Assembly: GCF_963678975.1 (NCBI RefSeq)
Contig: NC_089273.1
Location: forward strand, 26,058,356 to 26,122,355
Length of the DNA: 64,000 bases
Source of the DNA: Dysidea avara
Taxonomy: Eukaryota > Porifera > Demospongiae > Dictyoceratida > Dysideidae
Direction: 5' to 3'
The position numbers and the translations under genes were made by a program. Below the pieces are notes generated by a model that was given only the letters and a program-made list of their open reading frames with translations, had not been told where the DNA came from and searched no databases. Below are positions 1 to 64,000 of the stretch, piece by piece; within the stretch, counting starts at the first letter, position 1, and each line of letters starts with the position of its first letter.

Positions 1-584
1 GTATGTTGCTAATGTACATCTTTTAGTTAGCTGGTGGCTTATATATATATATATATAATTAACATTTTCTTTAGACAATAATGCTCTAAAATATTAGAAT
101 TTAGAATTAGTGGCTTTTATCAATAGGCAGAAGTGCACATCTTCAATCACTAAAGTTTTGTTTGGCTATAAAGTAACAACAGTTTGTGATCACATCACAA
201 GGAGGTCATTGTGTACTACGCATTATCATTCAAGTGCATTTCATTGTTACAGCAGAAAAAACTAGATACATGCACTTGGCTGAAATTTCATATTAACACC
301 AGATCTCTCTACCTTGAAAGCTCACTACTTTGTAAATCAATTGTATCCAAATTGTACCATAGAACACTATATTGGATTATTTGATTGTTGTAATAGGGTA
401 TAATACTAACTTCTTTTACTTTAATTTGTTTATATGAGATATAAACTTTCATTAAATATTAGCAGATGGTCCAACTACTGAGCTTCTATTACTGTACACT
501 TACTGCATTCATTCACTGACACTGTAACTAAGATACTGTACATAATAGTACATATTATTTTAATGTTTTTGTTGATGCTTAAAG
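1..584. other. Upstream intron or non-coding sequence
   Basis: No exon with splice sites and an open frame was recognised here. It holds a short TA microsatellite (about 43-56) and AT-rich sequence. Because the first exon at 585 enters in phase 1, this is most simply an intron of the CCP/Ig-like gene, whose 5' exons lie outside the window. Confidence 0.5.
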
Positions 585-989
585 GTGACTGTGACCTCAC
601 AATGATTGATGCTCAAATCACATCACAAGACTTATCCATAACTATAAATTTTACATCAGATGATCTAAATGCTCCTTTTGAGTGCAGGATAAATGATGAA
701 GAGTTTATAAGCTGTAAGTGACTTTGTTTAGTTGGTATTCTTATGTTTGTTTTAATTGTTAGTTTGTCCATTAAATTCACAAGTCTTGTGTGTTGCAGGT
801 ACAAGTCCTCACACTTTTAGCAGTGATCAAGTACAACTAGGTAACAATCAAGTTGTAGTACAAGCTCGATGTCCTGGTCACAGCACTGGTGTTATTGAAG
901 TCCTTCAAATAAGTATGCGTGTCTGTGTGTGCATGTGTGTGTATGTAGTGTGTGTGTGTGTGCGTGCGTGTGTGTGTGTGTGTGCGTGC

Positions 990-1025
<36 letters not shown>

Positions 1026-4000
1026 TTGTACATGTATAATTTTATCTCTATGTCTACGTACAGTGTATATAGTTAGGATTAACTTTAAAATTGCCTTCAA
1101 AACAAGAAAGTTTATTGTCATGATGAAAACAGTAGGAACCAATAATTATTTTATTTTATGTACTCTCTATTTTATACAGATTGTGATATCACATTTTATG
1201 TGGTTAGGATGTTGAAGGTAATACTGCAGGGCGGCTCATCCCCATAGTTGCATTGCATTGGCATGCACGCTTGTGATTAATAAATTTAAAAATAAAAAAA
1301 TTCTTCAGCAGTTGTGGCTGTCATTTAGCCTTGATATACTTTTCACAGTACTGCAGATCCAGTATAGCCCAGTGGGGAAATCCTCTTCTCACGTGATCAT
1401 ATTGAAGGCTTTTAAGTGATAGATATTAATTCATGGATCTCAGTGTATAGAGTAGCTGTTGCAATACTAGATTTATTAAGGTGAACTAGCTCTCACTGAC
1501 TTTACCTATCATGATAATCCATAAAAATCTGATATATATATACTCTAATAGAGCATTTAAAAATTCTAATCCAACAAGTGAATGTGTTACAGTATAATAC
1601 TCTCAATAGCACTGTGACGTATTATTTGAAATACGTCAAGCGATTAGCCAATAGAAGTAGTATTACACTTGTTTGTCAAGGTTCCTTGGCAAAAACATGC
1701 AATACTAATTTGATTGGCTAAAATAATGTGGTGTGTTTCTATTAGAAGTAAATATCCGACTTGACAACTAGTGTTACCATAGTGATAGATGTCCCATGGC
1801 ATAGCAACAATATGGTTGCTTAGCAATGGTTGCTACGGTAACATAACTTTGAGATCATAACGACGGTTGCTAAGTGTGATTGGTCTTTTGCAGTGGTTAT
1901 TATTTTGAATTTCTGTTGCCTAGTAACAGTTGCTATGGTTGTCGGATTAATTTGCAATAGGACGGATGGCTGTGGTATTCGGGATTAATAGTTCTCGCAT
2001 TGTAAACAGGAAGGAAATAGTACTCGGCTTCACCTCGCACTATTATATTCCTTCCTGTTTACAATGTTTGCACTATTAATCCCGAATACCACAGTCATCC
2101 ATCCTATTACATATAATAATAGTAAATAGTACAGTCATTGCTAGACCATAATGATTATGTATGTGTGGTTATTACTACTCACCAAGATTTTTAACATTGA
2201 AATTGATGCATACACACACTCCATTTAGACCACTGAGATGCAGTAATGACATTAAAGATGTCCTTACTGTGAAGTATACATACGTAACTAATAAACATTT
2301 CTCTCTGACCACCTATATTTTGATGTGTGTTCTCCTCCCCTTGCTGGTTCCTCTTGAATACAATGACTGACACAATGGCAATGATCATATAGCAAGATGC
2401 AATGCATATAATACATTTTGCTGTGTGTATTATTGTAGTAATAAATGCTGTCTATTGATGTGTGACTATGCTTCACATTTCCTAGATATATGTGAACCAC
2501 TTACTCTTGATAACGGAACAATTGACTGTGAATATGGAGACAATGGTGGTCCTAACGGTGGAGACACATGTACCCTAGCTTGTAGTGATGGTCTAGTACT
2601 AAATGGTAGTGATGTGAGAACATGTATGGATGATGGAACATGGAGTGGTGATGATGGAGTTTGTTATTTCAGTAAGAATCTTGTTTAAACAATGTGCTCT
2701 ATTTTAGTATACAGACTATTAAGGGTGATATACCACATTGCAAACTACATACTTGTAAACTGGTCTAAAGACATTACCTGTATTAACATCACAGTAGCGA
2801 TATACCAGAGTAGTGATAGCATTAAAATGCTAAAATTGAAGCTCTATATTCATTGTTTGCGAAAACATTTCTGGTTGTGTTAGATGTCATAATTTTTATT
2901 ATGGGACATAATTGCTACTGAAATAAATGATGCATGCCAGTTGTGAAAGTTTGATACTCTAACTTTATTGCCATATTATTCACAAAAGTATATGTATGTA
3001 TCATCTTTTGTTTTAGGTGATTGTATGATCACAAAAGTTGATGGTGAAATTTCATCACAGGATTTAACTGTAACTGTTATATTCATTGCTGATGACCCAG
3101 AAGCTTATTTTCAATGCAAACTCAATAATAGAGATTTTGTAAGCTGTAAGTCACAAGTGAAGATAGTTTAGTTGTGTACATGTACCATACATCTGTATGT
3201 ACGGTACTGCCCAAGCACAACATCGCACTTTCCTGCACGAGCAACTTTGCTCAAGATTTAAAAAATTGCTAATCAAGGTATGTGGCAACTGTTTCGCTCG
3301 TGAACAAAATAGCTGCCACTCTGTCTTGGAAGCGAAACAGTTGCCACGCCCCTTAATTAGTGATTTTAAAATCTCAAGTAAAGTTAATGCGTGTGCAAGT
3401 GAGTGCGACATTGCACTTAGGCAGTACCGTATTATACATTATCTATATAATAAAATATATATAGTAAACGTACACAATCATATGATTGCTAAAGAAGAGT
3501 TGACATTCTGTGGACAGAGAATCATATATAAACCACAGGACATCATAATATTATGTCCTGTTTATTAATAATCCTGTTGATATCAAAAATATTTTAATGG
3601 TGTAGTTGAATAGTATCAAGGCTATCACACAACATAATTCACATGGAAAAAGCTTGCCCATAATATAGTCAATATCATAATAACAATGTGTATTGTAATC
3701 AATCCTCTTTGTCTAATGAAATACACTATTGCTCTCCATAGCAGCACAAACAATGCCACTTATTTTCCAGTTATTATACTGTACATCTAAACACTTTGGC
3801 TATATTGTTGAACAACAACATGGAGTGTTCTACAGAAGGATTTTAAACCACCTACAGTATATCAGATAGCCATGCATGCCAAATATGTAACTTTAGGTTA
3901 ATTTAAATCATGACTCTTTTGACGATTAAAATAAAACAGCTTAGGGGAAGTGGCTAGTTTTGATGACTCCTGCAATAAGTACCTCTTCTACAAAACTGTT

Positions 4001-7000
4001 CGGGAAATTGGCCACAATGTTTGTGTTGCTACGGAGATGACAACAGAACTTTATAGCTAAGAATCCTTTATGTATTATACATAATAACACAGTATTGCAA
4101 CATGTAGTACGTGCAGTATAATATTGTACAGGTACAAGTCCTCACACCTATGACCAACAACAAGTGAGACCAGGAGAGAACCAAGTTAGAGTCCGAGGTA
4201 GATGTCCTGGCCAGAGTGGTTCTGAAGTTAAAGTTTTACGTGTAGGTATGTACCTGCTATACGTGTGAGAGTATCTATACAGTACAAGGATGTACACATG
4301 TCATATAACATGGTGAACATAATGAAAAAGACTGTGGGTCTATTTTTTTTGCATATGATTGATCTGACCAGTGACCTTTCAACTAGAAACAAACAACAAC
4401 AATAGCTCACATGTTGGGATATAGTAAATGCTTGTAAGAAGGGCTGAAACAAATACCAGTACTCGACGAGAATCCATTAAGGATTTTGGTACTCGGATAG
4501 TACAATTGGTCACTCGAGTACTTATTAAGATCATGTGACCCAGCTCACATGATATATTTGTCATTAGAGAGTGACACAATGAAGGCTGTAGAGTTTTATT
4601 GGCATAATTTTTGTCTGGGAAACTAACACATCGGTACTTTAATACAGTGTGTGTATCATTGTTGTTACTTGAAAAGCTGTAAACTGTTTAAGGTTGGTAC
4701 AAAACATGTCAAATGGGTATGATTACATGCAACGTGATTACTCGATTAGGGGCCAGTCTATTTTGTTTTTTCCACCTATTTTTCTTTCCAGCAATTCTTT
4801 TATTTTTCATCTATTATGCTCCATATTTTGCTCAAGAATTATAAATTTTGCTCACCACTGATCTTTGTTAATTGAACATTTCCAAGTGCAAAGCTACAGT
4901 TTTGCCTTAAAGTGACTGTTCTATTAGAGTATCTTGATCAGCACTTACTCCTAACATGTAAAGCAAGAAGCTAGCTAATATTGCTTAACATGTGTGACTG
5001 TTTTATTAGAGTATTTCGATTGTCACTTGTTGTTCTTGTAACAATTAGCTATGCACTGTCAATATTTTAGCGTGTCTGACTGTTCTATTAGAGTATCTCA
5101 ATCTTTTGTGCATTTTTTATGTCCGCTTCACAAAAATTGCACCTATTATGCCAGCATTTTGCTCATTGCCTTTACCCACCCATTATTCCAAAAGTTTTGC
5201 CAGCAAAATCGACGCATCCCTATACTCGATCGTTAACTCTAGAGAGTACTCGTATACTAAAAAACTATGATCATTTCAGCCCTACTTATAAGGACATATT
5301 TTGACCTAAAAATAATTGGGTGAAGGTGTCTTTAAGTTGTCACAAAATGAATATTAATTTCATAAGCAAAGCTAAATTAGTGTAGTGTGAAAATTTGTGT
5401 TGAATTGAATGGAGTATATTTGTGAATAAAAACTTTGGTTCACAATAATCATACAGTATGATAGTACTGTATAGTAGGGACCACAAAAGTTTGGGTGTGG
5501 CCCATGAAAATACATCACCCAAACTTTCCCTGACGATGATGAAGCAGTTTCGGTTAGGTAAAACTAAGCCAAACAAGCCTTCAGATTGACTAGAATCATT
5601 TTCAACAAGTTGCTATAAAAATTATTAATGGAATTTTCTAGTGACTGACTGACTGACTGACTGCCTGAATGCCTTCAGGCAAGTGTAACTCAATAACAGC
5701 TAAGGTTACAAGCTTGAATTTTTCACTGTTCGACATCGTTTCAGCTGTACATGTGTCTTTTGGCATACTGCAGTACAGACAGTACAATGTATTCTTCATG
5801 GACTTACGAGTGTCCTCCTTTGTGTCCCTTTCACCTTTGCTGACATCGATTTGGCAGTAGCATGTGATGGCTTCCCTTTGATTTTATAGTGGCTACTTTG
5901 ATTGCAGAGATGCTTTTTGAACAGTTCTTGATTCGCAATGCTGTATAATGGGTTGAACACAGCTGACAACAAAGTTTACATGTCTATTATGAGTAACTTA
6001 ACACATGCTTCAACTATCAATTATTGGAAAGTGATGTGGTCATTCTACTTCATATTCAGTTTTTCTCTACCTGCTATAACAGCATTACAAATGAGGAAAT
6101 GTATGATACGTGTCTCTGAAATCAATTTAGTCACTATGGGAATTGTGGACAGCTCTTATGATAGCCAGCTTCATTGAAGCCACCACATAATTACTGTAAA
6201 TCAACAACTATGTGGTAATGGAGAAAGATATAGAACAAAAATTAGGACAAAGGTAAGTCTGTTATACATGCACTGTAGCTGCTGCAGTTGGTAAAAAGTC
6301 ATGTCTTGGGGTCGAAGTGACATTGAACAGTAAAAAAATCGAAAACATAGCCTTAACCACAGTCAACTTAATATGCTTGGTATTATTGCTGAGTGCTTTA
6401 TTTAACAGTTTTGAAACCAATGCACATAACATCCTGTGTGCAAGGTAGGGTTTTCATCACACATCTCAAACCAGTTATCCATTAATTAGTATTATATGCC
6501 ACTTGTGATTTTCCTGTATAGACATATGTGAACCACTGTCACTTCCTAATGGGATGATTAATTGTGACTATGGAGACAATGGAGGTCCTAATGAGGGAGA
6601 CACTTGTCTTTTCTCTTGTGATGATGGACATGCGCTAAGTGGTAGTGATTTAAGGACTTGTATGGATGGTGGAGTGTGGAGTGGTGAAGCAGCTGTTTGT
6701 AGTACTGGTATGTATGTATACAATTCAATAAAATGATCGTAGCAACATTAAAGTACACATCAATATGTATAACAGAGTAAAAGTAATCAGTGTTATTGAT
6801 GCAAGTACAATTTGAATAAATATTATATATAATATACTTAACAATGAGTTACTGTTAGAGCAGATTTAAGGGAGATGGTTGAGGTGCTGAAGCGCTCACT
6901 TAAATTTTTACAATGTACTTGCTAGGAAGTTAGTAGAAACTTTGTACTTTGTTCATAGGCAATGGAAGGATGGAAAGAGCCAGGGGAAGGACTACATTCT

Positions 7001-10000
7001 TTTAAGAGATATAGTCAAAGTAATTAAGCTGTCAAATCAAAATACTCTAATAGAGCATTCGCTAAAACTTACTAGTAGATTGTTAGTATACTGTAAAGAA
7101 AAGACCAATCTGCAAGACGAAATTGAATACTTAATAACTTTGTACTACTGTTATCTCACAACATTACGCATAGTTAAACTCTATACCTTTCCATTCATTG
7201 ATCCATAAAATTACAACTGTTCACTGGTGTTCTGGAAAGATAACATTCTCATTGTTACTAAAATGATTTTTACATTAAAAACTTTAAGCATGCTTAATGT
7301 TAAGATTACCGTGTCTAGTGGGAATGATATAAATTCTACAGCCAAGCTCTGCATACATCTCAGTACTGTTCTTTTGAAACATGCATGATAAAAAAAATAA
7401 AAAAATAAACATATTGACTACTGTAACCCTTAGTACTCATATCTTGGATATACTGGTGCAAAGAATGTACTTTATACTGAATTATATAATTGAAACTTTT
7501 GTAAGTGCGATAGTGTGGCTACTGTTCATGGCGCACTCTACTTATTTCAGAGTAGTCATGGAAAAAGAATAGACATATTCATTTGCATGTTATCTTTAAA
7601 TAGTACTGTAACTCTACTGCATGTGTTTTACAGGTAGGGTGTCTGATATCAGTTGTCAGTCACTCAGTGCTCCTATTAATGGCAAGATTTCATGTGCACT
7701 GGTAGATGATGGTGTATCTACTGAGCATGACACTTGTAGTTTCACCTGTGATGATGGTTTTGAGCTAAGTGGTAGCTCCAGTAGGAAGTGTCAGATAAGA
7801 AATGGTCGAGGTAGATGGTCTGGCAGAAAAGCAACTTGTACAGAAAGTATGTATTTGAGTGTCTTCATATGACTATGTCAGGGAAAACTGGTCTTATTGC
7901 TCATGACGGCAGATATGATTTTTCACCAATAGCACAAAGCTACATGAATAAACAATCAAATTTCATTATCAAAATCAGCTAGACTTGAGTGCTCTGCTTT
8001 TGCTGGCTGCATTTTCCAAGCACAGTAACAATCTATACAAGTGTAATGGAGCCTGGGGATGGCTGTATGTGGCTGTACAGCGCTGTGGTGTTGAATACAG
8101 ACCTTTGCTATAAATGGCCTTCATTTTAGCCGGTTTTGATACCTGAATGTCCAATAACTTGGCCTAATTCATCCTCTCTTTAAGATTTTTAATGCCTCCT
8201 ACCCCCTTTGGAGCTTGCCCGATAGTCAATCTCAGTTTAAAAACTATCTAAAATAGTGGGAAGCTTAGCTGTTACCTGCTTGTACAGTGAATGCTCTGGA
8301 AGGTAAGGAATTGGTGTAAAACATGTAGCACACGTAGTTTCAACTATTGGTGAGCTACAACACACTAAATATTAAAACCGGCATTTCTCAGTACAGTACA
8401 TTTAAATAGGCGATCACACCAGTTTTCCAGACTGGTTCACATAATATGATGTTCACATATACAACACTTTTTAACTACAATGAGCCTCCCTTATCCAGAC
8501 CTCTATCTTTTGGGTACCTTCATTGTCAGGACAGCCCAAACTAATCATATGGTCTATTGACAATAATATAGTTTGGGCTGAAATGAGGGAGCTGTTTACC
8601 AGTTAGGTGGCTTGTTTATTCTATTAATAATAACTACCACTTGGTAGCTAGGTGATAAAACATTTTTACAGTCTAGTGGAGTGGCCATGAATGCTCTGTA
8701 GTAACTTCACCCTCTGCCCACTGTATTGTATAGTACAAACTGATAGCATTAGAAATAGTTACTTCATCATATTATTAGTTCGCATTTCTACATTTCTGAG
8801 ATACGGACAGTGGTTTGTACCAGACTTCGCTTGCCCTGATAAGAGAGATTGCACTGAAAGACCATCATGGCTTTGTGTTCAAGAAACATACACACCAAAA
8901 ATCATCAATCTGTGCTTGTGCTCAAATTTCAAGTCAATAGCATATTCCTACAGTAGCTAAAGTTAAGAATTGATAAAGTTTGTAAATTGGATGTACGTGG
9001 AAGACCCCTTTTCGTAAATCCAGTCACATATTTGTATTGGATCTATGATCACAATTTCTCTTTGTTGCATCAGTGGTAGATTTAGAAATTTTCAGAGGGG
9101 GTTTCAGGTTTACTAGGGGCATATCTAGGATATTCTTATGTGGGCATTAATGGAAGTCACTCAACAAGTGTGCAAAGCAGCTTTAACTAGGGAGGCCTGA
9201 GGGCATACCTTGAAAGGAAAAGTTTTTATTTGCAAAAATGAGATTGAATTTTGATTGAACAATAACTATATATCAATTACTGCATGTGTTATTGATGATC
9301 CATGGCATGCGTTGGGGGCACAACACAAAAATAATGTACAGTTGTAGTATGATAATTCAAATCATCATTCTCCAGTAATCTTTCACTGTTGAATCTTATC
9401 ATTATGCCTTTAGAAATCTCAAATGAACCCTTCAGAAGTAGTTGTTTATAACATTTAAGTGATAATCATTCTAGAAGCTCTTATTGCATTTGAAGAGGCC
9501 GCCTTCCGACTCTCGCGGTTGCAGAATGGCATCAAAGATTAACTATGTCATTATTTATACACATAGAGAATAAAATTTACACACTTGGTTGCTAGTTTCC
9601 AACTAGGTAGTTTCACCCATCTGCCCCACTCTGTAAACTGATTTTGGGTGTGCGCCTTATTATCAGAGGGTAGACCTGAGGCAAATATGCTCAAAATTTT
9701 GCCAAAATGCTTGTAGGAATTTCCCAAAATGTTCACTTGTTATGTTTTTCAGTGTTTCCATTATGCTTGCAGTATGTTCCTAGGTTAGCAACATTTCTTA
9801 CAATTACCTTGGAACATTTTAATCAGTGAATGCTCTATTAGAGTACAAAGTGACTGTTCTATTAGAGAGTATCGATTTAAAGGAGCTATCATTTGAGTGC
9901 TCTATTGTAGTTTGCTGTTTCCACTGACTGCTCTATTAGGGAGCATTGGTCTATTTTCATGTAATTAAGCCCCACAGTTTGAAATATCTACCTAATATGC

Positions 10001-11551
10001 TGGCATTGTGCTGGTATAGCACTCTAGCCTATTATATTTTTATTATGCTGGTATATTTGATGCAGGTAGGCACCAGCCTATTATGCTGGCATAATTTTGA
10101 GCATGATAGGTGCCTGAAAGCATCAGGCATAATACTAGCATAATAGGCAGAATGATTGTCATACTGTAAGCAGGTTGACTTGCAATAATAGAACAGCCGA
10201 TGCCACGAATATGGCATTAAGCAGTTATCTGACATCACTGTTATTATAGTTTACAATGCAGCCAAATTCTTAAGGCACAACAAGCATTTAACCAGTTGTT
10301 CATAAGCCAAGGTTTATCATTATCCATAGAAAGTAACAAAACATTGGAACTGTGGCAAAAATTTTGAGCATAATTATGAGCATAATAGGCAAAATATTTG
10401 AGCACTGCAGCATAGCATAATAGGCAAAATTAAAAGCATAATAGGCTGGTTCCTAGATGCAGGCCTACAGAGGGGGTATGGAGAAAAATTTAAAAAAATG
10501 TGGAGTGAATTCATATGTATGTTGTTCCATCATTAGCTGGTATTAGCAACAAAGACATTTGTGGAATAGTTGACAGTGTTTCAGTCAAAACCAATGCAAC
10601 CCCTTGTATCTGCCACTGTGCATATGACATTTATGTAGCAAGTTTGAGATGTTAGTTACCAGAATGTATTCTGTTTTTATTTTGTAGAGGAATGTGTGAT
10701 TGATGCAGTTAAAGTAGCTGCTAATGTAACAGAGAATTATACAACCATTGAGTTTTCAGCTGATCCATCTCACCCTATGACATCATTCCAATGTAAATTA
10801 GATGGAAACAGATACAGAAGCTGTAAGTATTATGTACAATTCAAAGTAATGATGCAATAATTGTATATATCCATTTTTCAATGATCATCACTGAAAATAG
10901 TTTGACATGAAACTGCATGCAATAAAGTAATATTGTGTGCAGTGGCAGAGGAAGTAGTTGATATGAGGGGACTGACCAGGAACAGATCCAGACTTATGGT
11001 CGAAATGAACTGAGGCACTATATTGTCTCTTGTTTAGTAAGGTGAGACCAAAAAAAAAAGGTCACAGCCAACTGATAATAGCTGCTCACCTCATGAGCTA
11101 CGCATTTATAGCTGATAAACTACATAAAAATCCTTACATAGCTCACTACACACTACTCTAATACTGTGACTGCTTTATTAGAGTGACTGCTCTATTAGAG
11201 TATCTCAATCTTTGTCACAGTTTTCAGCCCCACTCCAAGAAGGATAATTTTGGCATGATATCATTCTGAGGCGGGCTTCAGTCCTCTACTCCCCCTTTCT
11301 GCTGCCTATGATTGTGTGCCTACGCGTATATCATGTCAACTATATAAGTGTGTTTTTAGTGGTTAGTGTGTAACATAACTGCTTTTAATGTTGTGTACAT
11401 GCATTATGTTGTATTATAATCATTGTATATAGGTACAAGTCCGGTAACTTACAGAGATTTATCACAAGGAAGTCATAGTGTAATTGTGAGGGGTAGATGT
11501 CCTGGTCAGAAAATAAGACAAAGAAAGAAGATCAATTTTGCAGTTCATAGT
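585..11551 (+). CDS. Modular CCP (sushi) / Ig-like domain protein, 5'-partial
   Basis: Nine exons are read: 585-713, 799-912, 2486-2671, 3017-3145, 4132-4245, 6522-6707, 7634-7846, 10688-10822 and 11433-11551. All internal junctions are phase 1 with AG/GT borders. Exon pairs 1+2, 4+5 and 8+9 each encode one Ig-like fold of the kind with an F-x-C...F.SC-TSP...G.....V.(G/A)RCPG pattern. The split always falls after the Ser-Cys preceding TSP. Exons 3, 6 and 7 encode CCP/sushi domains with six cysteines and the closing GxWSG...C motif. CCP modules normally bind carbohydrate or protein ligands outside the cell, so a secreted or surface recognition or adhesion protein is inferred. No signal peptide or membrane segment is in the window. 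The stop is TAG at 11549-11551, with AATAAA at 11557-11562. The last module lacks the final strand seen in the others. Confidence 0.8.
905..1025. repeat. (TG)n microsatellite with GCG variants
   Basis: About 115 bp of TG/GTGC repeats begin immediately 3' of the splice donor of exon 799-912 (donor at 913). Because the run is purine/pyrimidine alternating, it could adopt Z-DNA. It lies inside an intron and is probably length-polymorphic. Confidence 0.9.
1755..1942. promoter_or_regulatory. Cluster of RFX-type X-box-like sites
   Basis: At least four imperfect inverted half-site pairs of the GTTGCY...GGTAAC / RGCAAC kind lie within 190 bp: GTTGCTTAGCAAT at 1815, GTTGCTACGGTAAC at 1829, GTTGCCTAGTAAC at 1915 and GTTGCTATGGTT at 1929, with ATAGCAAC at 1801. 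RFX transcription factors bind such X-boxes. Location in an intron next to a foldback repeat means it may instead be transposon sequence. Confidence 0.35.
1956..2108. repeat. Foldback palindrome (MITE-like)
   Basis: Two arms of about 60 bp (1956-2018 and 2047-2108) are near-perfect reverse complements, separated by about 28 bp. The outer ends read AATAGGACGGATGG and CATCCATCCTATT. It sits in the large first intron between the Ig-like and CCP exons. Confidence 0.75.
2486..2671 (+). CDS. CCP/sushi exon 1 of the modular gene
   Basis: A phase 1-1 exon encodes one domain starting ICEPL and ending GDDGVC. It has six cysteines, a Pro-x-x-x-x-Asn-Gly type start and a C-M-D-D-G-T-W-S-G ending. Six rather than four cysteines is the arrangement known from selectin CCPs. 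The exons at 6522-6707 and 7634-7846 are paralogous. The first of these shares the YGDNGGPN.GDTC stretch, while the second has a basic insertion (RNGRGR) before WSG. Exon shuffling or tandem exon duplication is inferred. Confidence 0.85.
3200..3431. mobile_element. Small inverted-repeat MITE with TA borders
   Basis: The segment is bounded by TACGGTACTGCC on the left and GGCAGTACCGTA on the right. Internal arms are also complementary (CAACTGTTTCGCT against AGCGAAACAGTTG). If TA is the duplicated target this is a Tc1/mariner-like MITE. It is inserted in the intron after exon 3017-3145. Confidence 0.65.
4439..5284. mobile_element. Non-autonomous hAT-like element
   Basis: The ends read AAGGGCTGAAAC and ATTTCAGCCCTA. 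Flanking 8-mers are CTTGTAAG (4431-4438) and CTTATAAG (5285-5292), an 8-bp duplication with one change, as expected for hAT. Inside are degraded CATAATAGG-type sequence and three copies of the CTATTAGAG motif (about 4918, 5001 and 5080). No transposase is present. Confidence 0.65.
5340..5965 (-). repeat. Dispersed repeat family R1, copy 1
   Basis: About 620 bp matches 47680-48300 in the same orientation and 29805-30470 and 31795-32490 in the opposite orientation. It contains a (CTGA)n run at 5643-5662. Translations are broken and differ between copies, so it is treated as non-coding. Confidence 0.75.
5966..6521. other. Intron remainder before CCP exon 6522
   Basis: No recognisable feature is seen between the R1 copy and the splice acceptor of the second CCP exon. 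Reading frames in the stretch show no domain or consistent splice phase. Confidence 0.5.
7847..10066. other. Large intron: decayed repeats
   Basis: This is an intron of the CCP/Ig-like gene, without a convincing exon. It carries a CAGTGGTAGATTTAG start near 9070 that looks like a decayed hAT-type terminus, and a cluster of CTATTAGAG motif copies at about 9830-9950. Confidence 0.5.
10067..10455. mobile_element. hAT-like MITE, CATAATAGG family
   Basis: Left terminus TAGGCACCAGCCTATTATGC and right terminus GCATAATAGGCTGGTTCCTA are reverse complements with two mismatches. Exact 8-bp duplications GATGCAGG flank it at 10059-10066 and 10456-10463. The interior is made of repeated GCATAATAGGC segments in both orientations. 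Same family as 12440-13203. Confidence 0.85.
10940..11310. mobile_element. hAT-like MITE, GGCRGMGGAA family, copy A
   Basis: The 371-bp element has ends CAGTGGCAGAGGAAGTAG and TTTCTGCTGCCTATG. Perfect 8-bp duplications ATTGTGTG flank it (10932-10939 and 11311-11318). It carries the CTATTAGAG motif near 11171-11215. The element at 16640 is the same family in the other orientation. It lies in the last intron of the CCP/Ig-like gene. Confidence 0.85.
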
Positions 11552-11561
11552 ACAAAATAAA

Positions 11562-12439
11562 CTTGTCACAACTGTAACAAGTTAGACATTTTCAGATATA
11601 TTGTCATAACAATAATATTATAATTTGTCTTTGTTGTTTGTTCTCTGTTTTTTTCACATAATTTTAATGTAATGAATATATACGTACTAATAATCAAGTT
11701 TGTTGATGTATATAGTAATAAGTGCATGTATTTGTGCTGTGTTGTGGGTAATACTCTTTCACTCAATACTAGTTGTATTGCAGATGTGTGCTTTCAATCA
11801 GCTTTGCAGCAATTGGATTATTTTTTTGGTACCTTGAAATACAGCAAGATGCAAAACTGTCATGGTGATAACACGGTGAATCATTGTTGTTTGACACCAA
11901 AGTTGATTTTTCAAAATCTTATATTGTCTATGCCGTTGATTATAATATACAGTAATATTATAATGGTAGTGCAGTAGCTTAGTATTATAGACTGATTTTG
12001 TTAGCATGCAAACTTGAGAACAGTAGCAGATATAGCATTTGGCAGTTGGGGCAAATCCCTCCACTCATCACTTCATTTTCCAGATAGTGGCTCTTTTGCC
12101 TTGGGCTATGGGCTATATATTATCTAAAACTGTCTATTAATGCCTTAATGGTACTACACAAAACATGTAATTGCAGTGGCGGATGTATAATATACCATCC
12201 TCAAAGCCTAACCGGATGAATACTATATAATAAACAAATAATAAGAGTGCAATCAACATGTAACTCTATTGGTACAGTCAATTAGTTCCATATGTTTGAG
12301 TTAGTTATAATTCTTCTTCTGTCCCTTTAAAATCAACATTGCCACTGATGCATACAACTCTTAGACCATTGAGATATAATAGTGATCATTACAATGCCTC
12401 GTTATCAAACTGAATTTAACCATGTACTTTAATTACCAC
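11562..12439. other. Intergenic sequence, no gene seen
   Basis: AT-rich sequence after the poly(A) signal of the CCP/Ig-like gene. A CAGTGGCGGATG at 12175 and a matching GCCACTG near 12343 suggest a further hAT-type relic, but no clear target duplication was found. Confidence 0.4.
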
Positions 12440-13203
12440 TAGGGACCCACCTATTATGCTCAAAAATTTACCTATTATGCTATGGTGTACTGCTCAAAAT
12501 TTTTACCTATTAGGCCAATGAAACTTGATTACCAGTTTCTCGCTCAGATTTTTGAAAATTTGATGCGGGCGGGCGGTTATTATTCATTATTTTTCCAAAA
12601 GCACAACACACATCCAAACATGAAGATTTCTGCCAAAAAACAGTGAGATCTACACTGATTACTCTTGCATTAAATAGTTAAGGTACGTTACTAATCTATA
12701 ACAAGTGATTTTTCCATTAGAGTATAGCTGATTGCTCTATTAGAATAAAAGTGACCGTTCTATTAGAGTATTTCGATCTGAAATACCAATAATGAAATTC
12801 CATGCGGGTGTATCAAAAGCATGCGGGCGATGACGCGAAACTGCTAATCAAGTTTCATTGGCCTTATGCTTAAATTATGCCCAAGCTTTATGCCTCATTT
12901 CCTATGTTTTGCAAATAAATTTGCAGTTATGTGCACATAATAAGTGGCTGAAGCAAATCTTTGCTCTTCAAAATGCAAAGATCGATATACTCTAATAGAA
13001 CAGTCAGCTACCTGATTGTTCTATTAGAGTTATTGACGGTTCTATTAGAGTATATCGATTGATCTTTTACTGTGATATGTATTTTGACCATCAAGGATTT
13101 GTAGTATAGCTCAAATATTTTTCCTATTATGCTAGCATTATGCTCAATGCTTTCAGGCACCTGTTATGCTCATAATTATTCCAGCATAATTGGCTGGTCC
13201 CTA
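12440..13203. mobile_element. hAT-like non-autonomous element, CATAATAGG family
   Basis: Termini TAGGGACCCACCTATTATGC and GCATAATTGGCTGGTCCCTA are inverted repeats. The 8-bp duplication ATTACCAC is exact on both sides (12432-12439 and 13204-13211). The interior has CTATTAGAG motif clusters at about 12716-12775 and 12988-13062. No coding capacity. Confidence 0.85.
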
Positions 13204-13657
13204 ATTACCACCCCCCTGGCTTGACCTGGGTACTCCCCTTCTAGTACGTGGACATCCTCCATGTATTATCGCAGTAGACTCAAGTCTTGTGGAATGTTTG
13301 GTCAACAGGTATCTATGGATTTCTTAGGCTTCTGTACATGTGCTCCATACCACAACTTACAAGGCACAACTATCCAGAGGAGAGGGACACATTCAAGTAC
13401 TAAGGGCTTGTGAAAATAGGGCAGCACAATCTACATCCCTTCACATGGCAGGTTATATGGATACAAAGCCAATGTTTAATAAGTGATGTAAATTGCATGA
13501 TCATAGTATGGCAAAATAAAAAGTTATGATACATGAAAGTTTGAGAAAGTCAGGAAACTGAACCTAGCTATGTGACTATTTTCAGAGGCACAATCTGGGA
13601 TCAAGTAGCTTTACAGATTGCAGAAAATATGGTATGTACAGTGCGTTATTACAGGTT

Positions 13658-13844
13658 TTTGCAATTGAATTAGTCGCCTTTGCAATTGAATTAGTCCCCT
13701 TTGCAATTGAATTCGTCCGTATTGCAATTGAATTCGTCCCGTTTGCAATTGAATTCGTCGGTTTTGCAATTGAATTCGTCGGTTTTGCAGTTGAATTAGT
13801 CGGTTTTGCAATAGAATTAGTCGCGTTTGCATTACAATTCGTCA
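13658..13844. repeat. 21-bp minisatellite, about 9 units
   Basis: Unit is close to TTTGCAATTGAATTMGTCSSS. Since 21 is a multiple of three and the unit lacks stops, several frames on both strands stay open, so the open frames are not evidence of coding. An inverted copy with about six units is at 41519-41648, with the same flank (TATTACAGGTTTTTGCAATTG in one, its complement in the other). Two decayed units occur at 18021 and 38575. Confidence 0.85.
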
Positions 13845-14213
13845 TGAACAAAACGGCTCCAAGAAACCAACCCGTTCATTAAGAGATGAACTATTTGCGC
13901 CTTGGAGCCGGAGTTACACTTGAGACACTAGAAGGTTATATATATATTTTTTGTAATTGAAGCTGGTAGTACGCGAAGTTGATAGCTGTCTGACAAGTTA
14001 ATTAACTTGCTCGCGAGTGACCACACCCATCAAGAATGGCGTAGTAGAGTTTGGAATGTTGCTGGATAGCAATACCAGAAATTTGATGTCATGGGCCTAC
14101 TGATTAAAAATTAAATTGACATACAGTGTTGGATTGGCAATACATCTCAAATAGTGGTGTACAATTTCCGCTCTGCAGTGAAGGTAATGAAATTTTGTAT
14201 AATAGAGGTTAAA

Positions 14214-15223
14214 CAGGCCCGTAGCCAGGGATTTTGAAAGGGGGGTTCTTTTTGACCAAAAGTGGACCTTTACTTGCATGATGATTAATAAAGGTACTGA
14301 GACTGGGTGTGCTTTGCACACCCAATCTAGGGGGGTCTGGGGGCACAGGGCCGTAGCCAGACTTTTAATCTGGATAGGTTCTTTTAGAAGAAAAGTGGAC
14401 CTTTTTATATGACATGATTCAGATTATATATGGTGTTCGCATGCTGAAACTATAAGGGGGTCTGGGGGCATGCCCCCCCCCCCCCCCCCCCCCCAAGAAA
14501 TTTTTTGAAAATAGATACTAAAAGGTTGGATTTAGTGGTATTTCAATCAATAAAAATTAACAATTTTGTTAGGTAAGCTGAAGACTAGCTGTATGGATGA
14601 TATCTGGAAAAATATCTCTACTGCTACTATACTAATTATACCATCTGCACATAGCATGTGTCTAAATATAATATATTGAAATATCACAGTGAATAAGAAT
14701 GGGAAAGATTGAGCACTCTGCCATGATCAACAGGGGCAGTGGAGCAGAACAAAGAGTGTCTTAAACAATGAAATTTACACATTGCATGGAGTTGAAGCAT
14801 GGATGCTATTCGTGGGCTCTGCATGGAGGGACTTCTCCACTAAAATCTTATATTTTAATGAAAGCTTGGTTTAGACAATCTACATGTAACTTAAGTAGCT
14901 TTTAAAAGAAAATGTAATTGTGACTGCTCTATTAGAGTGATTGTTCTATTAGAGCGGTTGACTGCTCTATTAGAGTACCTCGATCTTGCAATGCATTTAA
15001 TACAAGCAGTGAATGAGTTACTCGGAGCACTTAATTTAGCTTTTTATTAGTGGTATCTAGTAAACTGTAGCTAATGGACTTTTCCTCCTGAAAATTTGGA
15101 CTTGTATACTAAAATTGTGAACCTTTTTGGTTAAATTATGAACCTTTTTACTGAAATTTCGGACCTTTTTTCCAAGAGGGCGGTTCTTCAGAACCCCCCG
15201 AACCCCCCCTGGCTACGGGCCTG
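14214..15223. mobile_element. Non-autonomous DNA element with G/C-rich termini
   Basis: Inverted termini CAGGCCCGTAGCCAGGG and CCCTGGCTACGGGCCTG bound 1010 bp. A 7-bp duplication GGTTAAA flanks it (14207-14213 and 15224-15230). A second internal start (GGCCGTAGCCAG near 14350) suggests nesting. A run of about 19 C residues is at about 14476-14494, and CTATTAGAG motifs lie at 14923-14985. Confidence 0.8.
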
Positions 15224-15455
15224 GGTTAAATGACCCATTTGGTAGGATTGAAGTCCGTCTACATGTGGCAATACAGACTATGGTTCGGTAGGCCCAAATG
15301 TATGGGTTTAGAGAGATAACCATCATTAACAATTGTGATGAAAAGATACAATAAACTCACTCACCCTACGAAGTCGGTTGAATCTGTATGTAACCAATCA
15401 TTTTCACCTTATTATTAACGCGTAGGCTAAAACCTTCGCTAAATACAGCCATCTA

Positions 15456-16338
15456 CAGGGGCGGATCTAGGATTTATAAAGGGGGGGGGGCTAATTCAAG
15501 GTACTAATCTCTTGGGTGGAGATGTGCGAAGCACACTTTCCAGCATGCGCAAACATGCTGGAACTGGGGGGTCTGGGGGCATGCCCCCCCCCCCCCCCCC
15601 AAGGAAAATTTTGAAATATAGATGCTAAAATACTGCAATTTTGAGACATTTCCACATAAAATTCATAATATTGTCTGCCTGTAAATATTTTATATACTGC
15701 CTTTAGATTATAGGTGTGGCTCTCTACAAAAGCATTTTGCTAATGGAAAAGTTTGGGTAGGTACAGACAACCAAGTACATGATGCACCCCTCTCACAATT
15801 GCATAACACTGAATAAGTGCATGTTAGAATAATAATGTTGAAAGTAGAAAATTTTGAAAATTGAACAATACAAGATTGAATCTGAGAGCATTTTCAATGG
15901 AAATTGTGTACGTGAATTAAGTATTGCCATACATATTAACTACACAAGTAGATGAATGAAGTACTTTAAACAAACCAATGCACTTCATTGTACGTATAGG
16001 TGCAGGCAGATTTGGAAAAATTCCATAACAGAACCAACTACATGTTTCCAGTGAATGTTCTATTAGAGTAGTTAGCTGACTGCTCTATTAGAGTATCTCG
16101 ATCTTGTAAACCTCCAATGCTGATCCGGGTCCTTGTTGCATAAACTTTAGCATAAATCCACTGATAATACCTTGGAAAGATGTTTATAAGGTGGTTTTAT
16201 GAGTGTTTGTATTATTAGTGATCATATAATTATGCTAAGACAAAATTCCATTATAATACTCAGCATATTGATCAAGTAAAGCCTAAATATGAAGGGGGGG
16301 GGCTTCAGCCCCCAAAGCCCCCCCTGGATCCTCCACTG
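15456..16338. mobile_element. Non-autonomous hAT-like element (GGATC termini)
   Basis: Left end CAGGGGCGGATCTAGG and right end CCTGGATCCTCCACTG are imperfect inverted repeats. ATCTA(C) flanks both sides (15451 and 16339). It includes poly-G and poly-C runs (about 15481 and 15587) and the CTATTAGAG motif at about 16052-16105. No ORF of note. Confidence 0.7.
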
Positions 16339-16409
16339 ATCTACTTATGGTTCCAGGCCGTCCATAAATGTCCAGCGGTGCTCCAACAAATTAGAAACTG
16401 CTTCAGTCT

Positions 16410-16430
16410 ATGACGTATTGCCTACGTCAT
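16410..16430. promoter_or_regulatory. Inverted pair of CRE-like half-sites
   Basis: ATGACGTA and TACGTCAT form perfect 8-bp arms around a TTGCC spacer. CREB/ATF factors bind TGACGT half-sites. It lies 1.8 kb upstream of the kinase gene start; function is untested. Confidence 0.3.
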
Positions 16431-16639
16431 TTGTCATTACTAGGCAAATCCAGCACTGACCTTACTTAGAAAGCTCAATCCAACTAATTATAGGTGTTCT
16501 GTTTTCTCCAGCAAGTAAACTACGAAAGTAGTAGCTAGCTGAAACTGGCGCCAAATGAGATAGTCTACTTTTCAGGGTATATTAAAATCACGTACATCGA
16601 ACTAGAAAATGCTTGTAATAAAATCAGCAGACTATGATG

Positions 16640-17040
16640 CATAGGCGGCGGAAAGGGGGGGGCTAGGGGGCTAAAGGCCCCCCTTGGTCTGCTGAGGGGG
16701 GGCTTAGCCCCCCCTCAGAATGATATCACACCGAAATTATCTTTCTTGGAGTGGGGCTGAAAACCGTGATAAAGATCGAGATACTCTAATAGAGCAGTCA
16801 CTCTAATAAAGTAGTCAGTGTGTAGCGAGCTATGAAAGGATTTTTATGTAGTTCATCAGCTAGAAACGGTAGCTGGTGAGGTGGAAAGCTCTTGTCAGTT
16901 GGTTGCGACCTTTTTTTTTTTTTTATTTATTTATTTATTTTTTTTTTTTATTTTTTTTTTTGGTCTCACCTTACCAAACTATAGAAATAAGTCTGGGTCA
17001 GCCCAGCCCCCCCTCATATCAACTACTTCCTCCGCCGCTG
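16640..17040. mobile_element. hAT-like MITE, copy B
   Basis: Ends CATAGGCGGCGGAAAG and CTTCCTCCGCCGCTG bound 401 bp, with exact 8-bp duplications CTATGATG (16632-16639 and 17041-17048). It is the same family as 10940-11310, reversed. Includes a T-rich block at 16910-16961 and the CTATTAGAG motif at about 16775-16815. Confidence 0.85.
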
Positions 17041-17048
17041 CTATGATG

Positions 17049-18019
17049 GGTGCTGTTTTAAAGTAAGGAGTTTTGAGCATATATGCACGTACACAGTGCA
17101 AAACCTGGGGGTCTGGGGGCATGCCCCCACAGAAGATTTTTGAGAATTTACCCATCTAAAGTTAAATCTGGTGTAAATTTGGATCAAAAATTGCTCGACT
17201 AGTTATGCTAGCGATAATAACAAAGCAAAACGACTGAAGTATGATGTGATAGACCAGCTACCTCCAGGACAAGACACTTATGGCGTACGCGTTGTGATAC
17301 ACACTACATTATAGTCAATCAACTCAATTAATTTAAAAATGCAATAACATGCACACATGCATGCACATTAGAAACAATCATCAGTTTAGTCGGTGACTTG
17401 TGGCTTCCGGATGAATGGTTTTGTATAGACGAGCTGCAGGCTATAAAGGAACATGTACTTGTAAATTACAACAGAAATTGAAAAAAAAAGAAACAAGCAG
17501 TTTATATCTCACACAATGTTCCTTAACTGAGAAAGTTAAAGCACACAAACAGTTATTTCGAGTATCCCTTTGATGTGGTTAACACTCTAATTTATGAGGT
17601 ATAAATGTGCCATGATTAAACCATGCAGACACAGACACACACTACATACACAGTATGGCTTTGAAGTGTACTAAGTGGAAGCAAATTTTGAGGTTAGTGC
17701 AAGATAATATCGTGGTTAGGGACTAAATGGCTTCAAACCCTTTGGAATGTGTTGGTTTCAATCATTATAGACATTTATTCCAACATATGCATAGCTTTAA
17801 AAACATCGCATTCAAAAGTGATTGTATTATATGAATATTTTACACAGGTTGTCTACACTAATGCACACGACCAAAAAATGTACTAAATTTCTGGTAATGG
17901 GCTGTAGAGGAAGAATTATTGCCTTATAAAGAGTTGTTTACTACTGTTGTACTTGAACAAGTTCTTGTAGCAGCTGCTACATCATGTTTTCGTGTTTGCT
18001 CCAGCTGCTATTCTTGTTA
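17049..18019. other. Intergenic sequence upstream of the kinase gene
   Basis: No exon or complete element recognised. A repeat relic reading GGGGGTCTGGGGGCATGCCCCC occurs near 17107, as in the elements at 14214 and 15456. Confidence 0.4.
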
Positions 18020-18250
18020 CGGACGAATTTAACTGCAAAAACCACGAATTCAATTGCTATGGTGGCCGAGAAGGACAGTCCGCTGCGGCTTCACAAATGC
18101 GCTGCGGCTTCACAACTGCGCTGCGGAGTAAAAAACCGCAGCGCCAAACAAACTCTGCGCTGCGCTTGGTCATCACGTGTGACCGCGATTTTTAACCTGA
18201 AGGCACTAATTGGAAGTGTCAGTGTTACTAACACGTGGCGACACGTGGTG
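18020..18250. promoter_or_regulatory. GC-rich repeat module with three CACGTG E-boxes
   Basis: It contains short GCTGCGG direct and inverted repeats (18080-18145), related in inverted orientation to 38430-38610, plus two decayed 21-bp units. CACGTG occurs at 18174-18179, 18232-18237 and 18242-18247, all within 100 bp of the predicted start codon at 18271. The related module at 38456 also has a CACGTG, so at least one E-box is repeat-borne. Promoter activity is inferred from position only. Confidence 0.4.
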
Positions 18251-18270
18251 TGGTAGGTGAGATAGAGGAA

Positions 18271-21200
18271 ATGGAAGAATTTGGCCACGATATTCAAGGC
18301 AATAATCCTGGATCCCTCCTTAGGGGTATTGGAAACTTTTTACTTGAAAGTTCAAGGGCCTTTGAGGAGCATCCTGGCAACAGCAGCAGAAGCTGTCAAC
18401 AGAGTCACACTGTAGAAACAGATGATGAACAAGAAGGTACAGTTACATTCTTTTTGAACATGATAAAAACACTCCATGGTGTTAAGTAATATAAGTACGA
18501 CTCAAATGACTACAACATGTGTGCTAAATTAATGCTGGTATTGTGCATATCCATAAAGGGGTGTCACCTTGGTAGATCAGTGTCATTCTGCACATGTGGT
18601 GAAAGTCTTGACCGAGCAAAATTTTCGCCTTGACCTGTGACTAAGTATTTTACCAGTGTGTGACCAGTGACTGTGTTTCTTCTCAAAGTTTTTTTTGACA
18701 TTTTTACTTTATTCCTATTTCCAATGTACGCTTGCGCTTGTACATGCAGTAGCTAACTTAGTATAATAATTTCTTGGTGTGTGCTATGTACCAACAACTG
18801 TGGAAAAAATAGTCTCAACAAATGTTTGTCTGTTAATTGTTTTCTTACTTCTTGTGAGTTGTGTATAATTCCTTAAAGTTCGCTTCAATACATATAGTTT
18901 TCGATTGTGGGTTTTGAACTCTTCATCTTGTCTTGACCTTTGACCCACTGTAGAGTGATTAGTGGCTTTGACCATTGACTTTGAGCTTGACAGCAATCAC
19001 AGATCTATGTATAGCAAGGGTCTGTGTGACACCCCTTGTATCCACTATCAAACAAATCTATAACATTAATACTTTTGGAATCATGTTTACGGTGAACAGC
19101 TGAGCTGGAGCCTAGTTCATGATCTCAACTTGTAATATCCAGAGTGGACTTATTTACACTAGCTATTCTGTTTGTGTGTAGATGTGTTGAAGAGAGCCAA
19201 TGCTATACAAAGAGTGTTGAAAACCCGAGTCCAGCCGAAGAATACCAACAAAGGAGATCTAACTGTAAGTGAGAGCAGTACACAATTTTTTTGTTAAATT
19301 CTGCATGCTTGATGTAGATTTCTGTCTGTGCCATGACAGAAACAAGCTCTGGTGAGTTCAAACGTGGAAAAGCGCCTTACGTTGAACTAGCAATAAAGAA
19401 GAGCGAGAAATATGCAAGTTTAGCAACAAAAGCTGCAAAAAAATGTGGTGTTGTTGCCAAGAATGGACAGACTCTATGCTTATTTAACATGAATGGTGCT
19501 CAGATTATGGATGAGGAGTTAGGTGTAGTACCATGGACGCTTGGTTGCTACTTGCGAAAATGTAGAAGAGCTGCAGAAAAATTGAAGATTGGTATTGGCT
19601 GCATTACCCAAGAGAAGGTATGTACCTCATATGTACAATGTGCTCGTATGTCACTATATAGATGGCTTGCTTTTTAAAGGTGTAATTTTAACCGTAACCT
19701 TACTCTCCAAGTTTTGTTGGTCATGAAATGTACTGTGACCTACACAGCTAGGGTTTTAGTGTGTCAGAGCTAGTTGGTTTACAGTATGGTATCATGGAAA
19801 AAAAATTGTGGCTGTACTATGTAACGTACCACAGTCAGGCTGGTAATTAAACACAAGCTGTTTAAATGCAAATACTTGTAGTAAAAACTATAGTTTCTTT
19901 CACAAGTCGTTGGGCTTTTGGTCCTGGTAGATTTTCACGTTGACCACAACCTTAAATTGACCGGTTAATAGGTACCCCCCGGATAGTAGTAGCAGCGCCA
20001 ATCTTGAATTACTGTCATAAAAGCTGTGGCTTGTGTCTGAATATTTGGATGCAAGTGTTGAAGCCGATGTTTGAAGGAGAAACTAAGCAAAGGATTGGTT
20101 TTAAGCTGGGAAATAGCAGTTTTTAGAGCAGCCTTTGCATAATAGTTGCATCGTTTTACTTCTGAAAGTTAAATAGCTGCGGCTGCTAACCGGTCAATTA
20201 CAGTATACCACGACTGTATCGGTATTTGCTGATACAACCTTATCCCTCAGGCCTTCAGCACTCAGGATTTCAGGTGTGTATATCGGCAAATTTCTCACTG
20301 CCATGTGAATAATACATCTTTGACACTAAGCTTTTTGTTTCTTGGGCACTTACTATAACAATTTATTTGTGCGTATGTTTGGGTTTTTATATGAATGGAT
20401 AATCTTGTATATGTATATATAGGATACATCAGTGCTATACTCAGCAAACCAGAGATTGCCATCAAAGGAAAAGAAGTGTAGGTGCTTAGCTACTTTTGTC
20501 TATTGTAAACAAATGTTTACTCTATTATGTAGCTTCCATTTCTCCAAGTGCTGAGAATGCATTTGGATTGAATGGTAAACTGTAATGTTACACTTCATTT
20601 ATTAGTAGCATTTTGATACATAGTAAAGTACTATTTTCCATCACAAGCTAGAGCTGTCTCTGTCAAAAGCAGTATGACAAGACTACAGATATGGTCCGTC
20701 ATCTTGGAACAAGACGCTAATGACATTGGATGCTATTTCCCGGAAGATGATGGATATGAGATTTATACAATTTATAAGAGTAAGCTATATATATACACGT
20801 ATGTAGTGTGTTTGTGACAGTTGTTTGTGCATGTACACACATGTAGTTCAGCCAGTAGGTATTTTAGTCAACTTGTACATGTATAAGTAAAGATGTCCTA
20901 GTATGCTACTTTTATGCTGTGATGTACTGTATATGTGACTAATTCTACACAAGAACCATGCAACATGTATATGTTCACCTTCAACTTTGGTAACCTGTTC
21001 TTTGGACTATCTGAGGCGATATGAAGTTTGGAAATTCTGTGAGCTACATACTAATTAAAAAGTCATGAATTTAGAAATGACACAATTCTAGTTTTTTAAA
21101 CTTCAATATCCGTCCCTCTATAAGTAATTTTCTCTTGATGTTAGATGGACCAAGACTGTTCCGTAATTGTTCCGTATGTATGATAATTCTACATTAACGT

Positions 21201-24200
21201 TTAGAGGCAGGTAGTCTGGGTGACACCCTGTCACTTATGGGGGGAATTACCCTAATAAACTACTGTTTGATAAACTGGAACAAGCTGTTACATGGGTACA
21301 GTATGTTACCATCAGACTTAAAAAATATCCTGACACAAAAAGGTATCTAAAAAGAATAAAAAGGTCCGAGATGTGGATCCGTAACTGAGCATGATTTTGT
21401 GACCACTGACTGTGTCATTGCTGCCTCCTAGTAGCTACTCTCGTTTTAGTACTACTTAAAATCTACAATGGTCAGGTTTTTCCATAGAGAGTACTGGCTC
21501 AGTAAAAAGTAACCAAACCTACCCTAATGCTAATCTGAGGTTTGCCTGTTAAGCATAATGATGTGTTTCATTGCATGTCTGTAGGTATGTAGTAGCCATT
21601 ACATACAGTATGCTACCATTCTGTTTTTTATCACAATTTTTATTTTTCTTCATAATTTTTGTCACTATCAAACACACTATATAGTTGTACGAAGGTAATT
21701 TTATGATGAGCTCAAGTGCACGCTCACTCGGGCCAACCCTAGCTTGCCTTGATCTCACCATAAGCCTTCAAGTATAAATAGAAAAGAAAAAAAAACAAGC
21801 AGTGAGCATTAATTGAAAATCGTCACACAAGTGCTATTGCATCTAATGCATGTATTTAGAAGAAGTCTATCTTATCACTGTGATTTGGCAACTATGAATA
21901 CACATAAACATTGACATTTCGTATCTGATTGCTCAAGCTACGTAAGAGAGTAGCTTACTGTTTTAAAATGTTTTCATGGGAATTTCAAGAGCAGTGCACT
22001 TTTATCTGCTGTGAACGAAAAGCATTATATTTGTACCAATTTCAAATTTCAGTGCCCATTGTCTATGTTTTTACTGAATAGAACATACGTGTAATGGACT
22101 GGCGTGGTAGTAAAGCTATAAGAGGAATTGTATCAGAAACATATTATGCTATACATATGTAAGTCACTAATGGTGGAGCAAAAATACAAGGGATTCTGTT
22201 TCAGAACTAAATTTTACATTTGATTAGTCACTGCGAAGTCACTACCAACAAGTTCCTCTTCATAAAGTATAATCTTGCACATCAAATCTGTTCAATAAGA
22301 AAGTTGTAGGATATTGACATAACTTTCTGTTCACTTGGTTTTGTATTCTATTGTAAACTTTGCTCTGTAACTGATGGTAACACTGATATGTACGTATGAT
22401 GATCATATACATGTTTTCACAGACAAAAATCCATTGCTCACTCCTGTGTTGGATGAAGAATGCTGTGTTAGAGGCCATGAAGTTACAGGCTCAAGTGATG
22501 GTTAGTGTTAATCTCTCTGTGTATATATATATCAGGTGTGTTTGTTACAGATTTTAATATTGTACACCAGAGTTCAACACCGATTGTTGTACAAAGCATG
22601 ACAAAGCCCATCTTATTGTACACCATATCATCTTATCACGGAGGCTGTACATATTCATGGAGAAAAGTCGGTGGAAACCAAATATTTCCATCTACTCCAG
22701 TTATATATGTTGATGAGCCTGGAATGTACCAGTGTTTAGTCAAGACAACACATGATTGTGTTCTCAGCGATTTGTTTCGAGTTCTCGTTAATCCAGGTCA
22801 GCTAGTTACACCTCATGCATACATATCTAAATGCGTGCATATACGTACAACTATTATCATACAGTATATTATAGTAGAGTAGTGGGTGTGACCGATGATA
22901 ATATCACCCAAAAACTGTCTTGATTTCCCCTCATGATGACATGACAGTATTGGCCAGGTAAAGTCAAGCCCAAAAATGCTTTCAGATTGACCCAAAATGT
23001 TTTCATCGAGTTGTTACAGAATAGAATATTTAACGGAATTTTCTACAAAACCTTTGTATAACATTCCTACGTATGGCTGCTTTATGAGAATTTTGAGTTA
23101 GGTTCAATATCCAGGTCTGACCCGGATGGGACCATGTGAGATCATGCATAAAGTTACACGATTTTAGTGATGGAAATGCATGCAGAGATAATAGCACCCT
23201 TCTATTATCTCTGCATGCATGCAATTGTACAGTGTACTGGCGTGGAGCCCTCGCCCATCATTCGAGAATGCGTTTCAGTATTTGTAATGATACATGGAGC
23301 TATGCCCACTGATCAGGATTGCATACGGGCACTCATTGCATCACAGCCACTTATCGGGATTGAGTGTTGCTGCTTGTAGGTAACCAGTTTAGCATCATGG
23401 GAGCTTACTCATAGGCGTAGCAACCTGGGGGGGAGGGGGGTGCTGGAGCCCCCCAACGATTTTCTGCTTTTAGTTAGTAAAAAGATCAAAATACTCTAAT
23501 AGAGCAGTCAATTACCCTAATAAAGCAGTCACAGTATTTAGAGGAGTGTAGCAAACTGTGAAGTTATAAATATGGTATTATCGGAGATATTTAGTGATAT
23601 AATGTGGAGAGCAACCACTGTTAGTAGGCTGAGACCTTTTTTTTCTTTGGTCTTCAGTTCTCAGTAGTGCGCATACCATACATATGCCTGGAACAGAGCC
23701 CCCCTTTCTAAAAATATTTTGCTATACCAATGTTACTTATGGTTGCTGTGGCATAGACTTATGCGCCCACTTGTTGATCATTGATGTTTGTTAAATACAG
23801 GAACTCTTTGGAGGTACTTACTCATTTCTTGCAGACGAATTTCCGATCCATGCAATAGCAAAATATAAAATAGCTCTTGGTACATGTCTCTGTTTTAATT
23901 AAACCGGGTCAGACATGGGTTACATCCGGATTACTATTTGGGTCTAGCGGGTCAGCAGTACTGACCCACTTTCAATGCTGTACTGCAGCACCCTGACTGC
24001 TTTATTAGTATACTGTACGGAAGGAAACTTGCAGAGGGAAGTTCAATGAATCAAGCAAAATGTCACAGTTTGTGACATAAAATTTGGCAAATTCAGTTAG
24101 TAAAGTGCATGCCCTTGTCTAATTAATTACCACCTTTGCGTGCCTCGGGAGGTGCTATGCCTTGGCGTCTACTATTCCAGACTAACAGTTATGCAACAAT

Positions 24201-27200
24201 CAACTAGCTCCAAGGCCAGATGAGTACACCTGGTGGATATGGTAGGACTCATGTATTGTCTGGACTCCAAGGTTTGAGGATAGCTACCGATACCATACGC
24301 TTAGTAGTTGGTGGCACTAGCAAAACTTTAGCTGGATGGTCCAGTGGTCCTTGGTGGCAGAGTTACACAAGGACTGATTTGTTTCATCAATATCAGCAGC
24401 AGGTTTACACACTTAAAATACATTTTTTGTATATACTAGTGAGCAAGCCGTTATTTCCTCATAAGCAAAATATTTGGATAGGGAAAATTTGGCAATGTAC
24501 CATATTTTCCAGCGTCAAAGTATATGGTAACTTATGTGACTGCTCTATTAGACTACCATGATCTTAGAAACAATACCAGTGGGCCAAAAATTAGTGGGTG
24601 GGTCATGGCCCACCTTGCTGAGCTGGCCTTGCATCAGTGGCTCCCCACCACGGGCTATTAGCCTACAAGTAGGCATGGCACCCATTAGTATCACCTCAAA
24701 CCACAGGAGAGTATGCATATACGCTAACGCTCAAATGCAATGTCATCTCACACAAATGTGAACAATTTAAAAAACTCACTGATAAAGGGCTTTGAAGATT
24801 GACGTGAGCATGATATATGAGTGAATGTGTCATGCTGATATGTGAATGTGCTGATATTGGATATTTGTATATAGATACAGAGCCTTCAATCACTAGTCTA
24901 CCTCCACCATTTAAAAAATGCAGAGGTATGTCTTCTGATGTTTAAACAGTCTACTTATCCATCAATTATATTGTTATCTAGTAAATGTACAACTCGGTTC
25001 TCCAAACACTTCAAGTGAGTAAGAAAGCAGGTTTGACAGTTTCTTGTCACACTCTTCATTTTATGTACATAGGTGGTCTAGCTAACACTATCAAACATAC
25101 AGGTAGGCACATTAGAAACAGTAATGTGATGGACACCTGTTTAGTCTTTATTGTACAGAGAAAATAAAATCACTGTGGGATGTCACAGCACAGAAAGCTC
25201 ATGGTTAGTATTTACAGTGTGTCGGATGATATACAATGGTTTTGTTTAGATGTCCAAGGTGTAGTCGAGCGCTATAAAGATCAATACAAAGGTATTCAGT
25301 CATTTGTCACTGATAAACATATATGCATGCCCATAGGAAACTCTCCTATTCATATTTCTCAAGAAGGTAACACTGGTATACAATATTTTTGATGTTTCAT
25401 TGTTTCTGTTTGTTCATATCATCATCCAGATCATCATCTGGATCAACATCCAGATCATCGTTCAAATTATCATCCAGATCATCGTTCAGGTCATCATCCA
25501 GATCATCATTCAGGTCATTGTCCAGATCATCATGATAATCCAGATCATCATTCAAATCATCATCCAGATCATCGTTCAGGTCATCGTCCAGATCATCATT
25601 CAGGTCATTGTCCAGATCATCGTTCAAATCATCATCCAGATTATCGTTCAGGTCATCGAAAACAAACAGAGCCAGAAAGTTCACAGCAGAACAACATCGA
25701 AGGTATGATACATGCTGTATATTAGGGGTTATGAAGTTTATGGGACAGATTTACATGGTGCCTTGGCAACAATGATTAGCTATAAACAAACCCAATAGAT
25801 GAAATTTATAATAACAAATGCGACTCAATTAACAATTCTTTCAAGTTGGCTGCTTTTACCATTTTATCGGTTTTGTTCATGTGTACAGATAACCAGATAG
25901 ATTAGTATATACACACCTTTGTTTACAAAAATAACCAGGTGTGCGCCCACGGCTGGTCTCGTCTAAAGAAGTATAGTAGAGAATAGCTATCATATGGAAG
26001 GAAACTTTGACAAATAGCCAGCTAATATAAAACTGCATTTGGCAAAATAAACTTTGGCGAACTTAGGTTAACTATAATGATAAGCTCAATCACTGCGAGT
26101 TCATTGGCAAGTTAAACTTTGGTAGCAATTCACCAAAGTTTTCTTCGCCAAAGTTTCCCTCTATACAGTATAGTAACTGTAGAATATATACTTGTGTTGC
26201 TGTTGCGTTCACTCTGTTACTACAATTATATCTATCTATTGTTTTCATTCAGAGAGATTAGATGAAGCTATACCAAAAAGAAAGAATGATAATTTTGCTA
26301 TCCAAGGCAAGTGGTCATGATAGCCAGTAGATCTTTAAGACAGTGTGTGGTCTACAGCACGAGAATTTTCAGAAAATGACATCGCTATCGCTACAAACAA
26401 CTTCAGTGATAGCAATAAAATTGGTAAAGGAGGATTTGGGATAGTTTATTTGGGATATATGAAAGGGACCAAAGTTGCAGTGAAAAGATTCACCGAGGTA
26501 TGTGCACACAATGTAGTAAGTTTTACATGCAACAATCTAGATATCTGTACAGCATGCCAGGCAACGGGGGATGGACATTCCAGACCAGTTTACCATTGAT
26601 GGGCAGCTTAATTGTGCAGCTTGGGCTCTGAGTAGGTACGTATGGTGATTGGCACCTGTGGTTTTATAAGAATGGTTCAAAGCAACTATGCTGAAAATAT
26701 AAATTTTGCATCTGCTAGTGTGTGAATCACACTCTGAAATGCAAAGCACTGCTTTCGAACACCAACTCATTGTGCAGTTGTGAACATCCTATAATATAGC
26801 ATATGGCTATGAAAATTTGGGCTTTGTTCTATTAGCCTCTCAGTATGCCTCCTTTGTCCTGTATTTTTCCATATGCATAAAGTCGCACATTCTGCGTGCT
26901 TTTACTAGAACTTACTTTTATTTGCAATAATACCAAAGTGCACGTTACTGTAAATGTGCAATGTGACAGTGGTACTACGTACGTAGATCACAGGATGTGA
27001 GACATCTCCTTTGACATCAAGTATCTGCATGCGACTGGTTTCTACCTCTGCATGATCATGATCATTCCTGTTGCACTCCTGCATGATCAGGATCAGTGAG
27101 TGAGGAGTGCAGAGCTGGGACTAGTGCCATGAACCAGAGGATTCATCAATGTACATTCACCTTTTGGCTTATATCTACTCTTGCCATAAAGTATATCCAA

Positions 27201-28392
27201 TTGTAAAGGTACCATGCACCATAAAGCAAATATTTTGATGCTAACTTGCAAACCTTTGTAATCATTATTACTATGATGTGTATTTATTTATTAGATGTCG
27301 ACAGAGGAACTTAGTAGAGTTGGTAGGCTTCTGTAAGAGCCCACCAATGCTGTTATATGAATACATGGAAAACGGAAGCCTGTATATTCGTCTATTCAAG
27401 GTACACAGTGTTGTTCATCTGCAGTGTGTATGCACGTATGGGAATTTCTGTGCAGAAAAAGCCACCATTGACTTGGCCACAAAGATCCAGAATTCTAAAA
27501 GATGTCTGCCGTGGTTTATCCTGGATCCACTCATGTACACCACCACTAATGCATGGTGATGTAAAACTGTACGTCTCCTTATATGTTTCTTCCATAGAAC
27601 ACTGTTTATACTTTATGTAGGCATAATATACTGCTTGATGAAAACCATCGAGCTAAACTTGGTGACTTTGGGTTTTGCCGGGAGTTACCACAGATGATAG
27701 GAGGCAGGTCTGTGGTCTCAGTTGCACTGGTAGCAAGATCAGCAGGATACGCCGCTCCAGAATCTGAAGGGGGACACATATCACCAAAAAGTGATATGTT
27801 CTCATATGGAGTGGTATGAACACCTTTTCATTGTTGATCATTTCAAGTTCCATGATAACTGTCATTCTGCAGTGTGCTTTAGAAATGTTTACTGGCAAGG
27901 TGGCATATGATAAGAGCAGAGATGACCCAAAATTGGTATATACACTTGTGTCCAGAAAAAAAATGGTCACACAATGTCTTCAGAATATGACATACATGTA
28001 TGGTTGAAAGGTTTAAAATGTTATGAACCAGGTTAAAGTTCGAATTGCAACCCATGGTCACACTTAAGGGTGTCATCTAGTTGACATTATATGACCAATT
28101 GTCCTGATTTAGTGAGTCACATTACGTATTATGTACTTGTTTAGATTGATCATTTTGATGAACAGCAGGGTTCTACAGAAGGCTACAAATCTATCGTAGA
28201 CACAACAGCTGGTGATCTGGAGCCATACCTTTTACATATTTACAATAAGCTAATTGAAAATTGTTTGCTAAAGCATAGCAAAAGGTGCACAAGTGAGAAG
28301 GTAGGTAGTAGTGTTAACATGCAACAACAAAAAGGTCATGTACCAACTTATTTTTATAGGTAATGGAGTGGTGGTCAGAAACAAAATTTTAA
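18271..28392 (+). CDS. IRAK/Pelle-like kinase with ubiquitin-like-looking and Ig-like domains
   Basis: Exons read: 18271-18436, 19182-19264, 19318-19617, 20423-20477, 20533-20574, 20654-20779, 22423-22500, 22551-22796, 24875-24925, 24982-25014, 25073-25102, 25159-25203, 25250-25291, 25337-25366, 25430-25702, 26253-26306, 26340-26497, 26553-26635, 27295-27400, 27456-27568, 27621-27813, 27873-27935, 28145-28300 and 28360-28392. Splice phases agree throughout. The start is the first ATG after an in-frame TAA at 18229. The kinase domain has glycine loop GKGGFG, VAVK lysine, YEYMENGSL hinge with a tyrosine gatekeeper, HGDVK catalytic loop, GDFG and APE, as in IRAK/Pelle kinases, which relay Toll/IL-1-type signals in the cytoplasm. 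No signal peptide or membrane segment was found, so an intracellular protein is inferred. It could be two genes if transcripts do not join the halves. Confidence 0.75.
19318..19617 (+). CDS. Kinase gene exon 3: compact, possibly ubiquitin-like domain
   Basis: A 100-codon phase 0-0 exon. The pattern is a first strand and helix ([20 protein letters not shown]), then [24 protein letters not shown] and a final strand IGIGCI. A V-x-h start, a helix, an L-x-x-x-x-G-x-x-I-x-D strand and a TLG turn resemble beta-grasp domains (ubiquitin-like, RA, PB1, CIDE-N). This is a fold guess by eye. The exon is sharply bordered by introns on both sides, which fits a mobile domain. Confidence 0.4.
20654..20779 (+). 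CDS. Kinase gene exon 6, unrecognised segment
   Basis: A 126-nt phase 1-1 exon whose acceptor (AGAG) is chosen because an upstream AG gives an in-frame stop. It encodes an acidic, aromatic stretch including [19 protein letters not shown]. No family recognised. Closely spaced tyrosines in an acidic context could be phosphorylation sites, which is speculation. Confidence 0.55.
22551..22796 (+). CDS. Kinase gene exon 8: single Ig-like domain
   Basis: An 82-residue phase 1-1 exon. Visible landmarks are ILLYTISS (B strand, Leu where Cys is usual), CTYSWRK with the core Trp, [12 protein letters not shown] with the F-strand Tyr-x-Cys, and a second Cys in HDCVLSD. The short Cys-x-x-x-Trp spacing and the extra cysteine differ from classical I-sets. 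Ig-like folds do occur in cytosolic signalling proteins (for example MALT1), so an intracellular Ig domain would not be unique. Confidence 0.65.
23176..23222. repeat. Perfect hairpin in intron
   Basis: Arms TGCATGCAGAGATAATAG and CTATTATCTCTGCATGCA (18 bp each) are exact complements around a 7-nt loop. It lies in the intron after the Ig-like exon, beside a partial R1 repeat (22881-23045). Confidence 0.7.
23410..23732. mobile_element. Small MITE in the kinase gene intron
   Basis: Termini CATAGGCGTAGCAA and TTGCTATACCAATG are imperfect inverted repeats. TTACT flanks both ends. The interior carries a CTATTAGAG motif pair (about 23488-23530) and resembles the 16640 element in its T-rich and motif parts. 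Confidence 0.6.
23733..24874. other. Intron, no convincing exon
   Basis: Holds GGGTCAG/CTGACCC repeat relics near 23910-23970 and a CTATTAGA relic near 24540. An open frame at 24220-24420 has no recognisable domain. Confidence 0.45.
24875..25366 (+). CDS. Run of six mini-exons in the kinase gene
   Basis: Exons of 51, 33, 30, 45, 42 and 30 nt (24875-24925, 24982-25014, 25073-25102, 25159-25203, 25250-25291 and 25337-25366) are separated by introns of roughly 45-60 bp. All are phase 1-1 and keep the frame if skipped or included. Together they encode a hydrophilic linker between the Ig-like domain and the His-rich repeat, with no membrane segment. Splice sites are individually good, and the consistent phase supports them. 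Confidence 0.6.
25430..25702 (+). CDS. His/Asp-rich repeat exon of the kinase gene
   Basis: A 273-nt phase 1-1 exon built from about nine degenerate 24-nt units, encoding 8-residue repeats of the kind [16 protein letters not shown] or CPDHHDN, then a non-repeat tail ending QQNNIE. The reverse strand is open too (Asp/Leu/Asn repeats) but has no supporting splice context. Dense histidine and aspartate with some cysteine could bind zinc or copper; that is inference. One unit is shorter by two residues while the frame is kept. Confidence 0.65.
25703..26252. other. Intron with foldback relic
   Basis: At about 25969-26174 outer segments reading TATAGTAGAGAATAG and CTCTATACAGTATAG flank GGAAACTTTG and CCAAAGTTTCC, so a decayed inverted-repeat MITE is likely. 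No exon. Confidence 0.45.
26340..28392 (+). CDS. Protein kinase domain exons (IRAK/Pelle type)
   Basis: Exon 26340-26497 has [29 protein letters not shown] and VAVKRF. Exon 26553-26635 fits between by phase (0 to 2) and should carry helix C, but Ala stands where the conserved Glu is expected. Exon 27295-27400 has [10 protein letters not shown] and the hinge. Exon 27456-27568 has LTWPQR...LSWIHS and HGDVK. Exon 27621-27813 has HNILLD, GDFGF, YAAPES and SDMFSYGV. Exons 27873-28392 finish the C-lobe. Lys, catalytic Asp, Asn and DFG Asp are all present, so ATP binding and catalysis look possible despite the helix C change. Confidence 0.85.
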
Positions 28393-28539
28393 GAACTCGA
28401 CCATAGTACCAGTTGACCTTGTTATATGCTCTGCCAGTCTGCACTATGTAATTCACACATTTTTACTCTGCACTCAACCAACTGCAATTCTGTATATATA
28501 CTGTTTACACTATGTAATACAAATCAATGTACATCATCA

Positions 28540-31500
28540 TCAGTCACTGTCACTGTCATCAATACATTCTAGATCTGATGTTACAACATCAAGGCTACAG
28601 ATGGTTACGCCACTCTCAATCAGCCTATCCACAAGGCACACTAAAGACAGGTAAATGCTGTGGCAGTTATCATGGGTGATTCCGGTTGGAGTTAAGCCAA
28701 ATGTGTTCCGTAAAATAGTAGTGGCAGCAGTTCCAAAGTCATCAGGATACAAGGCTGGCGGTCTGACTGACTCTTCCAGCATACACCTGGCCCACAACTG
28801 TGAATCGATACTTTTTAGCTGGTCTTCTACCCCTAGATTTACATATGCTCACTGTAAACTAACTATTCAAGGTAGTGCTTCTTACCATGTAATGCAGGCA
28901 TGTCATAGATGTCATCAGGGCAGCCATGCACAGTCTGTTGACGACGGTTCTTCCTAATAGGATGAGAGTTCCATTCAATCTTGAAATCATTGAGATCTCT
29001 TTGGAGTAGTCCACCAAAAGTGAATGCAAGTGAATATCTAGCAAGAATAAAGCAACTTATGCTGTATGAATGCATTTTCTCACTACCTTTCAATCATATT
29101 GGAATTGTCATACAGTCCTTCTGACTGAAGACCCTGTTACACTTTAATAATATGTCACAGTAGTGTTGCACAACAAACCCACTTTACACATGTCAATCCA
29201 CCAACTAGTCTTAAATCGTCGCAACTGAGACCACCAAGCTTCGATTCTCTGTAATATTGTAAATTCCATTACAAATACACAGTAGTATTCACTTATATTC
29301 CTTACAGTGTTAGCTGTTGAAGGCCCATATATAAAACTCTTTGAGCCAGACAAACAGTCATCATGGTCCAAACGAAAAGCAACGTGAATTGTAGCCACTC
29401 CACAATTTTCAGTGCCATGATCAGCACGCACAATTCTTGGACAGCCTGGCAGAAAAGCCATGAGTGAGACATGTGGAAACAAATTGTACGTGGATTTAAA
29501 AGTTGGCACCAAGTACTGATATACACAGAAGATGTTATAGTTGTGCAAAATGTAGAAGTCTACTTTTACAAGTATAAGGAAAAATTAGAAATTTTAAACT
29601 AGAGTAGGGGTCAAGAGTGCTCCAATAAAAAGTATTGAAACAAGCTGGAGTAAAGTGCACAGTATTAAATATTAAGCACAATTAAAATTAATAATTAAAC
29701 AATTAAAATTGTTTTACTGTGATTTAACATTGTGCACTTTACTCCAGCTTGTTTCAGTACCTTTTATTGGAGCACTCTTGACCCTTACTGTAGTTTAAAA
29801 TTTCTTTATACTTGTTTGTTTACTTTTTTTCAAATAATTATTATGGCTGGTGAACCCACACATACCACATCAAATAAAAGAAATGGCATCACGTGCCCCA
29901 GTTAATAAATTATCGTCTGAAAAGTTAAGTATCCAATACACTTTGTTGTTAGCTATGTTCATCCTGTTACACACCAGTACAAGTCAACAACTGCTCAAAA
30001 AGCACCTCAGCAATGTAAATAACCATTATGAAAATACGGATGATTTCATTTATAAGAAAAGAAGCCATCATGTGCAACCTCCAATAGACACTTTTCGCTG
30101 TCAGCAAAGATGAATGGAACACAGAGGAGGATACTAGTAAGTCCATGAAGAATGCATTGTACGTACTGTGGCATGCCAAAAGGCACCTCTCAGGCTGAAG
30201 CGATGTCGAATAGTGAAAAAATCAAGCCCGTAGCCTTAGCTGTTATCAAGTTACACTAGTCTGAAGTCAGCAGTCAGTAGAAAATTCTGTTAAATAAAAA
30301 AAATTAAAATTTTGTAGCGACTCAATGAAAGCATTTTAGATCAATGTGAAGGCACTTTTGGGCTATATATTTAGCCTAACCCAAGTGGCAGTGAAGGGTT
30401 TCTGGCCGATATTTTTCCAAGGGCCACGCCCACATCTTTGAGACTCCTACTATACAGTACTACCGTACTGTATGAAACACACTGTACTGCATTAAATTCA
30501 GATCATGTACAATGCAAATATGCACCAACCCTTGGCATTTTCCACTGCTTCTAAGTAGTATCTAGCAATAACTTTTGGGACATGATTGGTGGCAGACAGT
30601 CTTAGCCAAATCAATTTTCTGGAGTAGCTAAATGACAGTTTTAATATTACATAAGAACAAAATAATTGCTTTTGTCCTTACCCATCAATGCATCCATGGA
30701 TAGGTAGGCCATATGGCGACAACTTGTCGTATCCATCAAGATGCCAGATGTAGTTTGGACCCTGGAAGACAAATTAGAGTAGAATAATCATAAAGTATGG
30801 TACTACATACTAGGGATCGCCCCTAAAACAAGGGGTGCTGAAAAATTACTGCTTCTAAAAACCAGTCTAGAGGTATCTTAAGCAACAAAAATCACCTACA
30901 CATAATCTCAAAATACAACACCACAACATAGCAGACAGCAGGACATAGATTTTAAAAAACATCATCAAAACCTGCAGTTTGGTCAGCCTAACCGTAAATA
31001 GCCATGACGCAGTGTTTAGTGTGTCACATATTTCAAACCACACATAAGTTTAATATGCAAGGGTGAATACAGGGCATGTGGGTACATATAATATACTGCT
31101 GCAAGAAAATTCACGGTTGCATCATATTAACATGGTGTACTGCATATGTATGTGCATACTAACCTTAGAGCTATACATTCGACGCTTTAGTTTTCTTTTC
31201 CTACGAAGCTTGACACCTTCAGGATCAATTTGTCTTAATATTTTCATAACAGTATCTCTATAGAACATAATCAGTTGGATGGGACTACACCTGTACATTC
31301 TACAAGTGGCCTGTTGCTCAGTCTAACACCAAAATTGTAATGAAATCTACTGAGCAGAATTGTGTTAAATACAATCCAGAATAGTGCTGAGCAGTTCTGG
31401 TATTTTATAAACAGTACAGTATTGTTAATTTGATATTGTGATATAACTAAATTATTGACATGTCTCAGTTTGACACCTGTGGTTTTACATTTAGACACTG

Positions 31501-33926
31501 AAATATCCCTAATCATTTCAACAAGTATAAGGAAAACTTAGAAATTATAAACTACAGTAAGGGTCAAGAGTGCTGCAATAAAAGTACTGAAACAAGTTGT
31601 AGTAAAGTGCACAATATTAAATCACAGTAAAACAATTAAAATTGTTATATCGCTACTGTGCATTTCCATCTTATGCACAACAGGGATATAACAATTTTAA
31701 TTGTTTTACTGTGATTTAATAACTCCAGCTTGTTTCAGTACTTTTTATTGGAGCACTCTTGACCCCTACTCTAGTTTAAAATTTCTAATTTTTCCTGATA
31801 TTTGTTTGTTTACTTTTTTTCAAATAATTATTATGACTGGTGAACCCACGCATACCGTATCAAACGAAAGAAATGGCATCGCGTGCCCCAGTTAATCAAT
31901 TATCGTCTGAAAAGTGAAGTATCCATTACTCTTCATTGTTAGCTATGATCAACCTGTTGCACTGCAGTATGAGTCAACAACTGTTCAAAAAGTACCTCTG
32001 CAATGTAAGTAGCCAATATGAAAAATACGGATGATTTTCATTTATAGGAAAGGAAGCCATCACGTGCAACCGCCAATCGACACCTTTCTCTGTCAGCAAA
32101 GATGAATGGAACACAAAGGAGGATACTAGTAAGTCCATGAAGAATGCATTGTACGTACTGTGGCATGCCAAAAGGCACCTCTCGGGATGAAGCGACGTCG
32201 AGTAGTGAAAAATCAAGGTCGTAGCCTTAGCTGTTATTGAGTTACGCTTGTCTGAAGGCATCAGTCAGTCAGTCAGTAGACAATTCCATTAAATAAAAAA
32301 CTTAAAATTTTGTAGCGATTTGTTGAAAGCGTTTTAGATCAATGTGAAGGCACTTTTGGGCTATATTTAGCCTAACCAATAGTGCAAAGTGGCCATGAAG
32401 GATTTCTGAGCATGGTTTCTGGCCGATATTTTTCCAAGGACCACGCCCACATCTTCGAGACCCCTACTATACAGTACTACTGTACTGTATGATAATGACA
32501 GAATCATGTTGAACACTGATTACAATATTTGCAGCATTACATATCCACTTATACACACTGTAAGGACACTTCTTCTCACAGGCATGTTATCAAAGAAGAT
32601 TGTGTTTCAGAATCCACGGTATTTGCGGCAGCAGTTAAAACATTATAGTATGTACAAGTTGAGCTGAGAAATCAGCTATAAACAAACAGTAGATTTTTTC
32701 ACAAGGAAAAATCCAACCAGGTGGTTAGTGATGACAGTAAATAGATGAAGAGAACTTATAGTTTGGATTGATAACAAGTTCAGGAAAGGATCGTAAGACT
32801 ATGCACTTCTGTGGCTTTTCAACAGGAAATTTATGGAGAACACATTTATTGGTTATTACACCCTTTTGGATAGTTTAAGCATTGGGGAGCATTGATCTGG
32901 CTAACTTGAGGGCTAGATGTTAAGATGTGCCTCTAATGACAATGAGAACTCTCTCCTCTGTAATCCGACTATCAAGAATTATGTTAGATCATGCAGTAAA
33001 TTACAGGTAAAATGGAACACACAAGCTTTTAGCATATGATTAATGAATTTGTTTGGAAGTATTACAGCTTTTTTCTGTTATTGTTTAAAACTAATTAAAT
33101 GTTTTAAAATTATTTTCTGTGATTGTTTTTAATGCTGCTATTATTCTCTGTCAGATTACAAAGGTCGAAAACAATGTACCCGGAACAGTCATGCTGGTAA
33201 ACTGTTCATCATATAGATCCAAGTTCAACTATAGTGGCTGGCTATTTTATATTCTCTCGTGCAGCTATCAATGATGAATTACACATGCCAACAATGATCT
33301 CGACCTGCCCATAGAACTTAGAACAGAGTGCTGATTTCTTCCCTGTATATCTAAGTCTGGAGAATCAAATTTTGTGACGGATTACGGAGTACAGAATACA
33401 GAGGTTGTTTCTAAACAAAGTGTCAGTAAATGAAATTTTGGTTGGAATAGAGAGGATTCTGTACTATACAGGTGTAGGATTAGAGAGGTTCGACGGTACT
33501 ATTGTATAGTACAATAGAATACAAACTTGTATGTAGAAAATCACAGAACCCACAAAGTTTCATGTTACCTTCTAACCACAATATTGTACTTCCTATACAA
33601 AAGTCGCCATACTGCACGGTAGCCACGAAGTTGATCCGAGGAGCTTAGGATTGACTACAAAAACAAATACACAAGAAAATATACTTTGCTATTTCAATTA
33701 CTGTACCTCTACAAGAGATTTCACAGTGCTCTGCGGTGGATCAGGTCTTCGTCTCTTAAGACCCAACCGTCTAAGTTCTACTTTTAACCAGGACACACTA
33801 ACAATTAGTAAAAAAGGATTTTAAAACATGCTTTACAAAATAAAAGAAATCACCTTCTCTGCAATCCATGTACATGCTTCAGTTGCTGCAGGATAACTTT
33901 GTATGGCCTTGCAGAGTAAAACAACT
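28540..33926 (-). CDS. Integrase-core (DDE) domain protein, multi-exon, 5'-partial
   Basis: Eleven exons on the minus strand: 33926-33854, 33797-33707, 33654-33569, 31257-31164, 30761-30682, 30627-30530, 29445-29306, 29248-29183, 29133-29087, 29037-28886 and 28832-28540. All phases agree and no internal stop is seen (about 406 residues). Landmarks are the basic DPEGVKLRRKRKLKRR helix, GPNYIWHLDG (first Asp), IHGCIDGYSRKLIWLRLS, VRADHGTEN (second Asp), RIEAWW (Glu) and LLQRDLNDF...EWN. This matches the animal integrase-core proteins related to transposon or retroelement integrases, with an apparently intact D-D-E triad. The C-terminus ends in an acidic DDSDSD. The stop at 28540 faces the kinase stop, 147 bp away. 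The first exon is missing. It could be a domesticated gene or an intron-containing mobile element. Confidence 0.75.
29568..29820. repeat. Foldback palindrome F1, copy 1
   Basis: Arms (about 29568-29672 and 29718-29820) are reverse complements and share GTCAAGAGTGCTCCAATAAA and CAAGCTGGAGTAAAGTGCAC. It lies in an intron of the integrase-core gene. Copies are at 31521-31803 and, split by an insertion, at 48353-48992. Confidence 0.8.
29821..30470 (+). repeat. R1 dispersed repeat, copy 2
   Basis: It directly follows foldback F1. The F1+R1 block repeats as a unit at 31521-32490, about 1.96 kb downstream. R1 itself also occurs reversed at 5340-5965 and 47680-48300. Confidence 0.8.
31521..32490 (+). 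repeat. F1 foldback plus R1 repeat, copy 3
   Basis: Palindrome arms are about 31521-31650 and 31685-31803; the right arm has a small deletion next to AACTCCAGC. R1 sequence follows to about 32490. It lies within an intron of the integrase-core gene, so the two F1+R1 copies sit in two different introns of the same gene. Confidence 0.8.
32491..33568. other. Intron of integrase-core gene, nothing recognised
   Basis: AT-rich sequence with no element ends or open frame of note between the exons at 31164-31257 and 33569-33654. Confidence 0.45.
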
Positions 33927-34787
33927 CTTTAATAACTATACAAAGTAAAACAGTTACAGTTCAGCTTACAATTTATTAGTCAACAACTATCAATAAGCCC
34001 AGGCCACAAAGCATACCAATATTCAGTCAATGGAACCCAATACTAGGACTGCATTCTTTTTCAAAACTACTGCAGGGCACAAAAGGATTATTGAAATCGT
34101 TTTGTAAAATCATGTGTCTGCAATGCCATATGCATGTGTTTGTCATGAGAATTATCCATGAAACAAGTACACGCACTATAATTAATATACTCAATGTTAA
34201 AATAGTTTAGAGTTGTGAGTTGTCATTTCATGCAAGTGTGAAACACAGATTTACTCTATTGTAGGATTACAATTTGCACAGTACCATATGAAATAACATG
34301 GTGGTGGTGGGAGGGGGAAGGATAGTTTGTAAAGAATTTATCTGGAGGCATGCCTCCAATCCTTCGTACAGAGATCCTCTCCGCATTCTGTATACGTTTT
34401 GCATACTGCTTTGCAACTAGAATCCCCTATCTGAAAACAATCTGCTATGCAAACTACAGAGGATATGTGCTACCTTTATTACAACTTTCCAATAAAAAAC
34501 ATGATTACTATAAAAAACATGATTACTATTTTTGTTTCATCATGATGGCATTGCAGATATGCATAGAAAGTGTGAATTGCAGAAATTAGACCTGTTACAG
34601 GAGTTTCTCCAGAATGATAGGTGTATCACAGAAGGAGAAACATAATTCGTAGTTGAGGTGGTCAGTTATAGAATGAGCCACATTTACTACCCCTACTTTT
34701 GTATGGGACATACGATAGTCATTCACTGTCAAATTCTTGGACATGCTGCTAATCTTATTATATTCATCAATTTTTGTTGAAATAACA
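33927..34787. other. Upstream of integrase-core exon; possible 5' LTR at right end
   Basis: No first exon of the integrase-core gene could be identified. The last part probably contains an LTR ending in ...AATAACA at 34787, because a primer-binding-site-like TGGCGCCAGAAGC starts at 34788. The LTR start and a 3' copy were not found. Confidence 0.35.
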
Positions 34788-35400
34788 TGGCGCCAGAAGC
34801 AGACAAGCCTTTAGAGAAAATCCTTCACCAACTTGTGACGGAGAGGCCATCCTGCTAAGGAACACAACTCACTAACCACCAACGAGTCATCCTAGTACCG
34901 TGGAGTAAACAGTACCCTGAAAAGCTAGTGAACTAAGCATTTTGAGCAATGTGTGTTGTACATTTTGCAGCGATAACGGACAATCAAGAGACAACATACA
35001 AAGTAACTGCCGCTGATAGACTTGAGGCAATGGATTACTACAGTACCAGAGCCTATAGTTTGCACCAGGGATGCCGCTACAAACTGGAAAATTTCAAAGA
35101 AGCCTACACAGATTATGCGACAGCCACAGAGCTACGTACATAACACAAACCAATTCGATTAGCTTCTTTGAAAACTGTAATGGGTAAGGAATGTAGAAAA
35201 TATGTATTATAATGTCTTGAGCTAAGTGATACTAACTCAAAGGACAGGACCCAGCAACAGTACTAGCTATATTAGAGACCTATTTTGAGCCTGCTAGAAA
35301 TATGAACACTTTCTAGGCAGAACAGCAGCCCAATGAAACAACTGATCAGTACATTAAATGGCTTAAACGCTTGGCAGAGACATGTAATTTTCAGGACCTA

Positions 35401-36134
35401 TGGGGGCAGATCCAGAGGGTCTTAAAAGTCTCGACCCCCCCCAACCCCCTCAGGTTGAACTTTGACAGGAAATCTAAGAGAGAAACTGCGAGGAAAGCAA
35501 TTGAATGAAAAAGATTGAAATTCTCTAATAGGGCAGTGACAAAATACTACTGTTAAGTAATCGCAGCATCACATGATCATTGCACACATGATATAACTTT
35601 GGAAAAAGGTGGAAGACACGTGCTTGCTGTGAGTGGAAGAACTCGCAACTACAAAGGTTTCATGCTGTTGCATAGGTACGTCGCGTTAGTAGTGTATATG
35701 AATAATGTAGATTTTACTGCCAATAATTTCTTGTACACCTAAACCCGCCTGACATCTGGTCATGCAATAACAGTTTCCTGCTCGCGAGGTCTCCCAGAAG
35801 ACCCAGGATCAATTGAGCTCCCACAGGATGAATCACAGTAAAATAGGAAAAAGAGAAATGAACAAGAGCTTGATCGTGTTTACGAAGAAATACTGTATGC
35901 AAGAAAGTTGTAAGAAAGTTGTGTATAATGTAGTGAATTAGATCTACAATAGTGTAGTAAACTGCACAAACAGCAGTGTAGGTTTCCAGCTAGTTAGCTA
36001 GATACACACATCATGCTCTTCGATGATTGCCCAAGGGAATATTTTATGTATGTGAGTACTACAGCTGAATTGAGGGGGTTACTCTTCACTAAACTTGAAG
36101 ACTCCCACTCGAAAAATCCTGGAACTGCCCCTGG
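35401..36134. mobile_element. Non-autonomous DNA element nested in gag
   Basis: Ends TGGGGGCAGATCCAGAG and TCCTGGAACTGCCCCTGG are inverted repeats. Removing the segment joins the gag frame from ...NFQDL to HNEML..., which shows it is a later insertion. It holds a CTCTAATAG motif near 35512. Confidence 0.7.
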
Positions 36135-37042
36135 CCTACACAATGAAATGCTTAGGGATTGGCTTGTACCTGGTTGTTGAGACAAAGCAGTGCAAGCCTG
36201 GTTGTTTCAGCAGGAGTGTGATTTAAAAACAGCAATGGAATCACTACAAATCAGTGAACGAACACATGAACAACTTAAGCAGTTAGCTGTTGAGGAACAG
36301 GATGCCAGTTGAAAAGATAGGCAATCAAGACAGCGTATAAAACCAAGGAACCAGCAAGCACAGCAGTGTGCAAATACTGTGGAGACAAACATGTGGCAGA
36401 GCGCGCCAGTCAACATATGCGAAAAGTTGTAATCATTGTGGAAAGCCAAATCACTTTCAAGTTGTAGACAATACAAGCCCAAACCAGCAAGATAACAGCC
36501 TCACTAGCGGAAGTTGTAGAAAGCTATGAATCAACAGACACAGATGAGTCACTGTTTATGATAGAACAGGTGGGAACTGTATACTTGTACAGTACATCAC
36601 AACAAAAAGGACAGCAAACTGCATTTTGTCAGTGACGGTGGAAGTGTAGCCCTTGACCGTCAGTTAGACACAGGAGCAACATGCAACGTGACTACACACT
36701 GAGATGCATCTATCATACAGAGCCAGTTCTCCAGCAAAGCAACACAAGGCTAAAGTTCTGTGATGGAAGCCTGGTGCTGGCAGCATTGTCTACTTGAGAA
36801 AGGAGTGAGTCCGGATCCTGCTAAAGTAAGGCCATTGTGGATATGCTGAAACCAAATAACAAGAAAGGAGCAGAAAGACTGCTGGACTATGTAACATACC
36901 TCTCACAAGGCTTTCAGATGCGGTTGAGCCATTCGACACCTTCTGAGAAGGATGCAATGTTTGATTGGCAGGATACTGCCTTTACTACAGTAAAGCAAGT
37001 GGTGACTACTGTACCAGTACTGTACCAGTACTACTGTACCAG

Positions 37043-37198
37043 TACTGCAAGTGCCTCGTATTTCATTGCTGCAAGTGCCTCGTATTTCATTGCTGCAAGT
37101 GGTTTGTATTTCATTGCTGCAAGTGCTTTGTATTTCATTGCTGCAAGTGCTTTGTATTTCATTGCTGCAAGTGCTTTGTATTTCATTGCTGCAAGTGA
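37043..37198. repeat. 24-bp minisatellite in retroelement remnant
   Basis: About 6.5 units of GCAAGTGCTTTGTATTTCATTGCT follow the RNase H start, right after a short ACTGTACCAGT triplication. The unit length keeps frames open in several phases, so translations such as FIAASALY are not evidence of coding. Confidence 0.9.
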
Positions 37199-37501
37199 AG
37201 ATTCAAACTGTGGGTTGACTATATAAACTCTCAGAACTACTTTGTTCACAATCACTGTCACTTCGTGCCTCGCTTCATGCGGTCTTAGAAATAAAGGCCT
37301 AGGCCTGAATAGATGCTCGGCTTGTTTAAATGCTGGGTCCAAAATCACTTTTAGGAAATAAAACGCCCCGGCTTTTATACGGATAAATACGCTATGTGAA
37401 ATGGTATGTCATTCTTGCTGCCATTATTAACATTATTGCTGAATTACTTACATTCCACTTCTACAACTCTGTAATGCTAGTGACCAGACCTTCCTCTATA
37501 T

Positions 37502-37784
37502 TAGTCTGGCGCCGCCCGCCCCTTCGCATAAAGTAAGGGTCTGGTGAAATACAGATACTAAATCATTTCTAGCGCCCAGATTCGGCGCTAGCCAATTAGT
37601 GCATGCCAATGACGTTCACACAGAAATCGCCTAGGCAACACAATGCTTTGTTCGAATTTAAGTGCAATCATCTGACGTAACAAGCATTACGTGCACTGTC
37701 TAATTGAATTCCTTTTGAAATGATTAGGTATTAGTATTTCACCAGACCCTTACTTTTTGCGAAGGGGTGGGCGGCACCAGACTA
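37502..37784. mobile_element. Mutator-like foldback MITE with 9-bp duplication
   Basis: Long inverted arms begin TAGTCTGGCGCCGCCC and end GGGCGGCACCAGACTA. Exact 9-bp duplications CCTCTATAT flank it (37493-37501 and 37785-37793). Nine-bp duplications and long TIRs point to the Mutator/MULE superfamily. Confidence 0.8.
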
Positions 37785-38429
37785 CCTCTATATGTGAAGG
37801 GGCGGGCACTGCCAGACTATATGTGCACAGGAGTTCATAAGCCCATAGAGCAAGGAGTGTACGACTGTCCCGATAGTACAAAATGCATAATCTTAGGAGT
37901 AGTGGCATGCAACGAGCTTTACTATAAATAAAATTACCTTATATGGGATTATTTCAACCGTATTTCACGCAACCCTTGGTCTCTTAGGAGTATCTATCTG
38001 AGAGGAGGGCTGTTTCACCTGAGAAGACACAGGGCTCTTTATCTGCCAAGAAAAAAAAAACAAATACACCTGTATACGGAATAAATAGATAGTTACTATT
38101 ATTAGATACAGGGTTGCTATGACAGTGGATCGCCTACGTTAATTTCGATTTCGCAATTTGGTCGTTGTATACTCCTTGCCCTAGGGGCTTATAAACTCCT
38201 GATGTGCACTACAATCTCCCCTACCAGTTTTAATGTTAGCCACAGGTGTAAAAAAATATGAGCTACATTTACGATCATCTATTTCCGTAGAAGTTGCCCG
38301 TTGCATGGAAGAAAAGCTAGTCCGAATGCTGCAAGTACATCAAATCAAACTGAAATCCATACAGTTGACGTACTTTAATGTCTATGCCGTTAAAGCTACA
38401 CTCGTGGTTTTCCAATTGGTGCTTACCCA
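37785..38429. other. Intergenic, no feature recognised
   Basis: A partial repeat of the preceding element's end (GGGGCGGGCACTGCCAGACTA) is at 37800. An open frame at 38233-38436 shows no family features. Confidence 0.4.
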
Positions 38430-38715
38430 ATTCTAATTAATGCTTTTTTCACAGTGACACGTGACAACCAAGCGCAGCGGTGACCGCTGCGATTGTTTTC
38501 TCCGCTGCGGTTTTTTACTCCGCAGCGCATTTGTGAAGCCGCAGCGGACTGTCCTTCTCGGCCACCATAAATTGCAAAACCGACGAATTTATTTGCAAAC
38601 GGGACTGTAGGCGCAATCTGTGAATTTGCGCAGTTTATAAATTGCGCTGCGCATTTTGTGAATTCATAAAATGCGCAACAATTTATAAATTGTTGCGCAG
38701 TTTGTGAATATTTGA
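38430..38715. repeat. GC-rich module and GCGCA hairpin cluster
   Basis: The left part is the inverted counterpart of 18020-18200 (CCGCTGCGG, CACGTG and two decayed 21-bp units). The right part has several overlapping short hairpins such as GCGCAACAATTTATAAATTG and TTGCGCA. Related hairpin clusters are at 40911-41030 and 41428-41515. Confidence 0.7.
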
Positions 38716-38765
38716 ATATGCTGTTAATGTTACGGGACGTATCAGCAGAAATGCTCATCGCTTGT

Positions 38766-39032
38766 TTGTTCCACAGCTACGGACTAATTATGGGAAAAGA
38801 AGCTTATATTACAGAGGTACTATATTGTGGAACGCTCTGCCAGCTGTTTTGTATCACGCATCAACTTTATTTCAATTCAGGAGTAGCTATTTAGAACAAT
38901 ATAATTGTAGTTAATATTAATTTGTAAATGTATGTAGTTTTATACATGTATGCTGTATACAGGGTGTAGCTGAAAAACAGCTTTGCTGATGCTACCTTCC
39001 CTGTTTAAATAAATTGAAAAAAAAAAAAAAAA
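38766..39032 (+). mobile_element. LINE 3' end with poly(A) tail, 5'-truncated
   Basis: The frame NYGKRSLYYRGTILWNALPA...STLFQFRSSYLEQY ends at TAA 38912-38914. Its LWNxLP and FRSSY pattern is typical of the C-terminal tail of LINE reverse transcriptase ORFs. AATAAA is at 39008-39013, followed by 16 A residues (39017-39032). This is a classic 5'-truncated retroposed copy. Confidence 0.7.
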
Positions 39033-39244
39033 CTACCGTAAGAGCTGCGCATTTTATGAACTGGATTCTGGCTTGTCCATTCAGCGTACCGCCTTCTTGA
39101 CTGATTCAAGTGCGTATCATAGCTGCTTTCAGGGAGGATAACAGGCTTCTTTTACCACCTTAACTTGATATGTTTGCTACTAGCATGGATAAAGACGCAT
39201 TCTATAGCTATATTGCAGACTTTCTCTCCCTCCAAGGTTCCTTG
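39032..39244. repeat. Repeat module A, copy 1
   Basis: About 213 bp, nearly identical to 41030-41244. It starts ACTACCGTAAGAGCTGCGC, directly after the LINE poly(A), and ends CCAAGGTTCCTTG. The following minus-strand open frame (39208-39468) shows no known domain. Confidence 0.85.
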
Positions 39245-40730
39245 CGTCTCTGCAGCTTGCCTGGATAAGGTGCACACTTTCCTTCTCCCTGTGTTGCCTT
39301 CTGCATACTACAGCATTTGTGGTAGCTAGCAGGCTCATCGATCAGCTGATATTGATGGGCAGTCCAGCCTGCATGTTTTACTTTTTCAAGCAGTTGTCCA
39401 GCACATACAAACACTGCACCAGTAATGAAATGTATATCAGCACACTGATAAGGTTTAATGCATTGCAACTCGTGTCCAACATTGTATCTTTAATATCCAG
39501 CTTAAATGGTACGCATTCTTATAGTTTCACTCTTACATTATCCCATGCATGTAGATGAAACACAACACGTAGTTACATAATGCCACCTCTGTGTGATACA
39601 GTTATTAGTGCAAACATATAATCAGGTATGCTGTGTTACATATAGTTAAGTATATTCCAATACATGAGTGAGTTACAGTGGCACAGCTCCATTTGATGAA
39701 CAGCAAGACAAGAAAAGTTGTATCCATTTTCATCTTGCCTGGCTATAACCACATGTCTTCTTAAACACGGTTCATGGTACCCCCTGATGAGCAACTATTG
39801 TACCTGACCTATGGAATTCACAAACGTGAATACACAATTTGTTTGCATAACTAGACCTCACCATGTCAGTCCAAACTAATCATTCCACAAGAATGGCAGT
39901 AGTCATCCTATGATTCTAAATAAACAAACATTATCTGTTAATGCATGTGATACATCATCATAACTCATCAGTATATACAACAGCATTGCATGGGAAGCTC
40001 CTCTGCAACCATTCTATTCCAGTCACTACATGCAGTAAAAGAAAATACAGATAACTTCTGTTACACATGTAGGGAAGCCATTATGTGGTGCTAGCTACCA
40101 CAAATCAACACCTTACGCTGTCAGCAAAGATACATAAAGGAAGACTCAAGTAGGTCCATGATGTTCACATTATAAGTACTGCGGTATGCCAAATTAAAGT
40201 ACCAAGCAACGTTGAAGAAATCAAGCCTGTAGCAGGGGGTCTGTTCCAAGTAGTTGTAAACTAAGTACCGTGTGAAAAATACACACATAGTCTTACTAGG
40301 GGGTATGGAGGAATGCCCCTCCAGATTTCTTCTGAGCGGATCACCTACTGATTGCTCCATTAGAACAAATGACTGTCTATTAGTGTCAATCTTTCTCTAA
40401 ACTATTATATCAGAAAATTCAGTGATAGATGCATGGGCTCCATAAATTGATAGGTGGTTGCTATGCCTATGGGGATCACAAAGGTTTGGTCTTTTGCAAA
40501 AATATCAGCTAAAATCCAGCCTGACTTGTACTTCACAACAGCTTGGTATGATTACAAACTTGGGAACCAGACTAGTTGTTCAGTATAGAATATTGGTATA
40601 TAATTTACCACCCATCTCCATAATGTCCAGGTCTTATGACTAGTGGCTATAAATTTTTGTGATGCTTGAGAATATTATAGCATACACAATTCACTAATAT
40701 CTTCCGCCTCTACAGAACCTTTCAAATAGC
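39245..40730. other. Intergenic with a diverged R1 fragment
   Basis: About 40065-40235 matches R1 (CGCTGTCAGCAAAGAT, GTCCATGA, TGCGGTATGCCAAA). CTATTAG motif relics lie near 40355-40385. Nothing else recognised. Confidence 0.5.
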
Positions 40731-41515
40731 TCTCTGTGACCCTCTTTCGACGTATCTCCGAGTTTAACCTCATAGTGAAACTCACACCGTTCATACACTG
40801 CCACGAGGAAATCTCGTGATCCAACACTTGGAACGACAGTACGGGTTATGATACAACTGTACTGTGTCGCATCTCGCCTTGCCATATGTCAGTACGACAC
40901 GAGGTACGACATCTGCGCAATTTATAAATTGTTGCGCATTTTATGAATTCACAAAATGCGCAGCGCAATTTCCTGTTAGGCGCAATCTGTGAATTTGCGC
41001 AGTTGATAAATTGCGCTGCGCAGTTTGTGAACTACCGTAAGAGCTGCGCATTTTATGAACTGGATTCTGGCTTGTCCATTCAGCGTACCGCCTTCTTGAC
41101 TGATTCAAGTGCGTATCATAGCTGCTTTCAGGGGGGGATAACAGGCTTCTTTTGCCACCTTAACTTGATATGTTTGCTACTAGCATGGATAAAGACGCAT
41201 TCTATAGCTATATTGCAGACTATCTCTCCCTCCAAGGTTCCTTGCTCTCTGTGACCCTCTTTCGACGTATCTCCGAGTTTAACCTCATAGTGAAACTCAC
41301 ACCGTCCATACACTGCCACGAGGAAATCTCGTGATCCAACACTTGGAACGACAGTACGGGTTATGATACAACTGTACTGTGTCGCATCTCGCCTAGCCAT
41401 ATGTCAGTACGACACGAGGTACGACACCTGCGCAATTTATAAATTGTTGCGCATTTTATGAATTCACAAAATACGCAGCGCAATTTATAAACTGCGCAAA
41501 TTCACAGATTGCGCC
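40731..41515. repeat. Mosaic of modules B, C, A, B and C
   Basis: Module B (40731-40971) repeats at 41246-41486; module A (41030-41244) repeats 39032-39244; hairpin-rich GCGCA stretches join them. In both B copies the minus strand encodes an almost identical 50-residue frame starting MARRDATQYSC, differing at one residue. The near-identity at DNA level indicates recent duplication rather than selection on protein. Confidence 0.75.
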
Positions 41516-41518
41516 TAA

Positions 41519-41648
41519 CAGGACGAATTCAATTGCAAAACCGACAAATTCAATTGCAAACGGGACGAATTCAATTGCAAAAGCGACGAACTCAATTGCA
41601 AACGGGACGAATTCAATTGCAAAGTCGCCGAATTCAATTGCAAAAACC
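41519..41648. repeat. 21-bp minisatellite, inverted copy
   Basis: About six units of GACGAATTCAATTGCAAAACC, reverse complement of the 13658-13844 array, ending with the same unique flank (AAAAACCTGTATTA). Confidence 0.85.
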
Positions 41649-41673
41649 TGTATTAACTCTTGGCATTAGCTAC

Positions 41674-44189
41674 AGGTGGGGACTATTCTACGGAACGGAA
41701 CGGAACGGAACGGAACGGAATGATGGACTAAACTGCGGAACGGAATGCTTTCTCAGATTGAAGCTTGCAGCTTACCATTGCTGTACAAGTTATCAGTGGC
41801 ACTTCCAGCAGGTAATCAAACGTACCCCAAGAAAGATAAAACGAATTTAAGGATCGATTGTGGGTTCTTGTTGGTTGTCATTAGTAACGAAGTACTAATT
41901 GTGGGAATAGCTGACTCAGTAATTTCATCTTCGGATATATCAAGTAGGGAACTTAATGCATGACTTTTTTTTACTAGTATGTGAGTTATTTTTACTTACT
42001 TGACTTTAGAATGTACAGTCTGAGGCCCAGCCTTTCTAATCGGCATAAATCAGTATGTGTATAGCTACACTACAAAGGAAACAAGTATGGTGACAAGCTG
42101 AATCAACTCAGTCTAAGTGGAATTTTGTGCAGTGTGTGAGGAGCAAACATTCAGATACCTCAAGGAGGCTATATTGTGTGAACATCAATGATTCATTAAC
42201 AGAGTAGTGGACTATTGTCAGATATCTCAGCCTGAGTACTGAGTTGAATTCTGGATGGGGTTTATTTTACAGAATGGAGTGCTTTCTGAATCAACTTGCA
42301 GCTTGGCTAACTGCTATCATTGCTGAAATTGCATTTTATCAGTGGAACCTCCAGGAAAATGGAATAGGATAATTATAAAACATTAATTAAGTGATTGTTT
42401 AGGTAATCATGACTTTATTCAGTCTAATAAACAGAATATATGGTTGATTGAGTGAGGTATCACTTTCAGAATGATCAGACGACCAGTGATGAGATGCATG
42501 GATTCATTGAATTTTTGTTGTGGTTGGAGACATTAAATATCCAAAAGCAAACTGACTGTATAATATTAATTCACTTTCTTTATATTTTCTCAATTTTGAG
42601 CCTGTATACAAATAATTGAATTTTCCTTGTCAATAGAAATCCTAGAATAAGATGGGAGAGAAACTTATCTTTGTTTACCTATACTGTACAACCAAGAATT
42701 CGTAATACTGATTTGTATGGGGGAGAGTGTCTAACTCTCAGTATGGCCTGTACAAACACCCTGTGTAAAGTTCACCTTTCATCAAATCAACACCTTTACT
42801 GGGGGATAGAAAACTGTTGATTAGGGTTGCTGAAGAAGGTAAAGCCTTTGTTCTGAAATAAAGCCGAGGTGTTACTTTAAGCAGGGTGTTTGGTGAATGC
42901 ATTCAAGTTAGACACTCCCCACCTTATTATGAACTCTTGGTACAACTTCAAAGGAAATGAAGAAAGCATACAGATGAATCAATAAAATCACTACAGTAAG
43001 GTGAATTACAGACTAGTGAGATCTTGGTTAATTAATGACAGTGGTTGGAGATTAAGTGTGGTAGCTTCTTGCTCTTGAATATGTTGCAAAGTGTAAGTAC
43101 AAATCAAAATAAGATATCAATTTCATTATGAAAAATTTGTATACATAAATAATCTAGCATTACTATTTCATTTGTCCTCCACTTAAACATGCTACAACAG
43201 TACTAGTGTCAGCAAATTGGCAGTGAGTCTACCTTGAAATCTCAACTCTAGAGTAGATCCAACACAGGACAGCCTGCACTGTAACAAATACATGTGATCC
43301 CATTGTAATTTCATGGACCAGCTGGACTGGGAATCACTTGAAAATAGACGAACAAATTTAACCTGTTTTGTTTGAAGTGAAGCATGTGAAATGTTACACT
43401 TAAGAAATCCTAGGATTCTTAGGTGGTATGTAATTAATGTAAGTGTACCATTTCAGGTCTGACTAGATACATTGAAATTACACACACATCCTGGTCCAAA
43501 TCACGTTTGCCTGGTGGCTACGGGCATGGTTTCACATGCGGCTTATAATAGAGATTTGGTTGATCTTGGAGTTTTGACATTTAGCCTGATTCAAGGCTAG
43601 CAGTCAGACACATCCTTGAATTGTGCAACAGATAAAATCAGCTCACTATTGAATACGGCATTAGTCCACTGCACCAGCTGTTAATATATAAATAACTCCA
43701 TGCATACACTGAATCAGTGATGTTTGCAGAATATACCCTCCTTGCGGTCTGCCAAAATATTTGCTCCTCACACACTGCACAAAATTCTTCAAGTTTTAAT
43801 TCAGCTGGCTCTTTCCTGTTACCAGTATCTTCCTGCTTGCTTTATTTATACACTGACTTATGACTTGAAAGACCGGCCCAGACTGTTTTGTAAAGTCTAA
43901 ATAAGAAAAACAGCTCACATAAAGTTCCCTTCCGTATGGATGAACATCACTGATACAGCTCATCCCACAATAATACTTCGTTACTAATGACAACCAACAA
44001 AAACCCACAATCGATCCGTTAATTCTTTTTATCTTATGTTTAACCACCCACTGGAGATGCCACTGCTAACTTATAAGGGAAGTTTCAGCAATGGTAAGTT
44101 GCAAGCTTCAGTTTGAGAAAGCGTTCCGTTCCGTGGTTTAGTCCATCATTCCGTTCCGTTCCGTTCCGTTCCGTAGAATAGTCCCCACC
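41674..44189. mobile_element. Large non-autonomous element with CGGAA-repeat termini (hAT-like)
   Basis: Left end AGGTGGGGACTATTCTACGG is mirrored at the right end. The inverted termini extend about 260 bp and contain (CGGAA)n runs (41693-41721 and, reversed, 44152-44175). TTAGCTAC flanks it at 41666-41673 and 44190-44197, an 8-bp duplication. The 2.5-kb interior has no significant ORF and holds a third, diverged copy of the terminal region near 42250-42360 and a nested foldback at 42687. Confidence 0.8.
42687..42951. mobile_element. Nested foldback MITE
   Basis: Arms beginning GTACAACCAAGAATTCGTAA and ending TATGAACTCTTGGTACAAC, with AGTGTCTAACT and AGTTAGACACT inside, are reverse complements. 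It interrupts the element at 41674-44189. Confidence 0.65.
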
Positions 44190-44479
44190 TTAGCTACATC
44201 TAGCTATACAACATTGTGTCCTCTACTGCAAAACTGGTATTAACTAATCCAGGATCGCTTCGCTCGCTCCAACCCTAGCTCGCCTCGAACTCACCAAAAA
44301 CTTACCTTCACACAACTAGTGTGTTTGATAGTGGAGTTATCAGAGTGACCGTTCCGTTCCATTCCTGATTCCGGTTATTATAACTTGCCGTAAACTGAAT
44401 AGTGGTATTGGTCACTTGATAGTTTTTCCCCGGGGTATCCAGCACCCCTAGCACTAGATGTTGAAGTGCTAGCCAAAAG

Positions 44480-44715
44480 AAAGACTAAAAAATTTATTGG
44501 ATTAAGGGAAAGGCACCTGACCTTCTATCAGAGTAAGGTCAAGAGCCCTATGGCTGGCCGGGAAGCCACTGTGGGAGCGTGCTCCCCTGAGACAAGCAAT
44601 TACTGAACGCAGCAGCGAAAAACTAAGGCGACAGTGTAGCCAGGCCATAACATTACTGTAAGGAGCACCCCTTTCAAAGACAGCAAATAGGCCAGACGTT
44701 TGTAAACAACATTAG
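44480..44715 (-). pseudogene. Retroelement 3' fragment, second copy
   Basis: Minus-strand reading includes NVMAWLHCRLSFSLLRSVIA, then CLRGARSHSGF and a TLIEGQVP tail, closely like WLWCCVAFSLLRSAIQCIRG in the copy at 60148-61479. Frameshifts and an early cut-off show it is dead. Confidence 0.6.
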
Positions 44716-47679
44716 TACACCCACTCATTCCGGTCACGTGATAGGGTCTAGCACGGATTTAAAAAAAATTTGGGGCGTTTACAGCATTCACTGTACACAA
44801 CTGGAATCTGAAGTTGGGGAAAACATCTTGACCTCACCTTGAAGTACAGTAAGTGTTGTAAATAGTCGCTACTGAGTAACTAGCTACGTGATTAAGATTT
44901 ATATACGTAAGTTCATAGCAGGGCTAAAGCTGCTCGTGCCGGACTGCTCAGTGATGTGCGTGCCTTAGTCAGCACATGTGGTCTTTCGGAGTGGATACAG
45001 AACGGTAACCATTACCCAGAGCAGATAGCTGCGCCATAAACAAAATGTATATTGGTTTAGCACCAGCTAATTGAATTGCCAGCTATCTAATTGAATTGAG
45101 TTGACGCGTTTGGTGATAGCTACTAAATAAACTGATCCGCGAGTAATCCGGGATTGTTCAGGTAGTTAGCTAATGAGTATATAATAACTCGGGATTATTC
45201 ATGTTATATTCGTATCAACATTGTGGTCTGTTCAACACTGTTTAGTAGTGAAACAAAGTGTAGTCACTACCGATAATCCTGTAGAACCAGGACGGGAACC
45301 AGGATCAAAATCAAACAAGTGATCAAGGGTTACAATTACATTAAATCAAGCGGTCAAGACGTCCTTGAAAGTGATAATCAAGCTAGCTTGAAAGCAAAAT
45401 GAGAATTTACAAAAAGATATGCTAAATTGTCAAGCTTTTTTGAGGCAAAATCAAGCAATCAAGATACGTTTTCGTCGATCAAAAACCTTGATTCCAGTTG
45501 CAGATAGTTCTACTGGGATATTGCTGGTGACTACCCCTTTTTAAGAAAGTAAATGTAGCAGTTGCATTGAAGCTCTGTTAGAGTAGGGGCCATGGGCGAT
45601 AGGTAGCTATTTGGGGCCTTAGCTTGTAGTATGGACAAAGTACTCTGTTTGCATAGACCCCCAACAGACTGTGGCCCAGAGCAAATTGCTCCCTTCTCTA
45701 TATTTGGTCAGCTCTGGCTAGAGTAACCAAATTTCATGATGGTGATGCCTATGGCATTAGCTATAATATTACACAACCAAGCCTGATGGCAAGTATTAAA
45801 GTTTGTTTGTTAGCTAGATAGGCAATGTGTCATACTGAAAAAGTTTGTAAGGGGCCAGTCACATAGACGGTATGAACATAAAATTTGTCTCTAATAATTT
45901 TTGTACATGCATGATATCAATTTGAGATATTAGTATTAGTGAACATTGCTTTAAGACCACAAGATAAACATACCATCACAGTGTCTGCCTTTCCCATGAA
46001 CATGTCACAAGAATGCACTGTACAAACATCATTAGTTTTGAACAGTAGGGAAAATCATAAAACATTTCCCTGTTACTAAATAAGTATTTATATGTACATG
46101 ACAGTTAACTGGTTGTTTTTCTGTGGTTTGGGAAGGTATGTATGTAGGTGTATGTGTACTTATGGCTTTACTGAGGTGTCAAATGTCTGTTTAGATATAT
46201 CCTCCTGTGCACATTTACTGTCCCTTTGATCTGTATAGTGGTGTAGCAGTGTAGCAGTCAGGGACACAGGATTCTCTTGTTACCTTTGGTACATACCAAT
46301 AATGAAATAAAAATACAGTAATGCTGATGATCTGTTAATAGGAAATGTCTTTGAAAATATCATTAAAATTAATTCTGTCTTGTAAATATTCAGTAGTAAT
46401 AAAGCATTGATAGGTTTAAATAACTTGATCCGTGTTTGTAGCAAAGATTAGTACTGGTATACGGATAATGCTTTTATCCAATGCTAAAGAAGATAGTTGA
46501 GCAGGGAATGAGCTAGCCTTGAGAGATGCCCAGGTGCATCCACAAGGCTTGACTGTCCCAAGCAGCTATTTAGTCAGAAATATGAGCCCATCTCTGGGAT
46601 CTTTTTTTTCTTCACAATTTTGCTACTGCTTTTGAAAAACTATTGAAGTGCATACAAATATTTAGCAAGTGAATAATGTACTACAGTAAATGCTGTTTCT
46701 TATTTCGCTTGGCTATTAAAATTACAGCATAAATAATATAGAAGCTAAACTAAACAATGACAGACAACTTATCACAGTTCCAGCTCCAGAATCAACTTTT
46801 CATTCCACTCTTCTCTACTTGTAAACACTGTTTATGCATACACTGTTTATGCACACTTCATATAGAATAAAACAATGATCCTCCTTCCCTCATCCGTTCA
46901 ACATGCCTGACCTGGCCAGTGACAATAAGAATCAGCTTTTGTGTGTTTTTCATCACTCTACCATTGCTAAAACTTCATAATCCAGTACTGTTGTCCAGTC
47001 AGCAGTTACATCATATTACAGCATTCTTGAGCATATGATTGACTTGTAATCACTGAAATTTTAAAACGTGATCATTGTATGGTACTAGTCAGTATAATAG
47101 TTATGAATGCTCCTTGGTAATATTGAGAGGGAAATCTTTAATAGAACAAATGTTCCAGTGAAACTATCACAGGGTATTCCAACAGAAGAGAATGTACGTA
47201 TTATAGCTTGGTTAGTGTAGGGTGCTGTCTACTTCCCAGACACAAGCAATGATTGTTTGGGCTTGTGCCTAGGCAGGCCGGGTGTAGCTGTGTTCCTGCT
47301 GTCAATGGTATTCATTGTTATGGAGACATTACTTCTTTATGCCATATCTGTGGTAGTAACTGAAACCTGGGATATAATGTCAGTAATACTAGACTACCAT
47401 TGTATAGATACTATACTCCTTCCTGGAAATACACACTGTCTATATACACGAATGCAATACTTGCACACTGGTCTACATATATGTAAGTTTGCTGGCTCTG
47501 TGGATAATCCAGCTAGAGATTTGACAAGAGCTTCCACTTACTGTAATCCATTCTGAGACATGGTAATATAACAGACTGACTAGCTAGGTAAGGTATGTGA
47601 TGATAAATCACTCTGAATACATTGTTTTGCTTATTATTTAGGTTCTGTAGAAATATTTAAACTATGCAGTTAAAATCAC
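44716..47679. other. Intergenic; possible short exon only
   Basis: A segment at about 44933-45006 is flanked by AG (ATAGCAG) and GT (GTAACC) and reads AKAARAGLLSDVRALVSTCG, with a strong GTAAGT donor 85 bp upstream. This could be a 5' part of a gene, but no further exons were found. The rest is AT-rich with no element ends recognised. Confidence 0.3.
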
Positions 47680-48300
47680 AATAATCATACAGTACTGACG
47701 TACTGTATACAGTAGAAACCACAAAGATTTGGGTGTCGCCCATGAAAAAAAGCCAAAAACCAGGCTCACTTTTTCCTGATGACGATAAAGCAGTGTTGGT
47801 TAGGTAAAACCAAGCCTTCACGTTGGCCTGAAATGCTTTCAAAAAGTTTAGAATTTTTTGACATTTTTACTGACTGACTGGCTAACTGATGCCTTCAGAC
47901 AAGTGTAACTCAACAACAGCTAAGGCTACAGGCTTGATTTTTTCACTGTTTGACGTTTCTTCAGCCACACATGTGCCATTTGGCATACCGCAGTACGTAC
48001 AGTGCGTTTTTCATGAACTTACCACTGTCCTCCTTTGTGTCCCATTCATCTTTGCTGACAGCAAAAGGTGTTGATTTGGCTGTAGCATGTGATGGCTTCC
48101 CTTTGTAATGGAAACCGTCTGTATTTTTCAAAGTGGCTACTTTGATTGCAGAGGCACTGTTCTTGATTTGTAATGTTGTGTAATGGGTTAAACAAAGCTG
48201 ACGATGAAGTGTAATGGATACTTCACTTTTCAGATGATAATTAGTAGCTGGGGCGTTTGGCACCATTTCTTTATTTAGATGCGGTATGCGTGGGTTCACC
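47680..48300 (-). repeat. R1 dispersed repeat, copy 4
   Basis: Same orientation as 5340-5965, opposite to 29821-30470. It begins CACAATAATCATACAGTA, as copy 1 does. The minus-strand open frame at 47961-48299 is not kept in other copies. Confidence 0.75.
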
Positions 48301-48373
48301 AGTTATAATACTTTTATTTAACAAAAAAGTTAACAAGTACACAAAAATTTTGGAATTTTCAACTAGAGTAAGG

Positions 48374-48811
48374 TAGTGTCATGTAGCCAGACCCTTTTGT
48401 TTCTTTTATGTGTGGGGCAGGGAAAGAAAATAATATAGCATCGTCGTTGGCCTATCCCGAGATTGTGGGGATTCTACTGCACAGCTTTCGGATTGTTTGT
48501 GTGTGCGGATGATGTGTTTTACTAACCGTTGTGTCATTTGTGCCATAGATATAAAGCGTGATCTACTGATCTTTGCATCATTTGCGTTCTATTACCATAG
48601 CTACTACTTTTATATTTATGGCAACAGGATGCAAATGACACAACGGTTAGCAAAACATGTCATTCGCACCCACAAACAATCTGGAAGCTGCAGAGTAGAA
48701 TCCCCATAATCTTGGGATAGGCCAATGACGATGCTATACTATGCTCACCAGACCTTTTTCTTTCCTTACCCTAACACAAAAGAAAGAAATGGGTCTGGCT
48801 ATGCAAGACTA
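48374..48811. mobile_element. Mutator-like foldback MITE with 9-bp duplication
   Basis: Ends TAGTGTCATGTAGCCAGACC and GGTCTGGCTATGCAAGACTA are inverted repeats, with long complementary arms (AACCGTTGTGTCATTTG against CAAATGACACAACGGTT). AGAGTAAGG is duplicated at 48365-48373 and 48812-48820. It is inserted inside the F1 foldback arm, so it is younger. Confidence 0.85.
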
Positions 48812-48852
48812 AGAGTAAGGACCATAGCACATTGATAAAGAGTACCGAAAGA

Positions 48853-48992
48853 AGCTGGAATAGTGCACCATATTAAATTACAGTAAAACAATAGGAAGTG
48901 TTATATCCCTAATGTGCATTTCTTTAGCACAGTAAGGATATAACACTTCTTATTGTTTTACTGTGTTTTAATATCGTGCACTACTTCAGCTT
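48853..48992. repeat. F1 foldback palindrome, copy 4
   Basis: Arms AGCTGGAATAGTGCACCATA... (48853-48910) and the complement (48935-48992) enclose a short loop with TGCATTTCTTTAGCACA. The outer arm continues left of the 48374-48811 insertion. Confidence 0.75.
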
Positions 48993-49290
48993 GTAGAGCT
49001 GAGTGATGGTACAGCTATCATAAGCACAATTTGATAGTAACGTTTATATCACGATAACGATAGTATCACGATAGTTACTAGCAGTTATTAAAGACACTCA
49101 ACCTCATGTATACAAACACTTGAATACTCCAGTTATGTACACACCACATATCAGCTTTTTTCTAACACTTCACTAAAATTGTTATGTGTCAGTATTACAG
49201 TTGTGATCTTTGTTGTCCATGCTCAAGCTACTAGTCTTCTACAGTTTTCTGAACTGCAACATTATTGTCTTCGCTTTTGTTATCCATATG

Positions 49291-49613
49291 TAATCCAAAA
49301 CAGCCAAGCTGTAAAAAAAGAGTGCGGCCCCCAAAAAGGCTATGGTGAAAAAAGATGTGAAATCCAAAGTGGTGGCCAAGAAATGGCTGTGATGGTAGGT
49401 TAATGGTAAAAATTTTAATAATGACAATTCAGGTGAATTTTTGTGCTGCTTGGTCTTGGCACAAAATTCACCTGAATTGTCGTTATTAAAATTTTTACCA
49501 TTAACCTACCATCACAGCCATTTCTTGGCCGACACCTTGGATTTCACATCTTTTTTTCACCATAGCCTTTTTGGGGGCCGCACTCTTTTTTTACAACTTG
49601 GCTGTTTTGAATT
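49291..49613. repeat. Long near-perfect foldback
   Basis: Arms 49291-49440 and 49463-49613 (about 150 bp) are almost exact complements around a roughly 22-nt loop (TGCTGCTTGGTCTTGGCA). A single-arm relative lies at 53390-53530. Confidence 0.85.
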
Positions 49614-49780
49614 AGATTTCACTTCTTTTTATATTTGTATGGCCGGCTTTGAGGTTTTTTAACCTATCTTTTTTTCTTTACCACAGGAAGAAGAAAAGAT
49701 GATGCAGATGTTGAATACTTTAAATATTTCTGATTTTATCAGTAAATGTAATACATATTTATTACAGAACTCTCCATGGT

Positions 49781-52340
49781 AGTTTCTTTGTCACTGAACA
49801 CTCTACAAAGTAACTTCTTCTAGCTGATCTCTCTACAGGGTGAATTGTTTGTAGCTGAACTATCTACAAGGTAACTTCTTCTAGCTGATCTTTCTATAGG
49901 GCGATTTGTTTGTAGCTGAATTTTCTACAGGGTGATTTCTTTGTAGCTGAACTATCTACAAGGTAACTTCTTCTAGCTGATCTTTCTATAGGGCAATTTG
50001 TTTGTAGCTGAATTTTCTACAGGGTGATTTCTTTGTAGCTGAACTCTCTACAAGGTAACTTCTTCTAACTGATCTTTCTATAGGGCGATTTGTTTGTAGC
50101 TGAATTTTCTACAGGGTGATTTCTTTGTAGCTGAACTCTCTACAAGGTGACTTCTTCTAGCTGATCTTTCTATAGGGTGATTTGTTTGTAGCTGAACTCT
50201 CTACAAGGAAACCTCTTCTAACTGAGCTCTGTACAGGGTGAATTGTTTGTAGCTGAACTATCTACAAGGTAACTTCTTTTAGCTGATCTCTCTACAGGGT
50301 GATTTTTTTTGTAGCTGAATTCTGTATAGGTGATTTGTTTGCAGCTGAGCTCTTTACAGAATAATTTCTTTGTAGCTGAACTCTCTACAAGGTGACTTCT
50401 TCTAGCTGATGTATCTACAGGGTGATTTGTTTGTAGCTGCACTCTCTACAAGAAAACTTCTTCTAATTGATCTCTGAACAGGGTGAATTGTTTGTAACTG
50501 AACTCTCAACAAGGTAACTTCTTCCAGCTGATGTCTCTACAAGGTCACTAGTTTGTAGCTGAACTCTCTACATGGTGGATTCTTTGTAACTGAACTCCCT
50601 ACAAGGTGAATTCTTCTGGCTGATTTCTCCACAGGGAGATTTGTTTGTAGCTGAACTCTCTACGGGTGATTTGTTTGCAGCTAAACTCTCTACATGATGG
50701 TTTCTTTGTAGCTGAACTCTCTACAAGGTAACTTCTTCTAGCTGATCTCTCTACAGGGTGATTTGTTTGTAGCTGAACTCTCTACATGATGATTTCTTTG
50801 TAGCTGAACTCTCTACAAGGTGATTTCTTCTATAGCTGATCTTTCTACAGGATGATTTGTTTATAGCTGAACTCTCTACATCATGGTTTATTTGTAGCTG
50901 AACTCTCTACAAGGTAACTTCTTCTAGCTGATCTCTCTACAGGTTGATTTGTTTGTAGCTGAACTCTGTATAGGTGATTTGTTTGCAGCTTAGCTCTTTA
51001 CAGAATGGTTTCTTTGTAGCTGAACTCTCTACAAGGTGACTTCTTCTAGTTGATGTATCTACAGTGTCACTAGTTTGTAGCTGAATTCTCTACATGGTGG
51101 TTTCTTTGTAACTGAACTCTCTACAAGGTGGCTTCTTCTAGCTGATCTCTCTACAGGGTGATTTGTTTGTAGCTGAACTCTGTATAGGTGATTTGTTTGC
51201 AGCTTAGCTCTTTACAGAATGGTTTCTTTGTAGCTGAACTCTCTAGAAGGTAATTTCTTCTAGCTGATGTATCTACAGTGTCACTAGTTTGTAGCTGAAT
51301 TCTCTACATGGTGGTTTCTTTGTAACTGAACTCTGTACAAGGTAACTTCTTCTAGCTGATTTCTCTACAGGGTGATTTGTTTGTAGCTGAACTCTGTATA
51401 GGTGATTTGTTTGCAGCTTAGCTCTTTACAGAGTGGTTTCTTAGTAGCTGAACTCTCTACAAGGTAACTTATTCTAGCTGATGTACGTATCTACAGTGTC
51501 ACTAGTTTGTAGCTGAATTTTTTACATAGTGGTTTCTTTGTAACTGAACTCTCTACAAGGTGGCTTCTTCTAGCTGATCTTTCTACATGGTGGTGTCTTT
51601 GTAACTGAACTCTTTACAAGGTGGCTTCTTCTAGCTGATCTTTCTACATGGTGGTTTCTTTGTAACTGAACTCTCTACAAGGTAACTCCTTCTAGCTGAT
51701 CTCTCTACAGGGAGATTTGTTTGTAGCCGAACTCTCTACAGGTGAATTGTTTGCAGCTGAACTCTCTACATGATGGTTTATTTGTAGCTGAACTCTCTAC
51801 AAGGTAACTTCTTCTAGATGATCTCTCTACAGGGCGATTTGTTTGTAGCTGAACTCTCACATGATGGTTTCTAGGTAGCTGAACTCTCTACAAGTTGATT
51901 ACTTATAGCTGATCTTTCTACAGGGTGATTTGTGTGTAGCTGAACTCTCTACAAGGAAACTTCTTGTAGCTGATCTCTCTACAGGGAGATTTGTTTATAG
52001 CTGAATTCTCTACAGGTGATTTGTTTGTGGCTAAATTCTCTACATGATGGTTTCTTTGTAGCTGAACTCTCTAAAGGTTACTTCTTCTAGCTGATAGCTT
52101 TACAGGGCGATTTGTGTGTAGCTGAACTCTCTACATGGTGGTTTCTTTGTAGCTGAACTCTACAAGGTGATTTCTTCTAGCTGAACTATCTCTTTCCGTA
52201 ATTTAACTCCCTACAAGGTAACTTCTTCTAGCTGATCTCTCTACAGGGTGAATTGTTTGTAGCTGAACTCTCTACAGGGTGATTTACTTGTAGCTGATCT
52301 CTATACAGGTTACTTGTTTCTAACTGATCTCTTGAATTCT
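49781..52340. repeat. Tandem array of ~30-bp units (~60-bp higher order)
   Basis: Units alternate between TAGCTGAACTCTCTACAAGG and TAGCTGATCTCTCTACAGGG forms with variable 10-bp tails, roughly 80 units by eye. Higher-order blocks with TGTATAGGTGATTTGTTTGC recur. Minus-strand frames through it are repeat artefacts. It ends in two CTATTAG motif copies at 52345-52383. Confidence 0.9.
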
Positions 52341-52344
52341 CTTC

Positions 52345-53190
52345 AGGGTGACTGCTCTATTAGGATGACTGCTCTATTAGAGTATCTTGATCTCGAACTT
52401 GCTACACCAAGTTGGATTTCGTGTTATAACTCCGTTGCTTTTAGCCAGGTTCTTCTACATCATTGAAGAGCCTTTCTAAGATGATTACTTCATTTGTACA
52501 GCGATTTTTAAAGCATTACCCCAAGCGGTTTATCTGGTAGACGTGGCAAGTAGTTGTTTTTTTTATTAGCAATTTTTGATTGCATAATTGTTACACCCTG
52601 TTGGTTTTTTGTTGTATCTTCCTGGTTTTTAGCTCGATTTCTTTCAAACCACAAAAGGTTTGAGGTACAATAGTTAACCTATTAACCCACCAATTTTCAG
52701 CTTCTTCCCATACGCTGTTTACCCTGTAGGCATGACAACATAGTGGTGTTATTTTTCGTGAATAATTGTTCATAACTCTTTGCCTGTTTATCATATTCCA
52801 GCCAAAGTTGGTACTGAGAAGCACCTTTATACCCCCTTCTGTGTGCCAAATTTTAAGGCAATTGGATATGGCGCTCGCATTTTATAGCAGTTTTTGTAAG
52901 TGTGCGAAAAGAGTAAGAAAAATAAGAAGAAAAAAAATGAAGAAACTAAGCCAATTTTTGAAGTTGCATATCTCGGGGACACGTGAAGTGATTTCGCTCA
53001 AATTTGGAATGTAGAGTACTGAAGTTAGAGGACATGTCCACAGCAAAAATTGTCTTGTTTCATCAAGGCAGCACAGAGCTACGGAGGTGCGAAAATTGTG
53101 TTTTTGTTCTTCCTGTCAGTATACTCACGGGTGTTGCGTGCCGGCTTCTTGGGCCGCACGACACACTACTGCATGTCTTGATTAATGACC
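52345..53190 (+). repeat. Array-flanking repeat S, copy 1
   Basis: From the CTATTAGAGTATCTTGATCTC motif to CGGCTTCTTGGGCCGCACGA. The same sequence returns inverted at 62990-63815 next to another start of the tandem array. Short open frames are not conserved between copies. Confidence 0.8.
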
Positions 53191-54673
53191 AAGCACACAT
53201 ATGGATAAATAATCATGATACGTAGCACAATAGTATACTATCAAGATTGCGATTGTTACTACCTAGCATGATAATCAATTATATAAGTCTGTCTTCAACA
53301 ATCATCTGTTTATATAGAGGAAATGTGAGTAAAAGCAAACCCCTAAGTTAGCCACAGCTAGGCTGGTTTTGGGGCCTTATAGAGTACAAAAAGAAGTGAT
53401 ATCCACAAAAAACAGCTAAGCTGTAAAACAATGGTACATTCTTTAAAAGCCTGGGTGAGAATGTTGTGAAATCAAAAGCGGTGGCCAAGAAATAGCTGCA
53501 ATGATGTTAATGCTGATAAATTTTAATAATGGCTCACACATTTTGCGTGGATACATGTAATATGTGGAAGAATGAATATGCAAACTATACTTATGAAGCA
53601 AATTAAACTTAATTATTAGTTTCTTATCCTCACTTGCATCGCCGTTTTTCTTACCTTATCAAGGATTTTTTGCACCACTGGTGGCTAAGGGAGGTCAATT
53701 AGCACCTTGTATAGTTGGTACCTTGCTAAAGCAGTCTAAGAAAATTGCATCCTGATTCATTTTAGCTAGCTAATTCAGCTATCTAGTTAGTAAGGATAAA
53801 AATAAATATCCACCCTCTTGCACTGCAATTCTTAGTACAGGAGGATGAGAAACTAATAATTAAAGTTTATGTGGCTCAAACAATGCATTTTGATAATTGA
53901 ATATACAAAGATGTACATAATTAATCACATTAAACTGGAAGCGCACCAATCAACATTCAAATAGGGTTGAGTCACCTGGGTCATCTGGGTCTCACCCGCT
54001 TTTAGGATTATTGGATCACGCGAAGCAGGTTAATTAGTTGGACGATATAATATATATATATAAACAGATCATAGTCAAGTCTTTATGCCACCCAGCTTCT
54101 TTTGTGAGCCACCCCCACTGCCTGCAGGCATACATATGTGCAGTCACACCCATTTATCAGTAATAGTGCAGTCTGTAGGTGTGCATGAATTCATGTCCAT
54201 AGCTGTATGCAGGCTTATGTGAAACCCCCCCCCTGCTATTCGATTGTTACTGTACGAGACATGTGGTCTAGTCTTGCAATAGACCAGCTCTTCAGTGAGT
54301 CAGGCCCACTGAAATTTATTGTACTGCTTGTAAGTACAGTGCGATGGGTAGGCACAACATTACTATAGTTTTCATATACGTAGCTACCATTGTACTCAAT
54401 GCACTAGTCATGTATCCAAAACATAACTGTCAGCACACACCTCAGAGTTAATTCGGGTCATATCTGGATCTGACTTGGATTGCTATCCAGATCAGTGGGT
54501 CATCCCGGTCAGCAGTGGTGGCCTGGTTTCAATACTGATACAAATTTTATGTTGTTTAGAATGAACTTCCATGACACTATTGGAACTCACTCACAGAGCA
54601 TGTACTACAGACAAACACAGAATATATAACACAATACAGTACGTTATCATACATTTGTATGTTATTTCTCTAG
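53191..54673. other. Intergenic; foldback relative and repeat relics
   Basis: A one-arm relative of the 49291 foldback lies at 53390-53530. CTGGATC/GGGTCA relics like those near 23940 occur at 54460-54530. No exon recognised before the acceptor TTTCTCTAG at 54665-54673. Confidence 0.45.
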
Positions 54674-54694
54674 GTCTGTGATTATTTTCGAGGA

Positions 54695-55683
54695 ATGCAA
54701 GCATTGAAGATGTTTCAAATTTCAAAAAAATACCACTGCTTCTCTGGCAATGTGTTCCTCAGGTTTTCTACCATATCATCCCAACGGTCATCATTGCTTG
54801 GACATCACCTCATGCATAGACCACTGACTGTTCGTAAATTTTCATTTGGACCATTTGATATATCATTTCCATTTAATATTACCATGCAATTTTTCAAGAG
54901 GTTTGGAAAATCAAGAAAGTCTGAACAAAGAGTTGGCAATAAAGATGTTTATTTGGTAGAAGACCATTTCAATCATCCTGAAGTACAAAGAAATGCTCTG
55001 GTCAATAAGCTTTCACAAACTATTCAAGATACTAAAAGCAAATGCACAAAGGTTGTATATGTATATGGCTTACCAGGTATTGGAAAGAAGGAATTAGTTA
55101 GGCAGTTTGCCAAGCAGCACTATGAAATGCTGGAAAAGAAAAATATACCCAAAAAGTTTGTGGCAATGATCAATGCATCAGATCCAAACAGTTTCCATCA
55201 TGATTTATTCAAAGTAGCTGAGCAAGCAGATGCCATAGAGAATTTTGAAGAATATACCAAGAAGACAAGTAAAGTTGAAGGGTACAAAGATATATTAACA
55301 AAAATTTCATCTCGTTTGAAAGATCGATCAAATTGGCTTCTTGTTTTAAAGGACATTAATTTAGGAGAGGAACTCAACTGGCAAATTGGATACACACCTC
55401 TTGAAAGTGTGGAGTTTATAAAACTTCAAGCAATGAATCTCAGTGATTATCTCCCTTCTCCAGGATACCCTAGCCATGGTACCATTATTGTAACAACAAG
55501 CAATAACAATGCTTACTCACATAAAAAGTCATACACAAAATGCTTTACCATGCCAAAAGGGATGGAAGATAAGGAAGCACTTGAGCTATTGCAGCATGCT
55601 AGTGGCTTTGATTTACAAACATGTAAACAACCAGCTTTACGAGTTGTACATGGTTTAGAAAATGTCCCCACATCTGTTTTCTG
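54695..55683 (+). CDS. NB-ARC/STAND-type ATPase exon, 3'-partial
   Basis: About 330 residues in one open exon. Landmarks: P-loop GLPGIGKKE (residues about 125-133), a kinase-2/Walker B-like NWLLVLKDIN (213-222) with Lys where the first Asp of the usual DD pair sits, RNBS-B-like GTIIVTTSN (262-270), and KGMEDKEALELLQHASGF (from about 288) as at the start of the ARC helices. Such STAND ATPases act as nucleotide-switched platforms in cell death and immunity. The last codons run into a perfect GTAAGT donor (55684), so C-terminal repeats expected of this class are on later exons, not found here. A TTTCTCTAG acceptor at 54673 keeps the frame open upstream of this ATG, so the true exon may start at 54674. 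Confidence 0.8.
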
Positions 55684-57478
55684 GTAAGTTTTATGTAGAT
55701 GTTTGTACTTGTGTTTAAATCCAATTGTTGACATTCTGTTCATTATGTATGTACATTGCACACACATGCACGTACGTACATGTAGATGTGGAAAATTGAA
55801 TAAATAATTGCAATAAAACAGTTATCATGTGCAACTCTTTTTGTCCACATTAATTATAGTGTCAATTGACAATTGATTTAGACATCAATCAATCAGTAAA
55901 TCTATCAATCAATATCAAAATCAATTGATCTACTATATTTATTTATACAAAAGTCTTGTCAATTATCTGGCTCATAACACAATCTTTTTTTGCCTTGTTG
56001 TCCATGTGCAACTTTTCAATTGTTGTCTAAAAGATACCATCTAAGAGTTTTGACCACCATCGATCAGCTTCCATGATGGGATAATTGTGAGAACAGTCAC
56101 TCCAATTATATGTCATAGCAGTCCCTTAGAATTAATGCTGATTGTAAAATGCACATGCACTAATGTTAACATACCAGTAAATTCCCCTAGACTGTGTTAT
56201 TTTGCATCTTTTCAACCCCTCCACACACACTTGATAAGCAGTTAACACAGCAACTGTGAAAATCCTTAAAATTTCATAGCGTGGGACAATGACCAGTATT
56301 TTAACCATCTGTAACTGCAATCATGGGCTATGGAATCCTCCAATTGGAGAGACAGTGAATTGAGAAAGGGAATACAGAAATGCGAGACATCTCCACTTGA
56401 AAACTGAACTTATGTAACTGCATGGTGGTTGAGATCATTTTCAGCTCTCTGTTTGCACAATCAACTGTGACTTGCTGCTTGGCAAAGTGCTGGCTTAAAG
56501 TAATGAGTTATATCCGTTCTGTAGTCAGTGTAACATAAACTTGAATATGAGACAGCTCTTCATCAACATAAACTTGAGGTAGCTACATGATCTGTGATAG
56601 TAAAATCAGTATTGGCATGGAACCATGAAAATAGAATCGTGAATCCTGTTTTGGTTTACAACCATGAAAATTTCTTGCCACGGAAATGTTCATGCATGCT
56701 GCAGTATAAAAACCTGGAACAGAGTGGAACCAAAACAGGATCAGTTGGGGTGTGTGTTATAAAAAAAATCAATAATTTTGGCAAGCTTGTATCGTCCCCA
56801 ACCATTGCACTTACGTAAGTCAAACTTACCCTGGATTTGCCTACAGCCACAGTCAAAATTGTTTACGCAGAAATTGTATTTAATATCCAGTAAAATTCTA
56901 TTAAACACACACCATTCCGCATGCTTTCTTTGCTGAATCCTTCAATTGAAGGCCAATCACATGGTAAAATCACTTCTTAGTTGCTCCATCAACTAAAATA
57001 TCAATATTGTATATTGTACAAAATTTTTGTACCTAAGCTTTTTATAACAGTTAGGCTGAAGATAGTCTTTTGCACATAAGCTAAGGTGAGACCAAAATAC
57101 AGGTTGACTATATTTTTGAAATTCTATATCTTGATCCCTGTAAGTGTTTTCTTGTTTTAATACTGTATATGGTATTGATTGGAGCAAGACTATTCTGTGA
57201 AATTGATTTCGTTACATATATATGAATTTCTATGATGGTTTTTAGTCAGACTAAGACATGGCATTGTTAGTGGTACTCATTGCTTTAGGCTACTAAGAAG
57301 TACTACGGTATTATATTGTTTGATAATGTCAGCTATTTTTAAGCTTAAAATGTGTGGTATATACGTATAATGAAAGATACTGAATGCAAAATATTCTAAT
57401 CCAGTGCTGAGAAATGACCTGTTGTTTTCAGCATGTGTTTGCATAACTGTTTGCGTAGGCCATACAGGTCACATAGCA
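55684..57478. other. Intron or intergenic after the NB-ARC exon
   Basis: No phase-2 exon with recognisable sequence was found. It holds an ATCAATCAATC simple stretch near 55880-55925 and an inverted pair around 56600-56750 (AACCATGAAAAT against CCTGGAACAGAG regions are only weak). The hAT element follows. Confidence 0.4.
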
Positions 57479-57486
57479 TAAGCAAT

Positions 57487-59806
57487 TAGTGTTGCACCGA
57501 TAATCGGATCGGTTATCGGTTTAACCATATATCGGCATGATTTTCTGGATATCGGTATCGGATCGGATCGATCTTTTAAAAGTAAGCCGATACGATAGTC
57601 ACGTGAGGCTTGCGCATGCATATTATTTCCATTGTTGTAAAATAAAATGGCGAAGAAGCGCTCCGTCATTTGGGAGTTTTTCGTGGTGACTGAGGACACG
57701 AAATATGCTGTTTGCAACACTTGCCAGGCGAAAGTTTCGAGGGGAGGAGGTAGCACAAAGTCCTACACTACTACAAATCTAGTGAGCCATCTTGCTAAAC
57801 AGCCGGACATCAATAAACAGTATATTGAACGAAAAGAGTCTCAAGAAACTCCACCTCAGAAGCAAACACGTAAAAGGAAGCTTGAACAGCAATTGTCACT
57901 TGAAGAAACGCAAGAACTGTCGAAGCCATGGGATATAAACGATGTCAGGTCTCAGCGTGTGCATAAAAGGATTGGTGAGATGCTAGCAGTAGACTGCCAA
58001 CCATTATCAATGGTTGAAGACATTGGCTTCAAAAGGGTGTTGCAAACTCTGGAGCATCGCTACAAGTGTCCAAGTCGTAAGTATTACACAGATACCATTA
58101 TACCTAAAATTTATACTGGCATGAAAGATGAAGTATATAAGTTGGTTGGTGGGGCCAAGTACATAAGCTTCACCACAGATATATGGAGCAGTAGTATTAA
58201 TATAACTTGTTTGTTAAGTTTAACTGCACACTGGATTGATGATGCATTTGTAAAGGTGTCTGCTGTCCTACATGCACAGCCAATACAAGAAGCTCACACT
58301 GGTGAGTACATTGCAGCACAAATGGAGAGTATGCTTCAAAACTGGGAGATATCTCGGGATAAAGTGCATGTTGTTGTGAGTGACAATGCAAGCAATATGG
58401 TAAAAGCCATGAGAGATGCCTGTTTTATGCACTTTGGTTGCTTTGCACATTCTCTGCAATTAGTAATAAAAGATGGACTATTTGTACAAAGAGCCATAAA
58501 TGATATAATAGCAATATGTCGTAGCATAGTGGGACATTTTCATCGTTCTTCAGTTGCCTGCTACAACCTGAAAAGAATACAAGATAGTTTAAATGTACCA
58601 CAACACAAGCTTAAATCAGATGTTGTAACTAGATGGAATTCTACCTTATTTATGTTTCAATCTGTTCTGGAGCAAAAAATGGCACTGGCAGCCTACTGTG
58701 CAGAAACTGGCAATATCCAGCAGCTTACACCACATCAATTGGAATTAATGAAGAAATGTGTCGATATTTTAAGTCCTGTAGAGGAAATTACACGTTCTAT
58801 ATCAGCAGATATGGCTTCAATATCAATTGTCATTCCATACATAAGGATACTAACCATAACACTTGAGAAAAACAACAATGATAGCGGTGTTCAAACAATG
58901 AAGGGTGAGCTGCTGAAATCTTTAAAGTCTCGCTTTGCAGGGATAGAAGAAAAGAAAGAATTGGCCTTGGCTACTTTGTTGGACCCCAGGTTCAAAGATA
59001 AATTTTTTTCGGGGAATATCATCAAGGCCACAGTCAAAGAGATGCTGGTTGAGGAAATGAGCAGTTCTGTTGATATGGCTAGTGAGACTGCAGCTGAAGA
59101 ACCTGGTCCCAGCCAACCAAAGAGAACGTGTCCGCTCAAAAGTACAGTTTTACTTGATGTCATCTCTGAAATAATTACTGACTCTACTGGTGATACTCCT
59201 GCTACCACATCAGAAGTGGAGAAGTTCTTAAGTGAACCACTGTTGGATTACAAGACTGGCAATCCTTACACGTGGTGGGGTCAAAATAAGAAAAGGTTTG
59301 CTATGCTGGCAACTCTGGCACAACACTACTTATGTCCCCCAGCAACATCAGTTCCTTCAGAACGGCTGTTCTCTGCAGCAGGTAACCTACATGATGATAA
59401 GAGGAACAGAATTTTACCTACTTTGACTGAAGACCTGCTTTTCATTCAAAACAATTTTTGCCTAGTTGGCTCTCAGTACAAATACTAGTAAGTAGTTTAG
59501 TGATTACCACTGTAACTGTATACAGTTGGTCTTGTGTGACTACTGGTTTATTTACTTTATTGCGCGTATCTAGTTCTGATGTATTTTTACTACAGTAGCT
59601 ATAGCTGTACACCACTAAGCAGTTTTGAGTACCATAAATTACATCCATTTATTTTTTGTATTTTCAACTACTATGTATTGCTACACTGATTAAGAAACTT
59701 GTCAAATATATATTTTATATCGGATCGGCTAAAATTATCGGCTCTTTCCTTGTCCAGTATATCGGTTATCGGAATATCGGCTAAATCCCATATCGGTGCA
59801 ACACTA
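57487..59806 (+). mobile_element. Complete hAT transposon
   Basis: The 2320-bp element has ends TAGTGTTGCACCGATA and TATCGGTGCAACACTA (16-bp perfect inverted repeats). A perfect 8-bp target duplication TAAGCAAT is at 57479-57486 and 59807-59814. Subterminal regions are packed with ATCGG/GATCGG words on the left (57500-57575) and right (59720-59795), as expected for transposase binding. It contains an uninterrupted transposase ORF. Confidence 0.95.
57647..59488 (+). CDS. hAT-family transposase with BED-type finger
   Basis: 613 residues, no introns. The N-terminus resembles a BED zinc finger: WEFF at 9-12, Cys23-x2-Cys26, and TTTNLVSHL with His48; the usual last His/Cys after it is not visible (HLAKQPD). 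RNase H-like catalytic landmarks are TTDIWSS (Asp178), VVSDNASNM (Asp246), TRWNST and, in the C-terminal dimerisation part, SVPSERLFSAAGN (Glu572). The typical FLSEPLLDY...WW and the RNRILP...LLFIQNN ending complete the hAT C-terminus. The enzyme cuts and pastes the surrounding element in the nucleus. The full length and lack of stops suggest recent activity; zinc finger function is uncertain. Confidence 0.95.
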   Translation: MAKKRSVIWEFFVVTEDTKYAVCNTCQAKVSRGGGSTKSYTTTNLVSHLAKQPDINKQYIERKESQETPPQKQTRKRKLEQQLSLEETQELSKPWDINDVRSQRVHKRIGEMLAVDCQPLSMVEDIGFKRVLQTLEHRYKCPSRKYYTDTIIPKIYTGMKDEVYKLVGGAKYISFTTDIWSSSINITCLLSLTAHWIDDAFVKVSAVLHAQPIQEAHTGEYIAAQMESMLQNWEISRDKVHVVVSDNASNMVKAMRDACFMHFGCFAHSLQLVIKDGLFVQRAINDIIAICRSIVGHFHRSSVACYNLKRIQDSLNVPQHKLKSDVVTRWNSTLFMFQSVLEQKMALAAYCAETGNIQQLTPHQLELMKKCVDILSPVEEITRSISADMASISIVIPYIRILTITLEKNNNDSGVQTMKGELLKSLKSRFAGIEEKKELALATLLDPRFKDKFFSGNIIKATVKEMLVEEMSSSVDMASETAAEEPGPSQPKRTCPLKSTVLLDVISEIITDSTGDTPATTSEVEKFLSEPLLDYKTGNPYTWWGQNKKRFAMLATLAQHYLCPPATSVPSERLFSAAGNLHDDKRNRILPTLTEDLLFIQNNFCLVGSQYKY

Positions 59807-59814
59807 TAAGCAAT

Positions 59815-60147
59815 CGTTTATTGGATTGACCTAATTACTGGGAACAGATGTTTCAATTATCGGATGGGTGTTATACTAATAAAAATGGTGAATTCTATGG
59901 TAGAAAGAAGTGGAATGGTTGACAAAGAGTGTGTTATGTTTGTTTAACGTTATTGAGGAATGGACTAAGGTTAAATTTTTGTGTAACTTCTGTACTGGGC
60001 TGTTTTTGGAATGCTAGTGTGTTTCATTTACTGGAACACTATCTAACTACCAAGTTTAGTTATTTGTTATTTTTATTTTTCCCCCAGCAAAAAGAAAGGC
60101 ACGTGCTGGACAACTAAACAAGACTAGAGAAAGTAGCAGCCAGCATG
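59815..60147. other. Short spacer, no gene seen
   Basis: A pyrimidine-rich CCCCCAG acceptor-like site at 60083-60089 precedes an open stretch that runs into the retroelement remnant. It could be a terminal exon of the NB-ARC gene by phase, but no domain supports that. Confidence 0.3.
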
Positions 60148-61479
60148 TTACTCTGACAAGCGGGACTCCACTTGCACTAGATCCATTGGTGGTGGAGCCC
60201 TAGTGTAAACACCAATGGATGAACGTATACCTCGAATGCATTGAATAGCTGAACGGAGCAGAGAAAAGGCAACACAACACCAAAGCCAACCCAGGACTGC
60301 TGAGTATTTATCACCCCACTTAGCCAATAGGAGGGAAGCCAGACGCTTGTAGAAATTAATGGCCTCATGAGCTGACCCCCCTGCTGCCGACATGATGATG
60401 AAACATGCTCAACCTCAAGAATTCTCTGGCTGTAAGCTTGATGCTTGACATTCTCATGCTTCTTAAAGGTAGAAGAAAGCTATGAAGAACTGTTAGATGG
60501 GGCAAGCGGATTAAAAACACGAACATCAATAAAATATCTCTCAGAATGACTACCACAAAACCATTCATGGCAATGTCCAGATGAGTCCCTTCTTGAGTAT
60601 TTGAGGTGGAAAGATGGAATTCATCAGGATTGTGGACGGGCTGCAGTTCTGGTTCAGTACACACCTGGGAGCACACCTCTGTCAAAAGAGTAGAAGTGAG
60701 GTCCCTTATCTCATTGTGGTGAAGGGAAGGTAGTCCCCCTTCGGACAAGAGAGCACATGATCCACAGAGAATGAAGCCCCACAAGCACAAAGAGTTGAAG
60801 TACGTAGGGAAGGCCAACTGTAACGCAAGGCATCCTGAAAGGCGGACTTGTGTAGAGCAAAACCATGATGCTCATTCAAGGGGAGAGTTGTAAGCCAATT
60901 TGAAGCCCCTATCACAGATGCTAGCTCCACTGCACGCTGCAGTGTGGGTTCCAACTGCTGACGCAATTCAGAAGAAGTCTTAGAGTAGGTTTCTAACTTT
61001 ACTTTGTGCTCAGAAGATTTTCTAGACTGTTGTAAAGAAATAGCCTCAATAAAGCTCTTAGAATGGTCATGAATGCACAAACAAAGAGGCTCAGCAATAT
61101 GACCGGAAGCAGCTAACTCATTGTTACTTGTGATAGTTGGAATAAAAATACCCAGGCCTCTCCAATGAGCAGGAAGAGCAAACAATTGCCGTAAATTATC
61201 ATAAGGTGGTGGACAGCCTGATAAGGTAGGGATAAACAGTTGACGAATTACGTCCTCAAGAGGTTGAAAGATCACAGTGTCACAGGGGACAGTCCAAGAA
61301 ACAAACATCCAACGGCTTGACAAACCATGTGTAAAAGCACAGTAAGCAGCATGGGACTGACTCTCCGCATATCTGGCCAAAACAGTAAGCTCTTCAGACC
61401 ATACCACCAAGTAGAATGTTACTACCAAAGCCATAAAAAGTTTGACAAAATTATGAGTATCGATGCACAATTTCAGCAC
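60148..61479 (-). pseudogene. Retroelement ORF C-terminal part, frameshifted
   Basis: Minus-strand segments 61479-60706, 60817-60365 and 60393-60148 form one C-terminal region broken by at least two frameshifts. Landmarks are SHAAYCAFTHGLSSRWMF, LPAHWRGLGI, WLTTLPLNEHHGFALHKSAF, a CACG...HVLSCPKG Cys/His cluster, LHHNEIRDL, HLDIAMNGF, and YKRLASLL...SLLRSAIQCIRG. This pattern belongs to a reverse-transcriptase-bearing element family repeatedly seen in invertebrate genomes. The LDIA...D part may be a restriction-like nuclease (inference). The polymerase portion is absent, and a shorter copy is at 44480-44715. Confidence 0.65.
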
Positions 61480-62989
61480 GTCAGATCACGTAATGTATGA
61501 GGTACGATTTTTTGTTGTTGTAAAAATGTATGCATAAATTGCTTGATAAATATGCAATGGTCATTTAAGGGTTCTACAGTATAGTAATTAATAGTGCAAC
61601 AACCACCTCCCAACCAAATGTAGGTCCTCTTTGTTTTCTTCTTGACCTCTTGCTAGATGCTTAAGCATGGGGTATAGTTGACCTCTGCTTGTGGAGATGT
61701 GTATTGTGTTCCCTATACTTCTCAATAGTTGGCTAGATGGTACTATACTATTATAGACTACATTCTAACCAATCTTTTTCTTCATTGCAGCCACTATGTC
61801 ATCTTAGGTAGTTCAACTCCAAGATTCCACACTAGCTGTACTATGTTTTTCTGTGGAAGTTTCAGTGAGTGCTGGCCTTGACCATGGCTTGGCTTGTCCT
61901 TTATAGTTTGGTGACTAACATAGCAGTAGAATTTAACTGTAGACTATCATCGACTCTCAAACTGGTGAAAATAATGTGCAGCATAATGTTGGCATAACGG
62001 AGCATAATTAGGAGCACAATGGGCAAATTTCTGCCACAAAAAGTAAACTTTTGCTATAACAGTCACAAAGTCAAGGGTTAACCTGTTTTAGATGGTGAAA
62101 TGATTTCTGACAAGTAGAAAAATTCACTGCAGGCTCACTACAAGTTTATAATTGACTGAATGAATGTATTTTATTGTGGGTTTAAGTTTTATGGGACACA
62201 CACAGTCATGTGCCAATTAGTACCAAGGCATGGCAAAGCAGTTTACAATCATTGAATTTGGTATTATATAAAGCATCTCATCATCTCATTTTGGATAAAT
62301 GATGATTATGATTATTGGAAGCTAGTTTGGAGGACAATACAATAGAAACTCTGATGATAATATAGTTTGTGTTGAGTCAGTATAGTTAGTGAATTTCTGG
62401 ACATTAAAAACAGTGAAGTATCTGCAGGTTTGCAGTGAGACTGGGGTTAATATCAAGCCAGAAAAATATTTGTAAAGATCTAGATTCTCTAATAGATCAA
62501 CCATTGTAGGAAATAGACAGAAAGAGAACCATTAAAGTGTTTATCCTCCAGGAGGCTAACTTGGCATGTCACAATTGCAAGTTACACTGGCTATCCAAAC
62601 TCAAATAGCAGGAGTGGAAGAAAAGCATAGAAGAGTTTGCTCATGCGTTTGAGAATGAGTTGTATACATGCCTGGTAAATAAAGCACCATTTTGTTGCTT
62701 AAATTAACAAGGAAACCCCCAAGCAACAACTTAACTGGTATTACTGACATACCTATTATACTGAGCAGTTACTGTCCTTTGAATACCAATTGCTACAACT
62801 CTGAAGATCAATCAGAAACCGTTCATGATATTTTATTTGCATACAAAGATATTAGACAATAAAATCTCTATAGCTTGCAATTGTGAGGGGACCCTGCTCT
62901 AATATGCCTTCCAACTCTGGAACACATCCCGATTTCAAGCTATTGCTATTATTTGTATGTTGCAGTTGAAGTGAAACGGTTCACGATTT
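61480..62989. other. Intergenic, few features
   Basis: A degraded CATAATAGG-family fragment is at about 61970-62040 and a CTCTAATAG relic at 62486. No gene recognised. Confidence 0.45.
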
Positions 62990-63815
62990 ACATTCTGTCA
63001 TATATATCAAGACAAATGATAGTGTGTCGTGCGGCCCAAGAAGCCGGCGTGCCACACCGTGGGTATATTGACAGGATGAAAGAAAACGTCATTTTCATAC
63101 CTTTGTATCTCGGTGATCCCTTATCCAATTTGGAACCAAATTTTCCACAGAGTTGCCCGCCAGCCAGGGGAGTATACATACCAAATTTGAAGGAAATCGC
63201 TCCAGCCATTTCCGAGATATGAGCTGGCAAATGTTCAGTTTTTTTTCTTCATTTTTTTCTTCGTGTTTTCACACACTTGCAAAAATTGCTATAAAGCACA
63301 AACGTGTAGTCCGATCACCTTGAGATTTGGCACACGCAGAAAGGGAGTCCAAAGGCGAATGTTAGCATCAAATTTGGTGCAAATCTAATGAATGCTTTGA
63401 CCGATTATTCGTGTAAAACAAGATTGATATGTTGTCATACCTACAGGGTAAACTGTTCATGGAATGAGTTGAAAATTGGTATGTAGATGGAGTAACCATC
63501 GTAGGAGTGCCTTTTGGTGGTTTGAATGGAATCGAGATAAAGACCATGGAGATATGACACAAAACCCAACCTGTGTCACAATTATGCGATCGATTTTTAT
63601 GAATAAAAAAGTATTAGTTTTTATGCCTACTAGGCAAACCGCTTAGAGCAATGAGCTGAAAATCAGTGTATAGCTGAATAATCTTCATAGAAAGTCCTTA
63701 CAGTAGTACAGAAGAATCGGATTACAAACCACTGAGTTATGATTCGAAAGCCAAATCCGTGTAGCAAATGCAAGATCGAGATACTCTAATAGAACAGTCA
63801 CCCTAATAGAGAATT
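62990..63815 (-). repeat. Array-flanking repeat S, copy 2 (inverted)
   Basis: It reads as the complement of 52345-53190: it starts with GTGTGTCGTGCGGCCCAAGA and ends with GATCGAGATACTCTAATAGA. Open frames inside are not conserved between copies. Confidence 0.8.
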
Positions 63816-64000
63816 CAGCTCATTTATTTAATCCATTACAGAATTCTATTACATTGCAAGCAATCAGTTAATCTTATAGACAGTTCAGCAAGAAACAAGT
63901 CACCCTATAGAGAGTTCAGCTACAAATATATTGCTGTAGTGATTCAGAACATTACAAGTCACACTGATGAGAGTTCAGCTATAAACAAGTCATGCACCCC
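63816..64000 (-). repeat. Tandem array, inverted start, runs off the window
   Basis: Units such as GAGAGTTCAGCTACAAA and CACCCTATAGAGAGTTCAGC are complements of the 49781-52340 units, so a second array begins here and continues outside. Confidence 0.8.

Follow-up and report, generated by a model that had tools for sequence, protein, structure and literature searches.

Does the IRAK-like kinase gene in this stretch of DNA from the sponge Dysidea avara encode a host signalling protein of unusual architecture, or does it belong to something else? We analysed the whole stretch of 64,000 nucleotides (the window; C2:26058356-26122355), and searched the source genome (550.8 Mb, 108 contigs) with its parts. 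Positions given without a contig refer to the window.

Structure of the predicted kinase gene

Following splice sites by hand, we rebuilt the gene as 24 predicted exons of consistent phase on the forward strand (18271-28392). They form a single frame of 848 aa from ATG to TAA (stop codon at 28390-28392) and use 22 GT donors, one GC donor and 23 AG acceptors, bearing out the phase-consistent exon chain proposed in the preliminary description of the locus. Exon 1 (18271-18436) contains the ATG and encodes an N-terminus that aligns with a paralogue on contig C3 and with a sequence at C14:2.28 Mb. It is followed by exon 2 (19182-19264), placed by the splice chain and by alignment with the C3 paralogue, and by exon 3 (19318-19617), which is modelled as a ubiquitin-like beta-grasp domain. 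Exons 4 and 5 (20423-20477 and 20533-20574) form a linker placed by splice phase alone, and exon 6 (20648-20779) carries a conserved module, IW..IL....D..GYEIY, with no fold assigned (43.6% against the paralogue). A further linker, exon 7 (22423-22500), placed by splice phase, leads to exon 8 (22551-22796), modelled as an Ig-like domain. Linker exons 9-11 (24875-24925, 24982-25014, 25073-25102) and 12-14 (25159-25203, 25250-25291, 25337-25366) were placed by the splice chain and the paralogue alignment, in which exon 9 is the only one of the six to have a counterpart. Exon 15 (25430-25702) consists of a His/Asp tandem repeat missing from the paralogue, and exon 16 (26253-26306), with the GC donor, is a linker placed by the splice chain. 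The kinase domain, recognised by Pfam, PDB and motif matches, occupies exons 17-20 (26358-26497, 26553-26635, 27295-27400, 27456-27568) and 21-24 (27621-27813, 27873-27935, 28145-28300, 28360-28392).

The His-rich repeat, which had been counted among the features of the protein, is most probably a tandem array that has not been conserved. Its sequence can be described by a 12-bp unit in 20.5 copies or a 48-bp unit in 5.2 copies, and it reads open in several frames on both strands. No counterpart appears in the alignment with the C3 paralogue gene. Given the tandem-array nature and the absence from the paralogue, we rejected the repeat as a protein domain, and the short linker exons at 24982-25366 are as unsupported as the repeat itself. 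The absence of a signal peptide and of a membrane segment was confirmed: the mean Kyte-Doolittle hydropathy over 19 residues reaches a maximum of 1.0 over the protein and 0.31 within residues 1-58.

The C-terminal part of the protein matches the Pfam families Pkinase (3e-33) and PK_Tyr_Ser-Thr (1e-30). Its best PDB match is IRAK4 (1e-41), with plant receptor kinases close (BAK1, 2.1e-41), which agrees with the earlier designation of the kinase as IRAK-like. A motif check found the Lys, HGD, DFG and APE motifs in the window kinase, but the alphaC Glu is replaced by Ala (NCAAWALS), whereas the C3 relative keeps it (NCEAWALT). Among the residues of an active kinase (Lys, alphaC Glu, catalytic Asp and DFG), the alphaC Glu is therefore missing from the window copy, and because of this substitution the copy may, judging by its sequence, be a weak catalyst or a decoy.

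Animal kinases of this type would be expected to carry a death domain, and the preliminary description had recognised none. We looked for a hidden N-terminal one with the Pfam Death and DED profiles and obtained no match in the N-terminal piece or its paralogue at an E limit of 10, in a search where the HMMER filters discard most matches above E 0.1. With 213 bp separating the ATG from the left end of the transposon described below, there is little room within the element for an upstream death-domain exon. The claimed absence of the domain is in this respect upheld.

Exon 19318-19617 has no Pfam match above cut-off. One of five structure models was well folded (pLDDT 89.6, pTM 0.81, against pLDDT of 58.9, 43.3, 39.3 and 37.2 for the others) and adopts a beta-grasp fold; its structural matches include ubiquitin, UFM1 and ATG8, none of them reaching E 0.001. 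The exon therefore models as a ubiquitin-like beta-grasp domain, in line with the earlier suspicion. The domain is internal, ending in IGCITQEK with the chain continuing, and the conjugatable C-terminal Gly is missing. Exon 22551-22796 models as an Ig-like domain, less firmly than the beta-grasp exon. The canonical Ig residues C..W..YxC are present in the C3 relative (LYCIAS, YQW, YQC), and the window copy has Thr for the first Cys. The joining of kinase, ubiquitin-like and Ig-like parts without a death domain, the central proposal of the preliminary description, is predicted in the paralogue as well and in that part stands; its Ig-like component is modelled with less firmness.

The gene lies within a DNA transposon

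The kinase gene is enclosed by a DNA transposon of 20,512 bp (18058-38569). Its left terminal inverted repeat (18058-18107, forward strand), which starts with TATGGTGGCCGAGAAG, is complementary at 50 of 50 positions to the right one (38520-38569, reverse strand), forming a perfect 50-bp repeat. The element is bounded by a target-site duplication, AATTGC, present in identical form at 18052-18057 and directly past the right end at 38570-38575. The 16-bp tip of the transposon occurs 31 times genome-wide, compared with 0 occurrences of the reversed control.

Spliced alignment revealed a second gene on the reverse strand (28591-33939), a transposase with a conserved 381-aa core in 10 exons and no internal stop; the ends of the gene may lie beyond this core. 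Core exons 1-5 lie at 33854-33939, 33707-33797, 33569-33654, 31164-31257 and 30682-30761, and core exons 6-10 at 30530-30627, 29306-29445, 29175-29248, 28886-29037 and 28591-28832. The kinase and transposase genes are on opposite strands, tail-to-tail, with the transposase core beginning 198 bp past the kinase stop. In Pfam the transposase matches the rva_4 integrase core (6e-28) and, under the cut-off of that family, rve (2.4e-4). Candidate DDE residues lie in the motifs IWHLDG, RADHGTEN and RIEAWW, which are invariant in three elements.

Three features of the IS3EU superfamily were found: a 6-bp duplication, ends of the form TAYGG..CCRTA (TATGG..CCATA in the window, TATGG..CCGTA in the C3 relative) and a DDE integrase-type transposase. 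By ends, duplications and transposase type, the predicted element fits with IS3EU. It is a cut-and-paste DNA transposon, autonomous-looking. In the window and C3 elements together, ten additional open frames gave no Pfam match at 0.01, and an Rfam scan of the window gave no match at the gathering threshold. A search of viral_contigs with the ubiquitin-like exon, the kinase and the transposase returned no relatives.

Other parts of the window contain further genes and repeats. An NB-ARC-like ATPase (PF00931, 9.5e-6) is encoded by an open frame at 54674-55687 on the forward strand, outside the transposon, which is possibly an NLR-type gene. A hAT transposase frame of 615 aa with a BED finger and a hAT dimerisation region lies at 57641-59488, and a Sushi/SCR domain frame (4.6e-8), part of another gene, at 2371-2688, both also on the forward strand. 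The 21-bp motif GATACTCTAATAGAGCAGTCA, probably a small repeat family, was found with up to 3 mismatches in 19 places (0 expected), 17 of them within 1539-24557. By eye, the unit of a tandem array at 13568-13882 resembles the flanks of the transposon insertion (18018-18057 and 38570-38609).

Related elements in the genome

Searching the genome with the kinase yielded four equal matches on four contigs, among the best 150 of 791 candidates scored. One of them belongs to an element of 13,237 bp from tip to tip (about 13.2 kb; C3:10836966-10850204), and the copies on C12, C14 and C15 are 99.4-99.9% identical to it over the 5-7 kb pieces compared. All four copies of ~13.2 kb are sharply delimited and carry terminal inverted repeats, and each has its own 6-bp duplication (GCCTTG, CTAATG, ATATCC and CATCAG), with 3 extra bases between duplication (CATCAG) and tip in the C12 copy. 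This relative has been copied recently, and its four copies are young.

The window and C3 elements have the same overall layout and kinase exon order. In both genes the N-terminus, the ubiquitin-like exon, exon 6, the Ig exon and the kinase follow one another in the same order. Identity is 48% for the ubiquitin-like exon, 44% for exon 6, 41% for the Ig exon and 67% for the kinase; the 381-residue transposase core is 72% identical. A stop codon interrupts the ubiquitin-like exon in one of the four near-identical copies. A relative on C13 is decayed: stops interrupt its kinase part, and the ubiquitin-like exon has no match in it.

Matches to individual exons are mostly located in such elements. 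The genome contains at least eight matches to the ubiquitin-like exon, five of eight being in complete elements. The match at C14:2.28 Mb has a tip upstream, with neither a kinase nor a transposase match in the 10 kb that we read there, and those at C1:20.87 Mb and C14:11.80 Mb have neither tip nor transposase in the stretch read. The Ig exon of the C3 element has at least six matches, five of six in elements; the remaining one, weak (E 0.007) and located at C5:19.43 Mb, lies near no transposase match. Two more inverted pairs of tips, about 21 kb apart, occur at C2:11799609-11820592 and C2:13739383-13760013. Among the matches listed, none to the ubiquitin-like exon, the C3 Ig exon, the kinase tail or the transposase falls within them. 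We did not retain them as further copies: the repeats of the 11.80-Mb pair diverge soon past the tip, and the flanking six bases mismatch in part. They may be elements that carry something else, or pairs formed by chance.

In the comparison of the window with the C3 element, where synonymous sites are saturated or nearly so, pN/pS is 0.26 (0.20-0.32) for the kinase, 0.22 (0.17-0.26) for the transposase, 0.45 for the ubiquitin-like exon and 0.44 for exon 6 and the Ig exon together. Such low values in spite of the saturation show that the kinase was retained as a protein while the lineages of elements separated. The N-terminal part of the protein changes faster than the kinase.

Kinase and transposase genes are paired across the genome

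The transposase core as a query recovered at least 100 matches in the genome, which merge into 56 loci (C14:12034149 and C14:12038222, tallied as two, may be one). A kinase gene lies beside the transposase in at least 37 of the 56, 29 of TKL type and 8 of the window type. These genome counts are lower bounds, based on the best 150 of 791 candidates for the window kinase and the best 150 of 374 for the TKL-type kinase. Every one of the seven listed matches to the C-terminal tail of the window kinase, the window included, adjoins a transposase match, and the exon of a second Ig type has four matches, all less than 2 kb from a transposase match. The TKL-type query gave 56 matches, of which 30 (29 loci) are tail-to-tail with a transposase at a distance of at most 2.5 kb. 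The 26 best are all among these 30, as are 29 of the 31 best; the other 26 matches, mostly weaker, are far from any transposase. Random placement of 56 and 56 points gave a mean of 0.05 and a maximum of 1 pair in 2000 trials, at a 5-kb limit that is looser than the 2.5 kb applied to the observed pairs.

We read two further 10-kb neighbourhoods and four short ones around transposase loci. Window-type kinase tails are found beside the transposase at C4:21.6 Mb and C12:24.2 Mb. At C14:8.2 Mb, C13:9.55 Mb and C4:49.1 Mb the kinase is different, being the TKL type used as the query above, and ahead of it lies an Ig-like exon, of the second Ig type, which can be aligned with the Ig exon of the window; the closest PDB entries to the kinase at C14:8.2 Mb are CTR1, TAK1 and MLK. 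Even where transposases share only 33-54% identity with the query over the matched exons, a kinase occupies the corresponding place. At 19 of the 56 loci the genome searches found no kinase. Thirteen of these look like another, intronless subfamily, and the other six are unsorted. One of the six, the transposase locus at C14:1.349 Mb, has no kinase over the 2.9 kb read. The occurrence of a kinase in one and the same place in dozens of related transposons suggests that such genetic parasites make use of their own signalling enzyme.

On C14, between about 4.56 and 6.33 Mb, at least 10 places show 42-49% identity to the activation-segment exon of the window kinase and have no transposase match nearby among the matches listed. 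These are possibly host relatives and the source of the IRAK-like cargo.

Possible role of the kinase

The product of the kinase gene is most likely an accessory protein of the transposon. We think it probable, though well short of certain, that the kinase is the second gene of an IS3EU-like cut-and-paste transposon and acts in trans on host signalling. The first gene would supply the DDE integrase-type transposase, and the second, tail-to-tail with it, a kinase combining ubiquitin-like, Ig-like and IRAK-like parts. Produced together with the transposase, the kinase would work in trans on innate-immune, NF-kB-like or DNA-damage pathways of the host, with the ubiquitin-like and Ig-like domains as putative docking surfaces, and host cells would then tolerate the transposon or fail to silence it. 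Host signalling is preferred as the target because the architecture resembles that of cytosolic immune signalling proteins and because the N-terminal part diverges faster.

The main rival to this reading has the kinase phosphorylate the transposase directly. By acting on the transposase or on the complex that binds the transposon ends, it might time or limit transposition, and the Ig-like and ubiquitin-like parts might hold both together. The pairing of the two genes at 37 of 56 loci is consistent with this, as is the report, in the available part of PMC12730594, that in fungal IS3EU elements the transposase faces a kinase of a different kind, encoded in the opposite orientation, which implies that kinase activity as such may be the retained trait. 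However, the N-terminal pN/pS (0.44-0.45) is higher than that of the kinase (0.26) and the transposase (0.22), and this faster divergence fits a host-facing surface better than contact with a conserved partner. We regard phosphorylation of the transposase as a serious but rather unlikely explanation.

It is improbable that the kinase is passive cargo, a captured host IRAK-like gene without function for the element. Transposons often capture host genes, and the cargo is broken in some copies. Yet constraint at the protein level is seen between elements with saturated synonymous sites, the seven listed matches to the kinase tail all adjoin a transposase, and transposases as distant from the query as 33-54% identity are still accompanied by a kinase in the corresponding place.

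The protein resembles a metazoan cytosolic signalling protein, and the preliminary description had read the gene as one of the host. On the view that an architecturally unusual host signalling gene simply overlaps a transposon, the gene would nevertheless have to begin 213 bp inside one transposon end and stop 198 bp before a transposase, with perfect repeats and a 6-bp duplication enclosing both genes, and the pair recurs on other contigs between different flanks. In view of the terminal repeats, the target-site duplication and the dispersed copies, we dropped the host-gene reading, whose probability we consider very small. Next to no likelihood attaches to a Maverick/Polinton-type virus-like element with kinase cargo, in spite of the 6-bp duplication, the integrase-like enzyme and the kinase cargo reported for Mavericks in the available part of PMC10680173, given that the C3 relative measures ~13.2 kb and is mostly spanned by two genes, that no Pfam family is matched at 0.01 by ten additional open frames from two elements, and that the terminal sequence is the one given for IS3EU in the portion of PMC12730594 at hand.

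The kinase kept beside 37 of 56 transposase loci here, together with the different kinase reported for fungal elements of the superfamily, raises a testable question: which protein must a kinase-bearing transposon phosphorylate, and why?

Comparison with known systems

DNA transposons are usually thought to require a transposase only. The kinase domain resembles those of the IRAK/Pelle kinases in having IRAK4 as its best match, but here it is borne by a transposon and accompanied by ubiquitin-like and Ig-like domains instead of a death domain. MALT1 combines a death domain, Ig domains and a paracaspase; the present gene has neither paracaspase nor death domain, and many other Ig domains match exon 22551-22796 as well as or better than those of MALT1.

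Nematode Mavericks carry krma kinases, which the available part of PMC10680173 links to horizontal transfer and toxin-antidote systems. In both cases a large eukaryotic DNA element disperses a protein kinase family as its cargo. Mavericks are a virus-like class, unlike the present element, and the likeness noted here is one of cargo role.

The IS3EU superfamily is described, in the part of PMC10045372 available to us, by TA..TA ends, 6-bp duplications and a DDE transposase of the IS3/IS481 kind. The window element resembles it in its TATGG..CCATA ends, its 6-bp duplication and its rva_4 integrase core. It differs from the elements presented there in its second gene, a multi-exon Ig/ubiquitin-like kinase; in the main text, as far as it was available, the words 'kinase' and 'sponge' have 0 occurrences each. 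Closest are the fungal TET+ IS3EU elements, for which the accessible part of PMC12730594 (2025) gives terminal inverted repeats TAYGG..CCRTA, 6-bp duplications, and a TET/JBP gene between the oppositely oriented transposase and alpha-kinase genes. Matching ends, duplications of 6 bp and a kinase opposite the transposase are common to both. The fungal elements combine an alpha-kinase with a TET/JBP dioxygenase, whereas those of the sponge carry PF00069 kinases with an Ig-like domain, to which one clade adds a ubiquitin-like domain; no dioxygenase was found among the ten further open frames scanned in the window and C3 elements.

In the literature, as far as our sources extend, we found no DNA transposon described as bearing an IRAK- or MLK/TAK1-like kinase with Ig or ubiquitin-like domains, and no transposons with such kinases beyond the fungal IS3EU alpha-kinases and the krma kinases of Mavericks. 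Annotated 'host kinases' of IRAK-like or MLK/TAK1-like type, and counts of kinome expansion, may in genomes of this kind include transposon genes in part. IS3EU elements are already known, and the kinase slot across the superfamily seems unexplored. A tentative and bolder reading, about which we are more doubtful than confident, is that IS3EU has a standing kinase slot, filled variously and kept since every lineage rewires host signalling to transpose. The slot would hold an alpha-kinase in fungi and, here, an IRAK-like or MLK/TAK1-like kinase with a shared Ig-like domain, joined in one clade only by the ubiquitin-like domain, and the pathway would be immune, NF-kB-like or concerned with DNA damage. 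If so, transposons equipped with their own mimic of immune signalling would be described here for the first time.
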